A stretch of DNA of 42,263 nucleotides from a virus. This document shows, one piece after another, positions 1 through 42,263 of the stretch. Below the pieces are notes generated by a model. The model searched no databases and was not told where the DNA came from. It saw only the letters and a list, made by a program, of their open reading frames with translations. Location of the stretch: the IMG/VR virus record IMGVR_UViG_3300022701_000060, positions 1 through 42,263 of that record; one strand, 5' to 3'. The position numbers and the translations under genes are program-made. Each line of letters begins with the position of its first letter. Within the stretch, counting starts at the first letter, position 1.

Positions 1-550
1 CATATCCTTTTTCCACCATAGTCAGGCTTTGTCCATGAAATTGAAAACCTGTAGGTAAATAGTTAGGGTCAAAATGGTTTACATCCTCCTCTCCAATAAC
101 CCAGTTCTTTCCATCCTTCTTATGATTTTCGTAGGAAATGTAGTGGTCCATCCCAAGGATATATACAGGAGTACATCCCATAAAATATGCTAATTGTAGG
201 GCGACATTTGTAACTGAGTGTCCTTGCCACATAGGTTTGGTGGTATCCTTTGTGAACTTTGGAACATTTCCTGTCCACCGCATTCGTATCCCATTTTTAA
301 TTCTATTACAGAACTTTGCCTTAACAACTAAAGCTTCTATTTCTTCTTTGAATTGGTCAATAATTAGCTCATCAATCAGAACAAGGTAAGCATTAGAGAT
401 ATCTAATCCCCTGTCTTTCAGGATATAACCCCTATTTAAAAGAAATATAACCTCTTCGTTTAATTTTTCAACCTCCACATCATTTAAACTTAAGCCATTA
501 CAAAGAATAAATGCTCTTTTATTTTTATGTATGTCTTTAAATTTATTCAC
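1..550 (-). CDS. DUF115 / GT42-like glycan protein (3' end outside window)
   Basis: Open reading frame of 183 codons that runs off the left edge. It starts at a GTG (548-550) that overlaps the stop of the next upstream gene. The N-terminus carries an ILCNGLSL nucleotide-binding-like loop, followed later by WQGHSVTNVAL and GCTPVYILGMDHY, which resemble the DUF115 / 6-hydroxymethylpterin-kinase-like and sialyltransferase (GT42) superfamily. Members of these families act in surface glycan synthesis, and GT42 enzymes transfer sialic acid from CMP-sialic acid. Next to NeuA- and NeuB-like genes, a role in transferring the nonulosonic sugar is plausible but inferred. The family is fairly likely; the exact substrate is unknown. 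Confidence 0.6.
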   Translation of the reverse strand, partial: MNKFKDIHKNKRAFILCNGLSLNDVEVEKLNEEVIFLLNRGYILKDRGLDISNAYLVLIDELIIDQFKEEIEALVVKAKFCNRIKNGIRMRWTGNVPKFTKDTTKPMWQGHSVTNVALQLAYFMGCTPVYILGMDHYISYENHKKDGKNWVIGEEDVNHFDPNYLPTGFQFHGQSLTMVEKGY

Positions 551-1112
551 TTTGCATTACCACATAAGAATTTTTTATTAACACAGGTATCCAACCAATA
601 GTACAAAAAGCATCCTTACATGCCATAACAACAGCAGGTTCTCTCAGGTTATAATCATCAAAAACAATATATCGTCTTACCCTTGTACAAAGATTTTCCC
701 AATCACGTGAAGGATTGTCATATCTGTGGTCTCCATCAATGTACCCACTAACAAACTCAAGTCCCCGAAGTCTTTCTGGAAATGGGTGTGAACGTTCCTT
801 TACTACTACTATTCTATGAGACAATCCAAACTTTCTAGCAGAATCTTTTATTCCCCTAGGTTGTGGGTCTACACAGTAAATCTTTCCATCAAGTTTATAG
901 TGTTCTTTAGTAAAAGCACAAATAAGTGCAGATGCTCCATAAAGAGACCCTATCTCAATATGGTTTCCATGTCCAGCCTTACGTATAACTTGTGATAATA
1001 TCTGAGCTTCCTGTAATCCCTGTCTAACACAGTTTTTTCCAAGACGTTCTTTCATTCTCTGATAGTATCCAGTAATTAGGTAATCATTTGTTAGTTCAAA
1101 AAGATGAGTCAT
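543..1112 (-). CDS. Class I SAM-dependent methyltransferase (Methyltransf_24-like)
   Basis: 189 aa from the ATG at 1110-1112, whose ATGA overlaps the stop of the upstream phosphatase gene. A TTG three codons upstream is an alternative start. A glycine-containing SAM loop IEIGSLYGAS follows about 50 residues from the start, then a YCVDP acidic strand end, and a DGDH...FDDY segment typical of the Methyltransf_24 group, in which these acidic and histidine residues often bind a metal. Such enzymes O-methylate sugars or small molecules. Its position inside the sugar cassette suggests sugar methylation, but the substrate is not shown by sequence. Confidence 0.7.
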   Translation of the reverse strand: MTHLFELTNDYLITGYYQRMKERLGKNCVRQGLQEAQILSQVIRKAGHGNHIEIGSLYGASALICAFTKEHYKLDGKIYCVDPQPRGIKDSARKFGLSHRIVVVKERSHPFPERLRGLEFVSGYIDGDHRYDNPSRDWENLCTRVRRYIVFDDYNLREPAVVMACKDAFCTIGWIPVLIKNSYVVMQSE

Positions 1113-1603
1113 ATAATCCAAACCAATCCATTAGGCTGTTTCATCTTTGTAATTTCTTGTGGAGAAAGCCGTAGTAAATTTCCCACTATCATTTTATTTA
1201 CAGTTTCATGAGCAACAATCAAAACATCTTTCTCTGTAGGGATATCTAACAGAAATTCATAAACTCTTTTGTAAACATCTTCATAGGATTCTCCACCATA
1301 AAAAGGAACATTCCAAAGATGGTGAAAACCTCCTGCCATTTTTCCTTCACTTTTACCAAAATGCATCTCCATTAGTCTATCATCAAAGTTTACCTCATCA
1401 AGACCAATTCTCATAATCCTTAAAGTATCTACAACCCTTCCTAAAGGACTTGCATATATAACTTCAGGGTCTAGTTTAACAACCATATCACCTAGAACAG
1501 TGGCTTGTGTAATCCCCTTCTCTGTCAAAGGACTATCTTGTTGTCCCTGTCTAAGTTTCTTTATATTCCATTCTGTTTCACCATGTCTAGCTATTATTAT
1601 CAT
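1109..1603 (-). CDS. Histidine phosphatase family protein (phosphoglycerate mutase-like)
   Basis: 164 aa, ATG start preceded by GGAGAGGATTAC. It shows the branch-defining RHGETEWN motif at residues 6-13 (phospho-accepting histidine H7), a YASPLGR arginine segment, a glutamate in LMEMHFG and the second histidine in VAHETV near residue 132, so the active site looks complete. Family members remove phosphate from sugars and other small molecules. Gene neighbours make and activate a nonulosonic sugar. Dephosphorylation of a nonulosonate-9-phosphate is an attractive role but is inference. The start overlaps the cytidylyltransferase stop by 17 bases. Confidence 0.85.
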   Translation of the reverse strand: MIIIARHGETEWNIKKLRQGQQDSPLTEKGITQATVLGDMVVKLDPEVIYASPLGRVVDTLRIMRIGLDEVNFDDRLMEMHFGKSEGKMAGGFHHLWNVPFYGGESYEDVYKRVYEFLLDIPTEKDVLIVAHETVNKMIVGNLLRLSPQEITKMKQPNGLVWII

Positions 1604-2240
1604 GTAATCCTCTCCACACTATCTCTGCAAATCCAAAATCCTCTATTGTATTTATATCAATTGCTTCTATTTTTGAAAGTTCCAAACCAAATACAGGAAA
1701 GTTTGTTCTCTTTTTACTTTCTAAAATACTCTTTGTATGACTTGCATATAATCCTGTAGTTTCAATAAGCGTTGGTGGTAACTCAAAACTATTTAATAAA
1801 GGCTCTTCTGTAGGAAAATCTTTAAAAAGAAATTGTCTTTCTTTCCTAATACCAACTACAGAGTTGTAAGCATAGTCATTTTCTAAAATAGAAACTGCTT
1901 TCTTTAGTGTATCAGTAGTAATAAAAGGACTAGTTGGTACTATCTGAACACAAATATCTGACTCAGAAAAATTACGGGCTTGCCAATATGCTAAATCATC
2001 TCCAGTAAAATCATTGGTTGCTTGATGCTTTTCCCGCTTTAAATGTTTAGTTGCACCATTAAGATATCCTATTGCTATTATCTTATCAGAATCGCTGTCT
2101 ATAACTATCTCATCAAACAAACCAGACTTAGAAGAAGTTACAAGAACATGTGCAACCAGAGGCAGGTTTCCCAACTTCTTTATATTTTTTTCTGGAAGTC
2201 TAGTACTATGTTCCTTTGCATGGATAAAAGCTATATTCAT
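1587..2240 (-). CDS. Acylneuraminate cytidylyltransferase-like (NeuA/PseF family)
   Basis: 217 aa. ATG preceded by GGAGATAAA, with ATGA overlap to the upstream NeuB-like gene. The N-terminal IHAKEHSTRLPEKNIKKLG segment matches the nucleotide-binding signature of CMP-sugar synthetases (A-R-x-x-S-x-R-L-P-x-K-N), with a serine before TRLP. DEIVIDSDSDKI and VQIVPTSPF are further family landmarks. The enzyme joins CTP with a nonulosonic acid (Neu5Ac, pseudaminic, legionaminic or related) to give the CMP-activated donor. The size fits the single catalytic domain. Which sugar is used cannot be decided from sequence. Confidence 0.85.
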   Translation of the reverse strand: MNIAFIHAKEHSTRLPEKNIKKLGNLPLVAHVLVTSSKSGLFDEIVIDSDSDKIIAIGYLNGATKHLKREKHQATNDFTGDDLAYWQARNFSESDICVQIVPTSPFITTDTLKKAVSILENDYAYNSVVGIRKERQFLFKDFPTEEPLLNSFELPPTLIETTGLYASHTKSILESKKRTNFPVFGLELSKIEAIDINTIEDFGFAEIVWRGLHDNNS

Positions 2241-3112
2241 TTTATCTCCGACTTAGTTCCCAAGAAATCCTTTCCATATACCTTATCAACTAAAAACTTT
2301 TTCTCTAATTTAGACATTCCAAAGTCTGTATAGTATCCCTCTATGGGAATTCTTTTAAGATATCTTACATCCATTACCATTGACTTAAATTCATGTGGTT
2401 CTAGGGCTGTTTCTAGGTGGTGTACAAATCCTGTTCTACTAAGAGTAAAGTGTCTTTCTATAATGTCAGCACCAAACATGTAAGCCATAAGAGAAGGCAT
2501 GTATCCTATCTCATGTCCAGAATATCCGATAACAACATCAGGATTATCTTTAAACATTTCTACCAAGAAAATAATATTTCCTAGTCTAATATTTTCAGGC
2601 TTGCATGGATACTCAGCAACACAGTGTTGAACATAAATTTTCTTAAATCCTTGTAAAGAATCTACTGCTTGTCTAATTTCTTCTTCTGTGGAACCAGCTA
2701 CAGAGATTACAATCTCTTTATCTTTTGGGATTTTAGAAACAATTGTATCTATAAAGTGCCAGTTTCTAGCATTAGTAGAAGCAATCTTATACATTGGCAA
2801 ATCATACTTTAACATAAAGTCTAAAGATGCTTCATCCTGTACAGTAACAAACCAAGGCAAAGGACAATGCTTATCAAAGATATCCCACTGTTCTTCATCC
2901 CACTCAAACATCTTTCTATATTCATAATAAGTATGTCCATAAGGACTATCAAACTGTGTCGATAACTTTTCACCAGAGTAAAAGTTCTCTACGTCTTTCT
3001 TCTGCATCTTAATATGGGTAGCACCAGCTTCGTTAGCTTTCTTAGCCATTTCTATTGCTACATTGAGATTACCCATATGGTTTGTAGTAAATTCAGCAAC
3101 AAACTTTACCAT
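2237..3112 (-). CDS. N-acetylneuraminate synthase family protein (NeuB-like, no SAF domain)
   Basis: 291 aa. The TIM-barrel core is recognisable: EFTTNHMGNL near the N-terminus, then ATHIKMQKKD, and late YSGHEIGY and IERHFTLSR. These are the usual NeuB landmarks for condensing phosphoenolpyruvate with a hexosamine or its 6-phosphate. Bacterial NeuB is normally about 340 residues with a C-terminal antifreeze-like SAF domain. That domain is missing, because the protein ends shortly after the barrel. It lies in an overlapping operon with the CMP-sugar synthetase. Product identity (sialic, legionaminic or pseudaminic type) is undetermined. Confidence 0.85.
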   Translation of the reverse strand: MVKFVAEFTTNHMGNLNVAIEMAKKANEAGATHIKMQKKDVENFYSGEKLSTQFDSPYGHTYYEYRKMFEWDEEQWDIFDKHCPLPWFVTVQDEASLDFMLKYDLPMYKIASTNARNWHFIDTIVSKIPKDKEIVISVAGSTEEEIRQAVDSLQGFKKIYVQHCVAEYPCKPENIRLGNIIFLVEMFKDNPDVVIGYSGHEIGYMPSLMAYMFGADIIERHFTLSRTGFVHHLETALEPHEFKSMVMDVRYLKRIPIEGYYTDFGMSKLEKKFLVDKVYGKDFLGTKSEIK

Positions 3113-3738
3113 CTTCCAAGCTCCTTGTAAATTTCATGTGCCTTTTTTCCATCAAATATTTGCTTTCTGATGTGATTCTCTTTCAAAAGTCTAGAGCTTG
3201 CATGTCTAAAAGCATCCTCTATCCACTCTTCTTTTACAAAAAGAACTGCATCCTCATCAGCAAAAATAGAATCGTCTTGTGTAATCTCTATTCCATTATA
3301 TTCAACAGGCTCTCCATATGACTTTATATTCCACATATCATAGGCATCTACACAGGTGTAACCTCCAGCAAAAGTTGGAAAACTACAGTCTAGCATTCCA
3401 GAATCTCTGGTTCTTCCAGTAATAATAGCACCTAAACAGCATTTATTAGCAAGAAACCTGCTTGTTATATCCCCAAAGGTAGCAACCTTATCTGTTCCAG
3501 ATTTCATAAAATAAATGCTAGCGTATCTAAAATCTTTTAGCATATCATTTACTTTCTCTAAATCAAGCTGTTCGGCTTCCATTCCCTCAACTGGATATAC
3601 TCTACCAAAGATAGGAATACCATAGTTATTTAGACAGGGAAAGTTTTTTGAGTCTCCCAAAAGAAATTCAGAATATTGTAATCCCATATCAAAATGTAGT
3701 GCATCACTCATAACGCCAGTATATAATAAGTTACTCAT
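3106..3738 (-). CDS. RraA / HMG-aldolase family-like protein
   Basis: 210 aa, start preceded by AAGGAG at about 10 nt. The central block resembles the RraA fold: TFGDITSRFLANKCCLGAII followed by TGRTRDSGML with the conserved Arg-Asp, then FAGGYTCVDAYD and the closing DDSIFADEDAVLFV. Members include the RNase E regulator RraA and metal-dependent HMG/CHA aldolases or oxaloacetate decarboxylases. In a cluster with NeuB (which uses phosphoenolpyruvate) and NeuA, an aldolase or lyase on a keto-acid sugar is a possible role, but this is a guess. Seven bases separate its upstream overlap from the glycosyltransferase stop, so the genes are cotranslated. Confidence 0.65.
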   Translation of the reverse strand: MSNLLYTGVMSDALHFDMGLQYSEFLLGDSKNFPCLNNYGIPIFGRVYPVEGMEAEQLDLEKVNDMLKDFRYASIYFMKSGTDKVATFGDITSRFLANKCCLGAIITGRTRDSGMLDCSFPTFAGGYTCVDAYDMWNIKSYGEPVEYNGIEITQDDSIFADEDAVLFVKEEWIEDAFRHASSRLLKENHIRKQIFDGKKAHEIYKELGRW

Positions 3739-4672
3739 AGTTTTTAAGCTCCTTTACAAAGTTGTCTATACTAGCTACAGTCCATGCTTGCTTTCTTTTT
3801 GATTGGACATTTGGAACATTCCAAGAATTTAAAGCTTTGAAAGCAGTACTTCTTACTTTTGGTAAATCAAAATATACAGGCTCTATCCCAAATTCTGGAA
3901 ATAGATATTTTGTAACACCATATGTATTTGATGACAAGGCAAAACACCCATGATATAAAGCCTCATATATATTTCTACCAGCAGTTAGTCTATATGATAC
4001 ATCAATAAATACTTTACTTCTATCAAGTAAATCATGAAATACCTTTACAGAAGAGGGGTCAAATTTAGTATTTTTTATAAGTTCAAAAGAAACAGAGTCT
4101 TTATATAAATCATAGGTACTTTTACCTATAACAATACACTTAACTTTGTGTTCTGAACTTAAAGATTCTAATAATTTAAGGGTAAGGGAGGCATTTCTAG
4201 AGCCAGTGTCCACCAGTCCTAAGAAATCTATGTCTCTATCCTCTCCTATCCTACATTCCATAGACCTATCATACATCCTCAATGGAATCCTTTTCACGTT
4301 TTCTGAGAAACAATTATATTCTAAAGGAATTTCCCACACAAATTTATTAGAAACTTCCTCCAATCTAGGAATTACCCAAGGAGTTTTAGTGCCTAGGTCT
4401 ATAGACTCTAGTCTATTTAAATGCTGGTCAGCATCAAACTCTACCCAAAAACTGTGTGCTACCTTAGCAATATCTTCATAGTACTTGGTCCAGACGCTCT
4501 TCCACTTTTCCTTCCAACAGATATGGAAATAGACATCTTTACCTTTCCAATAGCTAATAGGCTTTTTCTCAGCTTGAATATACCCAAGTCTTAAGTCAAG
4601 CCTATTAGCTATTAATCCAGCGGGATAAAATTCATTCCCTTTTTTATTCTTAGTTATTCCTATCCAGCCCAT
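3731..4672 (-). CDS. GT-B fold glycosyltransferase (GT4-like C-terminal half)
   Basis: 313 aa. The C-terminal part has the nucleotide-sugar site of GT4-type enzymes: IDFLGLVDTGSRN, a VIGKSTYDLY strand, FHDLLDRSKVFIDVS, and AGRNIYEALYHGCFALSSN, the E-x-x-x-x-G helix-turn that holds the donor diphosphate. The N-terminal half is diverged, starting MGWIGITK. It is the most upstream gene of the left sugar cassette. Donor and acceptor are unknown. The large C-terminal motif makes the family assignment fairly safe. Confidence 0.7.
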   Translation of the reverse strand: MGWIGITKNKKGNEFYPAGLIANRLDLRLGYIQAEKKPISYWKGKDVYFHICWKEKWKSVWTKYYEDIAKVAHSFWVEFDADQHLNRLESIDLGTKTPWVIPRLEEVSNKFVWEIPLEYNCFSENVKRIPLRMYDRSMECRIGEDRDIDFLGLVDTGSRNASLTLKLLESLSSEHKVKCIVIGKSTYDLYKDSVSFELIKNTKFDPSSVKVFHDLLDRSKVFIDVSYRLTAGRNIYEALYHGCFALSSNTYGVTKYLFPEFGIEPVYFDLPKVRSTAFKALNSWNVPNVQSKRKQAWTVASIDNFVKELKNYE

Positions 4673-4690
4673 ACCATTTCTCTTATAATC

Positions 4691-4804
4691 CTAAATTACT
4701 TGTTCTAAATAAGCTATGACTAGTACAAAAACTGTAAATACAGCCATTCCACCAATCAATAGCAAATCTAGTTTTCGTCTTAATGCTTCTGTATCCTCAT
4801 TCAT
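4691..4804 (-). CDS. Small single-span membrane protein, 37 aa
   Basis: Short frame preceded by a good ribosome site (AGAGGGG, five bases before ATG at 4802-4804). After a charged start (MNEDTEALRRK) there is one hydrophobic segment, LDLLLIGGMAVFTVFVLVIAY, enough for one membrane span, and a short polar tail. It resembles other tiny membrane proteins in this genome (at 15917 and 18005). It could be a spanin or holin accessory or a host-envelope modulator; nothing decides. Confidence 0.55.
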   Translation of the reverse strand: MNEDTEALRRKLDLLLIGGMAVFTVFVLVIAYLEQVI

Positions 4805-4858
4805 TTATCCCCTCTTGGCTAAAACCTCCAACCTTATGTTTTCCTTTTATATCTTAGT

Positions 4859-5463
4859 CTAATATAGCCAATATAGATAGTATAGTCTTATAGGTTTTTC
4901 TTCAGTTTCTCTAACTAAAATACCATCATAGTATTTAGTTATAATGTCCTTCCAATTCATTCCCTCTTTAGCATCGTCATAAGAGTCCCACTGCCCCATA
5001 CAGTTTTCCTCTTGTTCCCTTCCTAAACAGGTTGCGTATCTATCGTCATAATAAGTTCTTACTATTTTCTTATCATGAAGTAGTACCCAGTCCCAAGTAT
5101 CATCTACTGCTTTATCTGTAGACTCTGTTCTCCATTCTGGTCTGTATACTTGGTCCCAGTTACAATCCCAAACATAGCCATAAGTCTCGTACATACTCCA
5201 TCCATACATTTTTACTGCTATTGCTCCAGCTTTTAAGGATTCTTGATTCCAGTTATTTCCCCATTCAGCGGGTAAAACTCCTTTCACATACTCCTTAAAA
5301 TCCATAATGGTACGAGAATATGGGATTCCATTGTAGCAAGCACCTTCTCTCGTTACTAAAACTACTATTGTCTCTGGCGGTTTTGGAATTTCGCCTAAAA
5401 GTTCCGTTCCTATGACCGAAAAAGTGTCACCACAATAAGAATCAATGTTATCGGTGTATTCAT
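4859..5463 (-). CDS. SpoIID/LytB-domain protein, apparently frameshifted after the signal peptide
   Basis: The frame ending at 4859 encodes a SpoIID/LytB-like domain: DFKEYVKGVLPAEWG, then ESLKAGAIAVKMYGW and the region around QVYRPEW and AVDDTWDWV. SpoIID-family proteins act on peptidoglycan or its denuded strands. The first ATG in this frame (5303-5305) is too late: similar sequence continues upstream in frame through PPETIVVLVTREGACYNG, but no ATG, GTG or TTG exists back to an upstream stop. In the next frame an ATG at 5461-5463 encodes MNTPITLILIVVTLF, a perfect signal-peptide start, which stops at 5410. One extra T in the T5 run (A5 at 5419-5423 on the plus strand) would join both. The AAAGGAG site lies 15 nt upstream of that ATG, which is long. 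Confidence 0.7.
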
Positions 5464-5515
5464 AAATAGAAAACTTATCTCCTTTCTAATCTAATAAAAC
5501 CCTTAAACAGTTCTC

Positions 5516-5692
5516 CTACAAACCTTTCATAATATCGAGCTTCTCATTTAGAGTTTCAACTGTTTTATGAAGGTCTGAATTTTCCTGTAACAACGTCTTT
5601 ACATAGGTATCAGCATTAGTCTCATCAACTGGTCGCTCATCCTTGTAGTGGTCGTCAAGCAAAATTATAATATTTTCCATAGATTTTTCCAT
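5516..5692 (-). CDS. Small coiled-coil-like protein, 58 aa
   Basis: The start is ATG at 5690-5692 because AAGGAG lies six bases before it; a longer frame upstream would run through the tRNA-Leu gene. The protein is acidic and helical: an N-terminal MENIIILLDD patch, then a heptad-like tail (LLQENSDLHKTVETLNEKLD) suggesting a short coiled coil. No family is recognised. It follows the tRNA cluster in the same direction. Confidence 0.6.
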   Translation of the reverse strand: MEKSMENIIILLDDHYKDERPVDETNADTYVKTLLQENSDLHKTVETLNEKLDIMKGL

Positions 5693-5730
5693 AAGTCTCT
5701 CCTTACCTAAGTCTAATAAAACATCCCCAG

Positions 5731-5813
5731 TGCTAGCGGTGAGAGTCGAACTCACATGGGTTACCCCGTTGGGTCTTAAGTCCAATGCGTCTGCCTAATT
5801 TCGCCACGCTAGC
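5731..5813 (-). tRNA. tRNA-Leu (anticodon UAA)
   Basis: Seven-base acceptor stem (GCTAGCG with CGCTAGC), Leu-type D arm, anticodon loop CTTAAGA giving UAA (reads UUA), a long variable arm (CGGGGTAACCC region) as expected for class II leucine tRNA, and T arm with loop TTCGACT. The anticodon stem has one A-C mismatch beside the loop. No CCA is encoded. First of four clustered tRNA genes. Confidence 0.9.
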
Positions 5814-5817
5814 ATAG

Positions 5818-5892
5818 TGCTACTAACTGGAGTCGAACCAGTAAACAGCTTGTTTTGAGCAAGCTAGGTATGCCTATTCCCGTCATAGTAGC
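5818..5892 (-). tRNA. tRNA-Leu-like (anticodon CAA) with short variable loop
   Basis: Acceptor GCTACTA pairs with TAGTAGC, anticodon stem GCTTG/CAAGC with loop CTCAAAA giving CAA (reads UUG), T stem ACTGG/CCAGT with loop TTCGACT. The variable region is only five bases (TGTTT), whereas leucine tRNAs normally carry a long variable arm, and the D stem has a C-C mismatch. The D loop resembles the Leu type. The gene is recognisable, but the amino-acid identity and functionality deserve care. Confidence 0.75.
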
Positions 5893-5895
5893 TTG

Positions 5896-6020
5896 TGGGG
5901 AGAGTATGATTCGAACATACGCCTTTCTATTATCAGTAGATAACCCTTATCCATTCGACCCGCTAGTCAGGTAAATAAGCGGAAAGGATGTTTAACGCTC
6001 TGCCACTGAGCTATCTCCCC
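5896..6020 (-). tRNA. tRNA-Ile (GAU) interrupted by about 53 bases
   Basis: The two ends form one tRNA: acceptor GGGGAGA with TCTCCCC (7 bp), D arm GCTC AGTGGCAG AGC at the 5' side, and at the 3' side anticodon arm with loop CTGATAA (anticodon GAU), short variable region and T arm GTATG TTCGAAT CATAC. Between position 26 and the anticodon stem lies an extra segment (about 5943-5995) containing a CCGCT/AGCGG hairpin. This is not the usual intron position (37/38). It may be an intron-like insertion, a tRNA chimera or a pseudogene. Confidence 0.7.
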
Positions 6021-6024
6021 AAGG

Positions 6025-6107
6025 TGCTCTCAACAGGAATCGAACCTGTATGCCGTGAGGCACTACGTCCTAAGCGTAGCGTGTCTGCCTAATTCCACCA
6101 TGAGAGC
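6025..6107 (-). tRNA. tRNA-Leu (anticodon UAG)
   Basis: Acceptor GCTCTCA with TGAGAGC, anticodon stem CTACG/CGTAG with loop CTTAGGA giving UAG (reads CUA), long variable arm (TGCCTCACGGCAT), and T arm with loop TTCGATT. The 3' end is followed by encoded ACC rather than full CCA. First transcribed of the four tRNA genes. Confidence 0.92.
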
Positions 6108-6150
6108 AAATGTAGGGGAATCTCACCCCTACTTATTTTATTCTATTGTC

Positions 6151-6354
6151 CTACCAATTGAGAATTTCTGAATCATCTTCCCAAATTGTAGGTAAATCTT
6201 CTTTATCTGTGTAGATACTTACTTCCTCGTAATCAATGAAGTGTCTACATTGAGGACATCTAAGACTTCTTCTCTCTACCTCTTTAAAGTGTACTTCTTC
6301 CTCATAACCACAATGACTACAGTAGAGATTTACAAAATCTCCAGACCTCTGCAT
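6151..6354 (-). CDS. Zinc-ribbon protein, 67 aa
   Basis: ATG preceded by AAGGAGATATAGAA. Two CxxC pairs (CSHCG near residue 12 and CPQCR near residue 33) form a rubredoxin-like zinc ribbon, followed by an acidic tail ending SEILNW. No specific family is recognised; such small phage ribbons often bind nucleic acid or host proteins. It is downstream of the holin-like gene and upstream of the tRNA cluster in the same transcript. Confidence 0.75.
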   Translation of the reverse strand: MQRSGDFVNLYCSHCGYEEEVHFKEVERRSLRCPQCRHFIDYEEVSIYTDKEDLPTIWEDDSEILNW

Positions 6355-6366
6355 TTCTATATCTCC

Positions 6367-6744
6367 TTAAGCTAAATACTCAGCTGCCGCTTCTCTAGCT
6401 GACTCACCATAAGAACTATCTTTGATAGATTGATATGCTGTTTGGTTAGAAAGCTGGTTAATAACAGACAGTAGGATTACAGCAAACCATTGAGGAATAT
6501 ACTGTTCTACGTTGTAATTAATCGCCAGTTGGGACGATGATGCGATACCAACAGCAATAACCATAGGAACAATTTTCTTTACCCATGAAGGGAAATTGTG
6601 CCATGCAACCCAGTTTTCTAACACACGTGCCTCAAGCTGACCAAACAGCCATTGAGCACCTGCTAGTGTACCAAAGAATGCCAGCACTTCAAGAAGTGAG
6701 CCAAATTGCTCTAGTACTGCTGAAAAAACCATTGAAAAATTCAT
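6367..6744 (-). CDS. Holin-like membrane protein, 125 aa
   Basis: The start is ATG 6742-6744 with AAAGGAG six bases ahead; a longer start seven codons upstream overlaps the promoter leader. There are hydrophobic segments around LLEVLAFFGTLAGAQWLFG, IVPMVIAVGIASSS and WFAVILLSVINQL, then a charged C-terminus rich in alanine and glutamate. Size, two to three spans and first position after a strong promoter fit a phage holin, which makes pores for endolysin release. No recognisable endolysin adjoins it. Function is inferred from topology only. Confidence 0.55.
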   Translation of the reverse strand: MNFSMVFSAVLEQFGSLLEVLAFFGTLAGAQWLFGQLEARVLENWVAWHNFPSWVKKIVPMVIAVGIASSSQLAINYNVEQYIPQWFAVILLSVINQLSNQTAYQSIKDSSYGESAREAAAEYLA

Positions 6745-6763
6745 TTTAATCTCCTTTATTTGC

Positions 6764-6793
6764 ATTATACCACAAAAGGTATAATCTTGTCAA
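6764..6793 (-). promoter_or_regulatory. Sigma-70-type promoter with extended -10
   Basis: Reading leftward: TTGACA (6788-6793), 18-base spacer ending TGTGG, TATAAT (6764-6769). It lies 20 bases before the holin-like start. Shares the stretch CCTTTTGTGGTATAATG with the promoter at 18436. Confidence 0.85.
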
Positions 6794-6796
6794 GTA

Positions 6797-7606
6797 CTAA
6801 ATGTAGGGAATTTCTCCCGTTTTACCAGTATATTCCCTATTTACTATCCCATTATACACATTTTGATAAGGTTTTAATGCTTCATAACACTCATCATCAA
6901 ACCAATGTACATGGTCTCCTACCACTCCTTTCCTTCTCCATAAATCATCTCTTTTTTCCTGACCTGCTTTTCTTCCTGACCTATTTTTAAAGCTGTGTAC
7001 ATCCACATAATCCTGAATTAGCTGTTGTCTAGGAATTCCCTGACCTTTAAAAAGTGTCCTTAAAACTGTTTGAATTTCTCCTGCGGTATCTTTTTTCAAC
7101 CACTCATAAGTAGTCCAAACATAGTTAAAATTAGTTGAAGGATAAAAGTTACTAAAAGTACTATAGAAAGGAAGCATTAAATCACTTACCTGTCTGGTAT
7201 GTGAATGTAAAAATGCCCTATCTTCTAATGCAGTAACCTTGACAGCCTCTTCATCTGTTTTAACTTTCTTCTGTGGAAATTCTTGATATGTATGATGGTA
7301 TCTATTATGAAAAGCAAGTGATACAGTTCTATCATACGGATTACGAACTACTCCTAAAATCCCATAATCCTTTAAATCATATGCTTTAAGAAACCTGTCT
7401 AAAGCAATTGCTCCAACTCCATGAAATTTAGGAATTCTTCCCGCTTTCAGGTGTTCTTTAACAATTCCTAATACCGAATTGATACTCCCATCATAAAACC
7501 TACGTCCATCTATTTCAGGGGAAACTCCTTTTCCAAGAAGGTCGGCAAAAAGATAGTGCATCCACCTTGACCCAACCCTCTGTTCCGAGGTAATAATTAA
7601 ATTCAT
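6797..7606 (-). CDS. Sulfotransferase-family protein
   Basis: 269 aa from ATG 7604-7606, which forms ATGA with the kinase stop and is preceded by GAGGAG. The N-terminus (IITSEQRVGSRWMHYLF) resembles the 5'-phosphosulfate loop that binds the PAPS donor, and VVRNPYDRTVS matches the 3'-phosphate-binding motif R-N-P-x-x-R-x-x-S. Cytosolic-type sulfotransferases move sulfate from PAPS to hydroxyls or amines of glycans and small molecules. The acceptor is unknown. A role together with the left sugar cassette in decorating a glycan is inference. Confidence 0.75.
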   Translation of the reverse strand: MNLIITSEQRVGSRWMHYLFADLLGKGVSPEIDGRRFYDGSINSVLGIVKEHLKAGRIPKFHGVGAIALDRFLKAYDLKDYGILGVVRNPYDRTVSLAFHNRYHHTYQEFPQKKVKTDEEAVKVTALEDRAFLHSHTRQVSDLMLPFYSTFSNFYPSTNFNYVWTTYEWLKKDTAGEIQTVLRTLFKGQGIPRQQLIQDYVDVHSFKNRSGRKAGQEKRDDLWRRKGVVGDHVHWFDDECYEALKPYQNVYNGIVNREYTGKTGEIPYI

Positions 7607-8160
7607 AAAATCTCCTCTAACATTTGCCATGCCTTTTTAGGTAATTCTTCCTTTGTTCCGTTGTTATCAAATCTATAGTCATAGTAATCTGGAGTACGTG
7701 GTGAAATAGGAAGAGCTTTCTCTGAAATGTGGTCAGAAATTACTTCAGAATCCCTAAAAACTCTAATCCTGTAAATCTTTTCAATTAGAGGCTTATCTGT
7801 CCAAATCTCATATTCATTTGGGAATCTCCAATCATCAAAGATTAAAATATTAGGAGGAACTGTATCAAAGACATTATCATTATATGCCATCTCAGCCCAA
7901 ATATTTGGATTGTATGCTCTTCCAGCATCAGTTCCAACTACCTGAAGTAATCTTCTTCCCTTCTTATCCTTTTTTCCATCCCAACCAAATGCTTCTGTTG
8001 CTACCTTTTTAACACCATGAGCAAATCCAGAAATACGGATAAGTGCTTTAGGAAACAATTCTTGCAGTTGCTTTTCTAACTCTAAGGCAACTGTACTCTT
8101 TCCAGCTTCAATACGTCCAGCTATAAGAAAAACCTTAATTCTTCCAAGTTCCCAATCCAA
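7603..8160 (-). CDS. Deoxynucleoside monophosphate kinase (T4 gp1-like)
   Basis: P-loop GRIEAGKST lies very near the N-terminus, followed by a YNPNIWAEM segment and the LIFDDWRFPNE acidic strand typical of phage dNMP kinases, which phosphorylate dNMPs to feed phage DNA synthesis. The longer frame back to 8298 overlaps the upstream gene by more than 160 bases, so that start is unlikely. The only nearby canonical start is TTG 8158-8160. Where homologues would begin Met-Lys, this gene has ATT-AAG at 8134-8139, overlapping the upstream stop, so an ATT start (178 aa) is possible. Neither has a strong ribosome site. Confidence 0.75.
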   Translation of the reverse strand: MDWELGRIKVFLIAGRIEAGKSTVALELEKQLQELFPKALIRISGFAHGVKKVATEAFGWDGKKDKKGRRLLQVVGTDAGRAYNPNIWAEMAYNDNVFDTVPPNILIFDDWRFPNEYEIWTDKPLIEKIYRIRVFRDSEVISDHISEKALPISPRTPDYYDYRFDNNGTKEELPKKAWQMLEEIL

Positions 8161-8500
8161 TAAATCTGTCCGAGCGTACTGACTTGACTTCTGATTCGTC
8201 AACTCGTTCAAGTTTAGAAACGATGGTTGTAGTAGCTTCTGGCTCTTCTTCTCTTGATTCAATAACTTCCCGTTCACTATCATCTTGGTCATATCCACTT
8301 TCCTTTTCCCACTCCTTTAAATTAGCATCATTACATCTAATGCACAAGTCATCTATATGTTCTAATGCCTCTGTCTTATCTTTTAATAGATATAGGAAAC
8401 TCCAATCATCTCCTATTGTACGTCCACATAAAGTCTTTTCTCTATCATAGGTAAGATGAATAGTTTTTCCAGTCTTACTTTTAACTCTCCAAATGTTCAT
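8135..8500 (-). CDS. Hypothetical acidic protein with cysteine motif, 121 aa
   Basis: Starts at ATG 8498-8500 after GGAGTATTTG. The N-terminal half (IWRVKSKTGKTIHLTYDREK, TLCGRTIG, then LCIRC) contains three cysteines and a histidine that could bind zinc. The C-terminal half is highly charged and glutamate-rich, probably disordered. It is encoded downstream of the DNA methyltransferase (20-base overlap) and upstream of the kinase. No family is recognised. Confidence 0.65.
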   Translation of the reverse strand: MNIWRVKSKTGKTIHLTYDREKTLCGRTIGDDWSFLYLLKDKTEALEHIDDLCIRCNDANLKEWEKESGYDQDDSEREVIESREEEPEATTTIVSKLERVDESEVKSVRSDRFIGLGTWKN

Positions 8501-9188
8501 CAAATACTCCTAATTTTTCTAAATGTTGTCTAGCTTCTATACGTAAATAATCCCAATTGGAATCATAGTTCCAATTTAACCAAGCCAACTCTGTCTTAGA
8601 GTTTGTTCCCTTTTTCCAGACTACTACGCAATATGCTAAAGACCCAGTTTTTCCATCTTGATGGAAAGAGGGTCGCCTTGACAGTACCGAAACATATAGT
8701 GGTGGAACCTCTTTAAATAGCCCAGTTCCACGTTTGATACTCTCTAAAAAAGCCAATCTTACCAGCATTATAACATACCCACCGTCTTTTGTCAAGTCCA
8801 AAGATTTTCTAACAAATTCCTCTGCATACTTGTATGGTGGATTACCCATTACCATATCATATGAATCTTCTGTAATAAGTAGATGTCCTTGTTCAGAAAG
8901 GAAATCATGATTAGTTAACCAATAATCATATTCTTTTGGATTAGGCAGATTTTGAATATCCACTCCCCATAACTGAAATTGGAGATTTGGGAACTTCTTT
9001 TTTAGTACCTTTCCCCAAATCCCCGTTCCAGCACCAGCATCTAAGACTTTAAATTTTCCATCCCACCAACCAGTCAAAAAATGAGGCTGTCTCTTTTTAA
9101 AATCATCAAAAATAGCACTCACACAGCTTGGTGGAGTTGGGTAGAAATCAAATTTAAATCTCTTAAATGTAGTTTTTACCATTGACAT
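8481..9188 (-). CDS. DNA N6-adenine-type methyltransferase
   Basis: 235 aa. It has a DFYPTPP N-terminal motif, SAM-binding VLDAGAGTGIWG, acidic WGVDIQN, and catalytic NPPYKYAEEF (the NPPY motif of amino-methyltransferases). It could methylate adenine in phage DNA, protecting against restriction, or modify RNA; target recognition is not visible. The start (ATG 9186-9188) has only a weak ribosome site, three bases after the exonuclease stop. An internal promoter for downstream genes lies inside it at 8767-8795. Confidence 0.8.
   Translation of the reverse strand: MSMVKTTFKRFKFDFYPTPPSCVSAIFDDFKKRQPHFLTGWWDGKFKVLDAGAGTGIWGKVLKKKFPNLQFQLWGVDIQNLPNPKEYDYWLTNHDFLSEQGHLLITEDSYDMVMGNPPYKYAEEFVRKSLDLTKDGGYVIMLVRLAFLESIKRGTGLFKEVPPLYVSVLSRRPSFHQDGKTGSLAYCVVVWKKGTNSKTELAWLNWNYDSNWDYLRIEARQHLEKLGVFDEHLES
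8767..8795 (-). promoter_or_regulatory. Intragenic promoter, consensus class
   Basis: Leftward TTGACA (8790-8795), 17-base spacer ending TATGT, TATAAT (8767-8772), with TG one base before the -10. It lies inside the methyltransferase gene and would serve the 121-aa gene, dNMP kinase and sulfotransferase. Every base of both hexamers matches consensus. Confidence 0.75.
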
Positions 9189-9191
9189 AAT

Positions 9192-9959
9192 TTACCACTT
9201 AGTTCTTTTTAGAGATTTCTTATCATAATATTTCCAAAGAATATTAAAAAGTTCCCTGTTATCAATTACATCCCACTCACAGTGAGATACAATTTCTTCC
9301 ATAGCATACTCAAATTCTGCTCTGATTGTGCTAGCAACCTTTGACCAATCTCCTTTTTGTACAGAAGTTTTATGGGAATTTAGACCAAAGTATGCACACA
9401 GTCCAGCCAAAGACTTAGAGGCGGCCTTAATAGCCAATACTTTTGCAACCTGATAAGTATCAAAGTATACCCAAGATTTAGGCATACGGATTCCATAATA
9501 CATTGCTCTAGAATAGAGCCAGTTTAAGTCAAAGGCAGCAACGTTGTGTCCAATAAGGATATCATACTTTGCCAATTCTTCCAAAACACTTAACAATAAT
9601 TCTTTATCATTTCCTTTATCAGAAAACTTCAATTGTAATGTGTATGGTTCATCTGTATCTAGCGGAATAAAACTGCAACATACAAGATGGTCTTGCCAAC
9701 CGTCAGATTTAAAGTCCATTGTTTCAATATCAAAAACACATGCTCTCAAATCTACTTTCCCGATTCCTTCAATGGGAGCTTCTCTTCCATAGTATTCTCC
9801 AGTAGGGGTAATTCTATTTTTAATTCTATCCCATCTATGTCTAACAGCATGTCTAGAACGGTCAGGTAATTTTTCTGCTGTTTCTGTATAATTCAACTCT
9901 TCGTTGATGATGGACTGAATAAGTACTCTATCCTCATCTGGTGTCCAAATTTCACTCAT
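9192..9959 (-). CDS. Myb/SANT-like domain fused to DEDD 3'-5' exonuclease
   Basis: 255 aa, ATG after GGAGAGATATTAA. The first 50 residues (IWTPDEDRVLIQSI, then AEKLPDRSRHAVRHRWDRI) look like a Myb/SANT helix-turn-helix DNA-binding domain. The rest is an RNase H-fold exonuclease: Exo I ACVFDIETMD, Exo II ILIGHNVAAFDLNWL, and Exo III region HCEWDVIDNRELF. Acidic residues of all three motifs are present. Family proteins degrade or trim DNA or RNA from the 3' end. The combination with a SANT-like reader suggests site-directed or structure-directed DNA processing, which is inference. It sits at the end of the replication module. Confidence 0.75.
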   Translation of the reverse strand: MSEIWTPDEDRVLIQSIINEELNYTETAEKLPDRSRHAVRHRWDRIKNRITPTGEYYGREAPIEGIGKVDLRACVFDIETMDFKSDGWQDHLVCCSFIPLDTDEPYTLQLKFSDKGNDKELLLSVLEELAKYDILIGHNVAAFDLNWLYSRAMYYGIRMPKSWVYFDTYQVAKVLAIKAASKSLAGLCAYFGLNSHKTSVQKGDWSKVASTIRAEFEYAMEEIVSHCEWDVIDNRELFNILWKYYDKKSLKRTKW

Positions 9960-9975
9960 TTAATATCTCTCCTTA

Positions 9976-10377
9976 CTAACGTAAATAAAACCTTTTATAG
10001 TTTCCTGTAATTTTTTCTTTATGTTTTTCTACTTGTTCTTCTGTCAACTTATAGTTTCTTTTCATATAATCCAGATATCCTTCGTCAGTATATATCCCAC
10101 CTAAGTACATTGAAATTTTATCTGTTAATGCATCAAGCTTATTAGCAGTAGTAACTCTAGATAGTCTCTTCTCCTTACTAAGTTGTGTTATTGTTTTGTT
10201 ATCCAGCATATCATCCAGAAGTTCTTTCTCTTCATCAGTAAATACTCCTAGATTATCTAGTTCTTTTATCTTTTTTTCTAGAGTCAGCAAATATCCTAAC
10301 ATTTCTGATTCTGTTCCTTCTGAATGTATCTGAACAGAGTTAGTTAAAAGCCTCTCTATAAACCAAGTTCCTGCCAT
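9976..10377 (-). CDS. Sigma region 4-like HTH protein
   Basis: 133 aa, start directly after the upstream stop (TAAATGG). The middle shows LDDMLDNKTITQLSKEKRL followed by SRVTTANKLDALTDKI, which has the spacing of a sigma-70 region 4 or LuxR-like helix-turn-helix. The C-terminus is basic. Similar small sigma-like proteins are seen in phages as late transcription regulators. There is no region 2, so it is probably not a complete sigma factor. Assignment is by pattern only. Confidence 0.45.
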   Translation of the reverse strand: MAGTWFIERLLTNSVQIHSEGTESEMLGYLLTLEKKIKELDNLGVFTDEEKELLDDMLDNKTITQLSKEKRLSRVTTANKLDALTDKISMYLGGIYTDEGYLDYMKRNYKLTEEQVEKHKEKITGNYKRFYLR

Positions 10378-10746
10378 TTAAATCACCGATGCTCTTTTAT
10401 TTGCAGAGACAGTTCTCCAAACTTCAATCATCTGCCTATAAACGTCTAATTTATTTTTTAGATAATCTAATTCAGCCGTAACCACTCCCAATTGTTGTCT
10501 TAGCTCATATAATTCTCCATGTATTCCTCCAAACTCATAAGTAGTTTTTATAAAAGCCATTGAGGGTGGCTTTCCATTTACAAAAAAGTCAGAGTCTGTT
10601 GTAACAGTATGAACCGTTTTTGCAACCTTATCATCTATCTTCAGTTCAAGCTTAGACTTAGCCATTGACTTATCCCTAATTTCTTCTGCGACTTTCATCA
10701 TATCCTCAAAATCAGGAACTGTTGCCTCATTAATTTCAAAAACCAT
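10378..10746 (-). CDS. Hypothetical protein, 122 aa
   Basis: Start ATG 10744-10746, preceded by GGGAGTAAAT; an in-frame GTG further upstream overlaps the previous gene. Charged, with a helix-forming C-terminal part (ELRQQLGVVTAELDYLKNKL) suggestive of a coiled coil. It lies between two other small replication-region genes with three-base spacing or less. No family is recognised. Confidence 0.6.
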   Translation of the reverse strand: MVFEINEATVPDFEDMMKVAEEIRDKSMAKSKLELKIDDKVAKTVHTVTTDSDFFVNGKPPSMAFIKTTYEFGGIHGELYELRQQLGVVTAELDYLKNKLDVYRQMIEVWRTVSANKRASVI

Positions 10747-10748
10747 AT

Positions 10749-11150
10749 TTACTCCCACTTCCTGTAGAAGTCCTCAATCTCTTGTTGAATTAAGCAAAAG
10801 AGATTACAAGCTTCATACAAAGACTCTGCATCTTCCTCTATTGCATTAAGTTTTACAACAGCTAAGAACGTTTCTTTGCCTACAGAGGCATTCTTATATA
10901 CTTTATATGGATTAAAGTTTAGAGTATTTTCCCTAGGAAATACCTTTAGGTATTCTTCTAAGACAATTTTAACATATTCTGGAGAAAGTTGATAAGTCTC
11001 ACATATTTTTTCAGAGGAATTCCCTGAAACATGGCTTAAAAGTATATCTTCTATCGCAATATAGTCCACAATATATGGGGGAGCATCTTTATATTGGCTC
11101 ATAAACTTTTCTTTAAAAACTTTCCAGTTCTTAGATACTTGCTCTGTCAT
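10749..11150 (-). CDS. Hypothetical protein with HTH-like segment, 133 aa
   Basis: ATG preceded by AGGATAAGA. The segment SSEKICETYQLSPEYVKIVL has the look of a helix-turn-helix (short helix, turn, recognition helix), and the C-terminal half is alpha-helical with two cysteines. It is placed directly downstream of the nuclease gene in the replication operon. No specific family is recognised, so a DNA-binding role is only suggested. Confidence 0.6.
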   Translation of the reverse strand: MTEQVSKNWKVFKEKFMSQYKDAPPYIVDYIAIEDILLSHVSGNSSEKICETYQLSPEYVKIVLEEYLKVFPRENTLNFNPYKVYKNASVGKETFLAVVKLNAIEEDAESLYEACNLFCLIQQEIEDFYRKWE

Positions 11151-11152
11151 TC

Positions 11153-11599
11153 TTATCCTTCCAGTTTTTCAATTTTTTCTTCAAGTTTTATAACTTGCTC
11201 ATACAAACTATTAGCTTCTTCAACTATTTCATAGAAAGCATCAAAATCAAACACTATAAAGTGTTTAGCACCAGTCTTAGCTCCAGAAAATTTACAAACA
11301 AGCATAGGAATAGTATAGGATTTCTCTGCTTCTTCCCTTACCTTATCTAACCATTCCTTTTTTATAACATGTTGTTTAGAACCACCATATCCTGTTTTAG
11401 CTTCTATAGTAATTCCTTTATTTAAAAAAGGCAAACTTCCTTTTACATCACCTGATAATCTGCTTTCATCCATAATTGTTCCTAGTGCACCAGAACCTGG
11501 AACTCTTTTAAATTCTGCACCTTTAATCTTGGTGTTAAAAATCTTAACTATCTTTCGTTCCCAGTCTGTGCCTTTTCTTTTTTGTTTATTAACCATCAT
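11153..11599 (-). CDS. PD-(D/E)XK nuclease, Holliday-junction resolvase-like
   Basis: About 148 aa (ATG 11597-11599; an adjacent ATG and TTG make the exact start uncertain). Motifs in order: KGTDWERKIVKIF (helix with the early glutamate), FKRVPGSGALG, SGDVKG with the catalytic aspartate, and ITIEAKTGYGGSK, the E-x-K core. This is the layout of archaeal/phage-type resolvases and related endonucleases, which cut branched recombination or replication intermediates. The C-terminus ends in a short coiled coil. It overlaps the helicase stop by 11 bases. Confidence 0.75.
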   Translation of the reverse strand: MMVNKQKRKGTDWERKIVKIFNTKIKGAEFKRVPGSGALGTIMDESRLSGDVKGSLPFLNKGITIEAKTGYGGSKQHVIKKEWLDKVREEAEKSYTIPMLVCKFSGAKTGAKHFIVFDFDAFYEIVEEANSLYEQVIKLEEKIEKLEG

Positions 11600-12905
11600 C
11601 AATTCCCATAGTTTCTTTGTGAAAATGCATAGGAATCATACCTATTGGTCCATTTCTGTGTTTATCCACAATAAGCTCTAATACACCTTTATTGTTTTCA
11701 TCGTTCTTATTGTAAACTTCATCCCTGTAAATAAAAGCTATTAAATCAGCATCCTCTTCTAAGTTACCAGACTGTCTAAGGTCTGCTTTTACTGGTCTTT
11801 TATCATCCCTCATTTCCACATTTCTGTTTAGTTGTGAAATAAGACCAATAAAAATCTCTAACTCTTTTGATAATAATTTACAAGCTCTTGAAATTCTTCC
11901 AATAGTGTGTACAGCATCCCCATCTCTTTCAGCACTAAGCTGAACATAGTCTATCCATACAGTTTTGATATCGTGTTGTCTTACTTGCTCTTTTATTGTT
12001 CTTACAATTTCAGAAGCATCTAGACTGTAAATAGTACTAAGATAAATTGGCAATTTCTTAAGATACTTATATGCCGCCTGTACCAAATCGGCTTCTTCTG
12101 CTGAAGTTGTTCCTAACATAATCTTAGTGTGTTCTACTTTAGATATTAGAGAAACTAACCTATCAATTATTTGTTGAGAGTTCATTTCCAATGAAAAGAA
12201 TAATACTCCTGTGCCATCCTGTGCAGTCCTTAGAGTTGAGTTTAACGCAAAGGCTGTCTTTCCATGCGAAGGTCTTCCACCTATAATCCATAAGTTCCCT
12301 TCCCTCAATCCTCCTGTAAAACTATCAATTGTATTATACCCTGAAGTTACACCTATAAGACCTGGATTTTCCATCCTTTCCTTATAGTTTCTCCAAGCAT
12401 CTGGAAGAAATGCTGCAATCCTGTCTGCATCACTCTTGAAACCTTTAGTATCAATATAGTCTATTTTATTCTTTATGTCCTCAACTACTACATCAACTAT
12501 ATCAATATTTTCTTCTAGCTGTCTTACATACTTTCCAATCTTTAGTACTTCTCTGCTTTTAAAAGCTTTTACTACAATATTTACATAATTTTTTATATTC
12601 TTATAGTCTTCTTCTTCAGTGATAAGACCTTTCAAATACCTAAGAAAATCCTCACCGCCAACTGATTCCAGAACTCCTGCTGAAGACAATGAGGCTTTTA
12701 TAATATCAAAGTTTGGTAAATAGGTCTCATCAAATAATGAAGACATTCTGCTATAAATCAACTTATGAGATTCTACAGAAAACATTTCTTCTGAAAGATT
12801 CTTTTGAATCTCATACATGTAGCTTGGTTTATTTAGCACTATTCCAAGAACTTTGGACTCAGCTAAATTTACATTATGTGCATGTTGTTCATTAGTGTGT
12901 TCCAT
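11589..12905 (-). CDS. dnaB: Replicative DNA helicase, DnaB family
   Basis: 438 aa from ATG 12903-12905 with GAGGAAAACA just ahead. N-terminal DnaB domain (NLAESKVLGIVLNKP, then FLRYL) and C-terminal RecA-fold motor: Walker A GRPSHGKTAF (about residues 210-219), FFSLEM (236-241), Walker B VWIDYVQL, then QLNRNVEMR and RQSGNLEEDAD. The hexameric ring unwinds the fork ahead of the phage polymerase. No primase or clear loader is seen in the window, though the small protein encoded just upstream could be a loader. The length is typical. Confidence 0.95.
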   Translation of the reverse strand: MEHTNEQHAHNVNLAESKVLGIVLNKPSYMYEIQKNLSEEMFSVESHKLIYSRMSSLFDETYLPNFDIIKASLSSAGVLESVGGEDFLRYLKGLITEEEDYKNIKNYVNIVVKAFKSREVLKIGKYVRQLEENIDIVDVVVEDIKNKIDYIDTKGFKSDADRIAAFLPDAWRNYKERMENPGLIGVTSGYNTIDSFTGGLREGNLWIIGGRPSHGKTAFALNSTLRTAQDGTGVLFFSLEMNSQQIIDRLVSLISKVEHTKIMLGTTSAEEADLVQAAYKYLKKLPIYLSTIYSLDASEIVRTIKEQVRQHDIKTVWIDYVQLSAERDGDAVHTIGRISRACKLLSKELEIFIGLISQLNRNVEMRDDKRPVKADLRQSGNLEEDADLIAFIYRDEVYNKNDENNKGVLELIVDKHRNGPIGMIPMHFHKETMGIDDG

Positions 12906-13296
12906 TGTTTTCCTCAAAGCTATCAGGAAGACTTATATTCCTCTTAGACGCTAGCACCTTGTTATACTCCTTAATATACTCTGATAATGTTTCTTCTCCT
13001 CTATTTATTTCTCCTGCATAGTCACTCTTCAAAATTTCATTTGCAAAGTAGGCTATGAGAGAATAGGGATTCTCTACAGTAACTTCATACTCTCTCCCAT
13101 AAAATCGGTCTGAAAGCTTTACTACTGCAAAGAATGCCCTATATCTCCCGTAGATTCTAACAAGTCTGTGAAACTGTTGAACCAACTCTGGAGTAAATCT
13201 TGTATTGAACAACTCAGTCCATAGATGGCAGAGTATCTTGCCTGGATTTGTGGTTGTCTTTAATTCATTTAGAGTTTTATCAACTAAATTTTCCAT
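12892..13296 (-). CDS. Hypothetical protein upstream of helicase, 134 aa
   Basis: Mostly helical, with basic-aromatic segments (LVRIYGRYRAFFAVVKL) and an ending SFEENNGTH that overlaps the helicase start. No known domain is recognised. Phages often encode a helicase loader or primase-associated factor beside DnaB, so that is a reasonable but unproved guess. The ribosome site is weak, and expression may depend on coupling with the ssDNA-binding protein gene upstream. Confidence 0.55.
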   Translation of the reverse strand: MENLVDKTLNELKTTTNPGKILCHLWTELFNTRFTPELVQQFHRLVRIYGRYRAFFAVVKLSDRFYGREYEVTVENPYSLIAYFANEILKSDYAGEINRGEETLSEYIKEYNKVLASKRNISLPDSFEENNGTH

Positions 13297-13312
13297 AGTT
13301 TAAGAGAGTAGA

Positions 13313-14206
13313 TTATAGGTCAAATAGTTTTCTCACAGATGCTTCTAGACTTTCTTCCTCTGATTCTTCAACAGTTTCCTCAGAAGGAGTGTCTACGTCA
13401 AAAGGTACTTCTTCAATATCATCCATATCAAAATGCTCTTCTGATAAGTCTTCTTTAAATCCTTCAATTTCTTTCCCAGCAATATCCTCAATAATAGCAT
13501 CTGCTCTACGCATAGCATAAATATCTTTAAGAGATGCTCCACGAAGGAACCTATTAATTTCGTCTGCTGAAAGTTTGAGTGGTGCTTCTTCCAAATTAAA
13601 CAGTTCTTCTTCAGGAATTGAAACAGCATCATTCTGATGAGGTAATCCCTGAGCAACTGGTCTTCTTGTTTTAGGTGGCACCATAATCATAATGTCATAA
13701 TTTTCAATACCAATTTTTTCTCCAAACTCATCCAAGTTTGCATTATTAATTGATTTCAAATTTTCATAAAGCTCTGAACCACGATTTAGAATAGCTAAAT
13801 TGTTTAAGGGTTGAGTCTTTTCATTTACTAATACTGCATTACAATTTGAACAGACTGATGGAAAATTCCCACCAACTGCCTTATGAACTTCACCACAAGA
13901 TGGGCAAACTTTAGAAGGTGTTCTATCAATAACATTCACATAAAACACCTGTCGTTTACGTGAGTATCCCTTAATATCCCTGAAATTATCAGGATTTTCT
14001 GCGATAATTTTCTTGTTGTTTGAACAAATAGGACATTCATCATCTAAACACTCAATATTTGCGTTATTAACCCAGTGTGTAAAGGTAATGTAAAATCCCT
14101 GTTCTCCAGGTAAAAGTCTAATCGTATGGTTTCCAGGTTTAAGTCTTAGAAATACTTTCTTTTTACCATCAAAGTTTGATACTTGTTCCATTTCTGGCAT
14201 CTTCAT
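13313..14206 (-). CDS. Single-stranded DNA-binding protein, gp32-like with zinc fingers
   Basis: 297 aa, ATG after AAGGAGAAAATTAAA. The N-terminal OB-like region (FLRLKPGNHTIRLLPG) contains CLDDECPICSNNKK. A second set, VCPSCGEVHK and VCSNCNAV, gives at least three CxxC pairs, so probably two zinc ribbons. The C-terminus is very acidic (repeated glutamate/aspartate from about residue 250) and ends RKLFDL, as in phage and bacterial SSBs whose acidic tail recruits partners. It sits between recA-related genes and dnaB, where an SSB is expected. Confidence 0.8.
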   Translation of the reverse strand: MKMPEMEQVSNFDGKKKVFLRLKPGNHTIRLLPGEQGFYITFTHWVNNANIECLDDECPICSNNKKIIAENPDNFRDIKGYSRKRQVFYVNVIDRTPSKVCPSCGEVHKAVGGNFPSVCSNCNAVLVNEKTQPLNNLAILNRGSELYENLKSINNANLDEFGEKIGIENYDIMIMVPPKTRRPVAQGLPHQNDAVSIPEEELFNLEEAPLKLSADEINRFLRGASLKDIYAMRRADAIIEDIAGKEIEGFKEDLSEEHFDMDDIEEVPFDVDTPSEETVEESEEESLEASVRKLFDL

Positions 14207-14207
14207 T

Positions 14208-14534
14208 TTAATTTTCTCCTTGCTCCTCTATTACCTTTTCGGCTACTGGGAGTCTATCTGTGAATAATGAATTAAATTTTTCTGTTGATACAACATCTAG
14301 CTCATCAATTAGCTCTAGTGATTCATCAACTGTCATGTCTTGCATTGTTTGTTTTAGTTTTATATATTTTAAATAAGCTCTTTCAATCTGAAACAACTGC
14401 ATAGACCTTAGAATTCGCATTGCTTTATTGTTCATTGCGAACTCTTCTGGAATTTCTTCAACGGTATCAGTAAAAGAAATATTCTTAAAATCTCCTAAAC
14501 TATACAGCCTACTGGTTGTCGCTGTCCTTTTCAT
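14208..14534 (-). CDS. Hypothetical protein, 108 aa
   Basis: Start ATG 14532-14534 follows GAGGAGAGGGAG; a start seven codons earlier lacks that site. Helical protein with a hydrophobic heptad-like core (AMRILRSMQLFQIERAYLKY) and an acidic region. It lies one base upstream of the SSB gene leader and overlaps the next upstream gene by 26 bases. No recognisable family. Probably part of the replication or recombination complex by position. Confidence 0.6.
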   Translation of the reverse strand: MKRTATTSRLYSLGDFKNISFTDTVEEIPEEFAMNNKAMRILRSMQLFQIERAYLKYIKLKQTMQDMTVDESLELIDELDVVSTEKFNSLFTDRLPVAEKVIEEQGEN

Positions 14535-14844
14535 CTCCCTCTCCTCGATATACAAATCTAGCTGTGAGAGCGAAATTACCCTCGCTATCCTTTACACTAG
14601 AAAACTCTACTGCACGAGTTCTTCGCATCTCTTCTAGTTTGTCCATATCCTCTTGTGTAATCTCTACATACCCATTATTTTTAACTAGGTAATCAAAGAG
14701 CATTACATCCGTAAGAAACGATTCCATGTCAAAGGCACTAATGAAATCTTCAAGTGCTTCACCTGAAATTTCTGGCAATTCTTCTACTGTAAGTTCCTCT
14801 TTTGGTGCTTCTAGTGGTTCCTGCTTTAGTTTTTCTTTACTCAT
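14509..14844 (-). CDS. Hypothetical acidic protein, 111 aa
   Basis: ATG after AAAAGGAGAGTAA. The protein is strongly acidic at the N-terminus (EAPKEELTVEELPEISGEA) with a short mixed alpha/beta C-terminal part (VEFSSVKDSEGNFALTARF). First gene downstream of recA, and downstream of the internal promoter at 14939. No family is recognised. Confidence 0.6.
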   Translation of the reverse strand: MSKEKLKQEPLEAPKEELTVEELPEISGEALEDFISAFDMESFLTDVMLFDYLVKNNGYVEITQEDMDKLEEMRRTRAVEFSSVKDSEGNFALTARFVYRGEGDEKDSDNQ

Positions 14845-14857
14845 TTACTCTCCTTTT

Positions 14858-15895
14858 CTAATCTACTAGTTCCTCAAATAATTCTTCCTCTGTTGGCTCT
14901 TCATCATCACTAGCCATTACAGTTTTATTAACAATCACATTATAACACATTTCTTTGATTTTGTCAAGCAGCTCTGGATTTTTCTCAAGTTCTTTTAGAG
15001 TATTGTTAAGACCATGTCCTAACTTATCTTCTTCATAGTAATAGTAAGAACCTCTGGTTTTTATTACACCAATAATCTTAGCAAACTCTACTGTGTCTCT
15101 TGCTGTATCTACACCCTTACCAAAGATAAACGGAATTTCCGCTGAACGAAATGGGGGTGCAACCTTATTTTTCTTAATAGAAAACTGTGTTAAAATTCCT
15201 ATCTGTTCTTTATTAGATAAGATGGCTTGTGGAGAATACAGCTGTATTCTGACTGTTGTGTAGTGCTTAAGAGACCAACCACCAGGAGTAGCGTATCCCC
15301 TAGAATACCCACCAATTTTATCACGAATCTGATTAATAAGCAAGAGTGCTACATTATTTCTACGAATGTATGGAGAATTTCTTCTAAAGAACTTTGATAG
15401 AAGTCTTGCAACTTCTGCCATTGTAGAATCCTCTAAGTCTTTCATCTGTTCTCTTCTAGAAGACAGAGCAGCAATAGAGTCTACAATTATCAAGTCAAAG
15501 TTTCCACTACGAATACCTCTCTCACAAATTTCCATGGCATCTTCTCCAACTTCTGGTTGAGTGATTACCATCTTTTGTGGAGTATAGTGTCCATCAAGAA
15601 GTTGTTTAGTATAGTCTAAATCAAGCATATTCTCAACATCAATATATAAAACCGTACCACCTTCTTTGATAACTTCTTTCGCAATACAGCACCCAAGAGT
15701 ACTTTTTCCAGTAGATTCTGGACCATATAATTCTGTAATCTTTCCTCTAGGAATTCCACCTACACCAAGAGAAATATCCAAAGAAGTACTTCCAGTACTT
15801 ATGGTTTGAAGTTCTCGTTCTTCTTTTACTAAAATATCCTCGTCAAAATCAGACCTAATTTCCTCAATGAACTCATCTACGTTTATATAATTCAT
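14858..15895 (-). CDS. recA: RecA-like recombinase
   Basis: 345 aa, ATG after AGGAAGAATAA. Walker A GPESTGKST at residues 58-66, preceded by STGSTSLDISLGVGGIPRGK as in RecA, Walker B LIIVDSIAAL at about 135-144, and LLLINQIRDK and the YATPGGWSLKHY region of the DNA-binding loops. The RecA core seems complete, with an acidic C-terminal tail. It drives strand exchange in phage recombination and repair and may help initiate recombination-dependent replication. A consensus promoter for downstream genes lies inside the 3' end of this gene. Confidence 0.95.
   Translation of the reverse strand: MNYINVDEFIEEIRSDFDEDILVKEERELQTISTGSTSLDISLGVGGIPRGKITELYGPESTGKSTLGCCIAKEVIKEGGTVLYIDVENMLDLDYTKQLLDGHYTPQKMVITQPEVGEDAMEICERGIRSGNFDLIIVDSIAALSSRREQMKDLEDSTMAEVARLLSKFFRRNSPYIRRNNVALLLINQIRDKIGGYSRGYATPGGWSLKHYTTVRIQLYSPQAILSNKEQIGILTQFSIKKNKVAPPFRSAEIPFIFGKGVDTARDTVEFAKIIGVIKTRGSYYYYEEDKLGHGLNNTLKELEKNPELLDKIKEMCYNVIVNKTVMASDDEEPTEEELFEELVD
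14939..14967 (-). promoter_or_regulatory. Intragenic promoter in recA 3' end
   Basis: Leftward TTGACA (14962-14967), 17-base spacer ending TGTGT, TATAAT (14939-14944), with the TG extended -10. It reads toward the acidic protein, SSB and DnaB genes. Confidence 0.75.
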
Positions 15896-15916
15896 TTATT
15901 CTTCCTTATTTCTATT

Positions 15917-16042
15917 CTAAAATCCTGCTAATTTCATTCCAATACCAAATAAATACCCAAGACTAATTGCGAAACTACCAACAGCAAAGGTCAAAAGAGC
16001 TAAAGCTAATATAAATCCCCACCAACTATCTATTTTTATCAT
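15917..16042 (-). CDS. Small membrane protein, 41 aa
   Basis: Frame from ATG 16040-16042, overlapping the polymerase stop in a TAATG junction, so translation is probably coupled. The sequence is one hydrophobic hairpin or two short spans (WGFILALALLTFAVGSFAIS and LGYLFGIGM) with little charge. It fills the gap between polymerase and recA. Function unknown. One of three tiny membrane proteins in the leftward operon. Confidence 0.55.
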   Translation of the reverse strand: MIKIDSWWGFILALALLTFAVGSFAISLGYLFGIGMKLAGF

Positions 16043-17889
16043 TATTTACTCCAGTATGGTAAGGCTTGGATACCAACTTCTGTTGGAATTTGTTTCATGA
16101 ATATCTCTCCAGCCTTTCTCATAACACTAACCATAAATTCTTTTGCCTCTTCCACAATATCATCATCCACTTCTGCAACAATTTCATCGTGTACAGTCAT
16201 AACAATTTTGAATTTATCTTTCCAAGGATTGTCATTATACATCATGAGTAAAGCATACTTCAACATGTCCGCTGACCCACCTTGAACAATATGATTAAAT
16301 CCTTCTCTATCAATTTTTCCTCGTTCTTTGTAGTAACTTGCCCCTGTACTCCCTTCTATAAGAGCATTTTTAGCAAATCCTCTACGTCTACCAATAGGAG
16401 TTACAGAATATCTTAGTTTCCAAACAGTCTTTTGAATACCCTTTTGGAACTGTGAAAGTCTAGGAAAACCTATTTCAAATCTTTCTAGTAGCTTTTCAGC
16501 TTCCTCATTGGTAATCCCCATTGTTCTAGCTAAACCATAAGAAGATGAACCATAAAGTACAGCAAAGTTAACAGTTTTACCTCTAGTTCGTTGCTTTTTA
16601 GTTACTTCTTCTAGTGGAATATCATACAAAAGTGAAGCTGTAGCAGTATGCATATCCATGCCTTTCTGATAAGCTTCAATGATTGCTGGTTCACCAGATA
16701 ATTCTCCAGCCAATCTAAATTCTTGCTGTGAATAGTCTGCTGTAATAAGTTTCTTACCTTCTGGTGCAATAAAGCACTCACGGTATTCACTTCCAGCAAT
16801 AATATTTTGTAAATTTGGGTCTCTTGATGAGAACCGCCCTGTTGCAGTTCCTATTTGATTAAATCTAGCATAAATTCTCCCATCTTCCTTGACTTTATCT
16901 ATAAACTCAAGACCATAAGTTGTAACTCGCTTATAGTTTTTTCTAAATTCTAACATAAGTTCAGCTACAGGATACTTCTTCGCCAATGAAATTAAGACCT
17001 TTTCAGCAGTAGAATCAACTCCAGCACCCATCAGATTGAACGCTCTTTTCATTTGCTTTGGAGAAGCTAAGTTAATATGCTCTAGGAATTCTTTCTCAAC
17101 CAACACTAGCTGGTCTATTTTTATTTCTTCTAGCCGTTTTTTCTCGGTTTTTGTCTTTTTGAATGTAATAAACCAAAATTCCAGTACATCTCTGGCATGT
17201 AAAAATTGATTCTCAGGAATAACTTTATCCCTACAAAATTCCCAAAAAGATTCTCTAATTTCTTTTTCTAATCTTGTTGAGTTATCTAAAGCGATATTAT
17301 ACAGCCTCATCCATCCATCAACGTCAATTAGGACTCCATTACTTTCTATTGCTGCTACTACAGGAACTACATCCATCTCAAGCTTATGCACAATATCTAA
17401 TCGTTTTTCCTCAAGTAATGGTAATTGTTTAGCCCTAATATCTCTAAGATGCAGAACATCTGTAGCACCATAGATTAGCATATCTTGAGTAAGTTCTTTA
17501 TCTTTAGCACCAACAAACTTTTTTACAGTTTCTTTTTCTATTATCTCGCCTAAATATTTAAAACAAAGTTCCTGATAAGAAGCAAATTTTTCCCTAGCTT
17601 CTGTAATTAAATACTCCGTAATCATCGTACAATGTACGTTCCTAAAAAGAATCCCATAATTTTCGTAGATAAATTTAATATCAAATTTAGCATTATGAGC
17701 AATTACAGGCTTGTTAGATAATAATAAAAGTTCTAGAATATACCTAGTAACCTTTTCTGGTAGCTTTTTATTTTCTATGAGATAGGTAGTGTCGTTAATT
17801 CTAAACTGAATTAACAATAGGTCATCATCCTTAAAATCAAAACCAGTAGATTCTATGTCAAGTGCAATTACATCTGTTTTTAATTTAAT
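16042..17889 (-). CDS. DNA polymerase I-type (family A) with 3'-5' exonuclease
   Basis: About 615 aa. Exo I (VIALDIESTGFDF), Exo II (VIAHNAKFDIKF) and Exo III (YGATDVLHL) are followed by the family A motifs: A, DYSQQEFRLA; B, RTRGKTVNFAVLYGSSSYG; and C, MTVHDEIVAEV. No 5' nuclease domain is present, as in T7-like replicative enzymes. The first canonical start (TTG 17815-17817) would cut off Exo I. The frame is open upstream to a stop, but without ATG, GTG or TTG. An ATT at 17887-17889, giving a start of the form Ile/Met-Lys-Leu-Lys, is the likely initiation site. It is driven by the promoter at 17966. Confidence 0.93.
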   Translation of the reverse strand: MKLKTDVIALDIESTGFDFKDDDLLLIQFRINDTTYLIENKKLPEKVTRYILELLLLSNKPVIAHNAKFDIKFIYENYGILFRNVHCTMITEYLITEAREKFASYQELCFKYLGEIIEKETVKKFVGAKDKELTQDMLIYGATDVLHLRDIRAKQLPLLEEKRLDIVHKLEMDVVPVVAAIESNGVLIDVDGWMRLYNIALDNSTRLEKEIRESFWEFCRDKVIPENQFLHARDVLEFWFITFKKTKTEKKRLEEIKIDQLVLVEKEFLEHINLASPKQMKRAFNLMGAGVDSTAEKVLISLAKKYPVAELMLEFRKNYKRVTTYGLEFIDKVKEDGRIYARFNQIGTATGRFSSRDPNLQNIIAGSEYRECFIAPEGKKLITADYSQQEFRLAGELSGEPAIIEAYQKGMDMHTATASLLYDIPLEEVTKKQRTRGKTVNFAVLYGSSSYGLARTMGITNEEAEKLLERFEIGFPRLSQFQKGIQKTVWKLRYSVTPIGRRRGFAKNALIEGSTGASYYKERGKIDREGFNHIVQGGSADMLKYALLMMYNDNPWKDKFKIVMTVHDEIVAEVDDDIVEEAKEFMVSVMRKAGEIFMKQIPTEVGIQALPYWSK

Positions 17890-17965
17890 CTTTAATAGAC
17901 TCTTTGTTTAAAGGATTAATTAATTAATATACGTTTTAACAATGTATATACATCTATCTAAAATG

Positions 17966-17994
17966 ATTATACCATAAATTTTAGAGTTTGTCAA
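17966..17994 (-). promoter_or_regulatory. Promoter for the polymerase gene
   Basis: Leftward TTGACA (17989-17994), 17-base spacer ending TATGG, TATAAT (17966-17971), extended -10. The leader of roughly 70 bases to the polymerase coding start is very AT-rich and contains no clear ribosome site. Confidence 0.85.
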
Positions 17995-18004
17995 GACCCA
18001 ATTT

Positions 18005-18130
18005 TTAGTCATTGTTTGAAATAATAGCAATAATAATTAACAAGAAAATTATCCAGAAATGTGGTTCAGTAATCGGTGCTACATCAGATAAAAACCAGCC
18101 AATTCCTATAAGTGCTAAAGTTCTAATCAT
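18005..18130 (-). CDS. Small membrane protein, 41 aa
   Basis: ATG 18128-18130 with GGAGGTAGA directly ahead, forming ATGA with the upstream stop. Two hydrophobic stretches, IRTLALIGIGWFL and FWIIFLLIIIAIIS, flank a short polar loop. It is the second gene from the leftward hub promoter, so likely early. Candidate host-membrane or superinfection-type protein; the function cannot be inferred from sequence. Confidence 0.6.
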   Translation of the reverse strand: MIRTLALIGIGWFLSDVAPITEPHFWIIFLLIIIAIISNND

Positions 18131-18354
18131 TCTACCTCCGAGTCAAAAGTTTCAAATCCTTCAAGCTTACTATGTGGTGCTTTTACACATACACCATTCA
18201 GCAATTGTCTTCCACATACTACACAGTATTCTTTATCCCTATAAACCCAGCTACTTCCAAGACGTTGATATAGGTCATCAATTTCGTCTGCTAGCTGATT
18301 AACAGACCATTTTTCACGTAATCCTACAGTTAATAATTGACTCAATCTATCCAT
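18127..18354 (-). CDS. Small early protein with CxxC motif, 75 aa
   Basis: ATG preceded by AAGGAGGAATTT. An N-terminal helical part (LREKWSVNQLADEIDDLYQR) is followed by CVVCGRQLLNGVC, a half zinc-binding site. It is the first leftward gene downstream of the promoter at 18436. Its ribosome-binding region overlaps the -35 of the rightward promoter at 18365. No family is recognised. Confidence 0.7.
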   Translation of the reverse strand: MDRLSQLLTVGLREKWSVNQLADEIDDLYQRLGSSWVYRDKEYCVVCGRQLLNGVCVKAPHSKLEGFETFDSEVE

Positions 18355-18364
18355 AAATTCCTCC

Positions 18365-18393
18365 TTGACAAACTTAGCAATTTGTGTTATAAT
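18365..18393 (+). promoter_or_regulatory. Rightward early promoter
   Basis: TTGACA (18365-18370), 17-base spacer ending TGTGT, TATAAT (18388-18393), extended -10. It reads into the zinc-protein series beginning at 18464. The -35 lies over the ribosome site of the leftward gene. Confidence 0.88.
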
Positions 18394-18435
18394 ATATTAT
18401 AATGAAGTAACATTCAAATTCAAAACTTTACACAC

Positions 18436-18464
18436 ATTATACCACAAAAGGAGGAGTTTGTCAA
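18436..18464 (-). promoter_or_regulatory. Leftward early promoter facing the rightward one
   Basis: Leftward TTGACA (18459-18464), 17-base spacer ending TGTGG, TATAAT (18436-18441), extended -10. Its -35 covers the start codon and ribosome site of the first rightward gene. Expected transcript start near 18429, upstream (to the right) of the rightward start near 18400, so the two transcripts overlap by about 30 bases at their 5' ends. Confidence 0.85.
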
Positions 18465-18670
18465 TGGAGAAAGAGATTCCTGTGATAAGTATGTCTCAAT
18501 TTCGTAGAGTAAAGGCACAGGGAGGTAACCCTGTACTTGTGCGTAGATGTAATAATTGTGGATATCATATGGAAAAATTACGAGGAGTTACCAACAAAAT
18601 GAAGCCTAGAATTAGGTGGATATGTTTAAACTGTGGAACAGAACATGAGATTAAGGAAAATATGAAATGA
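18464..18670 (+). CDS. Zinc-ribbon early protein, 68 aa
   Basis: ATG 18464-18466 preceded by AAGGAGGAG, chosen over a longer upstream frame that would cover the promoters. Two CxxC pairs (CNNCGYH and CLNCGTEH) with basic residues between suggest a zinc ribbon that contacts nucleic acid. It is the first gene of the rightward early series. No specific family. Confidence 0.75.
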   Translation: MEKEIPVISMSQFRRVKAQGGNPVLVRRCNNCGYHMEKLRGVTNKMKPRIRWICLNCGTEHEIKENMK

Positions 18671-18855
18671 GTGATTATGAGTTAAATGAGCATCTAGATT
18701 ACTTAGATAGATGTCATGAAGATTGGTTAGAATATGGTGATTATCTTCATGATATACAGAAAGAAGAGGTAGAACCTAGACCTACCTACTGTACCTGTGG
18801 TCGAACTGTGTGCACTTGTAAACCAGTAGTTAACTGGACTAAGGAGGACAAATGA
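18667..18855 (+). CDS. Small acidic cysteine-rich protein, 62 aa
   Basis: ATGA overlap with the previous gene. Acidic N-terminal helix (ELNEHLDYLDRCHEDWLEYG) and a C-terminal CTCGRTVCTCK cluster that may bind metal. Overlaps the next gene by four bases, indicating coupling. No family is recognised. Confidence 0.65.
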   Translation: MSDYELNEHLDYLDRCHEDWLEYGDYLHDIQKEEVEPRPTYCTCGRTVCTCKPVVNWTKEDK

Positions 18856-19235
18856 ACGAGAAAAACCAAGCGATACTAGAAGAGAAGATTGAAAAGATAC
18901 TCACGGAAAGAATTTCAAGATATATGCCCGTAAAAATGAAGCGGTGGGTAATTATCAAATCTATCGCTAAAGATATAGTTGATGCCCTCACCTCCCAAGA
19001 GGGGGAGACGCATATTAGTCATCCCCAACAAGAACCATTTCATCTGATGATAGAATATGAAAAAACCCTCACCGCCCAAGAGGAGGAGAGGGAAGTGAAA
19101 ACTGAGCTAAGAAAAAGAGTTGAGGAACTGGAAAAAACAATGCAATGTAACTGCGATTTGGATAATTGGCAACCGGAAACAGACACAGGTCATTCATGGG
19201 TTTGCCGTATTCACAAAAAAGCCAAAGGAGGGTGA
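18852..19235 (+). CDS. Early protein with NQAIL/LTAQE motifs, 127 aa
   Basis: ATGA start inside the previous gene's end, preceded by AAGGAGGACAA. It starts NEKNQAILEEKIEKIL and later contains LTAQEEER, motifs that recur in the next two genes. A C-terminal part with CNCDLDNW and HSWVCRIH could form a zinc site. The three tandem genes look like products of duplication. Function unknown. Confidence 0.6.
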   Translation: MNEKNQAILEEKIEKILTERISRYMPVKMKRWVIIKSIAKDIVDALTSQEGETHISHPQQEPFHLMIEYEKTLTAQEEEREVKTELRKRVEELEKTMQCNCDLDNWQPETDTGHSWVCRIHKKAKGG

Positions 19236-19238
19236 GTG

Positions 19239-19442
19239 ATGAATAAGAGAAACCAAGCGATACTGGATGAGTTGAAAGCGGTATTAGAGGAAGATAAAAA
19301 AGCAGGTCACACCTTGAACATTGCATGGATTTATGGGTGTATGAACTCCTACCTCACCGCACAGGAGGGGGGAAAGAAGGTAACCCAACGGCAGAGAGAT
19401 AACAACCCGTATGACCTCACAACAAAGATGGGTAAGCGATGA
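19239..19442 (+). CDS. Paralogue of the preceding early gene, 67 aa
   Basis: ATG 19239-19241 after AGGAGGGTGAGTG (an in-frame GTG precedes it). NKRNQAILDELKAVLEED at the N-terminus and SYLTAQEGGKK match the neighbours at 18852 and 19439. Stop overlaps the next start (ATGA). No domain is recognised. Confidence 0.6.
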   Translation: MNKRNQAILDELKAVLEEDKKAGHTLNIAWIYGCMNSYLTAQEGGKKVTQRQRDNNPYDLTTKMGKR

Positions 19443-19657
19443 ATAAGCAAGCGATACTGGACAGATTAAGAGAAATGCTGTTTGACGGGGGCGTACTTAC
19501 CTACGAAGAAATTATGGAGGAGATGGATAAAATCCTCACCGCACAAGAGAGGGAGAATGCGCCTCCTATTGAGGTAACAAATGACCAAGCGATACTTGAT
19601 TGGAGTGATGAACATTCACACTTTACATACCAAGATGGATTAGTCCTCAATGTGTAG
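19439..19657 (+). CDS. Paralogue of the preceding early genes, 72 aa
   Basis: Starts in the ATGA of the previous gene. NKQAILDRLREMLFDGG and KILTAQERE repeat the family motifs, and a second QAILDW segment occurs mid-protein. The C-terminal half differs from its neighbours. Function unknown. Confidence 0.6.
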   Translation: MNKQAILDRLREMLFDGGVLTYEEIMEEMDKILTAQERENAPPIEVTNDQAILDWSDEHSHFTYQDGLVLNV

Positions 19658-19673
19658 ACAGGGAAGGTGAAGG

Positions 19674-19910
19674 ATGAGTAAATACAGTTTTCATTGTTGT
19701 ATGTGTGGGCAATTTGTTCCATGGAGCGCAGATAGTAGTACCTATTGGGGAGACAGCACGATGACAGTCCCGCCAGACCCCGATTACTATTGCACGAGGT
19801 GCGCCGAGAAATGTAAGCAAGAAGCAATTAGAAAAGGTTACGTCATGAATGCTTATTGGATAAAACCTAAATGGCAACTAGAAGCAATGAAAGCTATTAG
19901 ACGTGGATGA
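19674..19910 (+). CDS. Zinc-finger-like early protein, 78 aa
   Basis: ATG after GGGAAGGTGAAGG. CCMCGQF and CTRCAEKC flank an aromatic/polar segment (PWSADSSTYWGDS) and make a likely four-cysteine zinc site. The C-terminus is helical and basic. It ends just before the GC-rich structured region. Conserved-looking but unnamed. Confidence 0.65.
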   Translation: MSKYSFHCCMCGQFVPWSADSSTYWGDSTMTVPPDPDYYCTRCAEKCKQEAIRKGYVMNAYWIKPKWQLEAMKAIRRG

Positions 19911-19916
19911 TACGAG

Positions 19917-20082
19917 ATTAGGGAGTATGGGGCGGTCGGGAAACCAGTGGGCGAAACCAGGTGGCAACAGAGAATCCTTAGCCCTAGCAGGCGGTCGGGG
20001 CGCTGAGAAAATCCCGACACAGCGTAAACCGGATAACCCGTCAAGTGTGGTGCTGGCTGTAATCTTGGTCACCGCCCCTAAT
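19917..20082 (+). ncRNA. Candidate structured RNA (gene-free, GC-rich)
   Basis: No convincing gene lies between 19911 and 20107. The stretch is much richer in G and C than its neighbours. A closing helix pairs GGGGCGGT (19929-19936) with ACCGCCCC (20071-20078), extended by ATTA (19917-19920) with TAAT (20079-20082) across an 8-base bulge. Inside, GTCGGG (19994-19999) pairs CCCGAC (20013-20018) while CGCTG (20001-20005) pairs CAGCG (20020-20024), an H-type pseudoknot. GGCGGTCGGG occurs twice. No known RNA family is recognised. It could be a riboregulator or a stand-alone phage RNA; function is unknown. Confidence 0.55.
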
Positions 20083-20107
20083 TTTACTAGAACAAGGAAG
20101 GTGAGTG

Positions 20108-20290
20108 ATGAATAAAACATATACTATAACACTTAAAATCGAAAATGAAAAAGGAGAAATTCTATCTACATATAAACATATAGGAGTTACAGAGACTCTT
20201 ATGACTATAAAAGAAAAGAATTTTGATTCAGTTACAATGAGAATGCTAAGTGACCTTATTCAAAGGATGAAGGATAAAAAATGGTTATAA
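20108..20290 (+). CDS. Hypothetical early protein, 60 aa
   Basis: ATG 20108-20110 after AAGGAAGGTGAGTG (an in-frame GTG is three bases earlier). Beta-strand-like N-terminus (TYTITLKIENEKG) and a helical C-terminus (MRMLSDLIQRMKDKK). Overlaps the next gene by ten bases. No family is recognised. Confidence 0.6.
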   Translation: MNKTYTITLKIENEKGEILSTYKHIGVTETLMTIKEKNFDSVTMRMLSDLIQRMKDKKWL

Positions 20291-20463
20291 AGAAAACAAG
20301 TGAGGAATGGAGTAAAGAGTATGGTCCAGAGGTTATTGACCCTGATGGTTGGGATAGAACAAATTTTCAATATAGTTGGTATGAAGAGAAGATAACCAAA
20401 GAAGAATATGAGAATCGTCTTGTTAAGTCTACAATAATATTTAATACAGGAAAGAAGAATTAA
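20281..20463 (+). CDS. Hypothetical conserved-type phage protein, 60 aa
   Basis: Begins inside the end of the previous gene. It contains PDGWDRTNFQYSWYEEKIT and KEEYENRLVKST, a compact tryptophan/tyrosine-rich block reminiscent of short uncharacterised phage proteins. No function can be assigned. Confidence 0.55.
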   Translation: MVIKKTSEEWSKEYGPEVIDPDGWDRTNFQYSWYEEKITKEEYENRLVKSTIIFNTGKKN

Positions 20464-20694
20464 ATGGCTATAAGTACCCTAAAAGGAAAATATAAATGTC
20501 TATTCTGTGAAAAGGAATATGACACTGCTAGTGAGGCAGATGAGTGTGTTATTAAGCATGAACTTTATTACATACCAATGACAAAAGAAGAAATCAATCA
20601 GCTTATACAATACATATATGATTTAAGAGACCCACCAATACAACTCATTGGAAGACTAAAGAAAATTATGAGGAATAGAGCAGGAAAGAAATAA
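20464..20694 (+). CDS. Small zinc-finger protein, 76 aa
   Basis: Starts one codon after the previous stop. YKCLFCEKEYDTASEADECVIKH has the C-x2-C...C...H layout of a C2H2-like finger, followed by a helical, basic C-terminus (IGRLKKIMRNRAGKK). Probably DNA- or RNA-binding (inference). Part of the rightward zinc-protein series. Confidence 0.65.
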   Translation: MAISTLKGKYKCLFCEKEYDTASEADECVIKHELYYIPMTKEEINQLIQYIYDLRDPPIQLIGRLKKIMRNRAGKK

Positions 20695-20910
20695 TTGTCA
20701 GCTAAGCGTGTAGAAAAATCTAAAGAATGTCTTTATTGTAAATTTCATAAGAAGAAAGTAAAAGATACAGATTGGAAAGTGGTAGCATTAGATAGACCAT
20801 ATCTAAATCTGTTATTTCATGCTTCCTGCCATGAAAAAATAGGCAAAAATATGCGTAGTTTTTTGCAAGATTCTAAGGAAATATGGTATAATGAGAGAAG
20901 AAAAGATTAA
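20695..20910 (+). CDS. Small zinc-site protein, TTG start, 71 aa
   Basis: TTG start right after the previous TAA, with AGGAAAG upstream. ECLYCKFH near the N-terminus and FHASCHEK in the middle could form a C2-CH/H zinc site; otherwise basic. A possible promoter (20863-20892) overlaps its 3' end. Function unknown. Confidence 0.6.
   Translation: MSAKRVEKSKECLYCKFHKKKVKDTDWKVVALDRPYLNLLFHASCHEKIGKNMRSFLQDSKEIWYNERRKD
20863..20892 (+). promoter_or_regulatory. Possible rightward promoter before the virion genes
   Basis: TATGGTATAAT (extended -10, TATAAT at 20887-20892) with an 18-base spacer to a weak -35, TTGCAA (20863-20868). It resembles the promoter class seen elsewhere but the -35 is poor and it sits in coding sequence, overlapping the next start codon. 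Confidence 0.4.
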
Positions 20911-21091
20911 AAAAGAAGAAAAAATAGAGAAAAAAGAATTCACCCCTTTTGAAAGAAAACTAAAACTTGAAGCAAGGGGAGGCGAACCATCAAAGATAGG
21001 GTGTCCAGTATGTGGTGATACGGAAAACTTAGTACCATCAGGTAGATGTGTAACTTGTTTATCTTGTGGATGGTCTAAGTGTAGTTTATAG
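20891..21091 (+). CDS. RNR-type C-terminal zinc-ribbon protein, 66 aa
   Basis: A charged N-terminus (repeated EKIEKKE) is followed by CPVCGDTENLVPSGRCVTCL and SCGWSKC. This four-cysteine arrangement with a late GWSKC resembles the C-terminal zinc ribbon of B12-dependent ribonucleotide reductases, but no reductase domain is present. Could be a stand-alone adaptor or a relic. The start (ATG 20891-20893) overlaps the previous gene by 20 bases. Confidence 0.65.
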   Translation: MREEKIKKEEKIEKKEFTPFERKLKLEARGGEPSKIGCPVCGDTENLVPSGRCVTCLSCGWSKCSL

Positions 21092-21100
21092 GAGGAAATC

Positions 21101-21793
21101 TTGGCACGTTCAAAGGAAAGTTTAAGAAACTTATATCAGTATAAAGATTTAACTGATGAAGAATTTGAAGAGGTTTGGCAAGAAAGACAGGAAAGAGAAG
21201 CTAGAATGTCTCCACAGAAAGAGGAGTTAGAATCTAGAATTGATGCAATGGTCGAGGATTTCAGAGAAGACTATGCTCTGAATGACCTGAAGTTCAATGA
21301 TATGCAAGACCTTCGGGCATTGATTAGAGCTATTCTTGCTTTAAAAGATTATGAAGATACTCTTTATGAGATACAGAAAGACGGTATTGGTACTGAAAAT
21401 ATCAGAATTATTGGGGATTTAAATAAGTTTATTTCCCAAACTAGAAAAGATATTACTAATCTACAGGAATCTTTAAAGATTAGTAGGAAGGTTCGTAAAG
21501 AAGAAAGGGAAGATTCTATAGAAGCTTATATTCTGAATTTGCAAGATAAAGCAAATACATTTTATAAGCATAAGGTATTCAAGGCAGTATGTCCAGAATG
21601 CGGAATGATGTTGTTTGATGGATGGTTTCTATATCCTGAAGAAGACAATAAGATTACTCTGGAATGTGGGAGAATGATTGAGGATATGGAAGACGATTCT
21701 GCTAGAAAGTGTACTGGAAGGCTGGAAATAACATCGAAGGAACTCAAAGAAAAACAAAAAGAATATAAAGAATTATTTCCAGAGGGACTCTAA
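21101..21793 (+). CDS. Putative small terminase subunit with zinc ribbon
   Basis: 230 aa, TTG start after ATAGGAGGAAATC. Immediately upstream of the large terminase, where the small subunit is expected. The middle is helical (ALIRAILALKDYEDTLYEI, then TNLQESLKIS) and a C-terminal part holds CPECG and a second, spaced cysteine pair (LECGRM, RKCTG). Small terminases recognise packaging sites and control the motor. The identification rests on position and length; no diagnostic HTH is clear. Confidence 0.55.
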   Translation: MARSKESLRNLYQYKDLTDEEFEEVWQERQEREARMSPQKEELESRIDAMVEDFREDYALNDLKFNDMQDLRALIRAILALKDYEDTLYEIQKDGIGTENIRIIGDLNKFISQTRKDITNLQESLKISRKVRKEEREDSIEAYILNLQDKANTFYKHKVFKAVCPECGMMLFDGWFLYPEEDNKITLECGRMIEDMEDDSARKCTGRLEITSKELKEKQKEYKELFPEGL

Positions 21794-21796
21794 TAT

Positions 21797-23374
21797 ATGG
21801 CAGTACAAGAAAAACTTTCTGAAAAAGAGATTCAGCTTGCTAGAATCTTTAAAAACCCTGTTCTATTCTCAGAATTTCTTCATGAGATTGACTCTAACGA
21901 TGATATTCTAAGAGAGGAAGTAGCTGATGTAGAACAAAACATGGAACTTACAATATACCAGAAAGAAGTTCTTTGTGACACTAATCCATATATTTCCATG
22001 AGAGCTGCACGTGCAGTAGGAAAAACCTTCTCTATCGTACACTATATTATCTGGATTCTATTTAACAATCTTTATCCAGGAGAGTATATTATCTACTCTG
22101 TACCTAACAAAGCACAGTTAGACCCTGTATGGGAAATGCTAAAAACATTTTACAGAATAAACAGTTTACTAAAGAACTTCGTAAACTATCGTAGTGGTAT
22201 CAACAACTCAGAACACAGGATAGAGACAAAAAGCGGTGCTACTCTTATGTGCAGAATCGCAGGACAGTCTGGAAAGGGAGAGAATGTTATTGGTTTGCAC
22301 ACACCATTCTTTATTGTAGATGAATCTGGTTATTATCCTTGGGGAACTTGGCTAGAACTTCAGGCTACAATCAACTACTGGATGAATGGAAGCAAGCTTA
22401 TTGTCTCTGGAGTTCCTACAGGAATTCGGGAAGATAATGTAAATTTTCATGTGGATAAGCAAGATAAAACTTATAGCAAATATAGAATTGATGCCTATCA
22501 AAATCCTAGATTTGATGAAGAAGCAGAAGCTGATGCTATAAGAAGATATGGTGGAAAGGACACTGAGGAATTTGCTCACTTTGTTTTAGGAAAACATGGT
22601 TCTCCTGTTTATGCAGTATTTGATAGACGGTTGTTTGATATACAATCATACCCTATATATAAAATTGCAATAAATGGGATAACTTTTGGAGAGAAGATAA
22701 AAGACTACGAGCAGAAAATTCAGCTTTTACCAGCTATGCCAAAAAATAATGGAGTGATTTTTGGGATAGATTTAGGATATACTGAACCTACCGCTATTTT
22801 CATTATGTATCTTGATGAAGATATGAGATTTAAATTTCACTCTAAAATAAGACTAGTCAAAGTTCCGTATCCAATTCAAAAGGTATTTATTGATAAACTG
22901 GATTCAAAATATAATCCATCCCTTATAGGAATAGATGAAGGACACTCTGGTATGAGTGTAACACAGGACTTATTGAAGGGTAAAGCATTCAGAAAAAAGA
23001 ATTATGAGGACTACCTAATACCTATAAAATTCAATTCTGCAATTGCTTTAGGCACAGATGAGGATGGAAAAGAAATAAAAACGAGGGCTAAACCGCTATC
23101 TGTTTCTTTACTACAGGAATATTCTAATGAACAGAGAATTATTTACTCTGTAAAAGATATGGAAATAGTTTCTGAGTTAGAGAGAATGACCTATGTAAAG
23201 AACCCAACAACAGGATTAATATCATATAGGACATTAACTCCTGCTGGTGGAAAGAGTGGAGCAGACCACTTTACAGCCTCACTTTTATGTGCTGTACTTG
23301 CTTATTATCTAGTAAATGAAAAGTTGGATTATAGAGCTAGACAAACTAAATTATTAGGAACAGGTTGGTTATAA
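21797..23374 (+). CDS. Terminase large subunit
   Basis: 525 aa. ATPase: Walker A RAARAVGKT (about 69-77), Walker B FFIVDES (171-177), motor-coupling VSGVPTG near 205. The nuclease is RNase H-fold with FGIDLGYTEP (D325), LIGIDEGHSG (D380) and GADHFTASL (D490). The motor pumps DNA into the procapsid and cuts concatemers. All key acidic residues of motor and nuclease are present. The stop overlaps the portal start (TAATG). Confidence 0.93.
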   Translation: MAVQEKLSEKEIQLARIFKNPVLFSEFLHEIDSNDDILREEVADVEQNMELTIYQKEVLCDTNPYISMRAARAVGKTFSIVHYIIWILFNNLYPGEYIIYSVPNKAQLDPVWEMLKTFYRINSLLKNFVNYRSGINNSEHRIETKSGATLMCRIAGQSGKGENVIGLHTPFFIVDESGYYPWGTWLELQATINYWMNGSKLIVSGVPTGIREDNVNFHVDKQDKTYSKYRIDAYQNPRFDEEAEADAIRRYGGKDTEEFAHFVLGKHGSPVYAVFDRRLFDIQSYPIYKIAINGITFGEKIKDYEQKIQLLPAMPKNNGVIFGIDLGYTEPTAIFIMYLDEDMRFKFHSKIRLVKVPYPIQKVFIDKLDSKYNPSLIGIDEGHSGMSVTQDLLKGKAFRKKNYEDYLIPIKFNSAIALGTDEDGKEIKTRAKPLSVSLLQEYSNEQRIIYSVKDMEIVSELERMTYVKNPTTGLISYRTLTPAGGKSGADHFTASLLCAVLAYYLVNEKLDYRARQTKLLGTGWL

Positions 23375-24930
23375 TGGTTAACGAAACAAAGATTAAAGCA
23401 GAGGTTGTAGAAAAACCTCAAAAAGTTATTGAGAATCCAGAAGCAATTTCCCATGCGGTAGCTGCTTTATGGGATTCAACTTCTCCATATACAAAAAGGA
23501 ATCCTTGGAGAGATGCTGATTACAATAGGGTAAAGGTATCAGAACTTGATACAAAATTTAATAAAGTAGTATCAGAATGTAGACACTTCTATAGAAAAGA
23601 CCCTATAGCAAATACAACTATAGATAAGTTAGTAGAACTTGGTATTACAAATCTGATAATTGATAAAGGTTCTTTATCAGACAATCAGCTTAGAATGCTA
23701 GAGGGACTTATACCACAGGTTCTTGACTTCCTAAAAGAGGGAGCACTTGAATACCTAGTATCTGGTCTTGTAGTTCCAGCAGTTACTTTTGAATGGAAGA
23801 AGAAAGAAGAATTAGAAAATATGGGGGTTAAGAAATATCCCAAAGCATGGCTTCCTAAAGAGATGTGGTATAGAAACCCAAAAAATATTGAGTTGAAACA
23901 ATCACCATTCTCCAGAGAGCCATTCTACTTTTTAAAGATTCCTGATGCCTATCTAAAATTACTAAAAGATTCTCTGAATAAAACAGTTCCAGAAACAAAT
24001 AAACTAATAAATGACTTCACTACATCTTTTCCAGGATTTGTGGAACAGCTTCGTGCTGGCAAAAAACAGGTCTTATTAGAGGACAAACATAGACTGTTTA
24101 TTCGTAGAAAGGCTATGGTTGATACCCCATATCCAACTCCATACCTATATCCAGCACTTGAATCATTAATGCACAAAAGAAATATTCGTGCTATGGATTT
24201 TGCATTAGCATCCAGAGTAATTGAAGCTATTCAAGTATTTAGGCTTGGAGATAAAGATTTTCCACTTACACAGGAAAATGAGTATCAGCTAGAGGATTTG
24301 AAAGACCAAATAGCTGAAAGGTATTCAATGACTCCTGCAAGTGTAGAAAGAGTTTTCCAATTATTTGGTAATCACACATTACAAATTGAATGGATAATTC
24401 CACCAGTTGAAGCATTGCTAGATGATACAAAATATAAAGAAGTAAATCAGGATATTATCTATGCTCTAGGTTTTCCTAGAATTCTAATTATGGGTGAATC
24501 AGAAAGAACAGGTTCGTCTGACCACGACTTTGCTACTCTATCACCTGTTGCAACAATGGAGAACTTTAGAGGAAAATTATTACGTATTGCTAAATACATT
24601 TTTGATGAAGTAGTAAGAAAAAATGATTTAGGAGATTATGGTGGGGTAAGGTTTGAAGAAGTCAACTTAATTAAATTCCAAGAATTCGCAGAAGCACTAG
24701 TAAATCTATATGAAAAAGGAAATGTTTCTAGACAGTCTGTATCAGAATGGTTTGGATATAATTGGGAAGAAGAAGTTCACAAAAGAAAAGAAGAAAAAGA
24801 GATATTAGAAGAACTAGGCTTGGATGAGTATAATCCACAACCTTTTGATAAACCACCTGGTATGGAAAATAATACACCAAATCAGCAACAACCAAAAGAA
24901 AATAAGCCTAATACACCTAAAAAGGAGTAA
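23374..24930 (+). CDS. Portal protein
   Basis: 518 aa from ATG at 23374, coupled to the terminase stop. Placement between terminase and protease/capsid genes, length, an N-terminal region with STSPYTKRNPWRD and a long acidic, helical C-terminus (HKRKEEKEILEELG, then proline/glutamine-rich tail) fit a siphophage portal. The dodecameric ring is the DNA channel and links head and tail. Identified mainly by synteny and size. Confidence 0.75.
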   Translation: MVNETKIKAEVVEKPQKVIENPEAISHAVAALWDSTSPYTKRNPWRDADYNRVKVSELDTKFNKVVSECRHFYRKDPIANTTIDKLVELGITNLIIDKGSLSDNQLRMLEGLIPQVLDFLKEGALEYLVSGLVVPAVTFEWKKKEELENMGVKKYPKAWLPKEMWYRNPKNIELKQSPFSREPFYFLKIPDAYLKLLKDSLNKTVPETNKLINDFTTSFPGFVEQLRAGKKQVLLEDKHRLFIRRKAMVDTPYPTPYLYPALESLMHKRNIRAMDFALASRVIEAIQVFRLGDKDFPLTQENEYQLEDLKDQIAERYSMTPASVERVFQLFGNHTLQIEWIIPPVEALLDDTKYKEVNQDIIYALGFPRILIMGESERTGSSDHDFATLSPVATMENFRGKLLRIAKYIFDEVVRKNDLGDYGGVRFEEVNLIKFQEFAEALVNLYEKGNVSRQSVSEWFGYNWEEEVHKRKEEKEILEELGLDEYNPQPFDKPPGMENNTPNQQQPKENKPNTPKKE

Positions 24931-24933
24931 AAA

Positions 24934-25953
24934 ATGGCTGAATTTATCAAGATTTCATCAGATATGGTACAATATAATATAGATAATAGTGAAAGTTTAG
25001 ATGAATCCTTCGCCTCTTTATTACTTAATCCCTATATTACTTGGGCTAAGTTCGTCCTTACAGATGATGAACCTAATGGGAATAAAGTAAGAATTCCGAA
25101 AGAGGAATTTAGTAATCTAATCGCTTCCGGTGTGCATATGCCTATCAAAATGACCCTTGGAAATATAGAGGGGCATGATGCATCAATTCCTATCGGAGTT
25201 ATAACTCACCTGAAAGAGAACGGAAACAGGATTGAGGGACTAGCTGCTTTATGGAATAGTGAAAGACCAGAAGACGTAGGACTATTAAAAGAGAAGTACG
25301 ACAATGAAGAGAAACTAAATATTTCTTGGGAAATTGGTTATTCTATGACCACTGAAAGCGAGAAGTATGAAGGAGTTATGGACCTCTACCACACTTTATT
25401 GAAGGCTGCAACATTAGTTGAAACACCAGCCTATGAGGGTCGAACAACTATTCTTGCATTAGCAGAAATGGAGAAGAAAAATATGGAAGAACTACAAGAA
25501 CAAATTGAAAAATTGGAAAAGTCTTTATCCGAACTGCAAGAAGAGAAGGAAGAATTACTAGAAAAACTTAATGGTAAGGAAGCTACTATTGAAGAGCTAA
25601 CATCTCAACAAGAAGAGCTTGAGTCATTAAGAAACTTCAAAGCTGAAATTGAAGCTGAGGAAGAGAAGAAAGAGCGTCTAGCTGAAATCAAAGTAAAATT
25701 TGAAGAGGCTGGAATTAACAAAGACGAAAAGTACTTTGTAAATAACTCAGAAACACTTCTAGGCTTGGATGAAAGCTCCCTAGGTTTCTTACTTCAAGAG
25801 TTAATTGCCTTTGGTAAGACTATTGAAAAAGAAGAAACCGCAGAGAAAGAGGACAATTCCCATGAGGAAATTCCTCCAATTCTCGGAGAAAATGAAGATT
25901 TAACACCTAGTAAACTTGCTCAATTCTTGACATCAGGAAAGACAGACGAGTAA
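24934..25953 (+). CDS. Prohead protease / scaffold fusion
   Basis: 339 aa, ATG after AAAGGAGTAAAAA. The first 180 residues look like an S78-type prohead protease: LGNIEGHDASIPIG carries H81, and KLNISWEIGYS carries S131, then LLKAATLVETPAYEGRT, as in HK97-type proteases. The second part (from about residue 180) is a long charged coiled coil (repeated EELQEEKEE, KLEKSLSEL), the usual scaffold that drives capsid assembly and is then digested. The C-terminal end is TSGKTDE. A single chain carrying both is common. Confidence 0.75.
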   Translation: MAEFIKISSDMVQYNIDNSESLDESFASLLLNPYITWAKFVLTDDEPNGNKVRIPKEEFSNLIASGVHMPIKMTLGNIEGHDASIPIGVITHLKENGNRIEGLAALWNSERPEDVGLLKEKYDNEEKLNISWEIGYSMTTESEKYEGVMDLYHTLLKAATLVETPAYEGRTTILALAEMEKKNMEELQEQIEKLEKSLSELQEEKEELLEKLNGKEATIEELTSQQEELESLRNFKAEIEAEEEKKERLAEIKVKFEEAGINKDEKYFVNNSETLLGLDESSLGFLLQELIAFGKTIEKEETAEKEDNSHEEIPPILGENEDLTPSKLAQFLTSGKTDE

Positions 25954-25967
25954 TCGGAGGATTAGAA

Positions 25968-26540
25968 ATGAGATTTAGAAAAATTGCTGATAGCATTGGA
26001 GCAGTAGCTGTTGGTGACATCCCTGAAGGTCGTATGTGTATTATTGTCGACCACAATCAGGACCATAACTACGGTAGTAGAACTGACTTAGTGGGAGCAA
26101 AACTTCCTGCAACAGCAGATGAAGCTAAAGAAGCCCTTTACCTTGCCGCATTTAGTGTCACAGAACAACAACCCCCAATCTACGTGAATTATCCTGCTAG
26201 CCCAGGAAATATTCGTGGTGGATTCGATGGTGCAACAAACCTACCTTTCAATGCTGATGTTTATACAACTGCACCAAGCATGTTGCAAGGAAGAACAATT
26301 CCTTCTGGCTCACTGGTAGCCCTACATGCTGGTGGAACCTACACTGTTACAAGTGGACACTATATTTATAATGCTAGCATTGTAGCGGGTTCAAGACTTG
26401 AGGTATTAAATACTGCCGATGACGGTGCAACTTCAGCTGGAAAACTCAGCCTAGAAGCTACTGCTGGTGCAGGTATTGCCACAGTTATTGAACACGATAC
26501 TACAAAACGAGAATTAACCTTTAGAACAAGACAACCATAG
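25968..26540 (+). CDS. Probable capsid decoration / stabilising protein
   Basis: 190 aa, ATG after GGAGGATTAGAA. Rich in small residues and glycine, with beta-rich repeats (YTVTSGHYIYNASIVAGSRL) and no charged clusters, a profile of a head-surface protein. It sits between protease/scaffold and the major capsid gene, where decoration proteins are often found. No specific fold is recognised. Confidence 0.5.
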   Translation: MRFRKIADSIGAVAVGDIPEGRMCIIVDHNQDHNYGSRTDLVGAKLPATADEAKEALYLAAFSVTEQQPPIYVNYPASPGNIRGGFDGATNLPFNADVYTTAPSMLQGRTIPSGSLVALHAGGTYTVTSGHYIYNASIVAGSRLEVLNTADDGATSAGKLSLEATAGAGIATVIEHDTTKRELTFRTRQP

Positions 26541-26569
26541 TTTGTATCATAAACTAGGAGAGTAGATTA

Positions 26570-27478
26570 ATGGATAAAAAGAAATATCAAGAAGCTATCG
26601 CCTCTCTAATGACTGAAAAAGAAAAGAGAGATGAACTAGCTGAACTATTGGTTGAGTATATTAACCCAGGACATATCACTACTGATTTTGTTGGGATGTT
26701 ACTCAACTCCCGTGCTTTGAAGCAGGGGGACGCTCTTGTGAAGAAAGTTAGAAAAGGAATCAATGTCCGTACACTAGTACCAGGCACTGTACACCTAGCT
26801 GACGAATTCACAGTAGAAGAGAGACTACACTACTCACTTGACGGTGCTGATATTAAAGTAACCGCAAGCGAGTGGGAACTAGAGTCTGGAGAATTAGGAA
26901 CAGTTGAAGAAATTCGTTCCGAAATGCTAAAGACCCTAAAAGACTATTACCAAAACAAAGTATTCGCTGCACTTACATCCGTATGGACAGCCTCTAATAC
27001 TCCCGATAATTACGCAACAGTAGCAACAGCAGTTACCGCAACTGCACTAAAAGCTGCAATTCAACAGATTGCACAAACAGTTGGTGGTGAAGTTGTCGTA
27101 GCTGGTGTTCGTAGCGTTCTAAATCCTATTACGGAATTTGGAGCATTTTGGGCAGACCCTGGAACAACCTATCATGGTGTTGATTCCCAATTAGAGAAAA
27201 TTATGAATGACGGTATCCTAGGTAAATATTACGGTGCTAACATCGTTGTTATTGACCAAGATTGGGACTACCCTGACACCTTCAATACATTAGTTCCTAC
27301 TGATAAGATTCTTGTTATGGGAAAGAATGTTGGTGAGTTCATTACTTACGGTGACGTAAGAGATAAGCAATACACAGACCCAAAACCAACTCCTCCACAA
27401 TGGTTCTTTGAAATTTACCAACAATTTGGTATGATTATTGACTATGCGGATGGAATTTATGTAATTAACATCAGCTAA
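26570..27478 (+). CDS. Major capsid protein
   Basis: 302 aa, ATG after TAGGAGAGTAGATTA. Position, size and the composition of HK97-fold capsid proteins: N-terminal helix (IASLMTEKEKRDELAELLVE), central P-domain-like stretches, and an A-domain-like ending (QQFGMIIDYADGIYVINIS). Gene directly followed by a strong hairpin. Assignment by synteny plus overall features. Confidence 0.75.
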   Translation: MDKKKYQEAIASLMTEKEKRDELAELLVEYINPGHITTDFVGMLLNSRALKQGDALVKKVRKGINVRTLVPGTVHLADEFTVEERLHYSLDGADIKVTASEWELESGELGTVEEIRSEMLKTLKDYYQNKVFAALTSVWTASNTPDNYATVATAVTATALKAAIQQIAQTVGGEVVVAGVRSVLNPITEFGAFWADPGTTYHGVDSQLEKIMNDGILGKYYGANIVVIDQDWDYPDTFNTLVPTDKILVMGKNVGEFITYGDVRDKQYTDPKPTPPQWFFEIYQQFGMIIDYADGIYVINIS

Positions 27479-27492
27479 AACTGATGTAATTT

Positions 27493-27517
27493 GACTGGGG
27501 GTGTAATGCCCCCAGTC
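27493..27517 (+). terminator. Strong hairpin after the capsid gene
   Basis: GACTGGGGG pairs perfectly with CCCCCAGTC (9 bp) around a 7-base loop. It is not followed by a T run (GAATACTATT), so it may be a processing or partial terminator that protects the abundant capsid mRNA rather than a classical terminator. Confidence 0.6.
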
Positions 27518-27544
27518 GAATACTATTAATAAGGAGAGGAAAAA

Positions 27545-28051
27545 ATGGCTAATGAACAAATTTCACCTGATGTTTTCTCAAAGATGCAAACAGGTGACCC
27601 TACTGCTGTATATGGTAAAACTATTCTAGGAAAGGTTGAAGTATCAGTAATCAATCCTTTTGATGGAACTCCAGAAAACGTTTTGTTACATGGAAATCCA
27701 AAGAAAAATGACTCTAACTGCTTTGTTGAAGTCTGGTCTCAGATGGAAGAAGTTTACTTTGAAAGACAAAATGCACCACTTTTTAAGGGTGGATATCTAA
27801 TTAAAGTAAAAGAAGGAAAGAAACCACCTGTAAAAGACAAAGATAAAGAAGTAAGTTATGAAGGTATTACTGATGAGTATATTGAAGAATTGATAACTGC
27901 CCCTTTCATGAAGTTCAAGAGTGAGCTTAATGCTATTGATTCAGAGGCAGTTGTTTATCGTATATTGTCTATGGCAGAAGAAATGGAAAGACCAGAAAAA
28001 ACAATGCAACATATTAGACAAAGATTAACTGAAATTCAACAAAAAGAGTAG
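27545..28051 (+). CDS. Hypothetical head-region protein, 168 aa
   Basis: ATG after AAGGAGAGGAAAAA. Mixed alpha/beta with a basic middle (GKKPPVKDKDKE) and a helical, acidic C-terminus (EEMERPEKTMQHIRQRL). Located between capsid and head-tail genes. No family recognised; likely a head or connector component by position only. Confidence 0.5.
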   Translation: MANEQISPDVFSKMQTGDPTAVYGKTILGKVEVSVINPFDGTPENVLLHGNPKKNDSNCFVEVWSQMEEVYFERQNAPLFKGGYLIKVKEGKKPPVKDKDKEVSYEGITDEYIEELITAPFMKFKSELNAIDSEAVVYRILSMAEEMERPEKTMQHIRQRLTEIQQKE

Positions 28052-28057
28052 TAGACT

Positions 28058-28537
28058 ATGCCAGTAAGAGCAACTAACTTAGATTATCTACTAGATGACC
28101 TAAGATTACATATGTACGATATAGATTCATCATCTTATAGGTATGAAGATAGCTGGTTACTAACCTCGTTAGTTGCTGCTGTAAAAGCCTTAATGCCTTG
28201 GTGGAATAATCGCTATGTCATTGATTCTAGTAACAATATAGCGAGAAATAGTAATTGGGATGATGCTGACTATGAGTTTGATTCTCCACCAATCTTACAG
28301 ACAAAAGATGAAAGACCCGTGATTCTTATGGCAGCCATTATTATAAAAGGTGGAACACTAGAAAATAATGCTTGGGATTATGGTTCTTGGAGAGATGATG
28401 AAATTTCATTCTCAAATATTGAGGGTGGAAAACAGAAAAACGCCTCTCTTAAAAGAGATATGGAGGAGTTAACATCTTATGTTACTCCACCAACTAAAAA
28501 ATTAGCACAAACCTTTAAGAGAGATTTAATAAACTAG
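28058..28537 (+). CDS. Probable head-tail adaptor protein
   Basis: 159 aa, starts seven bases after the previous stop with little ribosome site. YLLDDLRLHMYDIDSSSYRY then SLVAAVKALMPWW has the helical layout of gp6-like adaptors that dock under the portal. Similar size and position support this, but sequence similarity is too weak for certainty. Confidence 0.45.
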   Translation: MPVRATNLDYLLDDLRLHMYDIDSSSYRYEDSWLLTSLVAAVKALMPWWNNRYVIDSSNNIARNSNWDDADYEFDSPPILQTKDERPVILMAAIIIKGGTLENNAWDYGSWRDDEISFSNIEGGKQKNASLKRDMEELTSYVTPPTKKLAQTFKRDLIN

Positions 28538-28562
28538 TATAAAATTAGTAAAGGAAAGGAAC

Positions 28563-29735
28563 ATGAAAGGGCTTTTTATTTGTGATGGTGTGACACCCAC
28601 AGGATTTTCTAGGGTAGCACACGGGATTATTGAAAACCTGCCTGAAGATTGGGACATTCACCATTTAGCCATAAACTATCATGGTGACCCGCATAACTAC
28701 AAGCACAATATTTATCCAGCCATGTTGGGTGGAGACTTATGGGGTTTCAATAGAATTAAAGAATTTAAAGATAAGAACGTAGATTTTATCTTTATACTAA
28801 ATGATGTTTGGATTATATCTGAATATCTGAAAGTTTTTAAAGATGTCTACAAGGGGGAAGAAGATAAGATTCCTCCTATTATAGTTTATTATCCTGTAGA
28901 TGGAACAAATTTCTTACCAAGCTATTTTCAAAATTTTGACATTGTAAGTCAAGCTGTAGTATATACAGAGTTTGGAAAGCAGGTGAGTAAGCAAGCGGCT
29001 CCTGAAATTGATTTTGAAATCATACCACATGGAACTGACCTAGAGACCTTCTACCCATTAGGAGATAAACTAGAGACTCGAAAACAATACTTTGATAAAA
29101 ATCCTGAACTTTGGGATGCATTTATTGTTTTGAATCTAAATAGAAACCAGCCTAGAAAGAGACTTGATGTCGCTTTAGAGGGATTTGCAGAGTTTGCAGA
29201 GGGTAAACCAGACAATGTAAAGTATTACCATCATGCTGGTATTAAAGATACTGGATGGAATATTTTAGAATTATCACAAATGTTAGGAATTCAAAATAGA
29301 ATTATCCTAACAAATACAGTTAGAGAGAATCAAAGAGTTTCTATTGAAGAACTCAATATGATTTATAACTGTTCAGATGTTGGGATTAATACCTCAACAG
29401 GAGAGGGATGGGGACTCTGTTCGACAGAGGGTGCTGCTTGTGGTATACCACAAATTGTCCCTGACCACAGTGCCTGTACGGAGTTATTTACAGATATAGG
29501 TATTCTTGTACCTATTAACCAATATCTTTGGAGTCCTGAAACACTGGTTCGTGGAGGATTAGTCCATCCAGCAGATGTTGCAGAGGCTTTGGAAATTCTT
29601 TATAGCAATAGAGAATTAAGGGAAATGTTGGGAAGAGAAAGCTACAAGAAATTCACATCTAAAGAATATACCTGGAAAGGTATAGCTAAACAGTGGCAGA
29701 AGATTTTTGAAAGATATGGCAATAACATTTCCTAG
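28563..29735 (+). CDS. GT4-type glycosyltransferase inside the virion operon
   Basis: 390 aa, ATG after GGAAAGGAAC. N-terminal MKGLFICDGVTPTGFSRVA is a glycosyltransferase B-fold start. The C-terminal domain has VLNLNRNQPRKRLDVAL, then NTSTGEGWGLCSTEG and AACGIPQIVPDHSA (the E-x7-E donor site region). Two neighbouring structural genes enclose it tightly, so it is coexpressed with head and neck proteins. It may glycosylate a virion protein or host surface sugar (inference). The overlap with the next gene is 20 bases. Confidence 0.8.
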   Translation: MKGLFICDGVTPTGFSRVAHGIIENLPEDWDIHHLAINYHGDPHNYKHNIYPAMLGGDLWGFNRIKEFKDKNVDFIFILNDVWIISEYLKVFKDVYKGEEDKIPPIIVYYPVDGTNFLPSYFQNFDIVSQAVVYTEFGKQVSKQAAPEIDFEIIPHGTDLETFYPLGDKLETRKQYFDKNPELWDAFIVLNLNRNQPRKRLDVALEGFAEFAEGKPDNVKYYHHAGIKDTGWNILELSQMLGIQNRIILTNTVRENQRVSIEELNMIYNCSDVGINTSTGEGWGLCSTEGAACGIPQIVPDHSACTELFTDIGILVPINQYLWSPETLVRGGLVHPADVAEALEILYSNRELREMLGRESYKKFTSKEYTWKGIAKQWQKIFERYGNNIS

Positions 29736-30159
29736 TACAAAAGATAAGATTGACGATATAAGAGAAGCAGTTGGTAGAACCATAATTTTTAATCAACTGG
29801 TAACCCAGTCTGGTTGCAGTACATGTAGCCTAGACCCAGTGACTAACACTTCTACTGATTCATTTTGTCCAACATGTGGTGGAGACTACTGGATACCTGT
29901 AACTACAGGAGCTTCAGTGACTGCACATGTTAGATGGAATTCATTAGATAATGCGATACGTTATCCAGGTGGTGACGTATTTGAAGGTGAGTGTAGGGCA
30001 CAACTAGAATACACAGAAGCAAATGTAACAATCATTAACAATTCAGAAACTGTGAAAGTTGATGGAAAGCTTATGAGTATTGAGAAGAGGATTTATAAGG
30101 GTGTACCAGAATTAAACAGAATTGTTTTAATTCTAAATGAGGAGGAGGACGATGTCTAA
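29716..30159 (+). CDS. Probable neck / head-closure protein with CxxC pairs
   Basis: About 147 aa from ATG 29716 (a TTG nine bases upstream is also in frame), overlapping the glycosyltransferase. SGCSTCSL and CPTCGGDYW give four cysteines that could bind zinc. The C-terminal half is beta-rich (VTAHVRWNSL, QLEYTEANVTI) like stopper/closure proteins. Placement between adaptor and tail genes supports a head-completion role. Moderately uncertain. Confidence 0.5.
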   Translation: MAITFPSTKDKIDDIREAVGRTIIFNQLVTQSGCSTCSLDPVTNTSTDSFCPTCGGDYWIPVTTGASVTAHVRWNSLDNAIRYPGGDVFEGECRAQLEYTEANVTIINNSETVKVDGKLMSIEKRIYKGVPELNRIVLILNEEEDDV

Positions 30160-30382
30160 AGAAACAGGAGTAATCATTGAAGGACTTAACGTTCTAGAAA
30201 TCGTTAAGTTTTTAGGTGATAAGAATAAGAAATACTTAGCAATTACTTTAAACAACATTGAGGATGTGCTTGACGCAAACTCAGAAGAATATAAACTAAT
30301 TAGAAAGGAAGTTCTTGATGGATTTAATGAATTCTCAAGAGCGATAGTGGATGTATTATTTGGAGACCAGTTAGAGAAATAA
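30152..30382 (+). CDS. Hypothetical neck-region protein, 76 aa
   Basis: Start ATG 30152 because GGAGGAGGACG lies immediately ahead; a start five codons upstream has no such site. Helical, acidic (NNIEDVLDANSEEYKLIRKE). Stop overlaps the following start (TAATG). No family. Confidence 0.55.
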   Translation: MSKETGVIIEGLNVLEIVKFLGDKNKKYLAITLNNIEDVLDANSEEYKLIRKEVLDGFNEFSRAIVDVLFGDQLEK

Positions 30383-31557
30383 TGGAAATAGGGAACCTTC
30401 AAGACCATATTAATGAACTAAATGAAATATCTGAAGTTCTTACAGTAGATGTTGAGACATCCATACGAAGACTTGAAAGATTAATAGAAGTTCTTGAAGA
30501 AGAGGCAAAAGCCCTACGAACAGATGACTATAAAAAGCCACCTAAAGAAATGCAAGAAGCTCTAGTTTATGAATGTTCTGGAGAAGTGAAAGCGATATTG
30601 AATGAGGAATTTGCAAGAGCTAGAAGAAAAACAACTAATGATATAACTCCTTTTATGTTAGAACATCTTATAGAGATGGTAAATACACATCTAATTCCTA
30701 AAGTAAAAATAAAAGGATTTTTTGGAAAAAGCGGAAAAGTATCAGTAAAACTAGAAAGGTCTTGTGAAAAATATTTAGGTGACGTAAATGAATGGTTTAA
30801 AATTGTTCAGGCTGCCAGAGAAGCAGGTGGTTTTGGAACAGGAAAAAACCCTGAAAGTAGAAGAATGTATTGGTCATTACTGTTCAATTACGGTACTGGA
30901 ATATGGACCTCAGCACAGCACTTAATACAGGATGCAGAGAATAGATTTGGTGAACAAAGTGATGCAGATGTAGAAAGAAATATAAAAAGGGCTAAAACAT
31001 TTAAAGCACAATACAAAAAAACCATAGCATTGAGACATAGCCTTCTAAGTGAACTTGCTCCATATTGGTACTTTTTAGAACATGGAAACTCTGAATTTGA
31101 AAAATCAGAAACAGGTCCATATCCAGTATATGGTGCTCCTCAAGCAGTAACAAAAGCTAAAAGAAGAGCCGAAGACTATATAAACGAGAAAATGATTGAA
31201 TTAGCTAACACATACAGTAAAACATATGATAAAGGCTGGAGAGAAAGAAAAGATTTAATCAGAACTCTTGAAAGACTTGTAAGAGATTTAACAGAAATTG
31301 ATGTGCGTCAGATAGCAGAATTATTAGAAGAACATATTGTCAGATATCATGGATTTGATACCTTTCAAGAAATGGATGGAATAACTATTAGAAGAATTGT
31401 AAATGAAATAGTTCTTGGTATAAGAAATAAGGAATTTCGTGTTTATGACCCAGGACTTCCTGGTAGCGGAAAAATGAGAACGTTAGAAATTCACAAAAAA
31501 TTACAACTCGCTAGTGTTAGAAGAGCACAAATAGCCTTAGAAAGTATAGGAACATAA
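30382..31557 (+). CDS. Large neck-region protein, 391 aa
   Basis: Coupled start (TAATG). Mostly helical and charged, with APYWYFLEHGN near residue 230, a phrase resembling the LE-x-G segment of HK97 gp10-like tail-completion proteins, but the whole is about three times as long. It may join neck and tail. No confident family. Confidence 0.45.
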   Translation: MEIGNLQDHINELNEISEVLTVDVETSIRRLERLIEVLEEEAKALRTDDYKKPPKEMQEALVYECSGEVKAILNEEFARARRKTTNDITPFMLEHLIEMVNTHLIPKVKIKGFFGKSGKVSVKLERSCEKYLGDVNEWFKIVQAAREAGGFGTGKNPESRRMYWSLLFNYGTGIWTSAQHLIQDAENRFGEQSDADVERNIKRAKTFKAQYKKTIALRHSLLSELAPYWYFLEHGNSEFEKSETGPYPVYGAPQAVTKAKRRAEDYINEKMIELANTYSKTYDKGWRERKDLIRTLERLVRDLTEIDVRQIAELLEEHIVRYHGFDTFQEMDGITIRRIVNEIVLGIRNKEFRVYDPGLPGSGKMRTLEIHKKLQLASVRRAQIALESIGT

Positions 31558-32003
31558 TGTATTTAGAAAGAAAACAAGAGCTAAGTTTATACTATTGGTT
31601 AGATGATTTGCTCTCAGGAAGCGGAGTAAGTGTAGTAGATTCCTACTATGACGGGGATTTGGAAATTCCACGGGTAGCAATCGTGGGTGGAGAGATATCA
31701 TCTTCTCCACTAGAGCTTGGAGGACAGGAATGGTACGAACGGATTTGGGATATAAAAATATATGCCAAAACCAAACAACAACGTGATGAAATTGGCTACA
31801 AGATATTCACATTATTAAGAGAAGACGGACACATATCCGTACAGGATTATGATGAAGGTTTTCCACCTGACGTAAGCCCAAGTGGTCTAGGTTATATGGA
31901 AGTACTTGAGCACCAGTATCTACCAAGAAACTTTGATTCGGAACTTCAAGCTTTGATAGAATACCGTGCTACTGTAGCTATTCATGTAAGATATATAGTT
32001 TAA
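31557..32003 (+). CDS. Probable tail terminator / completion protein
   Basis: 148 aa, TAATG start. IPRVAIVGGEISSSPLELGG, then EWYERIWDIKIYAKTKQQRD and a compact alpha/beta layout resemble phage tail terminators of the gpU/gp17 type. Directly precedes the tail tube gene, where terminators usually sit. Confidence moderate. Confidence 0.5.
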   Translation: MYLERKQELSLYYWLDDLLSGSGVSVVDSYYDGDLEIPRVAIVGGEISSSPLELGGQEWYERIWDIKIYAKTKQQRDEIGYKIFTLLREDGHISVQDYDEGFPPDVSPSGLGYMEVLEHQYLPRNFDSELQALIEYRATVAIHVRYIV

Positions 32004-32020
32004 ACTTTTAGGAGGAATTA

Positions 32021-33205
32021 ATGGCAAGACGTATAGCAATTCCCTCAAAGAGACTGGCACTTAAAATTGTTGGTCCTATAGATGAATTTTTAGCATCTAG
32101 AATACAAAGAGCGGAAGTAAGTTCTAATACGCCTTCAACGGATATTGATGAATTAGGTAATCCATTACATGCTGGAACTGTCGAAGACATTCCAACTGTA
32201 TCGTTACCTTTTTCAGCATTTGATACAGGAATTAAAGTTTTTTCTACCCTTACTGGTACAGACAGAACATCGTACCCAAGTGAAGGTGTAGATATCGGAG
32301 AATTAGGCAACATTGATGCTGTTATTTACATTCGTGAAGACAGCGTAGCAACATATGCTAAGTCAGTACATGCTAGAAAGCTTAGAATCCAAGACTTTAC
32401 ATTCTCATACTCCGTAGACGGCGAAGGAACAGAAGATTATACCGCAACAGGAACTGAGAGAAGATACTTTAAATACAACGCAGTAGTAGAGAAATTCTCT
32501 ACTGGAACGACATCATTTACTCTAGATACAGCACCTACACAACTAAAGAACGGCGACTATTGTATGTCCGTTATTTTAGATGGTGAATATCTAGAAGAGG
32601 TAGCATCGGCACCAGCAACTGGACAATATTCAGTCTCTGGAACAACCCTTACTACATATGATACTCGTGTAGCACAATTGATAGCAATTTATCATGAAGG
32701 AAGTTCAGGTGATACTTGGACTGACATTTCTGATAGCACAATGCCACCTGCGATTCAAGGTAAAGATATTGAGATTCACATCAGTGCCAACAACATTCCT
32801 AGAGTACAATCCGTAACTATCAATGGTAACCTAAATGCCACTGAAGTTAGAGAGATGGGCAATGATAAGCTTGTGGGTTACCAATCACAAGTACCATCTG
32901 TAGAAGGTTCATTTACTGTTCTGGATACAGACGAGGAACTTATCGACCTGCTAACATATGGTTCAATTGATTCTGGTAACACAGAATTTGCTTTGAACGA
33001 ATATGAAAATACAGCGGAAGTGCCTCTTGAAATCAAACTAACCAACCCTGCATCTGGTTCACAAATTTTGAAGACAGTATACATCCCAACAATTAAAATC
33101 GTTGGAGATAGTTACACTGCAAATGTGAACGACAATGCTGTACAGGTGTTCAACTTCAAGAGTACTACAGGAGCATGTATTATCTACTCTGGAGCAAGAC
33201 CATAG
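32021..33205 (+). CDS. Major tail tube protein
   Basis: 394 aa, ATG after AGGAGGAATTA. Long beta-rich protein with Ig-like features toward the end (AVQVFNFKSTTGACIIY). Located between tail terminator and chaperones, the fixed place of the tube protein in siphophages. Followed by a terminator-like hairpin. Length (nearly 400) is larger than many tube proteins, which suggests an added C-terminal domain. Confidence 0.7.
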   Translation: MARRIAIPSKRLALKIVGPIDEFLASRIQRAEVSSNTPSTDIDELGNPLHAGTVEDIPTVSLPFSAFDTGIKVFSTLTGTDRTSYPSEGVDIGELGNIDAVIYIREDSVATYAKSVHARKLRIQDFTFSYSVDGEGTEDYTATGTERRYFKYNAVVEKFSTGTTSFTLDTAPTQLKNGDYCMSVILDGEYLEEVASAPATGQYSVSGTTLTTYDTRVAQLIAIYHEGSSGDTWTDISDSTMPPAIQGKDIEIHISANNIPRVQSVTINGNLNATEVREMGNDKLVGYQSQVPSVEGSFTVLDTDEELIDLLTYGSIDSGNTEFALNEYENTAEVPLEIKLTNPASGSQILKTVYIPTIKIVGDSYTANVNDNAVQVFNFKSTTGACIIYSGARP

Positions 33206-33252
33206 AGTAACAATTAAATAAGTACATTCGACTAATAGGGAGATTTACTTAA

Positions 33253-33307
33253 GGGGTCATATTATAATCTACTTTTTAGTATTTAATAGTATGACCCCAT
33301 TATTTTT
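33253..33307 (+). terminator. Hairpin with T-rich tail after tail tube gene
   Basis: GGGGTCATA (33253-33261) pairs with TATGACCCC (33290-33298); inner TACT/AGTA can pair as well; ATTATTTTTTA follows. Looks like a Rho-independent terminator that can reduce read-through from the abundant tube gene. Confidence 0.75.
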
Positions 33308-33325
33308 TAATAATAGGAGAGGATT

Positions 33326-34039
33326 ATGACACTATCACCAGAAAAAAACGATGTAGATATTAGCTCTTTATTTTTCTATAAAAAACCAGTAACTATTACA
33401 GGAAATAAAGATAAAGAACTTACAGTTTATATGAGACTAGTAGGAGATGCTGAGTTACAAAGAGCTAGAGTAAAAGCACTAAGAGATAGTAGAAAACTTA
33501 GAGATGCTTTAAAAGATAAAAATTCAGATGAATATCTTGCCTTTATTCCAGATATCTCAGAAGTGGAGAAGGATAGGCTAGTAGAACTATCTTTGGTTAT
33601 GAGCCTAAAAGAAATTTCTGCGGATATTGCACAGGAAATAGAACTACCTTTTCCAGAAGAGCCAGGTTCAAAAGCTACTCTAGAGGAACAAGAAGCTTAT
33701 CAAAAAGAAATAGATAAATATCCAGAAAAAAGAGAGACTCTTATTAGAAAGAAGATTTTAGAAAGAGCCGCAGAATTTAAGGATGAACTAAAAGAAAGAA
33801 CAGAAAAGCAACTTAGACGTGACTATCTAGCCTCTATAGTAAATGAACTATGTGAAGCAGAACTAGCTAAAAGCTTTTATGACCATATTATTTTCTTTAG
33901 TCTTTATAAAACTGATGAATATAATGAACCTCTTTTTGATACGTTTGAAGACTTTTTAAAGATTCCTTCAGATGTAAAAGAAATGCTTTTAGAAGAGTAC
34001 AAAAATTTAGAACTTGGAATGGATGACTTAAAAAAATAG
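33326..34039 (+). CDS. Tail assembly chaperone, G-type product
   Basis: 237 aa, ATG after AGGAGAGGATT. Helical, charged protein directly before the tape measure gene, and ending DDLKK with the codons AAA AAA TAG that form the slip site. This short product corresponds to gpG of lambda-like phages, which folds along the tape measure. Confidence 0.7.
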   Translation: MTLSPEKNDVDISSLFFYKKPVTITGNKDKELTVYMRLVGDAELQRARVKALRDSRKLRDALKDKNSDEYLAFIPDISEVEKDRLVELSLVMSLKEISADIAQEIELPFPEEPGSKATLEEQEAYQKEIDKYPEKRETLIRKKILERAAEFKDELKERTEKQLRRDYLASIVNELCEAELAKSFYDHIIFFSLYKTDEYNEPLFDTFEDFLKIPSDVKEMLLEEYKNLELGMDDLKK

Positions 34040-34347
34040 CACGGAGTAATGCAGTAGAAACTCTGTGGTCGGTTTCTAAATCATTACGTTTACCGTTTGA
34101 TATAAATATAGATGATGTGAGTGAATTACCATACACATTATCATATGTAATAAGAAAGAGGTCTCAAGTAGATTCATTTATGGAACTTCCAAAGGAAAAG
34201 AGACCTACTGAGACCATGATGTGGGAAGGTACCTCTGAGGAATTAGAAGATTGGTTTGATAGAGTATTTAGTAGAAATAAAAAGAAGGGAAGTCCTAGAG
34301 ACCCAGGACTTATTATGGAAATAGATAGCAAGTTAATAGAGGGATAA
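33326..34347 (+). CDS. Tail assembly chaperone, GT fusion by -1 frameshift
   Basis: At A AAA AAA (34030-34036) ribosomes can slip back one base before the TAG. The -1 frame is then open through IARSNAVETLWSV and SELPYTLSYVIRKR to the stop at 34347, giving about 340 aa. The T part in isolation (34117-34347) would start at a GTG without a ribosome site, so fusion is the better reading. Like lambda gpGT, it should recruit tube subunits to tape measure. Confidence 0.85.
34030..34066 (+). promoter_or_regulatory. Programmed -1 frameshift signal
   Basis: Slippery heptamer A AAA AAA (34030-34036) followed by TAG; four bases later a hairpin ACGGAGT (34041-34047) with ACTCTGT (34060-34066), 7 bp including one G-T pair, loop of 12. 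Slippery sequence, stop and structure are in the standard order. Confidence 0.85.
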
Positions 34348-37300
34348 TGGCATCAGAAAATAGTATTAATGCCCTAAACAGACTACTAGAAGAACTAAAA
34401 AAGCAACTAGTAGATAATAGAACAGCACTAGCAAACCTGCAAAGAGACTTTCAGAATTTTGCGGGGTCTGGAAGCACGTTTTGGAAAGAACAAACATCTG
34501 GTGCTGGAGCATTTCTTCAGAAAGTTGAGTCTTTAAATAGAGAGTTTCAAGCACTTAAAAACTCTTTTGAGAACATACAAAATCTTTCTCAAAAAGTTGG
34601 GACAAAGCAACTTCCTGCTGGAGATACAAGAAGGCAACTTCTTTTACCTGAACGTTCTTCAGTTCCTTATGAAAAAGGACAACCAAATCCTACACGTATA
34701 AGAGATACTAGCGCAATTAATTTAGATGCTGGTGCTAATCAGCAACAAGGAATTTACATTCGTGGTCTTGATTTGCAATGGAGAAGTCTAGAACAGACAA
34801 TAGCACGTACTGAGCAAAGACAAGCAGAACAAGCCGAAAAAGCTAAAGCTGCACTAGATGAACAGATTAGAAAGACACAACAATTAGCACAAGAAAGAGA
34901 GAATCTTGGGGAAATTCCTCAAAGCCCAATGGGTGGAGATGTAGGAGGAGGACCCGACCCAACCAAAGAAGAACCTCTCTTTGATACTACACAGCTATCT
35001 AACTTATCACAGCTTTATCCACAAGTACAACAAGCCGCTGAGAAATATGGCTTTACTATGGAAAATTTAGCATCCATAAATAGGGAATCTTCCACTGGTA
35101 TTCAACAGTGGGCATTCCAAATGGAAGATGCTAATGGAGTTGTACAGAATCTCTCTCTTACTACAAATAAGATGGGGGATGTTCTTGTAGATACCCAAAA
35201 GAGATTCAAGGGATTTGGGGCTGCTGTTGCAAGAAATATCAGTGAGGTATTCAAATGGGCTATTGCTGCTCAGTTGATTTGGCTTCCTATGCGAAAGCTT
35301 CAAGAAATCACTGGGGAAATGATTGAACTTCAAACAAGACTTGCCTCTGCTGCTATTGCAACGGGACAGGCATTTGATGCTACAGGACAGATTTTTGAAA
35401 ACGCTGCAACAGTAGCTAGAGAGACTGGTTCTGAACTTCTGGGTGTAATTGAAGGCTATGAGTTAGCATATAGAGCTGCTGGAAGATATAATACAGAATC
35501 TGAAAGGTCAGCTGCTGCTACAGTGCTTCTAAGAGATGCTATGTTATTAGCATCTGTAACAACCCTAGACGAAGCAAAAGCACTAGACACTCTTGCTGGT
35601 GCATTAATCCAATCTAAAAAAGAACTAACAGATGGTATAGACCTACTTGATAAGTGGGTAGCTGTATCTAAGAATGCTGCTGTAGGAATTGAAACTCTTG
35701 CAGAGTCATTTGCTATTACTGCACAATCTGCGGTAAATGCTGGTATTACACTAGACCAACTAAATGGCTATGTCGCAGTGCTTGCTGAAAACACTACATT
35801 ATCAGCTACTGAAGTTGGTAATGCTATGAGAGCATTTGTTACTGGATATCAAACAGATACAGCAAGAAAAGAGTTACAAGACCTTGGTTTCTCTATTGAG
35901 AATACAAAGGGAGAAGCTCTAGACTTTAATAAAGTTCTAAACGATATTTTTTCAGCTTGGCAAGCTGGAACACTATCAGATGCTGAGCTAAATAAACTTG
36001 CTGTAGCTATTGGTGGTGGTAATAGACGTGCAACACAGTTTGTTACTATCTTAGAAAACCTAGGAAGAGTTAATCAGGTTGCAGGAATTTCAGCAATTGC
36101 TCATGGAGATGCTGAAGAGGCTCTAGCAGTACAAATGCAGACTGTAACTAAGGCTCTTGAGAATCTTGAAACAGCTTTTAAAACTTTGGCACAAACACTA
36201 GGAACAGAGGGTGGGTTCCTTGATGGAATAAAGATAGCAGTAGATTTTCTAACTGAATTATTAGATGTTGTTACTAAACTAACAGAAGAGTTTGGAACAT
36301 CTATTCCTATCATGGCTGCTTTCGGAGTTGCTTTCAGCAAGATGTTTATCGGTGCTGGAATAGCAGGTGCGAAGGGAGGTGGAGGAGTCGGAGGATTCTT
36401 TGCTGAGGGAAATAAGAGATTAGGACAATTTTTTGGTGGACAAAGGTATCCAAGAACTGTAGACTGGTCACAAGGATATCAAGGACCTCAGCCAGCAAGA
36501 ACAAGAATTGGAGATATAACTGGAAAATATGGACTTGCTGCACTTTCTACCGTCTTACAGGCAGGTGGAAGCTTTGCATCTGGTCAGCCTGGTAGAGGAG
36601 GCGGTCAATTAGCTGGTGGTACATTAGGAGCATTACTTGGTGGAGTTGCTGGTGGACCTATAGGAGCAACCCTTGGAGCCCAAATCGGTTCTGCTGCTGG
36701 TGGTGCATTAGCCTCATCAATTTGGGACTATGAATATGATTGGACAGATTTCTTTGAGACTACAGCAGGTGAAGGACTCAAAAAAGCTACAGAAGAAGTA
36801 ACAGTAGACCCAACAAAGCTTATTGATTATACTCCTGAGCAGTTAAATGAGTTTAGAAATACACTAGACGATGAAGCAGAATCTTTTGGTGGAAAGATAT
36901 CAGTAGCTATTATTTCTGCACTTCAAGGAATAGATAAAGAAGCTGCTGCTCTAAGATTTGTTATCTCAGATGAAGATGCTGCTCTTATTAGAGAAGTTGA
37001 AAGAGTTATAAAGCTAAAAGAGCAAGAATCTGGAGTAAGTGGAACCTCTGCTTTAGGTTCAGCTTTAGAGGGTGCTTTTGCTGGAACTATTTCATCAGAA
37101 GAAGCAAGACTACAAAAGCAACTAAGAGAAGAAGTTATTGGTCAAGACATTACTTCTAAGAAAGCACAGGACCTTTCTGAACAAATAGGTGGTTTTGGTA
37201 GAAAAGCTTCAGGTGTTATTGCCCTAGTTGGTGATGAGTTTATAGCACTAAATGCGGATATTGGAAGTACAGAAGAAGCCTATAGAAAACTATTTGACTT

Positions 37301-39113
37301 TTTCTATACTGCTACAGAAGACCAAAAGGACCAAATTGCTGGTCTTACTGGAGAAATGGATGCCTATATTGATAGAGTCAATAGAGGTTTAAATGTTTCT
37401 CCTGAACAAACTTCTACATTTGAACAAAGTCAAAGAACACTTTTAAGATATTTGCAAGAAGCCGGAGTACAAAATAGAGCAAATGCTGTTGAAGTTCCTG
37501 CTATCTTAGACTTTACTAAGTATACATCAGATGACTTAGATACAATTCTTGACTACACTGAAAACAGAATGATTGCCATAGCTAAAGCTACTGGTATTGA
37601 GATAGAGGATTGGAAAAACTCTATTGACCCATTCTTTGTAGAATTAGCAGATGGAACATACGTAGCAATACATGGTGCTGCAAGAGATGCTTTACTTCAA
37701 GCTGCACAAGATGCCGAAGATGAGGGTGCTATAGCTAGTGCTCTAGAAAGTCTTGGGGTTATGGACTTACGTAATTATACCCAAGAGGAATTCAGCAAGC
37801 TTATGGCTCCTGCTCCACAGGTAACAAAAGCTTTTGAATCTTTAGGATATGAACCTAAGTACGAAGACCAATTAGTAGTATTCAAAGATGGTATTGCCTC
37901 TATGACACTAGAGCAAACCATTACTAACTTACTACTTAAGGATATTCTAGATACACAAGAAAAACAATTAGAGGGTGTATATAACTTACCTGCTAATATG
38001 TCATTGTATGTTCCATTCTCAGGATATGCTCTTGGTCAAGGTGGTGGAAGTAATGTAAATATTAGTGGTTGGGAAAATCTTCTTAATATCCTTGGGGATA
38101 TGCGTATAGAAATGGGTAAGCCTGACCCAGTAGTAGATGCTGCTGAAACCATAGAGAAGTATGGAACTAGACCATATGAAATGGATGAGTACGGTCCAGG
38201 GTATACCCAACCAAGTTTACAAGTATTAGAAGATGCAGTTGCAAAGTCTACATTTACTGGTATAAGATATCCAGAACAGGGAAGTATCTACCAAATTCCA
38301 GGAGAAAGAGTTCCTGAAGAGGAACCAAACTTCTGGACTAAAGATTATACTATGTTTGGTATTGTAGGAGAAGCAATACAGGGACTTATTCAGCATATTA
38401 TAGATGTTTTCTCTGGAAAATTCAACAAAGACCAAACTATAGAGGAACTGACTGCTCAAGGTTGGACATATGGGGGTGCAGGTGGTGCTGACATCGTTGA
38501 GGGACTTAGTGGTGTAGGAAGTTTTCAAGAGCTTATTGATTACTTCACATCTGGACAATTTCATGATGATGCAATGAAAGAGGCTCCATCTACTGAAAGT
38601 GCATTTGACAAAATTTTAAATCTGCTTCAAAAATTAGGACTCTTTAGTCCTTATGGTGCAGAGGATGCTCTATCTTCTGGTGGTGGAAGTGGGGGTGTAT
38701 TGAAGTCTCCTCCACAAGCTCCAAATGCAGGACTTGGAGAAGCACTCTCTGGATTACTCGATGCAATAAAAAATGGAACAGTCTCTGATTACTTTACTTC
38801 TGGACAATTCCATGATGATATGATGCAGGGAACACTTTCTCCTGAAGAAAGCTTTGGAAAAATTATAGAATGGCTTCAAGGTTTAGAAATATTTAGTCCT
38901 TATGGGGCAGGAGAAGATGGAGGACTAATAGACCAATTTAGACAATTATTCCAAGAAGCAACTGCAACAACACTAAACTTGGAAATTCAAAGCAATACAG
39001 TACTAACTTTAGATGGACAAACAGTAGCAACTTCTGTGAAGAGTTATCTAGCAGAAGACTTAATTAATCAAGAAGTAGCATCTGGAGATGTTGCTAGAAC
39101 GGTGGTGATATAA
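34347..39113 (+). CDS. Tail tape measure protein
   Basis: 1588 aa, TAATG start after the chaperone T frame. N-terminal coiled coil (residues 1-175), then a TP901-like core (around AAVARNISEVFKWAIAAQLI to NLGRVNQVAGISAIA, about 300-580), a membrane-like stretch near residue 650 (PIMAAFGVAF), and a glycine-zipper-like block near 750-790 (GALLGGVAGGPIGATLGAQI). C-terminal part contains a duplicated 43-residue module. Length sets tail length. The hydrophobic part may enter the host membrane during DNA injection. Confidence 0.9.
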   Translation: MASENSINALNRLLEELKKQLVDNRTALANLQRDFQNFAGSGSTFWKEQTSGAGAFLQKVESLNREFQALKNSFENIQNLSQKVGTKQLPAGDTRRQLLLPERSSVPYEKGQPNPTRIRDTSAINLDAGANQQQGIYIRGLDLQWRSLEQTIARTEQRQAEQAEKAKAALDEQIRKTQQLAQERENLGEIPQSPMGGDVGGGPDPTKEEPLFDTTQLSNLSQLYPQVQQAAEKYGFTMENLASINRESSTGIQQWAFQMEDANGVVQNLSLTTNKMGDVLVDTQKRFKGFGAAVARNISEVFKWAIAAQLIWLPMRKLQEITGEMIELQTRLASAAIATGQAFDATGQIFENAATVARETGSELLGVIEGYELAYRAAGRYNTESERSAAATVLLRDAMLLASVTTLDEAKALDTLAGALIQSKKELTDGIDLLDKWVAVSKNAAVGIETLAESFAITAQSAVNAGITLDQLNGYVAVLAENTTLSATEVGNAMRAFVTGYQTDTARKELQDLGFSIENTKGEALDFNKVLNDIFSAWQAGTLSDAELNKLAVAIGGGNRRATQFVTILENLGRVNQVAGISAIAHGDAEEALAVQMQTVTKALENLETAFKTLAQTLGTEGGFLDGIKIAVDFLTELLDVVTKLTEEFGTSIPIMAAFGVAFSKMFIGAGIAGAKGGGGVGGFFAEGNKRLGQFFGGQRYPRTVDWSQGYQGPQPARTRIGDITGKYGLAALSTVLQAGGSFASGQPGRGGGQLAGGTLGALLGGVAGGPIGATLGAQIGSAAGGALASSIWDYEYDWTDFFETTAGEGLKKATEEVTVDPTKLIDYTPEQLNEFRNTLDDEAESFGGKISVAIISALQGIDKEAAALRFVISDEDAALIREVERVIKLKEQESGVSGTSALGSALEGAFAGTISSEEARLQKQLREEVIGQDITSKKAQDLSEQIGGFGRKASGVIALVGDEFIALNADIGSTEEAYRKLFDFFYTATEDQKDQIAGLTGEMDAYIDRVNRGLNVSPEQTSTFEQSQRTLLRYLQEAGVQNRANAVEVPAILDFTKYTSDDLDTILDYTENRMIAIAKATGIEIEDWKNSIDPFFVELADGTYVAIHGAARDALLQAAQDAEDEGAIASALESLGVMDLRNYTQEEFSKLMAPAPQVTKAFESLGYEPKYEDQLVVFKDGIASMTLEQTITNLLLKDILDTQEKQLEGVYNLPANMSLYVPFSGYALGQGGGSNVNISGWENLLNILGDMRIEMGKPDPVVDAAETIEKYGTRPYEMDEYGPGYTQPSLQVLEDAVAKSTFTGIRYPEQGSIYQIPGERVPEEEPNFWTKDYTMFGIVGEAIQGLIQHIIDVFSGKFNKDQTIEELTAQGWTYGGAGGADIVEGLSGVGSFQELIDYFTSGQFHDDAMKEAPSTESAFDKILNLLQKLGLFSPYGAEDALSSGGGSGGVLKSPPQAPNAGLGEALSGLLDAIKNGTVSDYFTSGQFHDDMMQGTLSPEESFGKIIEWLQGLEIFSPYGAGEDGGLIDQFRQLFQEATATTLNLEIQSNTVLTLDGQTVATSVKSYLAEDLINQEVASGDVARTVVI
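38538..38916 (+). repeat. Duplicated module in the tape measure C-terminus
   Basis: DYFTSGQFHDDAM... (38538 on) and DYFTSGQFHDDMM... (38787 on) are two copies of about 43 residues, each ending with a FSPYGA segment. Copies are 83 codons apart and separated by a serine/glycine/proline-rich linker. DNA is diverged at synonymous sites, so the duplication is old or selected at protein level. Confidence 0.8.
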
Positions 39114-39475
39114 TGGCTTGGAAATTAGAAGATGTTAGAATATTTTTACAAGATTTATCAAATACAGAAGAAAGAGTTACCGCTGTTCTTCAACCTATTG
39201 AAGGATATTCAGTAGTGCAACTACTTGGAAATAAGGTTCCTATATATAACATAGGATATTATATTGTTGGTGATGCTGATAAGAATAAGATTAATCAATA
39301 TGTTTATAGTGGGAGTTTGTGTACTTTAAGTGGACCAGACGGAGTAGTTGGAAACTTTTATATTCATAATGCTAAATTTGAAAGACAGATGGTAATAAAA
39401 CAATCTATTAGAACAGACTTAGACGTAGATGAAAAAGTCTACGTTGTAAATAGCGAATTATACAAAGATGTATAG
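39113..39475 (+). CDS. Small tail-tip protein, 120 aa
   Basis: TAATG start after the tape measure stop. Beta-rich (LLGNKVPIYNIGYYIVGDAD), compact. The position after the tape measure fits a distal-tail or baseplate component. No clear family. Confidence 0.5.
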   Translation: MAWKLEDVRIFLQDLSNTEERVTAVLQPIEGYSVVQLLGNKVPIYNIGYYIVGDADKNKINQYVYSGSLCTLSGPDGVVGNFYIHNAKFERQMVIKQSIRTDLDVDEKVYVVNSELYKDV

Positions 39476-40424
39476 AATTTATAGAGATGTAACAAATACT
39501 TCTGGAATAATTACTATAAAGGTACAGGAAGCACATCAGGATACGGCTCCTATGGCAATCATAGAAGCAGAAACTACTTCCCTAACTAACGGAGACCATG
39601 TAACTATTGATTTAGGATATGCTGGAGATTATGATAGAGTATTTTCAGGATATGTAAAAGAAGTTACAAGAAGTACACCACCAACAACATACAAGATAGC
39701 TGCATATGGAATACTGGTGAGAGCTTCTGATTATTTCATAGCATCTAGAAATCCTGATAATCCTTTTACTAGAACTAACATTACAGCAGAGGCATTAGTT
39801 GGAGAAGTTTTAGCACTAGCAGGAATTACTAGTTATGGATATGAAGCTACAAGTTTTACTTTTGGAACAAAATCAGAGGTAGAAGTACAGCTGGTATCTG
39901 CATATGAGTACTGCAACATGATTGCAAATACCCTTGCATGGCATTTATATGCAGACCAAAATGACAAAGCATGGTTTGTCGAACGCTGGAACGGTCTGAT
40001 GGATGGAGATACTTCAAGTAGAACTATAGATAATACAAAGATTATAAATGCTGATAGAGTTACTAGTACAAGAGATTTGAGAAATAGAGTAGTAGTTTAT
40101 GGAAGAAATGGAATTTTTGCAGAAGAAAAGCTAGCAAGTGCCTATCTTCCTTCTGGATTTTATCAAACTGTTGTAGCATCCGCTGATTGGATTGATACCC
40201 AAGCAATGGCAGACCTTACAGCAGAAAGAAACTTAGACTTATTAAATAAGCTTGGAGAGAGTTGTACAGTAAACATACTAGGAGATTCAAGCTATCAAGC
40301 AAGGGATGTAGTTACATTTAATTATTCAAGGATAGGAGCAAGTGGAGATTGGTATGTTGAAGCAGTAGACCACAGTTTGTCATCTACTTCAGGATACACA
40401 ACTACACTTTCATTGACAAAATAA
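39468..40424 (+). CDS. Baseplate hub-like protein I
   Basis: 318 aa, overlaps the previous gene by eight bases. Contains a gp27/late-control D-like arrangement: TYKIAAYGILVRASDYFI, then RNRVVVYGRNG and a C-terminal GDSSYQARDVVTFN beta domain. Likely the trimeric hub at the tail end that binds tail lysozyme or fibre. Shares motifs with the next gene, suggesting duplication. Confidence 0.55.
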   Translation: MYRIYRDVTNTSGIITIKVQEAHQDTAPMAIIEAETTSLTNGDHVTIDLGYAGDYDRVFSGYVKEVTRSTPPTTYKIAAYGILVRASDYFIASRNPDNPFTRTNITAEALVGEVLALAGITSYGYEATSFTFGTKSEVEVQLVSAYEYCNMIANTLAWHLYADQNDKAWFVERWNGLMDGDTSSRTIDNTKIINADRVTSTRDLRNRVVVYGRNGIFAEEKLASAYLPSGFYQTVVASADWIDTQAMADLTAERNLDLLNKLGESCTVNILGDSSYQARDVVTFNYSRIGASGDWYVEAVDHSLSSTSGYTTTLSLTK

Positions 40425-42229
40425 TGGCAGATTTTCAACTAAATTGGGTTTCCACAGATATAACAGAAGATGTTCTCAGATATACAAGAGATGCTGCAAT
40501 CTGTGAAGGAACACGAAATATCAACGTAGAGGTAGCGAACACAGGTAGAGCTTATACTAACTGGGATTCTCTAACCCTATGGGAAAATACACATAAAGTA
40601 GGAAAGTTTTATATTAGAGAGATACAAAGAAAGCACGATAACTCTATAGTTTTGTCGTGTCAAGATAGCTCTCTAAAACTTATAGACCACTTTGAAGAAA
40701 GAATTTGGAATCCAGGTTATGTCTCTAATGCTAAATACTGGATTAGTCTTTGGCTTGATAGAATTGGTGGAATTAGTTATAACTTTAAATCTTCTGGCAG
40801 TGGGGCAATTCTAAATAAAGACCTAACATTTGGAAGAGATACTACATATAATTTAATAGTTCCTTTACTACAACAGAGTAATTGGTACATGATGTTTGAT
40901 GAAGATGATATTCTTCAAATTGGAGAATTAGATGTAGATACTAAAACAGTTTCTGAATATTTTGATGAAACAGACATAACAGACATTGCTTTTATTAAGA
41001 GTGATAAACAATCAAGAAATCGTGTAGTAGTTTGGGGAGGTAGAGATTTAGTAACAGATACTTGGATTACAGGAGTTGCAGAGTCTGATGCAGGGTGGCA
41101 AATTGACAGTAATGATGATAGAACTGTTGTTATCAGTTCAAACGCAATCAGGAACTATGGAAGTGCTTACTACACTGCAAATAAGCTTTTAAATGATGTT
41201 ATAGCTCTTTCAAAGGAAAAAATATTTACAACAACCGGATTTAGAAATAGAAAAGTTGGAGACTATGTTTATGTTTCTTCTAGAGTATATCATGGAACTG
41301 GACTCATTACAGATATTTCAGTAGTCGCAGATAAAGTGGGTGGGTATTCCACAGAAATTACACTAGACAGACTTTGTCCAAGGCTATTTGCATTTTTTTC
41401 TTGGGACGGATATGTATATGTTGGTACTAGAGGTGGCGGAGTTTATAGAAAGCCTTTAGAAACTTCTACATGGAGTAGTTATAATTCTGGTCTTAGTAGT
41501 TTATATATAAAAGACCTATATATTAAAAATGGAAACTTTGTTTGTGTTACAGATGAAGGAGATGCTTATAGGTCAACAGTTGCTTTAAATTATTGGATAA
41601 AAATTTCTCCTGGGCAATTTACAGACTCTGAAGATAATATTTTTGAAGAAGAAGAAATTAAGGCTAAAGCATGTACTATAGATGATGATGGCACATTAAT
41701 TGTGGGATATACTGAACCAGATAGTGGCATATCTTGGATGTTGCACTATAACATATTTTCTGGAATTACTAGAAAAATTCAAATTATAATAGATGGAGAA
41801 ACATATTTTCCAATTAAGGATATAGACAATAATGGGGAAATTACTGTAATTTCTTCAGAGGGACAAGGACTTATTGATGTAGAAGAGATATACGTAGATG
41901 GACTTCATACCTGTAAAAATGTATGGGTAGAGGGAGGAGGAAGTCCCTTTGATAGAAGACCTGTAGCAAAGCCCTCTATTAATAACTACAATACCACCAT
42001 TACAATGGATAAAGGAACAACTTTGGTAAATCAAAGCGTGGTATTTAATGGAGTATACAACTATTACGGAAGTTCTGGAACCGCTTATAGATATAGTGGA
42101 TGTACTAGATATAATCTTGAAACATCCTCAGTAGAAGAAGTTCAGCTTCCAGTAACCGGCTTTATAGGTTGTCATGTCGCCTTTATGAAGCGGCGGGACA
42201 TCGGACACGTGTATGGGTTTTATAATTAA
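40424..42229 (+). CDS. Baseplate hub-like protein II with propeller-like C-terminus
   Basis: 601 aa, TAATG start. N-terminal half parallels the previous hub (RNRVVVWGGRDL, GDYVYVSSRVY). From about residue 320 the sequence becomes beta-repeat-like: GYVYVGTRGGGVYRK, TSTWSSYNSGLSSLYIKD, NGNFVCVTDEGDAYRS, similar to Asp-box/BNR-type propeller blades. Such a domain could bind or cut a cell-surface glycan. The number of blades is not clear. Host-receptor contact is inference. Confidence 0.6.
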   Translation: MADFQLNWVSTDITEDVLRYTRDAAICEGTRNINVEVANTGRAYTNWDSLTLWENTHKVGKFYIREIQRKHDNSIVLSCQDSSLKLIDHFEERIWNPGYVSNAKYWISLWLDRIGGISYNFKSSGSGAILNKDLTFGRDTTYNLIVPLLQQSNWYMMFDEDDILQIGELDVDTKTVSEYFDETDITDIAFIKSDKQSRNRVVVWGGRDLVTDTWITGVAESDAGWQIDSNDDRTVVISSNAIRNYGSAYYTANKLLNDVIALSKEKIFTTTGFRNRKVGDYVYVSSRVYHGTGLITDISVVADKVGGYSTEITLDRLCPRLFAFFSWDGYVYVGTRGGGVYRKPLETSTWSSYNSGLSSLYIKDLYIKNGNFVCVTDEGDAYRSTVALNYWIKISPGQFTDSEDNIFEEEEIKAKACTIDDDGTLIVGYTEPDSGISWMLHYNIFSGITRKIQIIIDGETYFPIKDIDNNGEITVISSEGQGLIDVEEIYVDGLHTCKNVWVEGGGSPFDRRPVAKPSINNYNTTITMDKGTTLVNQSVVFNGVYNYYGSSGTAYRYSGCTRYNLETSSVEEVQLPVTGFIGCHVAFMKRRDIGHVYGFYN

Positions 42230-42263
42230 ATGGTCGTCGTTTATAAACAGGAAGTCGTCGCTT
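42230..42263 (+). CDS. Start of a further gene (cut by the window)
   Basis: An ATG at 42230 follows one base into the stop of the hub protein (TAAATGG), encoding MVVVYKQEVVA up to the edge. No strong ribosome site is seen, so coupling to the previous gene is assumed. Identity unknown. Confidence 0.35.
   Translation, partial: MVVVYKQEVVA

Follow-up and report, generated by a model that had tools for sequence, protein, structure and literature searches.

In the Kdo and KDN pathways, a sugar phosphate is condensed with PEP, and the resulting phosphorylated intermediate is followed by phosphatase action and activation with CMP. CMP-ulosonate transferases use glycans or proteins as acceptors, and the GT42 enzymes act on surface glycans. 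The main known roles of RraA-type proteins are those of a catabolic aldolase and an RNase regulator. A phage-borne set of genes is described here in which an RraA-like protein is combined with a NeuB-like synthase, a CMP-sugar synthetase, a phosphatase and a GT42/Maf-like transferase.

Organization of the cassette

The window, i.e. the whole stretch of DNA that was analyzed, is a linear viral fragment of 42,263 bp which carries phage DNA polymerase, helicase, terminase, portal and tape-measure genes, and is a tailed phage. An ORF check identified seven tightly packed genes on the minus strand between positions 2 and 4672, adjacent genes overlapping by 4–17 bases. In the order of the minus strand these are, followed by two further genes of possible relevance:

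3731..4672, minus strand: GT-B type glycosyltransferase, 313 aa, first cassette gene (Pfam Glycos_transf_1, 7.7e-6)
3106..3738, minus strand: RraA-like class II aldolase-fold enzyme, 210 aa (Pfam RraA-like, 5.3e-14)
2237..3112, minus strand: NeuB-like PEP-dependent ulosonic acid synthase, 291 aa (Pfam NeuB, 3.2e-44; model; residue mapping)
1587..2240, minus strand: CMP-ulosonate cytidylyltransferase, PseF/NeuA-like, i.e. CMP-sugar synthetase, 217 aa (Pfam CTP_transf_3, 5.1e-16)
1109..1603, minus strand: histidine phosphatase (branch 1), putative ulosonate-phosphate phosphatase, 164 aa (Pfam His_Phos_1, 3e-38)
543..1121, minus strand: SAM-dependent O-methyltransferase-like protein, 192 aa, TTG start (Pfam Methyltransf_24, 1.4e-10)
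2..550, minus strand: GT42/Maf-like (DUF115, MptE-like) putative CMP-ulosonate transferase, at least 183 aa, truncated at contig base 1 (PF01973, 4e-8)
6797..7630, minus strand: sulfotransferase, possible accessory sugar modifier (Pfam Sulfotransfer_1, 3.8e-9)
28563..29735, plus strand: glycosyltransferase in the head/tail module (phrog_2170, 1.9e-46)

The original prediction of overlapping leftward genes from these seven families was confirmed for every ORF, and five families (NeuB, CTP_transf_3, His_Phos_1, Methyltransf_24 and RraA-like) scored above the curated Pfam cut-offs, with Glycos_transf_1 (26.0 versus 26.4 bits) and MptE-like/DUF115 (33.7 versus 34.6 bits for the truncated protein) just below. 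Its statement that the set covers synthesis as well as activation and transfer was also correct, through the NeuB-like synthase with intact PEP and metal residues, the cytidylyltransferase and a sialyltransferase-type transferase. The operon looks capable of making, activating and attaching a sialic-acid-related acidic sugar. Among the seven genes, which lie at the end of a fragmentary contig, no 2-epimerase, dehydratase, aminotransferase, acetyltransferase or other hexosamine-modifying enzyme was found, nor was a flippase, exporter or membrane anchor found within the cassette. The GC content of the cassette (0.34) equals that of the remaining contig. A deoxynucleoside monophosphate kinase gene is located at 7603-8298.

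Chance grouping was excluded because the core genes adjoin each other in 21 further loci. Three related phages, G009, G010 and G016, have homologous backbones and carry the core genes between TerL and the gene upstream of it, whereas in the window these two genes are direct neighbors and the cassette is found at another place. The sulfotransferase has a homologue within the cassette region of G016, and the structural-module glycosyltransferase has homologues in all three phages and also in L002, L003, L004, L006 and L008, five of the seven relatives nearest by terminase. Close terminase relatives have a terminase site without the cassette. A search for NeuB in the closest ones (L002-L008) gave no match, which carries no weight for their genomes, as their contigs do not extend over the cassette region.

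The suggestion that phages rarely carry such a set was only partly borne out, as viral contigs often contain NeuB homologues (490 stretches), but only two genuine phages had NeuB matches among 50,697 phage records (INPHARED). A third record (H11, FPLJ01000048, Moritella) was rejected as a phage, being a bacterial capsule contig. The RraA-NeuB module had no match among the 50,697 records. Single-sequence scans of viral contigs with the window NeuB and RraA gave no matches either, and alignment queries were needed to find their relatives there.

The NeuB-like synthase and its RraA partner

The NeuB-like protein scored 151.6 bits against a Pfam cut-off of 22.1, and its structural model (pLDDT 91.7) matched sialic acid synthases with a Z score of 31. 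The TIM barrel is common to N. meningitidis NeuB (1XUU) and C. jejuni PseI (8H2C), with Z scores of 29-31, whereas that of KDO8P synthase is more distant (Z 19.8 versus 31). Residues were mapped using the N. meningitidis NeuB residue list of PMC6795526 as the reference, with K53, S132, H236 and D247 added. The residues for PEP, Mn2+ and catalysis (E7, K35, Q37, K109, S112, Y168, S198, H200, E219 and H221) are kept, and are identical to E25, K53, Q55, K129, S132, Y186, S213, H215, E234 and H236 in meningococcal numbering. Profile search and active-site comparison, which had been proposed for checking the original prediction, found the catalytic residues of NeuB present.

The acceptor side and the C-terminus are different. 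No SAF domain was matched in the window NeuB, which stops at residue 291, about 35 residues past the barrel, and consequently has no equivalent of Arg314, the loss of which inactivates the meningococcal enzyme (PMC6795526). The equivalent of Asp247 is His in 22 of 22 members of the window NeuB clade versus none of 164 other homologues, with an HH dyad (H231-H232) in the acceptor site of the window protein, and Phe112 is replaced by Gln or His across the whole clade. In comparison with the NeuB/PseI/LegI family (PF03102), the window protein has Gln for Phe112, Pro at the Asn74 position, its own C-terminal segment FGMSxxExxFL, and linkage to RraA. Another SAF-less NeuB-type protein with a solved structure, 6ncs, is annotated as a sialic acid synthase. 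Scores were below the NCBIfam equivalog cut-offs for the synthase (134.2 versus 399.7 bits for the Neu5Ac synthase family TIGR03569, and 133.7 versus 340.3 bits for the Pse synthase family TIGR03586), as well as for the cytidylyltransferase against PseF (7.9e-24; 84.5 versus 205.7 bits), and because the NeuB, PseI and PseF cut-offs were missed by such wide margins, substrate specificity cannot be read from the profiles.

The RraA-like protein (53.1 bits versus a Pfam cut-off of 24.5) shares its family match and a D-x20-R-D catalytic motif with the HMG/CHA aldolase and RraA-like family (PF03737), but unlike that family it is tied to NeuB. The motif, with D or E at its first position, and a C-terminal Gly-Arg-Trp (GRW), both present in the window protein, were found in 16/16 aligned NeuB-linked RraA sequences; GRW is absent from three catabolic relatives. 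In each of the 21 other loci that have RraA, 15 of them on viral contigs and six bacterial, it lies upstream of NeuB, and 19 of the 22 tips of the window NeuB clade (tree support 0.94) are RraA-positive. Its absence from three members (L019, L020 and L023) indicates that RraA is not strictly required. A search of open-licence PMC papers found none that pairs NeuB with RraA and a cytidylyltransferase. The pairing of RraA with a shortened, SAF-less synthase is unusual, and is also found in other phages and in distant bacterial lineages.

Activation, phosphate removal and transfer

The cytidylyltransferase scored 59.6 bits against a CTP_transf_3 cut-off of 22.6, and its N-terminal Lys/Arg signature (K9, R14, K18 and N19) is invariant. 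The histidine phosphatase retains the RHG motif and the second catalytic His (R6, H7, G8, E79 and H132), and its family adjoins NeuB also in L025-L027 and L140-L142. Phosphatases of other superfamilies accompany the core elsewhere, such as an inositol monophosphatase in the E. coli-type locus, and in L052 a HAD-type gene lies two genes upstream of RraA; in the cassettes of two phages, L050 and L051, no phosphatase was recognized. The latter cassettes include homologues of the GT-B protein (36% identity) and methyltransferase genes 40-45% identical to that of the window. The original prediction had listed RraA and the phosphatase without a role, and both proved to belong to the cassette core.

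A complete orthologue of the truncated last protein (L051, 50% identity) gave a model with a pLDDT of 90.9, whose best solved matches were the Maf flagellin glycosyltransferase (Z 15.0), CstII (Z 12.5) and CstI (Z 12.1). By this modeled orthologue, the last cassette protein has a GT42-like fold and is a predicted CMP-sugar transferase. Enterobacterial loci encode a homologous domain as a fusion with NeuB, and a GT29 sialyltransferase-like protein takes the place of the transferase beside the core in L052 and L133. An MptE-type pyrophosphokinase, whose fold also fits (Z 12.4), was rejected, being outweighed by the CMP-sugar gene linkage, the NeuB fusion and the higher Maf score.

Proposed pathway and relation to known systems

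Sequence and models gave the protein families, the catalytic residues, the transferase fold and the conserved linkage of the genes, and from these we infer the substrate, the product, the RraA reaction and the target. The reading that we consider fairly probable is that of a self-contained operon which yields a CMP-activated ulosonic acid, belonging with sialic acid and Kdo among the 2-keto-3-deoxy sugar acids, and which comprises a SAF-less synthase, phosphatase, transferase and RraA. The synthase would condense PEP with an aldose that is probably phosphorylated, the histidine phosphatase would remove the phosphate, the cytidylyltransferase would form the CMP-sugar, and the GT42/Maf-like transferase would pass the sugar to an acceptor. 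The methyltransferase, the GT-B protein and perhaps the nearby sulfotransferase may extend or cap the transferred sugar, and RraA may act on a 2-keto acid of the pathway, to provide the acceptor or to edit the product. Neu5Ac, Leg and Pse are all improbable as the sugar, and the target is probably a virion protein that receives its sugar in the cytosol.

The nonulosonic, sialic-acid-like product originally predicted is a less favored alternative. A canonical cassette converting host ManNAc or a legionaminic/pseudaminic precursor into an ordinary nonulosonic acid, with RraA and phosphatase as accessories, would agree with the best profile scores (NeuB/PseI and PseF), the conserved PEP and metal residues, and the annotation of 6ncs. 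We regard it as unlikely, considering the missing SAF domain and Arg314, the replacement of Asp247 and Phe112 across the clade, the lack of epimerase, dehydratase, aminotransferase and acetyltransferase genes, and the phosphatase, which a free sugar substrate would make unnecessary. What stands from that prediction is a phage-borne operon of synthase, CMP activation and transferase; a C9 product is not established, given the SAF-less NeuB, its altered acceptor site and the absence of hexosamine-modifying enzymes. The same chemistry could instead be directed at host surface glycans during infection, excluding other phages or masking the cell, as the acceptors of GT42 enzymes and the location of bacterial relatives (L011 and L026) among surface-polysaccharide genes, together with ABC exporters and glycosyltransferases, might suggest. 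This is a possibility of some weight, but the lack of a flippase, exporter or membrane anchor, the nearest fold being Maf, a cytosolic protein modifier, and the position of the cassette among packaging genes in three related phages argue against it. (NeuB neighbors in Methylomagnum and Hymenobacter plasmids were uninformative.)

Deoxynucleoside monophosphate kinase genes also occur in phages with modified bases, and the kinase gene at 7603-8298 could hint at sugar acid modification of phage DNA. This is very improbable, as the scanned proteins included none recognizable as a nucleotide hydroxymethylase or as thymidine-modifying, and the acceptors of CMP-ulosonate transferases are of other kinds. 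A chimeric assembly, in which a bacterial polysaccharide locus was fused to a phage contig end, would account for the terminal position of the cassette and its absence from the terminase site of close relatives; its chance is slighter still, because G009, G010 and G016, which share the backbone, have the core genes next to the terminase, away from the contig ends, and the GC content is uniform.

Beyond the operon itself, it is tentatively proposed, with somewhat less than even confidence, that a new CMP-activated ulosonic acid, whose synthesis depends on RraA and on a SAF-less synthase of the HH type, occurs both in tailed phages and in several bacterial phyla, and that phages put it on their own virion proteins by a Maf/GT42-type cytosolic transferase. 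If the product differs from known nonulosonic acids, it would be a new class of sialic-acid-like sugar, and RraA-type proteins would gain a biosynthetic role. Phages would also be shown to carry acidic-sugar synthesis, activation and transfer as one module, placed differently among related genomes. Sialylation-like coating of virions would become directly testable, with a bearing on adsorption, immune recognition and phage defence.

Among known systems, the proposed pathway follows the logic of the Kdo and KDN pathways if its inferred substrate is a sugar phosphate. With Maf (5MU5) and the GT42 enzyme CstII (1RO8), the L051 orthologue shares the catalytic-domain fold, and, as in those enzymes, most window-type members have a G-P-S nucleotide-loop motif and genetic linkage to a CMP-sugar synthetase, but the window-type protein is a single small domain of about 220 aa and is phage-borne. 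The enterobacterial capsule loci (plasmids of E. coli S1-ZIM-01-A and Enterobacter RHBSTW-00002) encode a SAF-less NeuB with 35% identity to that of the window, in a GT42-like-NeuB fusion, together with a cytidylyltransferase and an inositol monophosphatase, i.e. the same functional set as in the window. They differ in that the domains are fused, no RraA was found in them, and the 247 position is not His outside the RraA clade.

Organization and position of the cassette

The window comprises the whole viral record, a linear fragment of 42,263 bp. Genes of the early region (DNA polymerase, UvsX-like recombinase and DnaB-like helicase) run leftward, and those of the structural region (terminase, portal, head protein and tape measure) run rightward. 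The cassette consists of seven leftward genes at the left end, which overlap one another by 4 to 17 bases. The gene list of the original prediction was correct, as Pfam recovered each of the seven families, two of them slightly below the cut-offs.

Cassette genes in order of transcription, with families from Pfam
4672-3731, minus strand, GT-B glycosyltransferase
3738-3106, minus strand, RraA-like protein
3112-2237, minus strand, NeuB-like protein
2240-1587, minus strand, cytidylyltransferase
1603-1109, minus strand, histidine phosphatase
1121-543, minus strand, methyltransferase
550-2, minus strand, DUF115/GT42-like protein, running off the contig

Directly upstream, a short protein with a SpoIID/LytB domain (4859-5305; 2e-10) is possibly a cell-wall enzyme cofactor. 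Three clustered tRNA genes (5730-6107; anticodons TAA, CAA and TAG) serve leucine only. A perfect match to the sigma-70 promoter consensus (6764-6793, minus strand; TTGACA, 18 nt, TG before TATAAT) lies just upstream of the 6367-6765 gene and faces the tRNA cluster and the cassette. A sulfotransferase is encoded at 6797-7630, and in the related phage G016 its homologue falls within the cassette region.

Three related phages (G009, G010 and G016) share a homologous backbone with the window, and in them the cassette separates the homologue of window 21101-21793 from the large terminase gene, which argues against the window being a chimeric contig. In the window these two genes adjoin (21793/21797) and the cassette is 17 kb away; the two genes also adjoin at the terminase site in the seven closest terminase relatives (79-88% identity), which are short contigs. 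Within a subclade of 17, the window NeuB is the basal branch and does not group with those of G009 and G010. The cassette has therefore either changed position or been acquired repeatedly. In four of the terminase relatives, the large terminase gene contains an in-frame insertion of ~1.2 to 2.2 kb near residue 164 that looks like an intein (L005 1870-4632, L006 721-3483, L007 1340-4102 and L008 5034-8831).

The original prediction that phages rarely carry such a set was borne out for NeuB in deposited records, with two genuine matches in 50,697, but not in metagenomic viral contigs, in which 490 stretches had NeuB homologues. Three NeuB-linked RraA query proteins had no match in the 50,697 deposited phage records, and no publication describing NeuB, RraA and cytidylyltransferase together was found in the open-licence literature. 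One record of the phage collection, FPLJ01000048.1, is a Moritella viscosa capsule contig with no phage gene annotated.

The RraA-NeuB module

No close relatives of the window NeuB were found by single-sequence scan. Querying with the window NeuB aligned to enterobacterial homologues of 35% identity yielded several viral contigs and nine bacterial loci (47-52% identity), including Geminicoccaceae, other Alphaproteobacteria, Myxococcota, Eisenbacteria, Gastranaerophilales and Prochlorococcus. When about 200 loci were searched with profiles, an RraA protein turned up in 21 in addition to the window: 15 viral (including the near-identical copies L142, L143, L169 and L172) and six bacterial. RraA was upstream of NeuB in all 21, usually overlapping or abutting. 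Phylogenetic analysis of 186 NeuB sequences placed the RraA-linked NeuBs in one clade of 22 (support 0.94), 19 of which have RraA, the exceptions being loci L019, L020 and L023. The module is probably distributed more widely than counted, since pattern-based scans detect only relatives with short exact shared peptides.

Two Gastranaerophilales loci (L025 3195-4580 and L027 9473-10867) encode a cytidylyltransferase of ~460 aa whose second domain resembles, by eye only, KdsB (Kdo cytidylyltransferase). The gene that immediately precedes RraA in viral contig L132 (5801-7336) encodes a B12-binding radical SAM enzyme, which may modify the sugar, for example by methylation.

All 16 NeuB-linked RraA proteins retain the class II pyruvate aldolase motif D-x20-R-D, with D or E as its first residue, and all have a C-terminal Gly-Arg-Trp, which was found in none of three catabolic relatives checked. 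Most HMG/CHA aldolase and RraA homologues have one of two catalytic motifs, and those that do are likely class II pyruvate aldolases (PMC5065237); for one RraA-family enzyme, dehydration and decarboxylation of a 2-keto-3-deoxy sugar acid have been described (PMC8563752). With the motif kept and these precedents, it is plausible that the cassette RraA acts on a 2-keto acid.

Cassette proteins significantly matched the NCBIfam equivalogs Neu5Ac synthase, PseI and PseF, far under their cut-offs. The window NeuB (291 residues) ends ~35 residues past the barrel and has no SAF domain. Its confidently predicted structure (pLDDT 91.7) matched sialic acid synthases at Z 29-31, with DAHP and KDO8P synthases well below (Z about 20); the closest structure was 6ncs, also a short synthase. 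The SAF domain of N. meningitidis NeuB contributes a single residue, Arg314, to the active site, and the R314A mutant has no activity (PMC6795526). Arg314 has no counterpart in the window NeuB, but residue mapping showed the PEP, metal and catalytic residues to be retained.

The position of Asp247, a residue of the N. meningitidis enzyme with a presumed role in acceptor binding, is His in 22 of 22 clade sequences, with another His just before, and in none of 164 homologues outside the clade (Asp in 132, Phe in 24). The Phe112 position is Gln or His in the clade and Trp, Leu or Phe in other homologues. Because this split coincides almost exactly with RraA linkage, we infer from the alignments that the RraA-linked clade uses a different acceptor sugar.

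Proposed pathway and target

In the best-supported pathway, its chemistry class read from the protein families, NeuB would condense a sugar phosphate with PEP, and the product would be dephosphorylated, activated with CMP, transferred by a Maf/GT42-type enzyme, then methylated and further glycosylated; the sugar's identity, the RraA step and the acceptor are inferred. In several loci the histidine phosphatase gene neighbours that of NeuB or of the cytidylyltransferase; enterobacterial loci have an inositol monophosphatase in its place. Locus L052 has a HAD-type gene two genes upstream of RraA, and G016 has a small gene, flanked by those for NeuB and the transferase, that is HAD-like by eye, with no Pfam match. 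Such replacement by non-homologous phosphatases argues for dephosphorylation as a real step, although no phosphatase was seen in loci L050 and L051.

Different transferase types also substitute for one another. The module is paired with a GT42-like protein in the window, L050, L051 and L134, and with a protein of the GT29 sialyltransferase family in L052 and L133, encoded immediately ahead of RraA in L052 and between RraA and the cytidylyltransferase in L133. NeuB of enterobacterial and some other loci has, fused to its N-terminus, a domain homologous to the GT42-like protein (hhalign probability 97.4, E 1.3e-11).

A virion protein is the favoured acceptor, the main rival being placement of the sugar on the host surface. 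Several features favour a virion protein: export and anchoring genes are absent, three phages carry the cassette among their packaging genes, and the structural module contains a conserved glycosyltransferase. The nearest fold points the same way, since Maf modifies protein directly: the predicted structure of the complete GT42-like orthologue from L051 (pLDDT 90.9) best matched Maf (Z 15.0), followed by CstII (Z 12.5), MptE-type HPPK (Z 12.4) and CstI (Z 12.1).

Follow-up and report, generated by a model that had tools for sequence, protein, structure and literature searches.

Why a phage would aim two perfect promoters at each other across the point where its genes diverge is the question raised by IMGVR_UViG_3300022701_000060, an uncultured virus contig whose 42,263 bases were analyzed at full length (here, the window). 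The left arm of the window is read leftward and encodes a DNA polymerase I-type protein, a RecA/UvsX-like recombinase, a single-strand binding protein, a DnaB-like helicase, and a RusA-like resolvase. The right arm starts with small proteins and continues with the terminase, portal, head, and tail proteins. No close relative of the terminase and of the hub between the arms was found in 50,697 deposited phage records. The sole hit among genome contigs in a host lookup was a contig of a Bathyarchaeota MAG, which is likely misbinned because the promoters of the window are of the bacterial type. Three tRNA-Leu genes stand in a row (anticodons taa, caa, and tag; 5730-6107, minus strand). Moreover, sugar-related genes at 1587-7606 (minus strand) for a cytidylyltransferase, NeuB, an RraA-like protein, a sulfotransferase, and a glycosyltransferase (just below the cutoff) hint at modification of a surface sugar by the phage.

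Facing promoters at the divergent hub

The features on which the argument depends are as follows.

14858-15895, minus strand: gene for the RecA/UvsX-like recombinase
14939-14967 (read 14967-14939), minus strand: predicted 12/12, TG-extended promoter near the 3' end of the recA coding sequence
16042-17817, minus strand: polA, DNA polymerase I-type, the first large gene of the left arm
17966-17994, minus strand: P3, the second leftward predicted promoter, upstream of polA, 12/12, TG-extended
18127-18354, minus strand: first leftward gene, 75 aa, CxxC-containing, without a family match; ribosome site at 18366-18360
18365-18393, plus strand: P1, predicted rightward promoter of the terminase arm, TTGACA-17-TATAAT, 12/12, TG-extended -10
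18400-18429, either strand: predicted 5'-end overlap of 30 nt, from the -10 positions
18436-18464 (read 18464-18436), minus strand: P2, predicted leftward promoter of the polA arm, facing P1, TTGACA-17-TATAAT, 12/12, TG-extended -10
18464-18670, plus strand: first rightward gene, 68 aa, zinc-ribbon-like (below the Pfam cutoff); ribosome site at 18447-18454

An earlier, sequence-only reading had described perfect, TG-extended promoters face to face at the divergent hub, and both were found. P1 and P2 each combine TTGACA, a spacer in the range of 16 to 18, TATAAT, and the TG extension, as sigma-70-type promoters do. Their -10 elements are 42 bp apart. Start sites predicted from the -10 position only fall at 18400 (plus) and 18429 (minus), 29 bp from each other, and would give leaders of 64 nt and 75 nt, respectively, with a 30-nt overlap that, as a prediction, agrees with the roughly 30 bases proposed earlier. 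We infer the activity of both promoters and their start sites from these elements.

The same reading held that each -35 element sits in the ribosome site or start codon of the opposite gene. Contact exists on both sides, but the opposite signals are clipped rather than occupied: the -35 of P1 has 2 bases (18365-18366) in common with the AAGGAGG of the left gene, and the -35 of P2 has 1 base (18464) in common with the ATG of the right gene. The ribosome site of the right gene falls within the spacer of P2. All of this is packed into a divergent intergenic region of 109 bp, and the predicted overlap ends before both genes and leaves both ribosome sites outside.

Six 12/12 TG-extended promoters were found in the window, five of them leftward and one, P1, the only 12/12 promoter pointing rightward. 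Markov-shuffled windows held a mean of 0.1 promoters at 12/12 and none with TG (200 shuffles). Random placement of six promoters gave at least one pair facing within 56 bp about 1% of the time (P of ~0.01). Elsewhere in the arms, an extended -10 with a weak -35 lies directly before the terminase cluster (20863-20892, plus strand) and is a candidate later promoter; a similar site occurs in locus L212 (1868-1897). On the other side, the polA frame runs on upstream (17817-17900, minus strand) with a DIESTG exonuclease-like motif, before which there is no ATG, GTG, or TTG; relatives differ.

Recurrence and turnover of the hub in relatives

Two kinds of search bear on whether the layout recurs, one guided by geometry and one free of it. 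A pattern of two perfect facing promoters with a -10 gap of 26 to 56, blind to lineage, was run over all viral contigs. It matched 46 stretches, in 33 similarity groups, versus 3 stretches at gaps of 57 to 87, and close facing is therefore preferred. At least 120 stretches matched a back-to-back pattern, and facing is thus the rarer arrangement overall. Six of the 46 hold at least one window homologue that places them in the lineage (gaps in parentheses): L099 (42), L112 (46), L127, which is L011 (46), L130 (46), L135 (48), and L138 (46); L096 was not counted, as it has only one kinase-like gene in common with the window. GC runs lie between the promoters in 21 of the 46, which resemble another class of element. 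This second class, on unrelated contigs, has A/T-rich flanks around a center that is GC rich and often dyad-like, includes L095, L097, L100, L101, L105, L114, L118, L120, L124, L134, and L136 among others, and is possibly a small repeated element.

L099, L112, L130, L135, and L138 were first found through the facing scan and are layout biased; they are not independent and stand outside the count that follows, which rests on nine relatives gathered without hub geometry. A polA search gave L002 (the same as G001), L011, L012, and L013. A search with a small hub-adjacent protein, for which the query alignment included some facing-scan loci, gave the new loci L211, L213, and L214; L213 and L214 are near-copies with matching results and were counted once. 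G002, G003, and G005 came from a pattern built on the recA-internal promoter; it was mostly unspecific, and of at least 118 new loci, L405, L356, and L382 had the lineage recA and its neighbors. A facing pair, defined as two promoters scoring 12/14 or better that point at each other across no more than 200 bp, was present in 5 of the 9, with -10 gaps of 43 (L012), 46 (L011), 72 (G003), 154 (G001), and 196 (G002), and there was none within 200 bp in the other four (L013, L211, L213 with its near-copy, and G005). The short form, with a gap of at most 56, was found in only two of the nine. Shuffled hubs produced a facing pair in 0 to 0.3% of cases (ten hubs, 300 shuffles per hub), and polA identity among the relatives is only 35 to 40% in several cases. 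By the same definition, 5 of 80 polA-search loci had a facing pair (L011, L012, L021, which is again G001, L083, and L084), and in L083 and L084 it lies about 6 kb from polA.

Some loci were kept out of the count. L430 covers the structural arm only, without polA or recA in the locus, and has two leftward strong promoters and no rightward one. L204 lacks both polA and any strong promoter, and since its contig stops 762 bases short of the anchor gene, the hub may be missing from it. L279 and L297 came from the back-to-back scan; L279 has a facing pair (gap of 165) plus a back-to-back pair, and in L297 a back-to-back pair (gap of 39) accompanies a weak facing pair (gap of 180). A back-to-back pair with a gap of 25 is also found in L356/G005. 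The facing layout does not form one clade in the polA tree, in which the deep forks are unresolved. A single origin of the layout gains no support there: the tree needs two changes. A function for the facing layout is plausible because the layout is conserved in part of the lineage.

What the promoters drive changes. In L130, polA itself is the first leftward gene; the first genes of the hub are otherwise unalike among relatives (zinc-ribbon-like, small hydrophobic, and GP30.3-family proteins), and the promoters therefore outlast their cargo. L207 has a homologue of the first rightward gene of the window, but across the hub, on the opposite side. In G001, L279, and G002, the first rightward gene contains the facing promoter, antisense, in its 3' part, where its codons read LLDDIIHHYDVLVK, LLDNIIPEIRDIVK, and YIDDIINDFDVIVN, respectively. 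A second polA-ward promoter closer to polA occurs in the window, L011, L012, L135, G001, G002, and L279; none was seen in L130 and G003. A central dyad was tried as a general feature and rejected, being strong in L130, L135, and L012 but without significance in five further hubs, of which the window is one (stem P of 0.95). Intein-sized insertions were noted in polA of L011 (965 aa, 2417-5314) and in the terminase of L130 (916 aa, 2620-5367).

As for the promoter inside recA, all nine distinct RecA genes with 39% identity or more whose 3' end is covered (window, L138, L011, L135, L012, L213, G001, L297, and L211) have a 14/14 promoter in their final 110 coding bases, and it is absent from 7 of 7 RecA genes of at most 34% identity (L013, L031, L020, L087, L023, L041, and L045). 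Loci chosen by the recA-promoter pattern were excluded, and L279, where RecA is incomplete in the locus, was not counted. The promoter sits in the codons for LD(K/T)Ixxx(C)YN, and in the window the codons for LDKIxxxCYN serve both the protein and the predicted promoter.

Proposed division of polymerase between the arms

A promoter-bound polymerase is taken to cover about -55 to +20. In the window and close relatives the predicted starts are 29 to 35 bp apart, and two polymerase footprints would therefore overlap. The favored reading, at about even odds, is a compact hub at which P1 and P2 exclude each other. The main RNA polymerase of the host would read both promoters, with P1 supplying the terminase and structural arm and P2 supplying the polA arm. 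Polymerase bound at either would occupy DNA that the other needs, such that each could fire only when the other was empty, and a departing polymerase would sweep across the other promoter. The arms would then share transcription at a set ratio in alternating bursts, each at about half its unopposed rate. P3 and additional promoters would give the left arm a partial escape; the right arm has P1 as its sole consensus promoter.

A small stochastic model, in which footprint sizes and rates were assumed, left each promoter with 0.43 to 0.83 of the rate it had when unopposed, for a start distance of 29 to 35 bp, and P1 returned to full rate when P2 binding was removed. Collision between polymerases, as proposed earlier, would be the least likely of three effects, as polymerases at 29 bp already overlap and no collisions were recorded in the model at 29 to 35 bp. 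One study states that a short promoter separation lowers collision and that equal strength minimizes sitting-duck loss (PMC6593788), and the model agrees with these points. Modeled in this way, the hub would be a throttle or divider of about twofold when the promoters are equal, not a strong switch. We infer the steric exclusion and any benefit to the phage. The three long versions (G001, L279, and G002) have 154 to 196 bp between -10 elements, at which footprints would not overlap, and there collisions and antisense transcription would be expected instead. A single mechanism may therefore not hold for the whole lineage. Weighing against mutual exclusion are these long versions, the four relatives that have no facing pair within 200 bp, the scatter of the layout over the polA tree, the modest size of the predicted effect, and the lack of a recognized regulator among the window proteins scanned.

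Perhaps the layout needs no regulatory explanation: two strong promoters may have been squeezed into a 109-bp region and overlap as a result of compactness, which we consider credible though somewhat unlikely. The complement of a strong ribosome site (CCTCCTT) leads naturally into TTGACA, and fusion of a -35 box with a ribosome site is seen on both sides in L011 and on at least one side in L112, L138, L099, and the window (left side); some relatives (L356/G005 and L297) have back-to-back pairs in place of facing ones. Against this stand G001, L279, and G002, where a second promoter already lies nearer polA and compactness does not call for the antisense polA-ward one. Those same three loci would suit antisense control, in which, in the manner of excludon-type transcripts, complementary 5' ends pair and change how stable the two messages are or how they are processed (RNase III would be one route), since their polA-ward transcript would cross the first rightward gene antisense over all of its upstream part. 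The sequence-only reading had raised such pairing for the window, and it is sterically possible there (a 30-nt perfect complement with a duplex of -39.3 kcal/mol); the dyads of L130, L135, and L012 would also give 5' hairpins. Antisense control as the function of the hub is nevertheless improbable, as both ribosome sites of the window lie outside the overlap and the window lacks a significant dyad.

The earlier proposal of a switch between left and right programs keeps its facing layout at the hub but lacks something to break the symmetry, as the scan of window proteins recognized no repressor, Cro/Cox-like protein, or integrase. Lysis-lysogeny control of the P2/186 type is very improbable: the facing geometry is there at a distance similar to the one given in PMC7498355, but the scanned window proteins included no recognized Apl-like protein either, and the first genes of relatives are unrelated small proteins. 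Finally, that the region is mainly a replication origin, primed or opened by transcription from the hub, is barely credible. GC skew flips sign at the hub, and the 300-bp interval beside polA (17700-17999) has the lowest GC of 15000-21899, but the flip also follows from the change of coding strand.

A wider claim is rather unlikely in our estimation: that this lineage keeps two maximal host promoters facing as a conserved, self-limiting, repressor-free hub. They would stand either close enough for exclusion or with one small gene between them, its 3' codons doubling as the opposing promoter. Steric exclusion or antisense transcription would by itself divide traffic between the arms, and hub genes would come and go. 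The scan also raises the question of why gaps of 26 to 56 are far commoner than gaps of 57 to 87 in viral contigs.

Comparison with known systems

The closest known geometry is that of coliphage 186 pR/pL and P2 Pe/Pc, in which two facing promoters lie between divergent gene sets. The lytic and lysogenic promoters of P2-like phages are face to face and 40 to 60 bp apart (PMC7498355); the window has 42 bp between -10 elements and predicted starts 29 bp apart, and distance definitions may differ between the two. The 186 promoters are convergent, with 5.6-fold interference at pL (PMC6593788). Promoter and ribosome-site sequences are intertwined in 186, as at the window hub, and a -10 mutation of pL also cut Apl expression, as would be expected if the apl ribosome site were damaged (PMC7498355, PMC6593788). 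Unlike 186 and P2, both window promoters are full consensus, and the arms are replication and structural modules. Neither first gene of the window matched a repressor or HTH family in PHROGs or Pfam, and no Cox/Apl-like directionality factor or integrase was found among the window proteins scanned, in a record that may be incomplete. Thus, the window may work partly like the P2/186 system, but a lysogeny switch of that type is not supported.

Bacterial bidirectional promoters offer a likeness in mechanism. At these, one polymerase binding event excludes the other orientation (PMC12825309), as is proposed for the window. Bidirectional promoters share symmetrical elements and diverge, however, whereas the window has two complete promoters that face. 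Divergent genes and predicted complementary 5' RNA link the window to transcripts of the excludon type, but its overlap is only 30 nt with both ribosome sites free. An excludon is a long antisense RNA that covers a divergent gene and is also the mRNA for a neighbor. No antisense RNA is predicted across the divergent gene in the window, and the long versions in G001, L279, and G002 are most like an excludon and, by sequence, come nearer to one. Interference between facing promoters has been best studied in temperate phages, in which a repressor breaks the symmetry. A lineage without a recognized repressor that holds maximal promoters facing over deep divergence would be a natural, protein-free test of how polymerase is shared between two arms.
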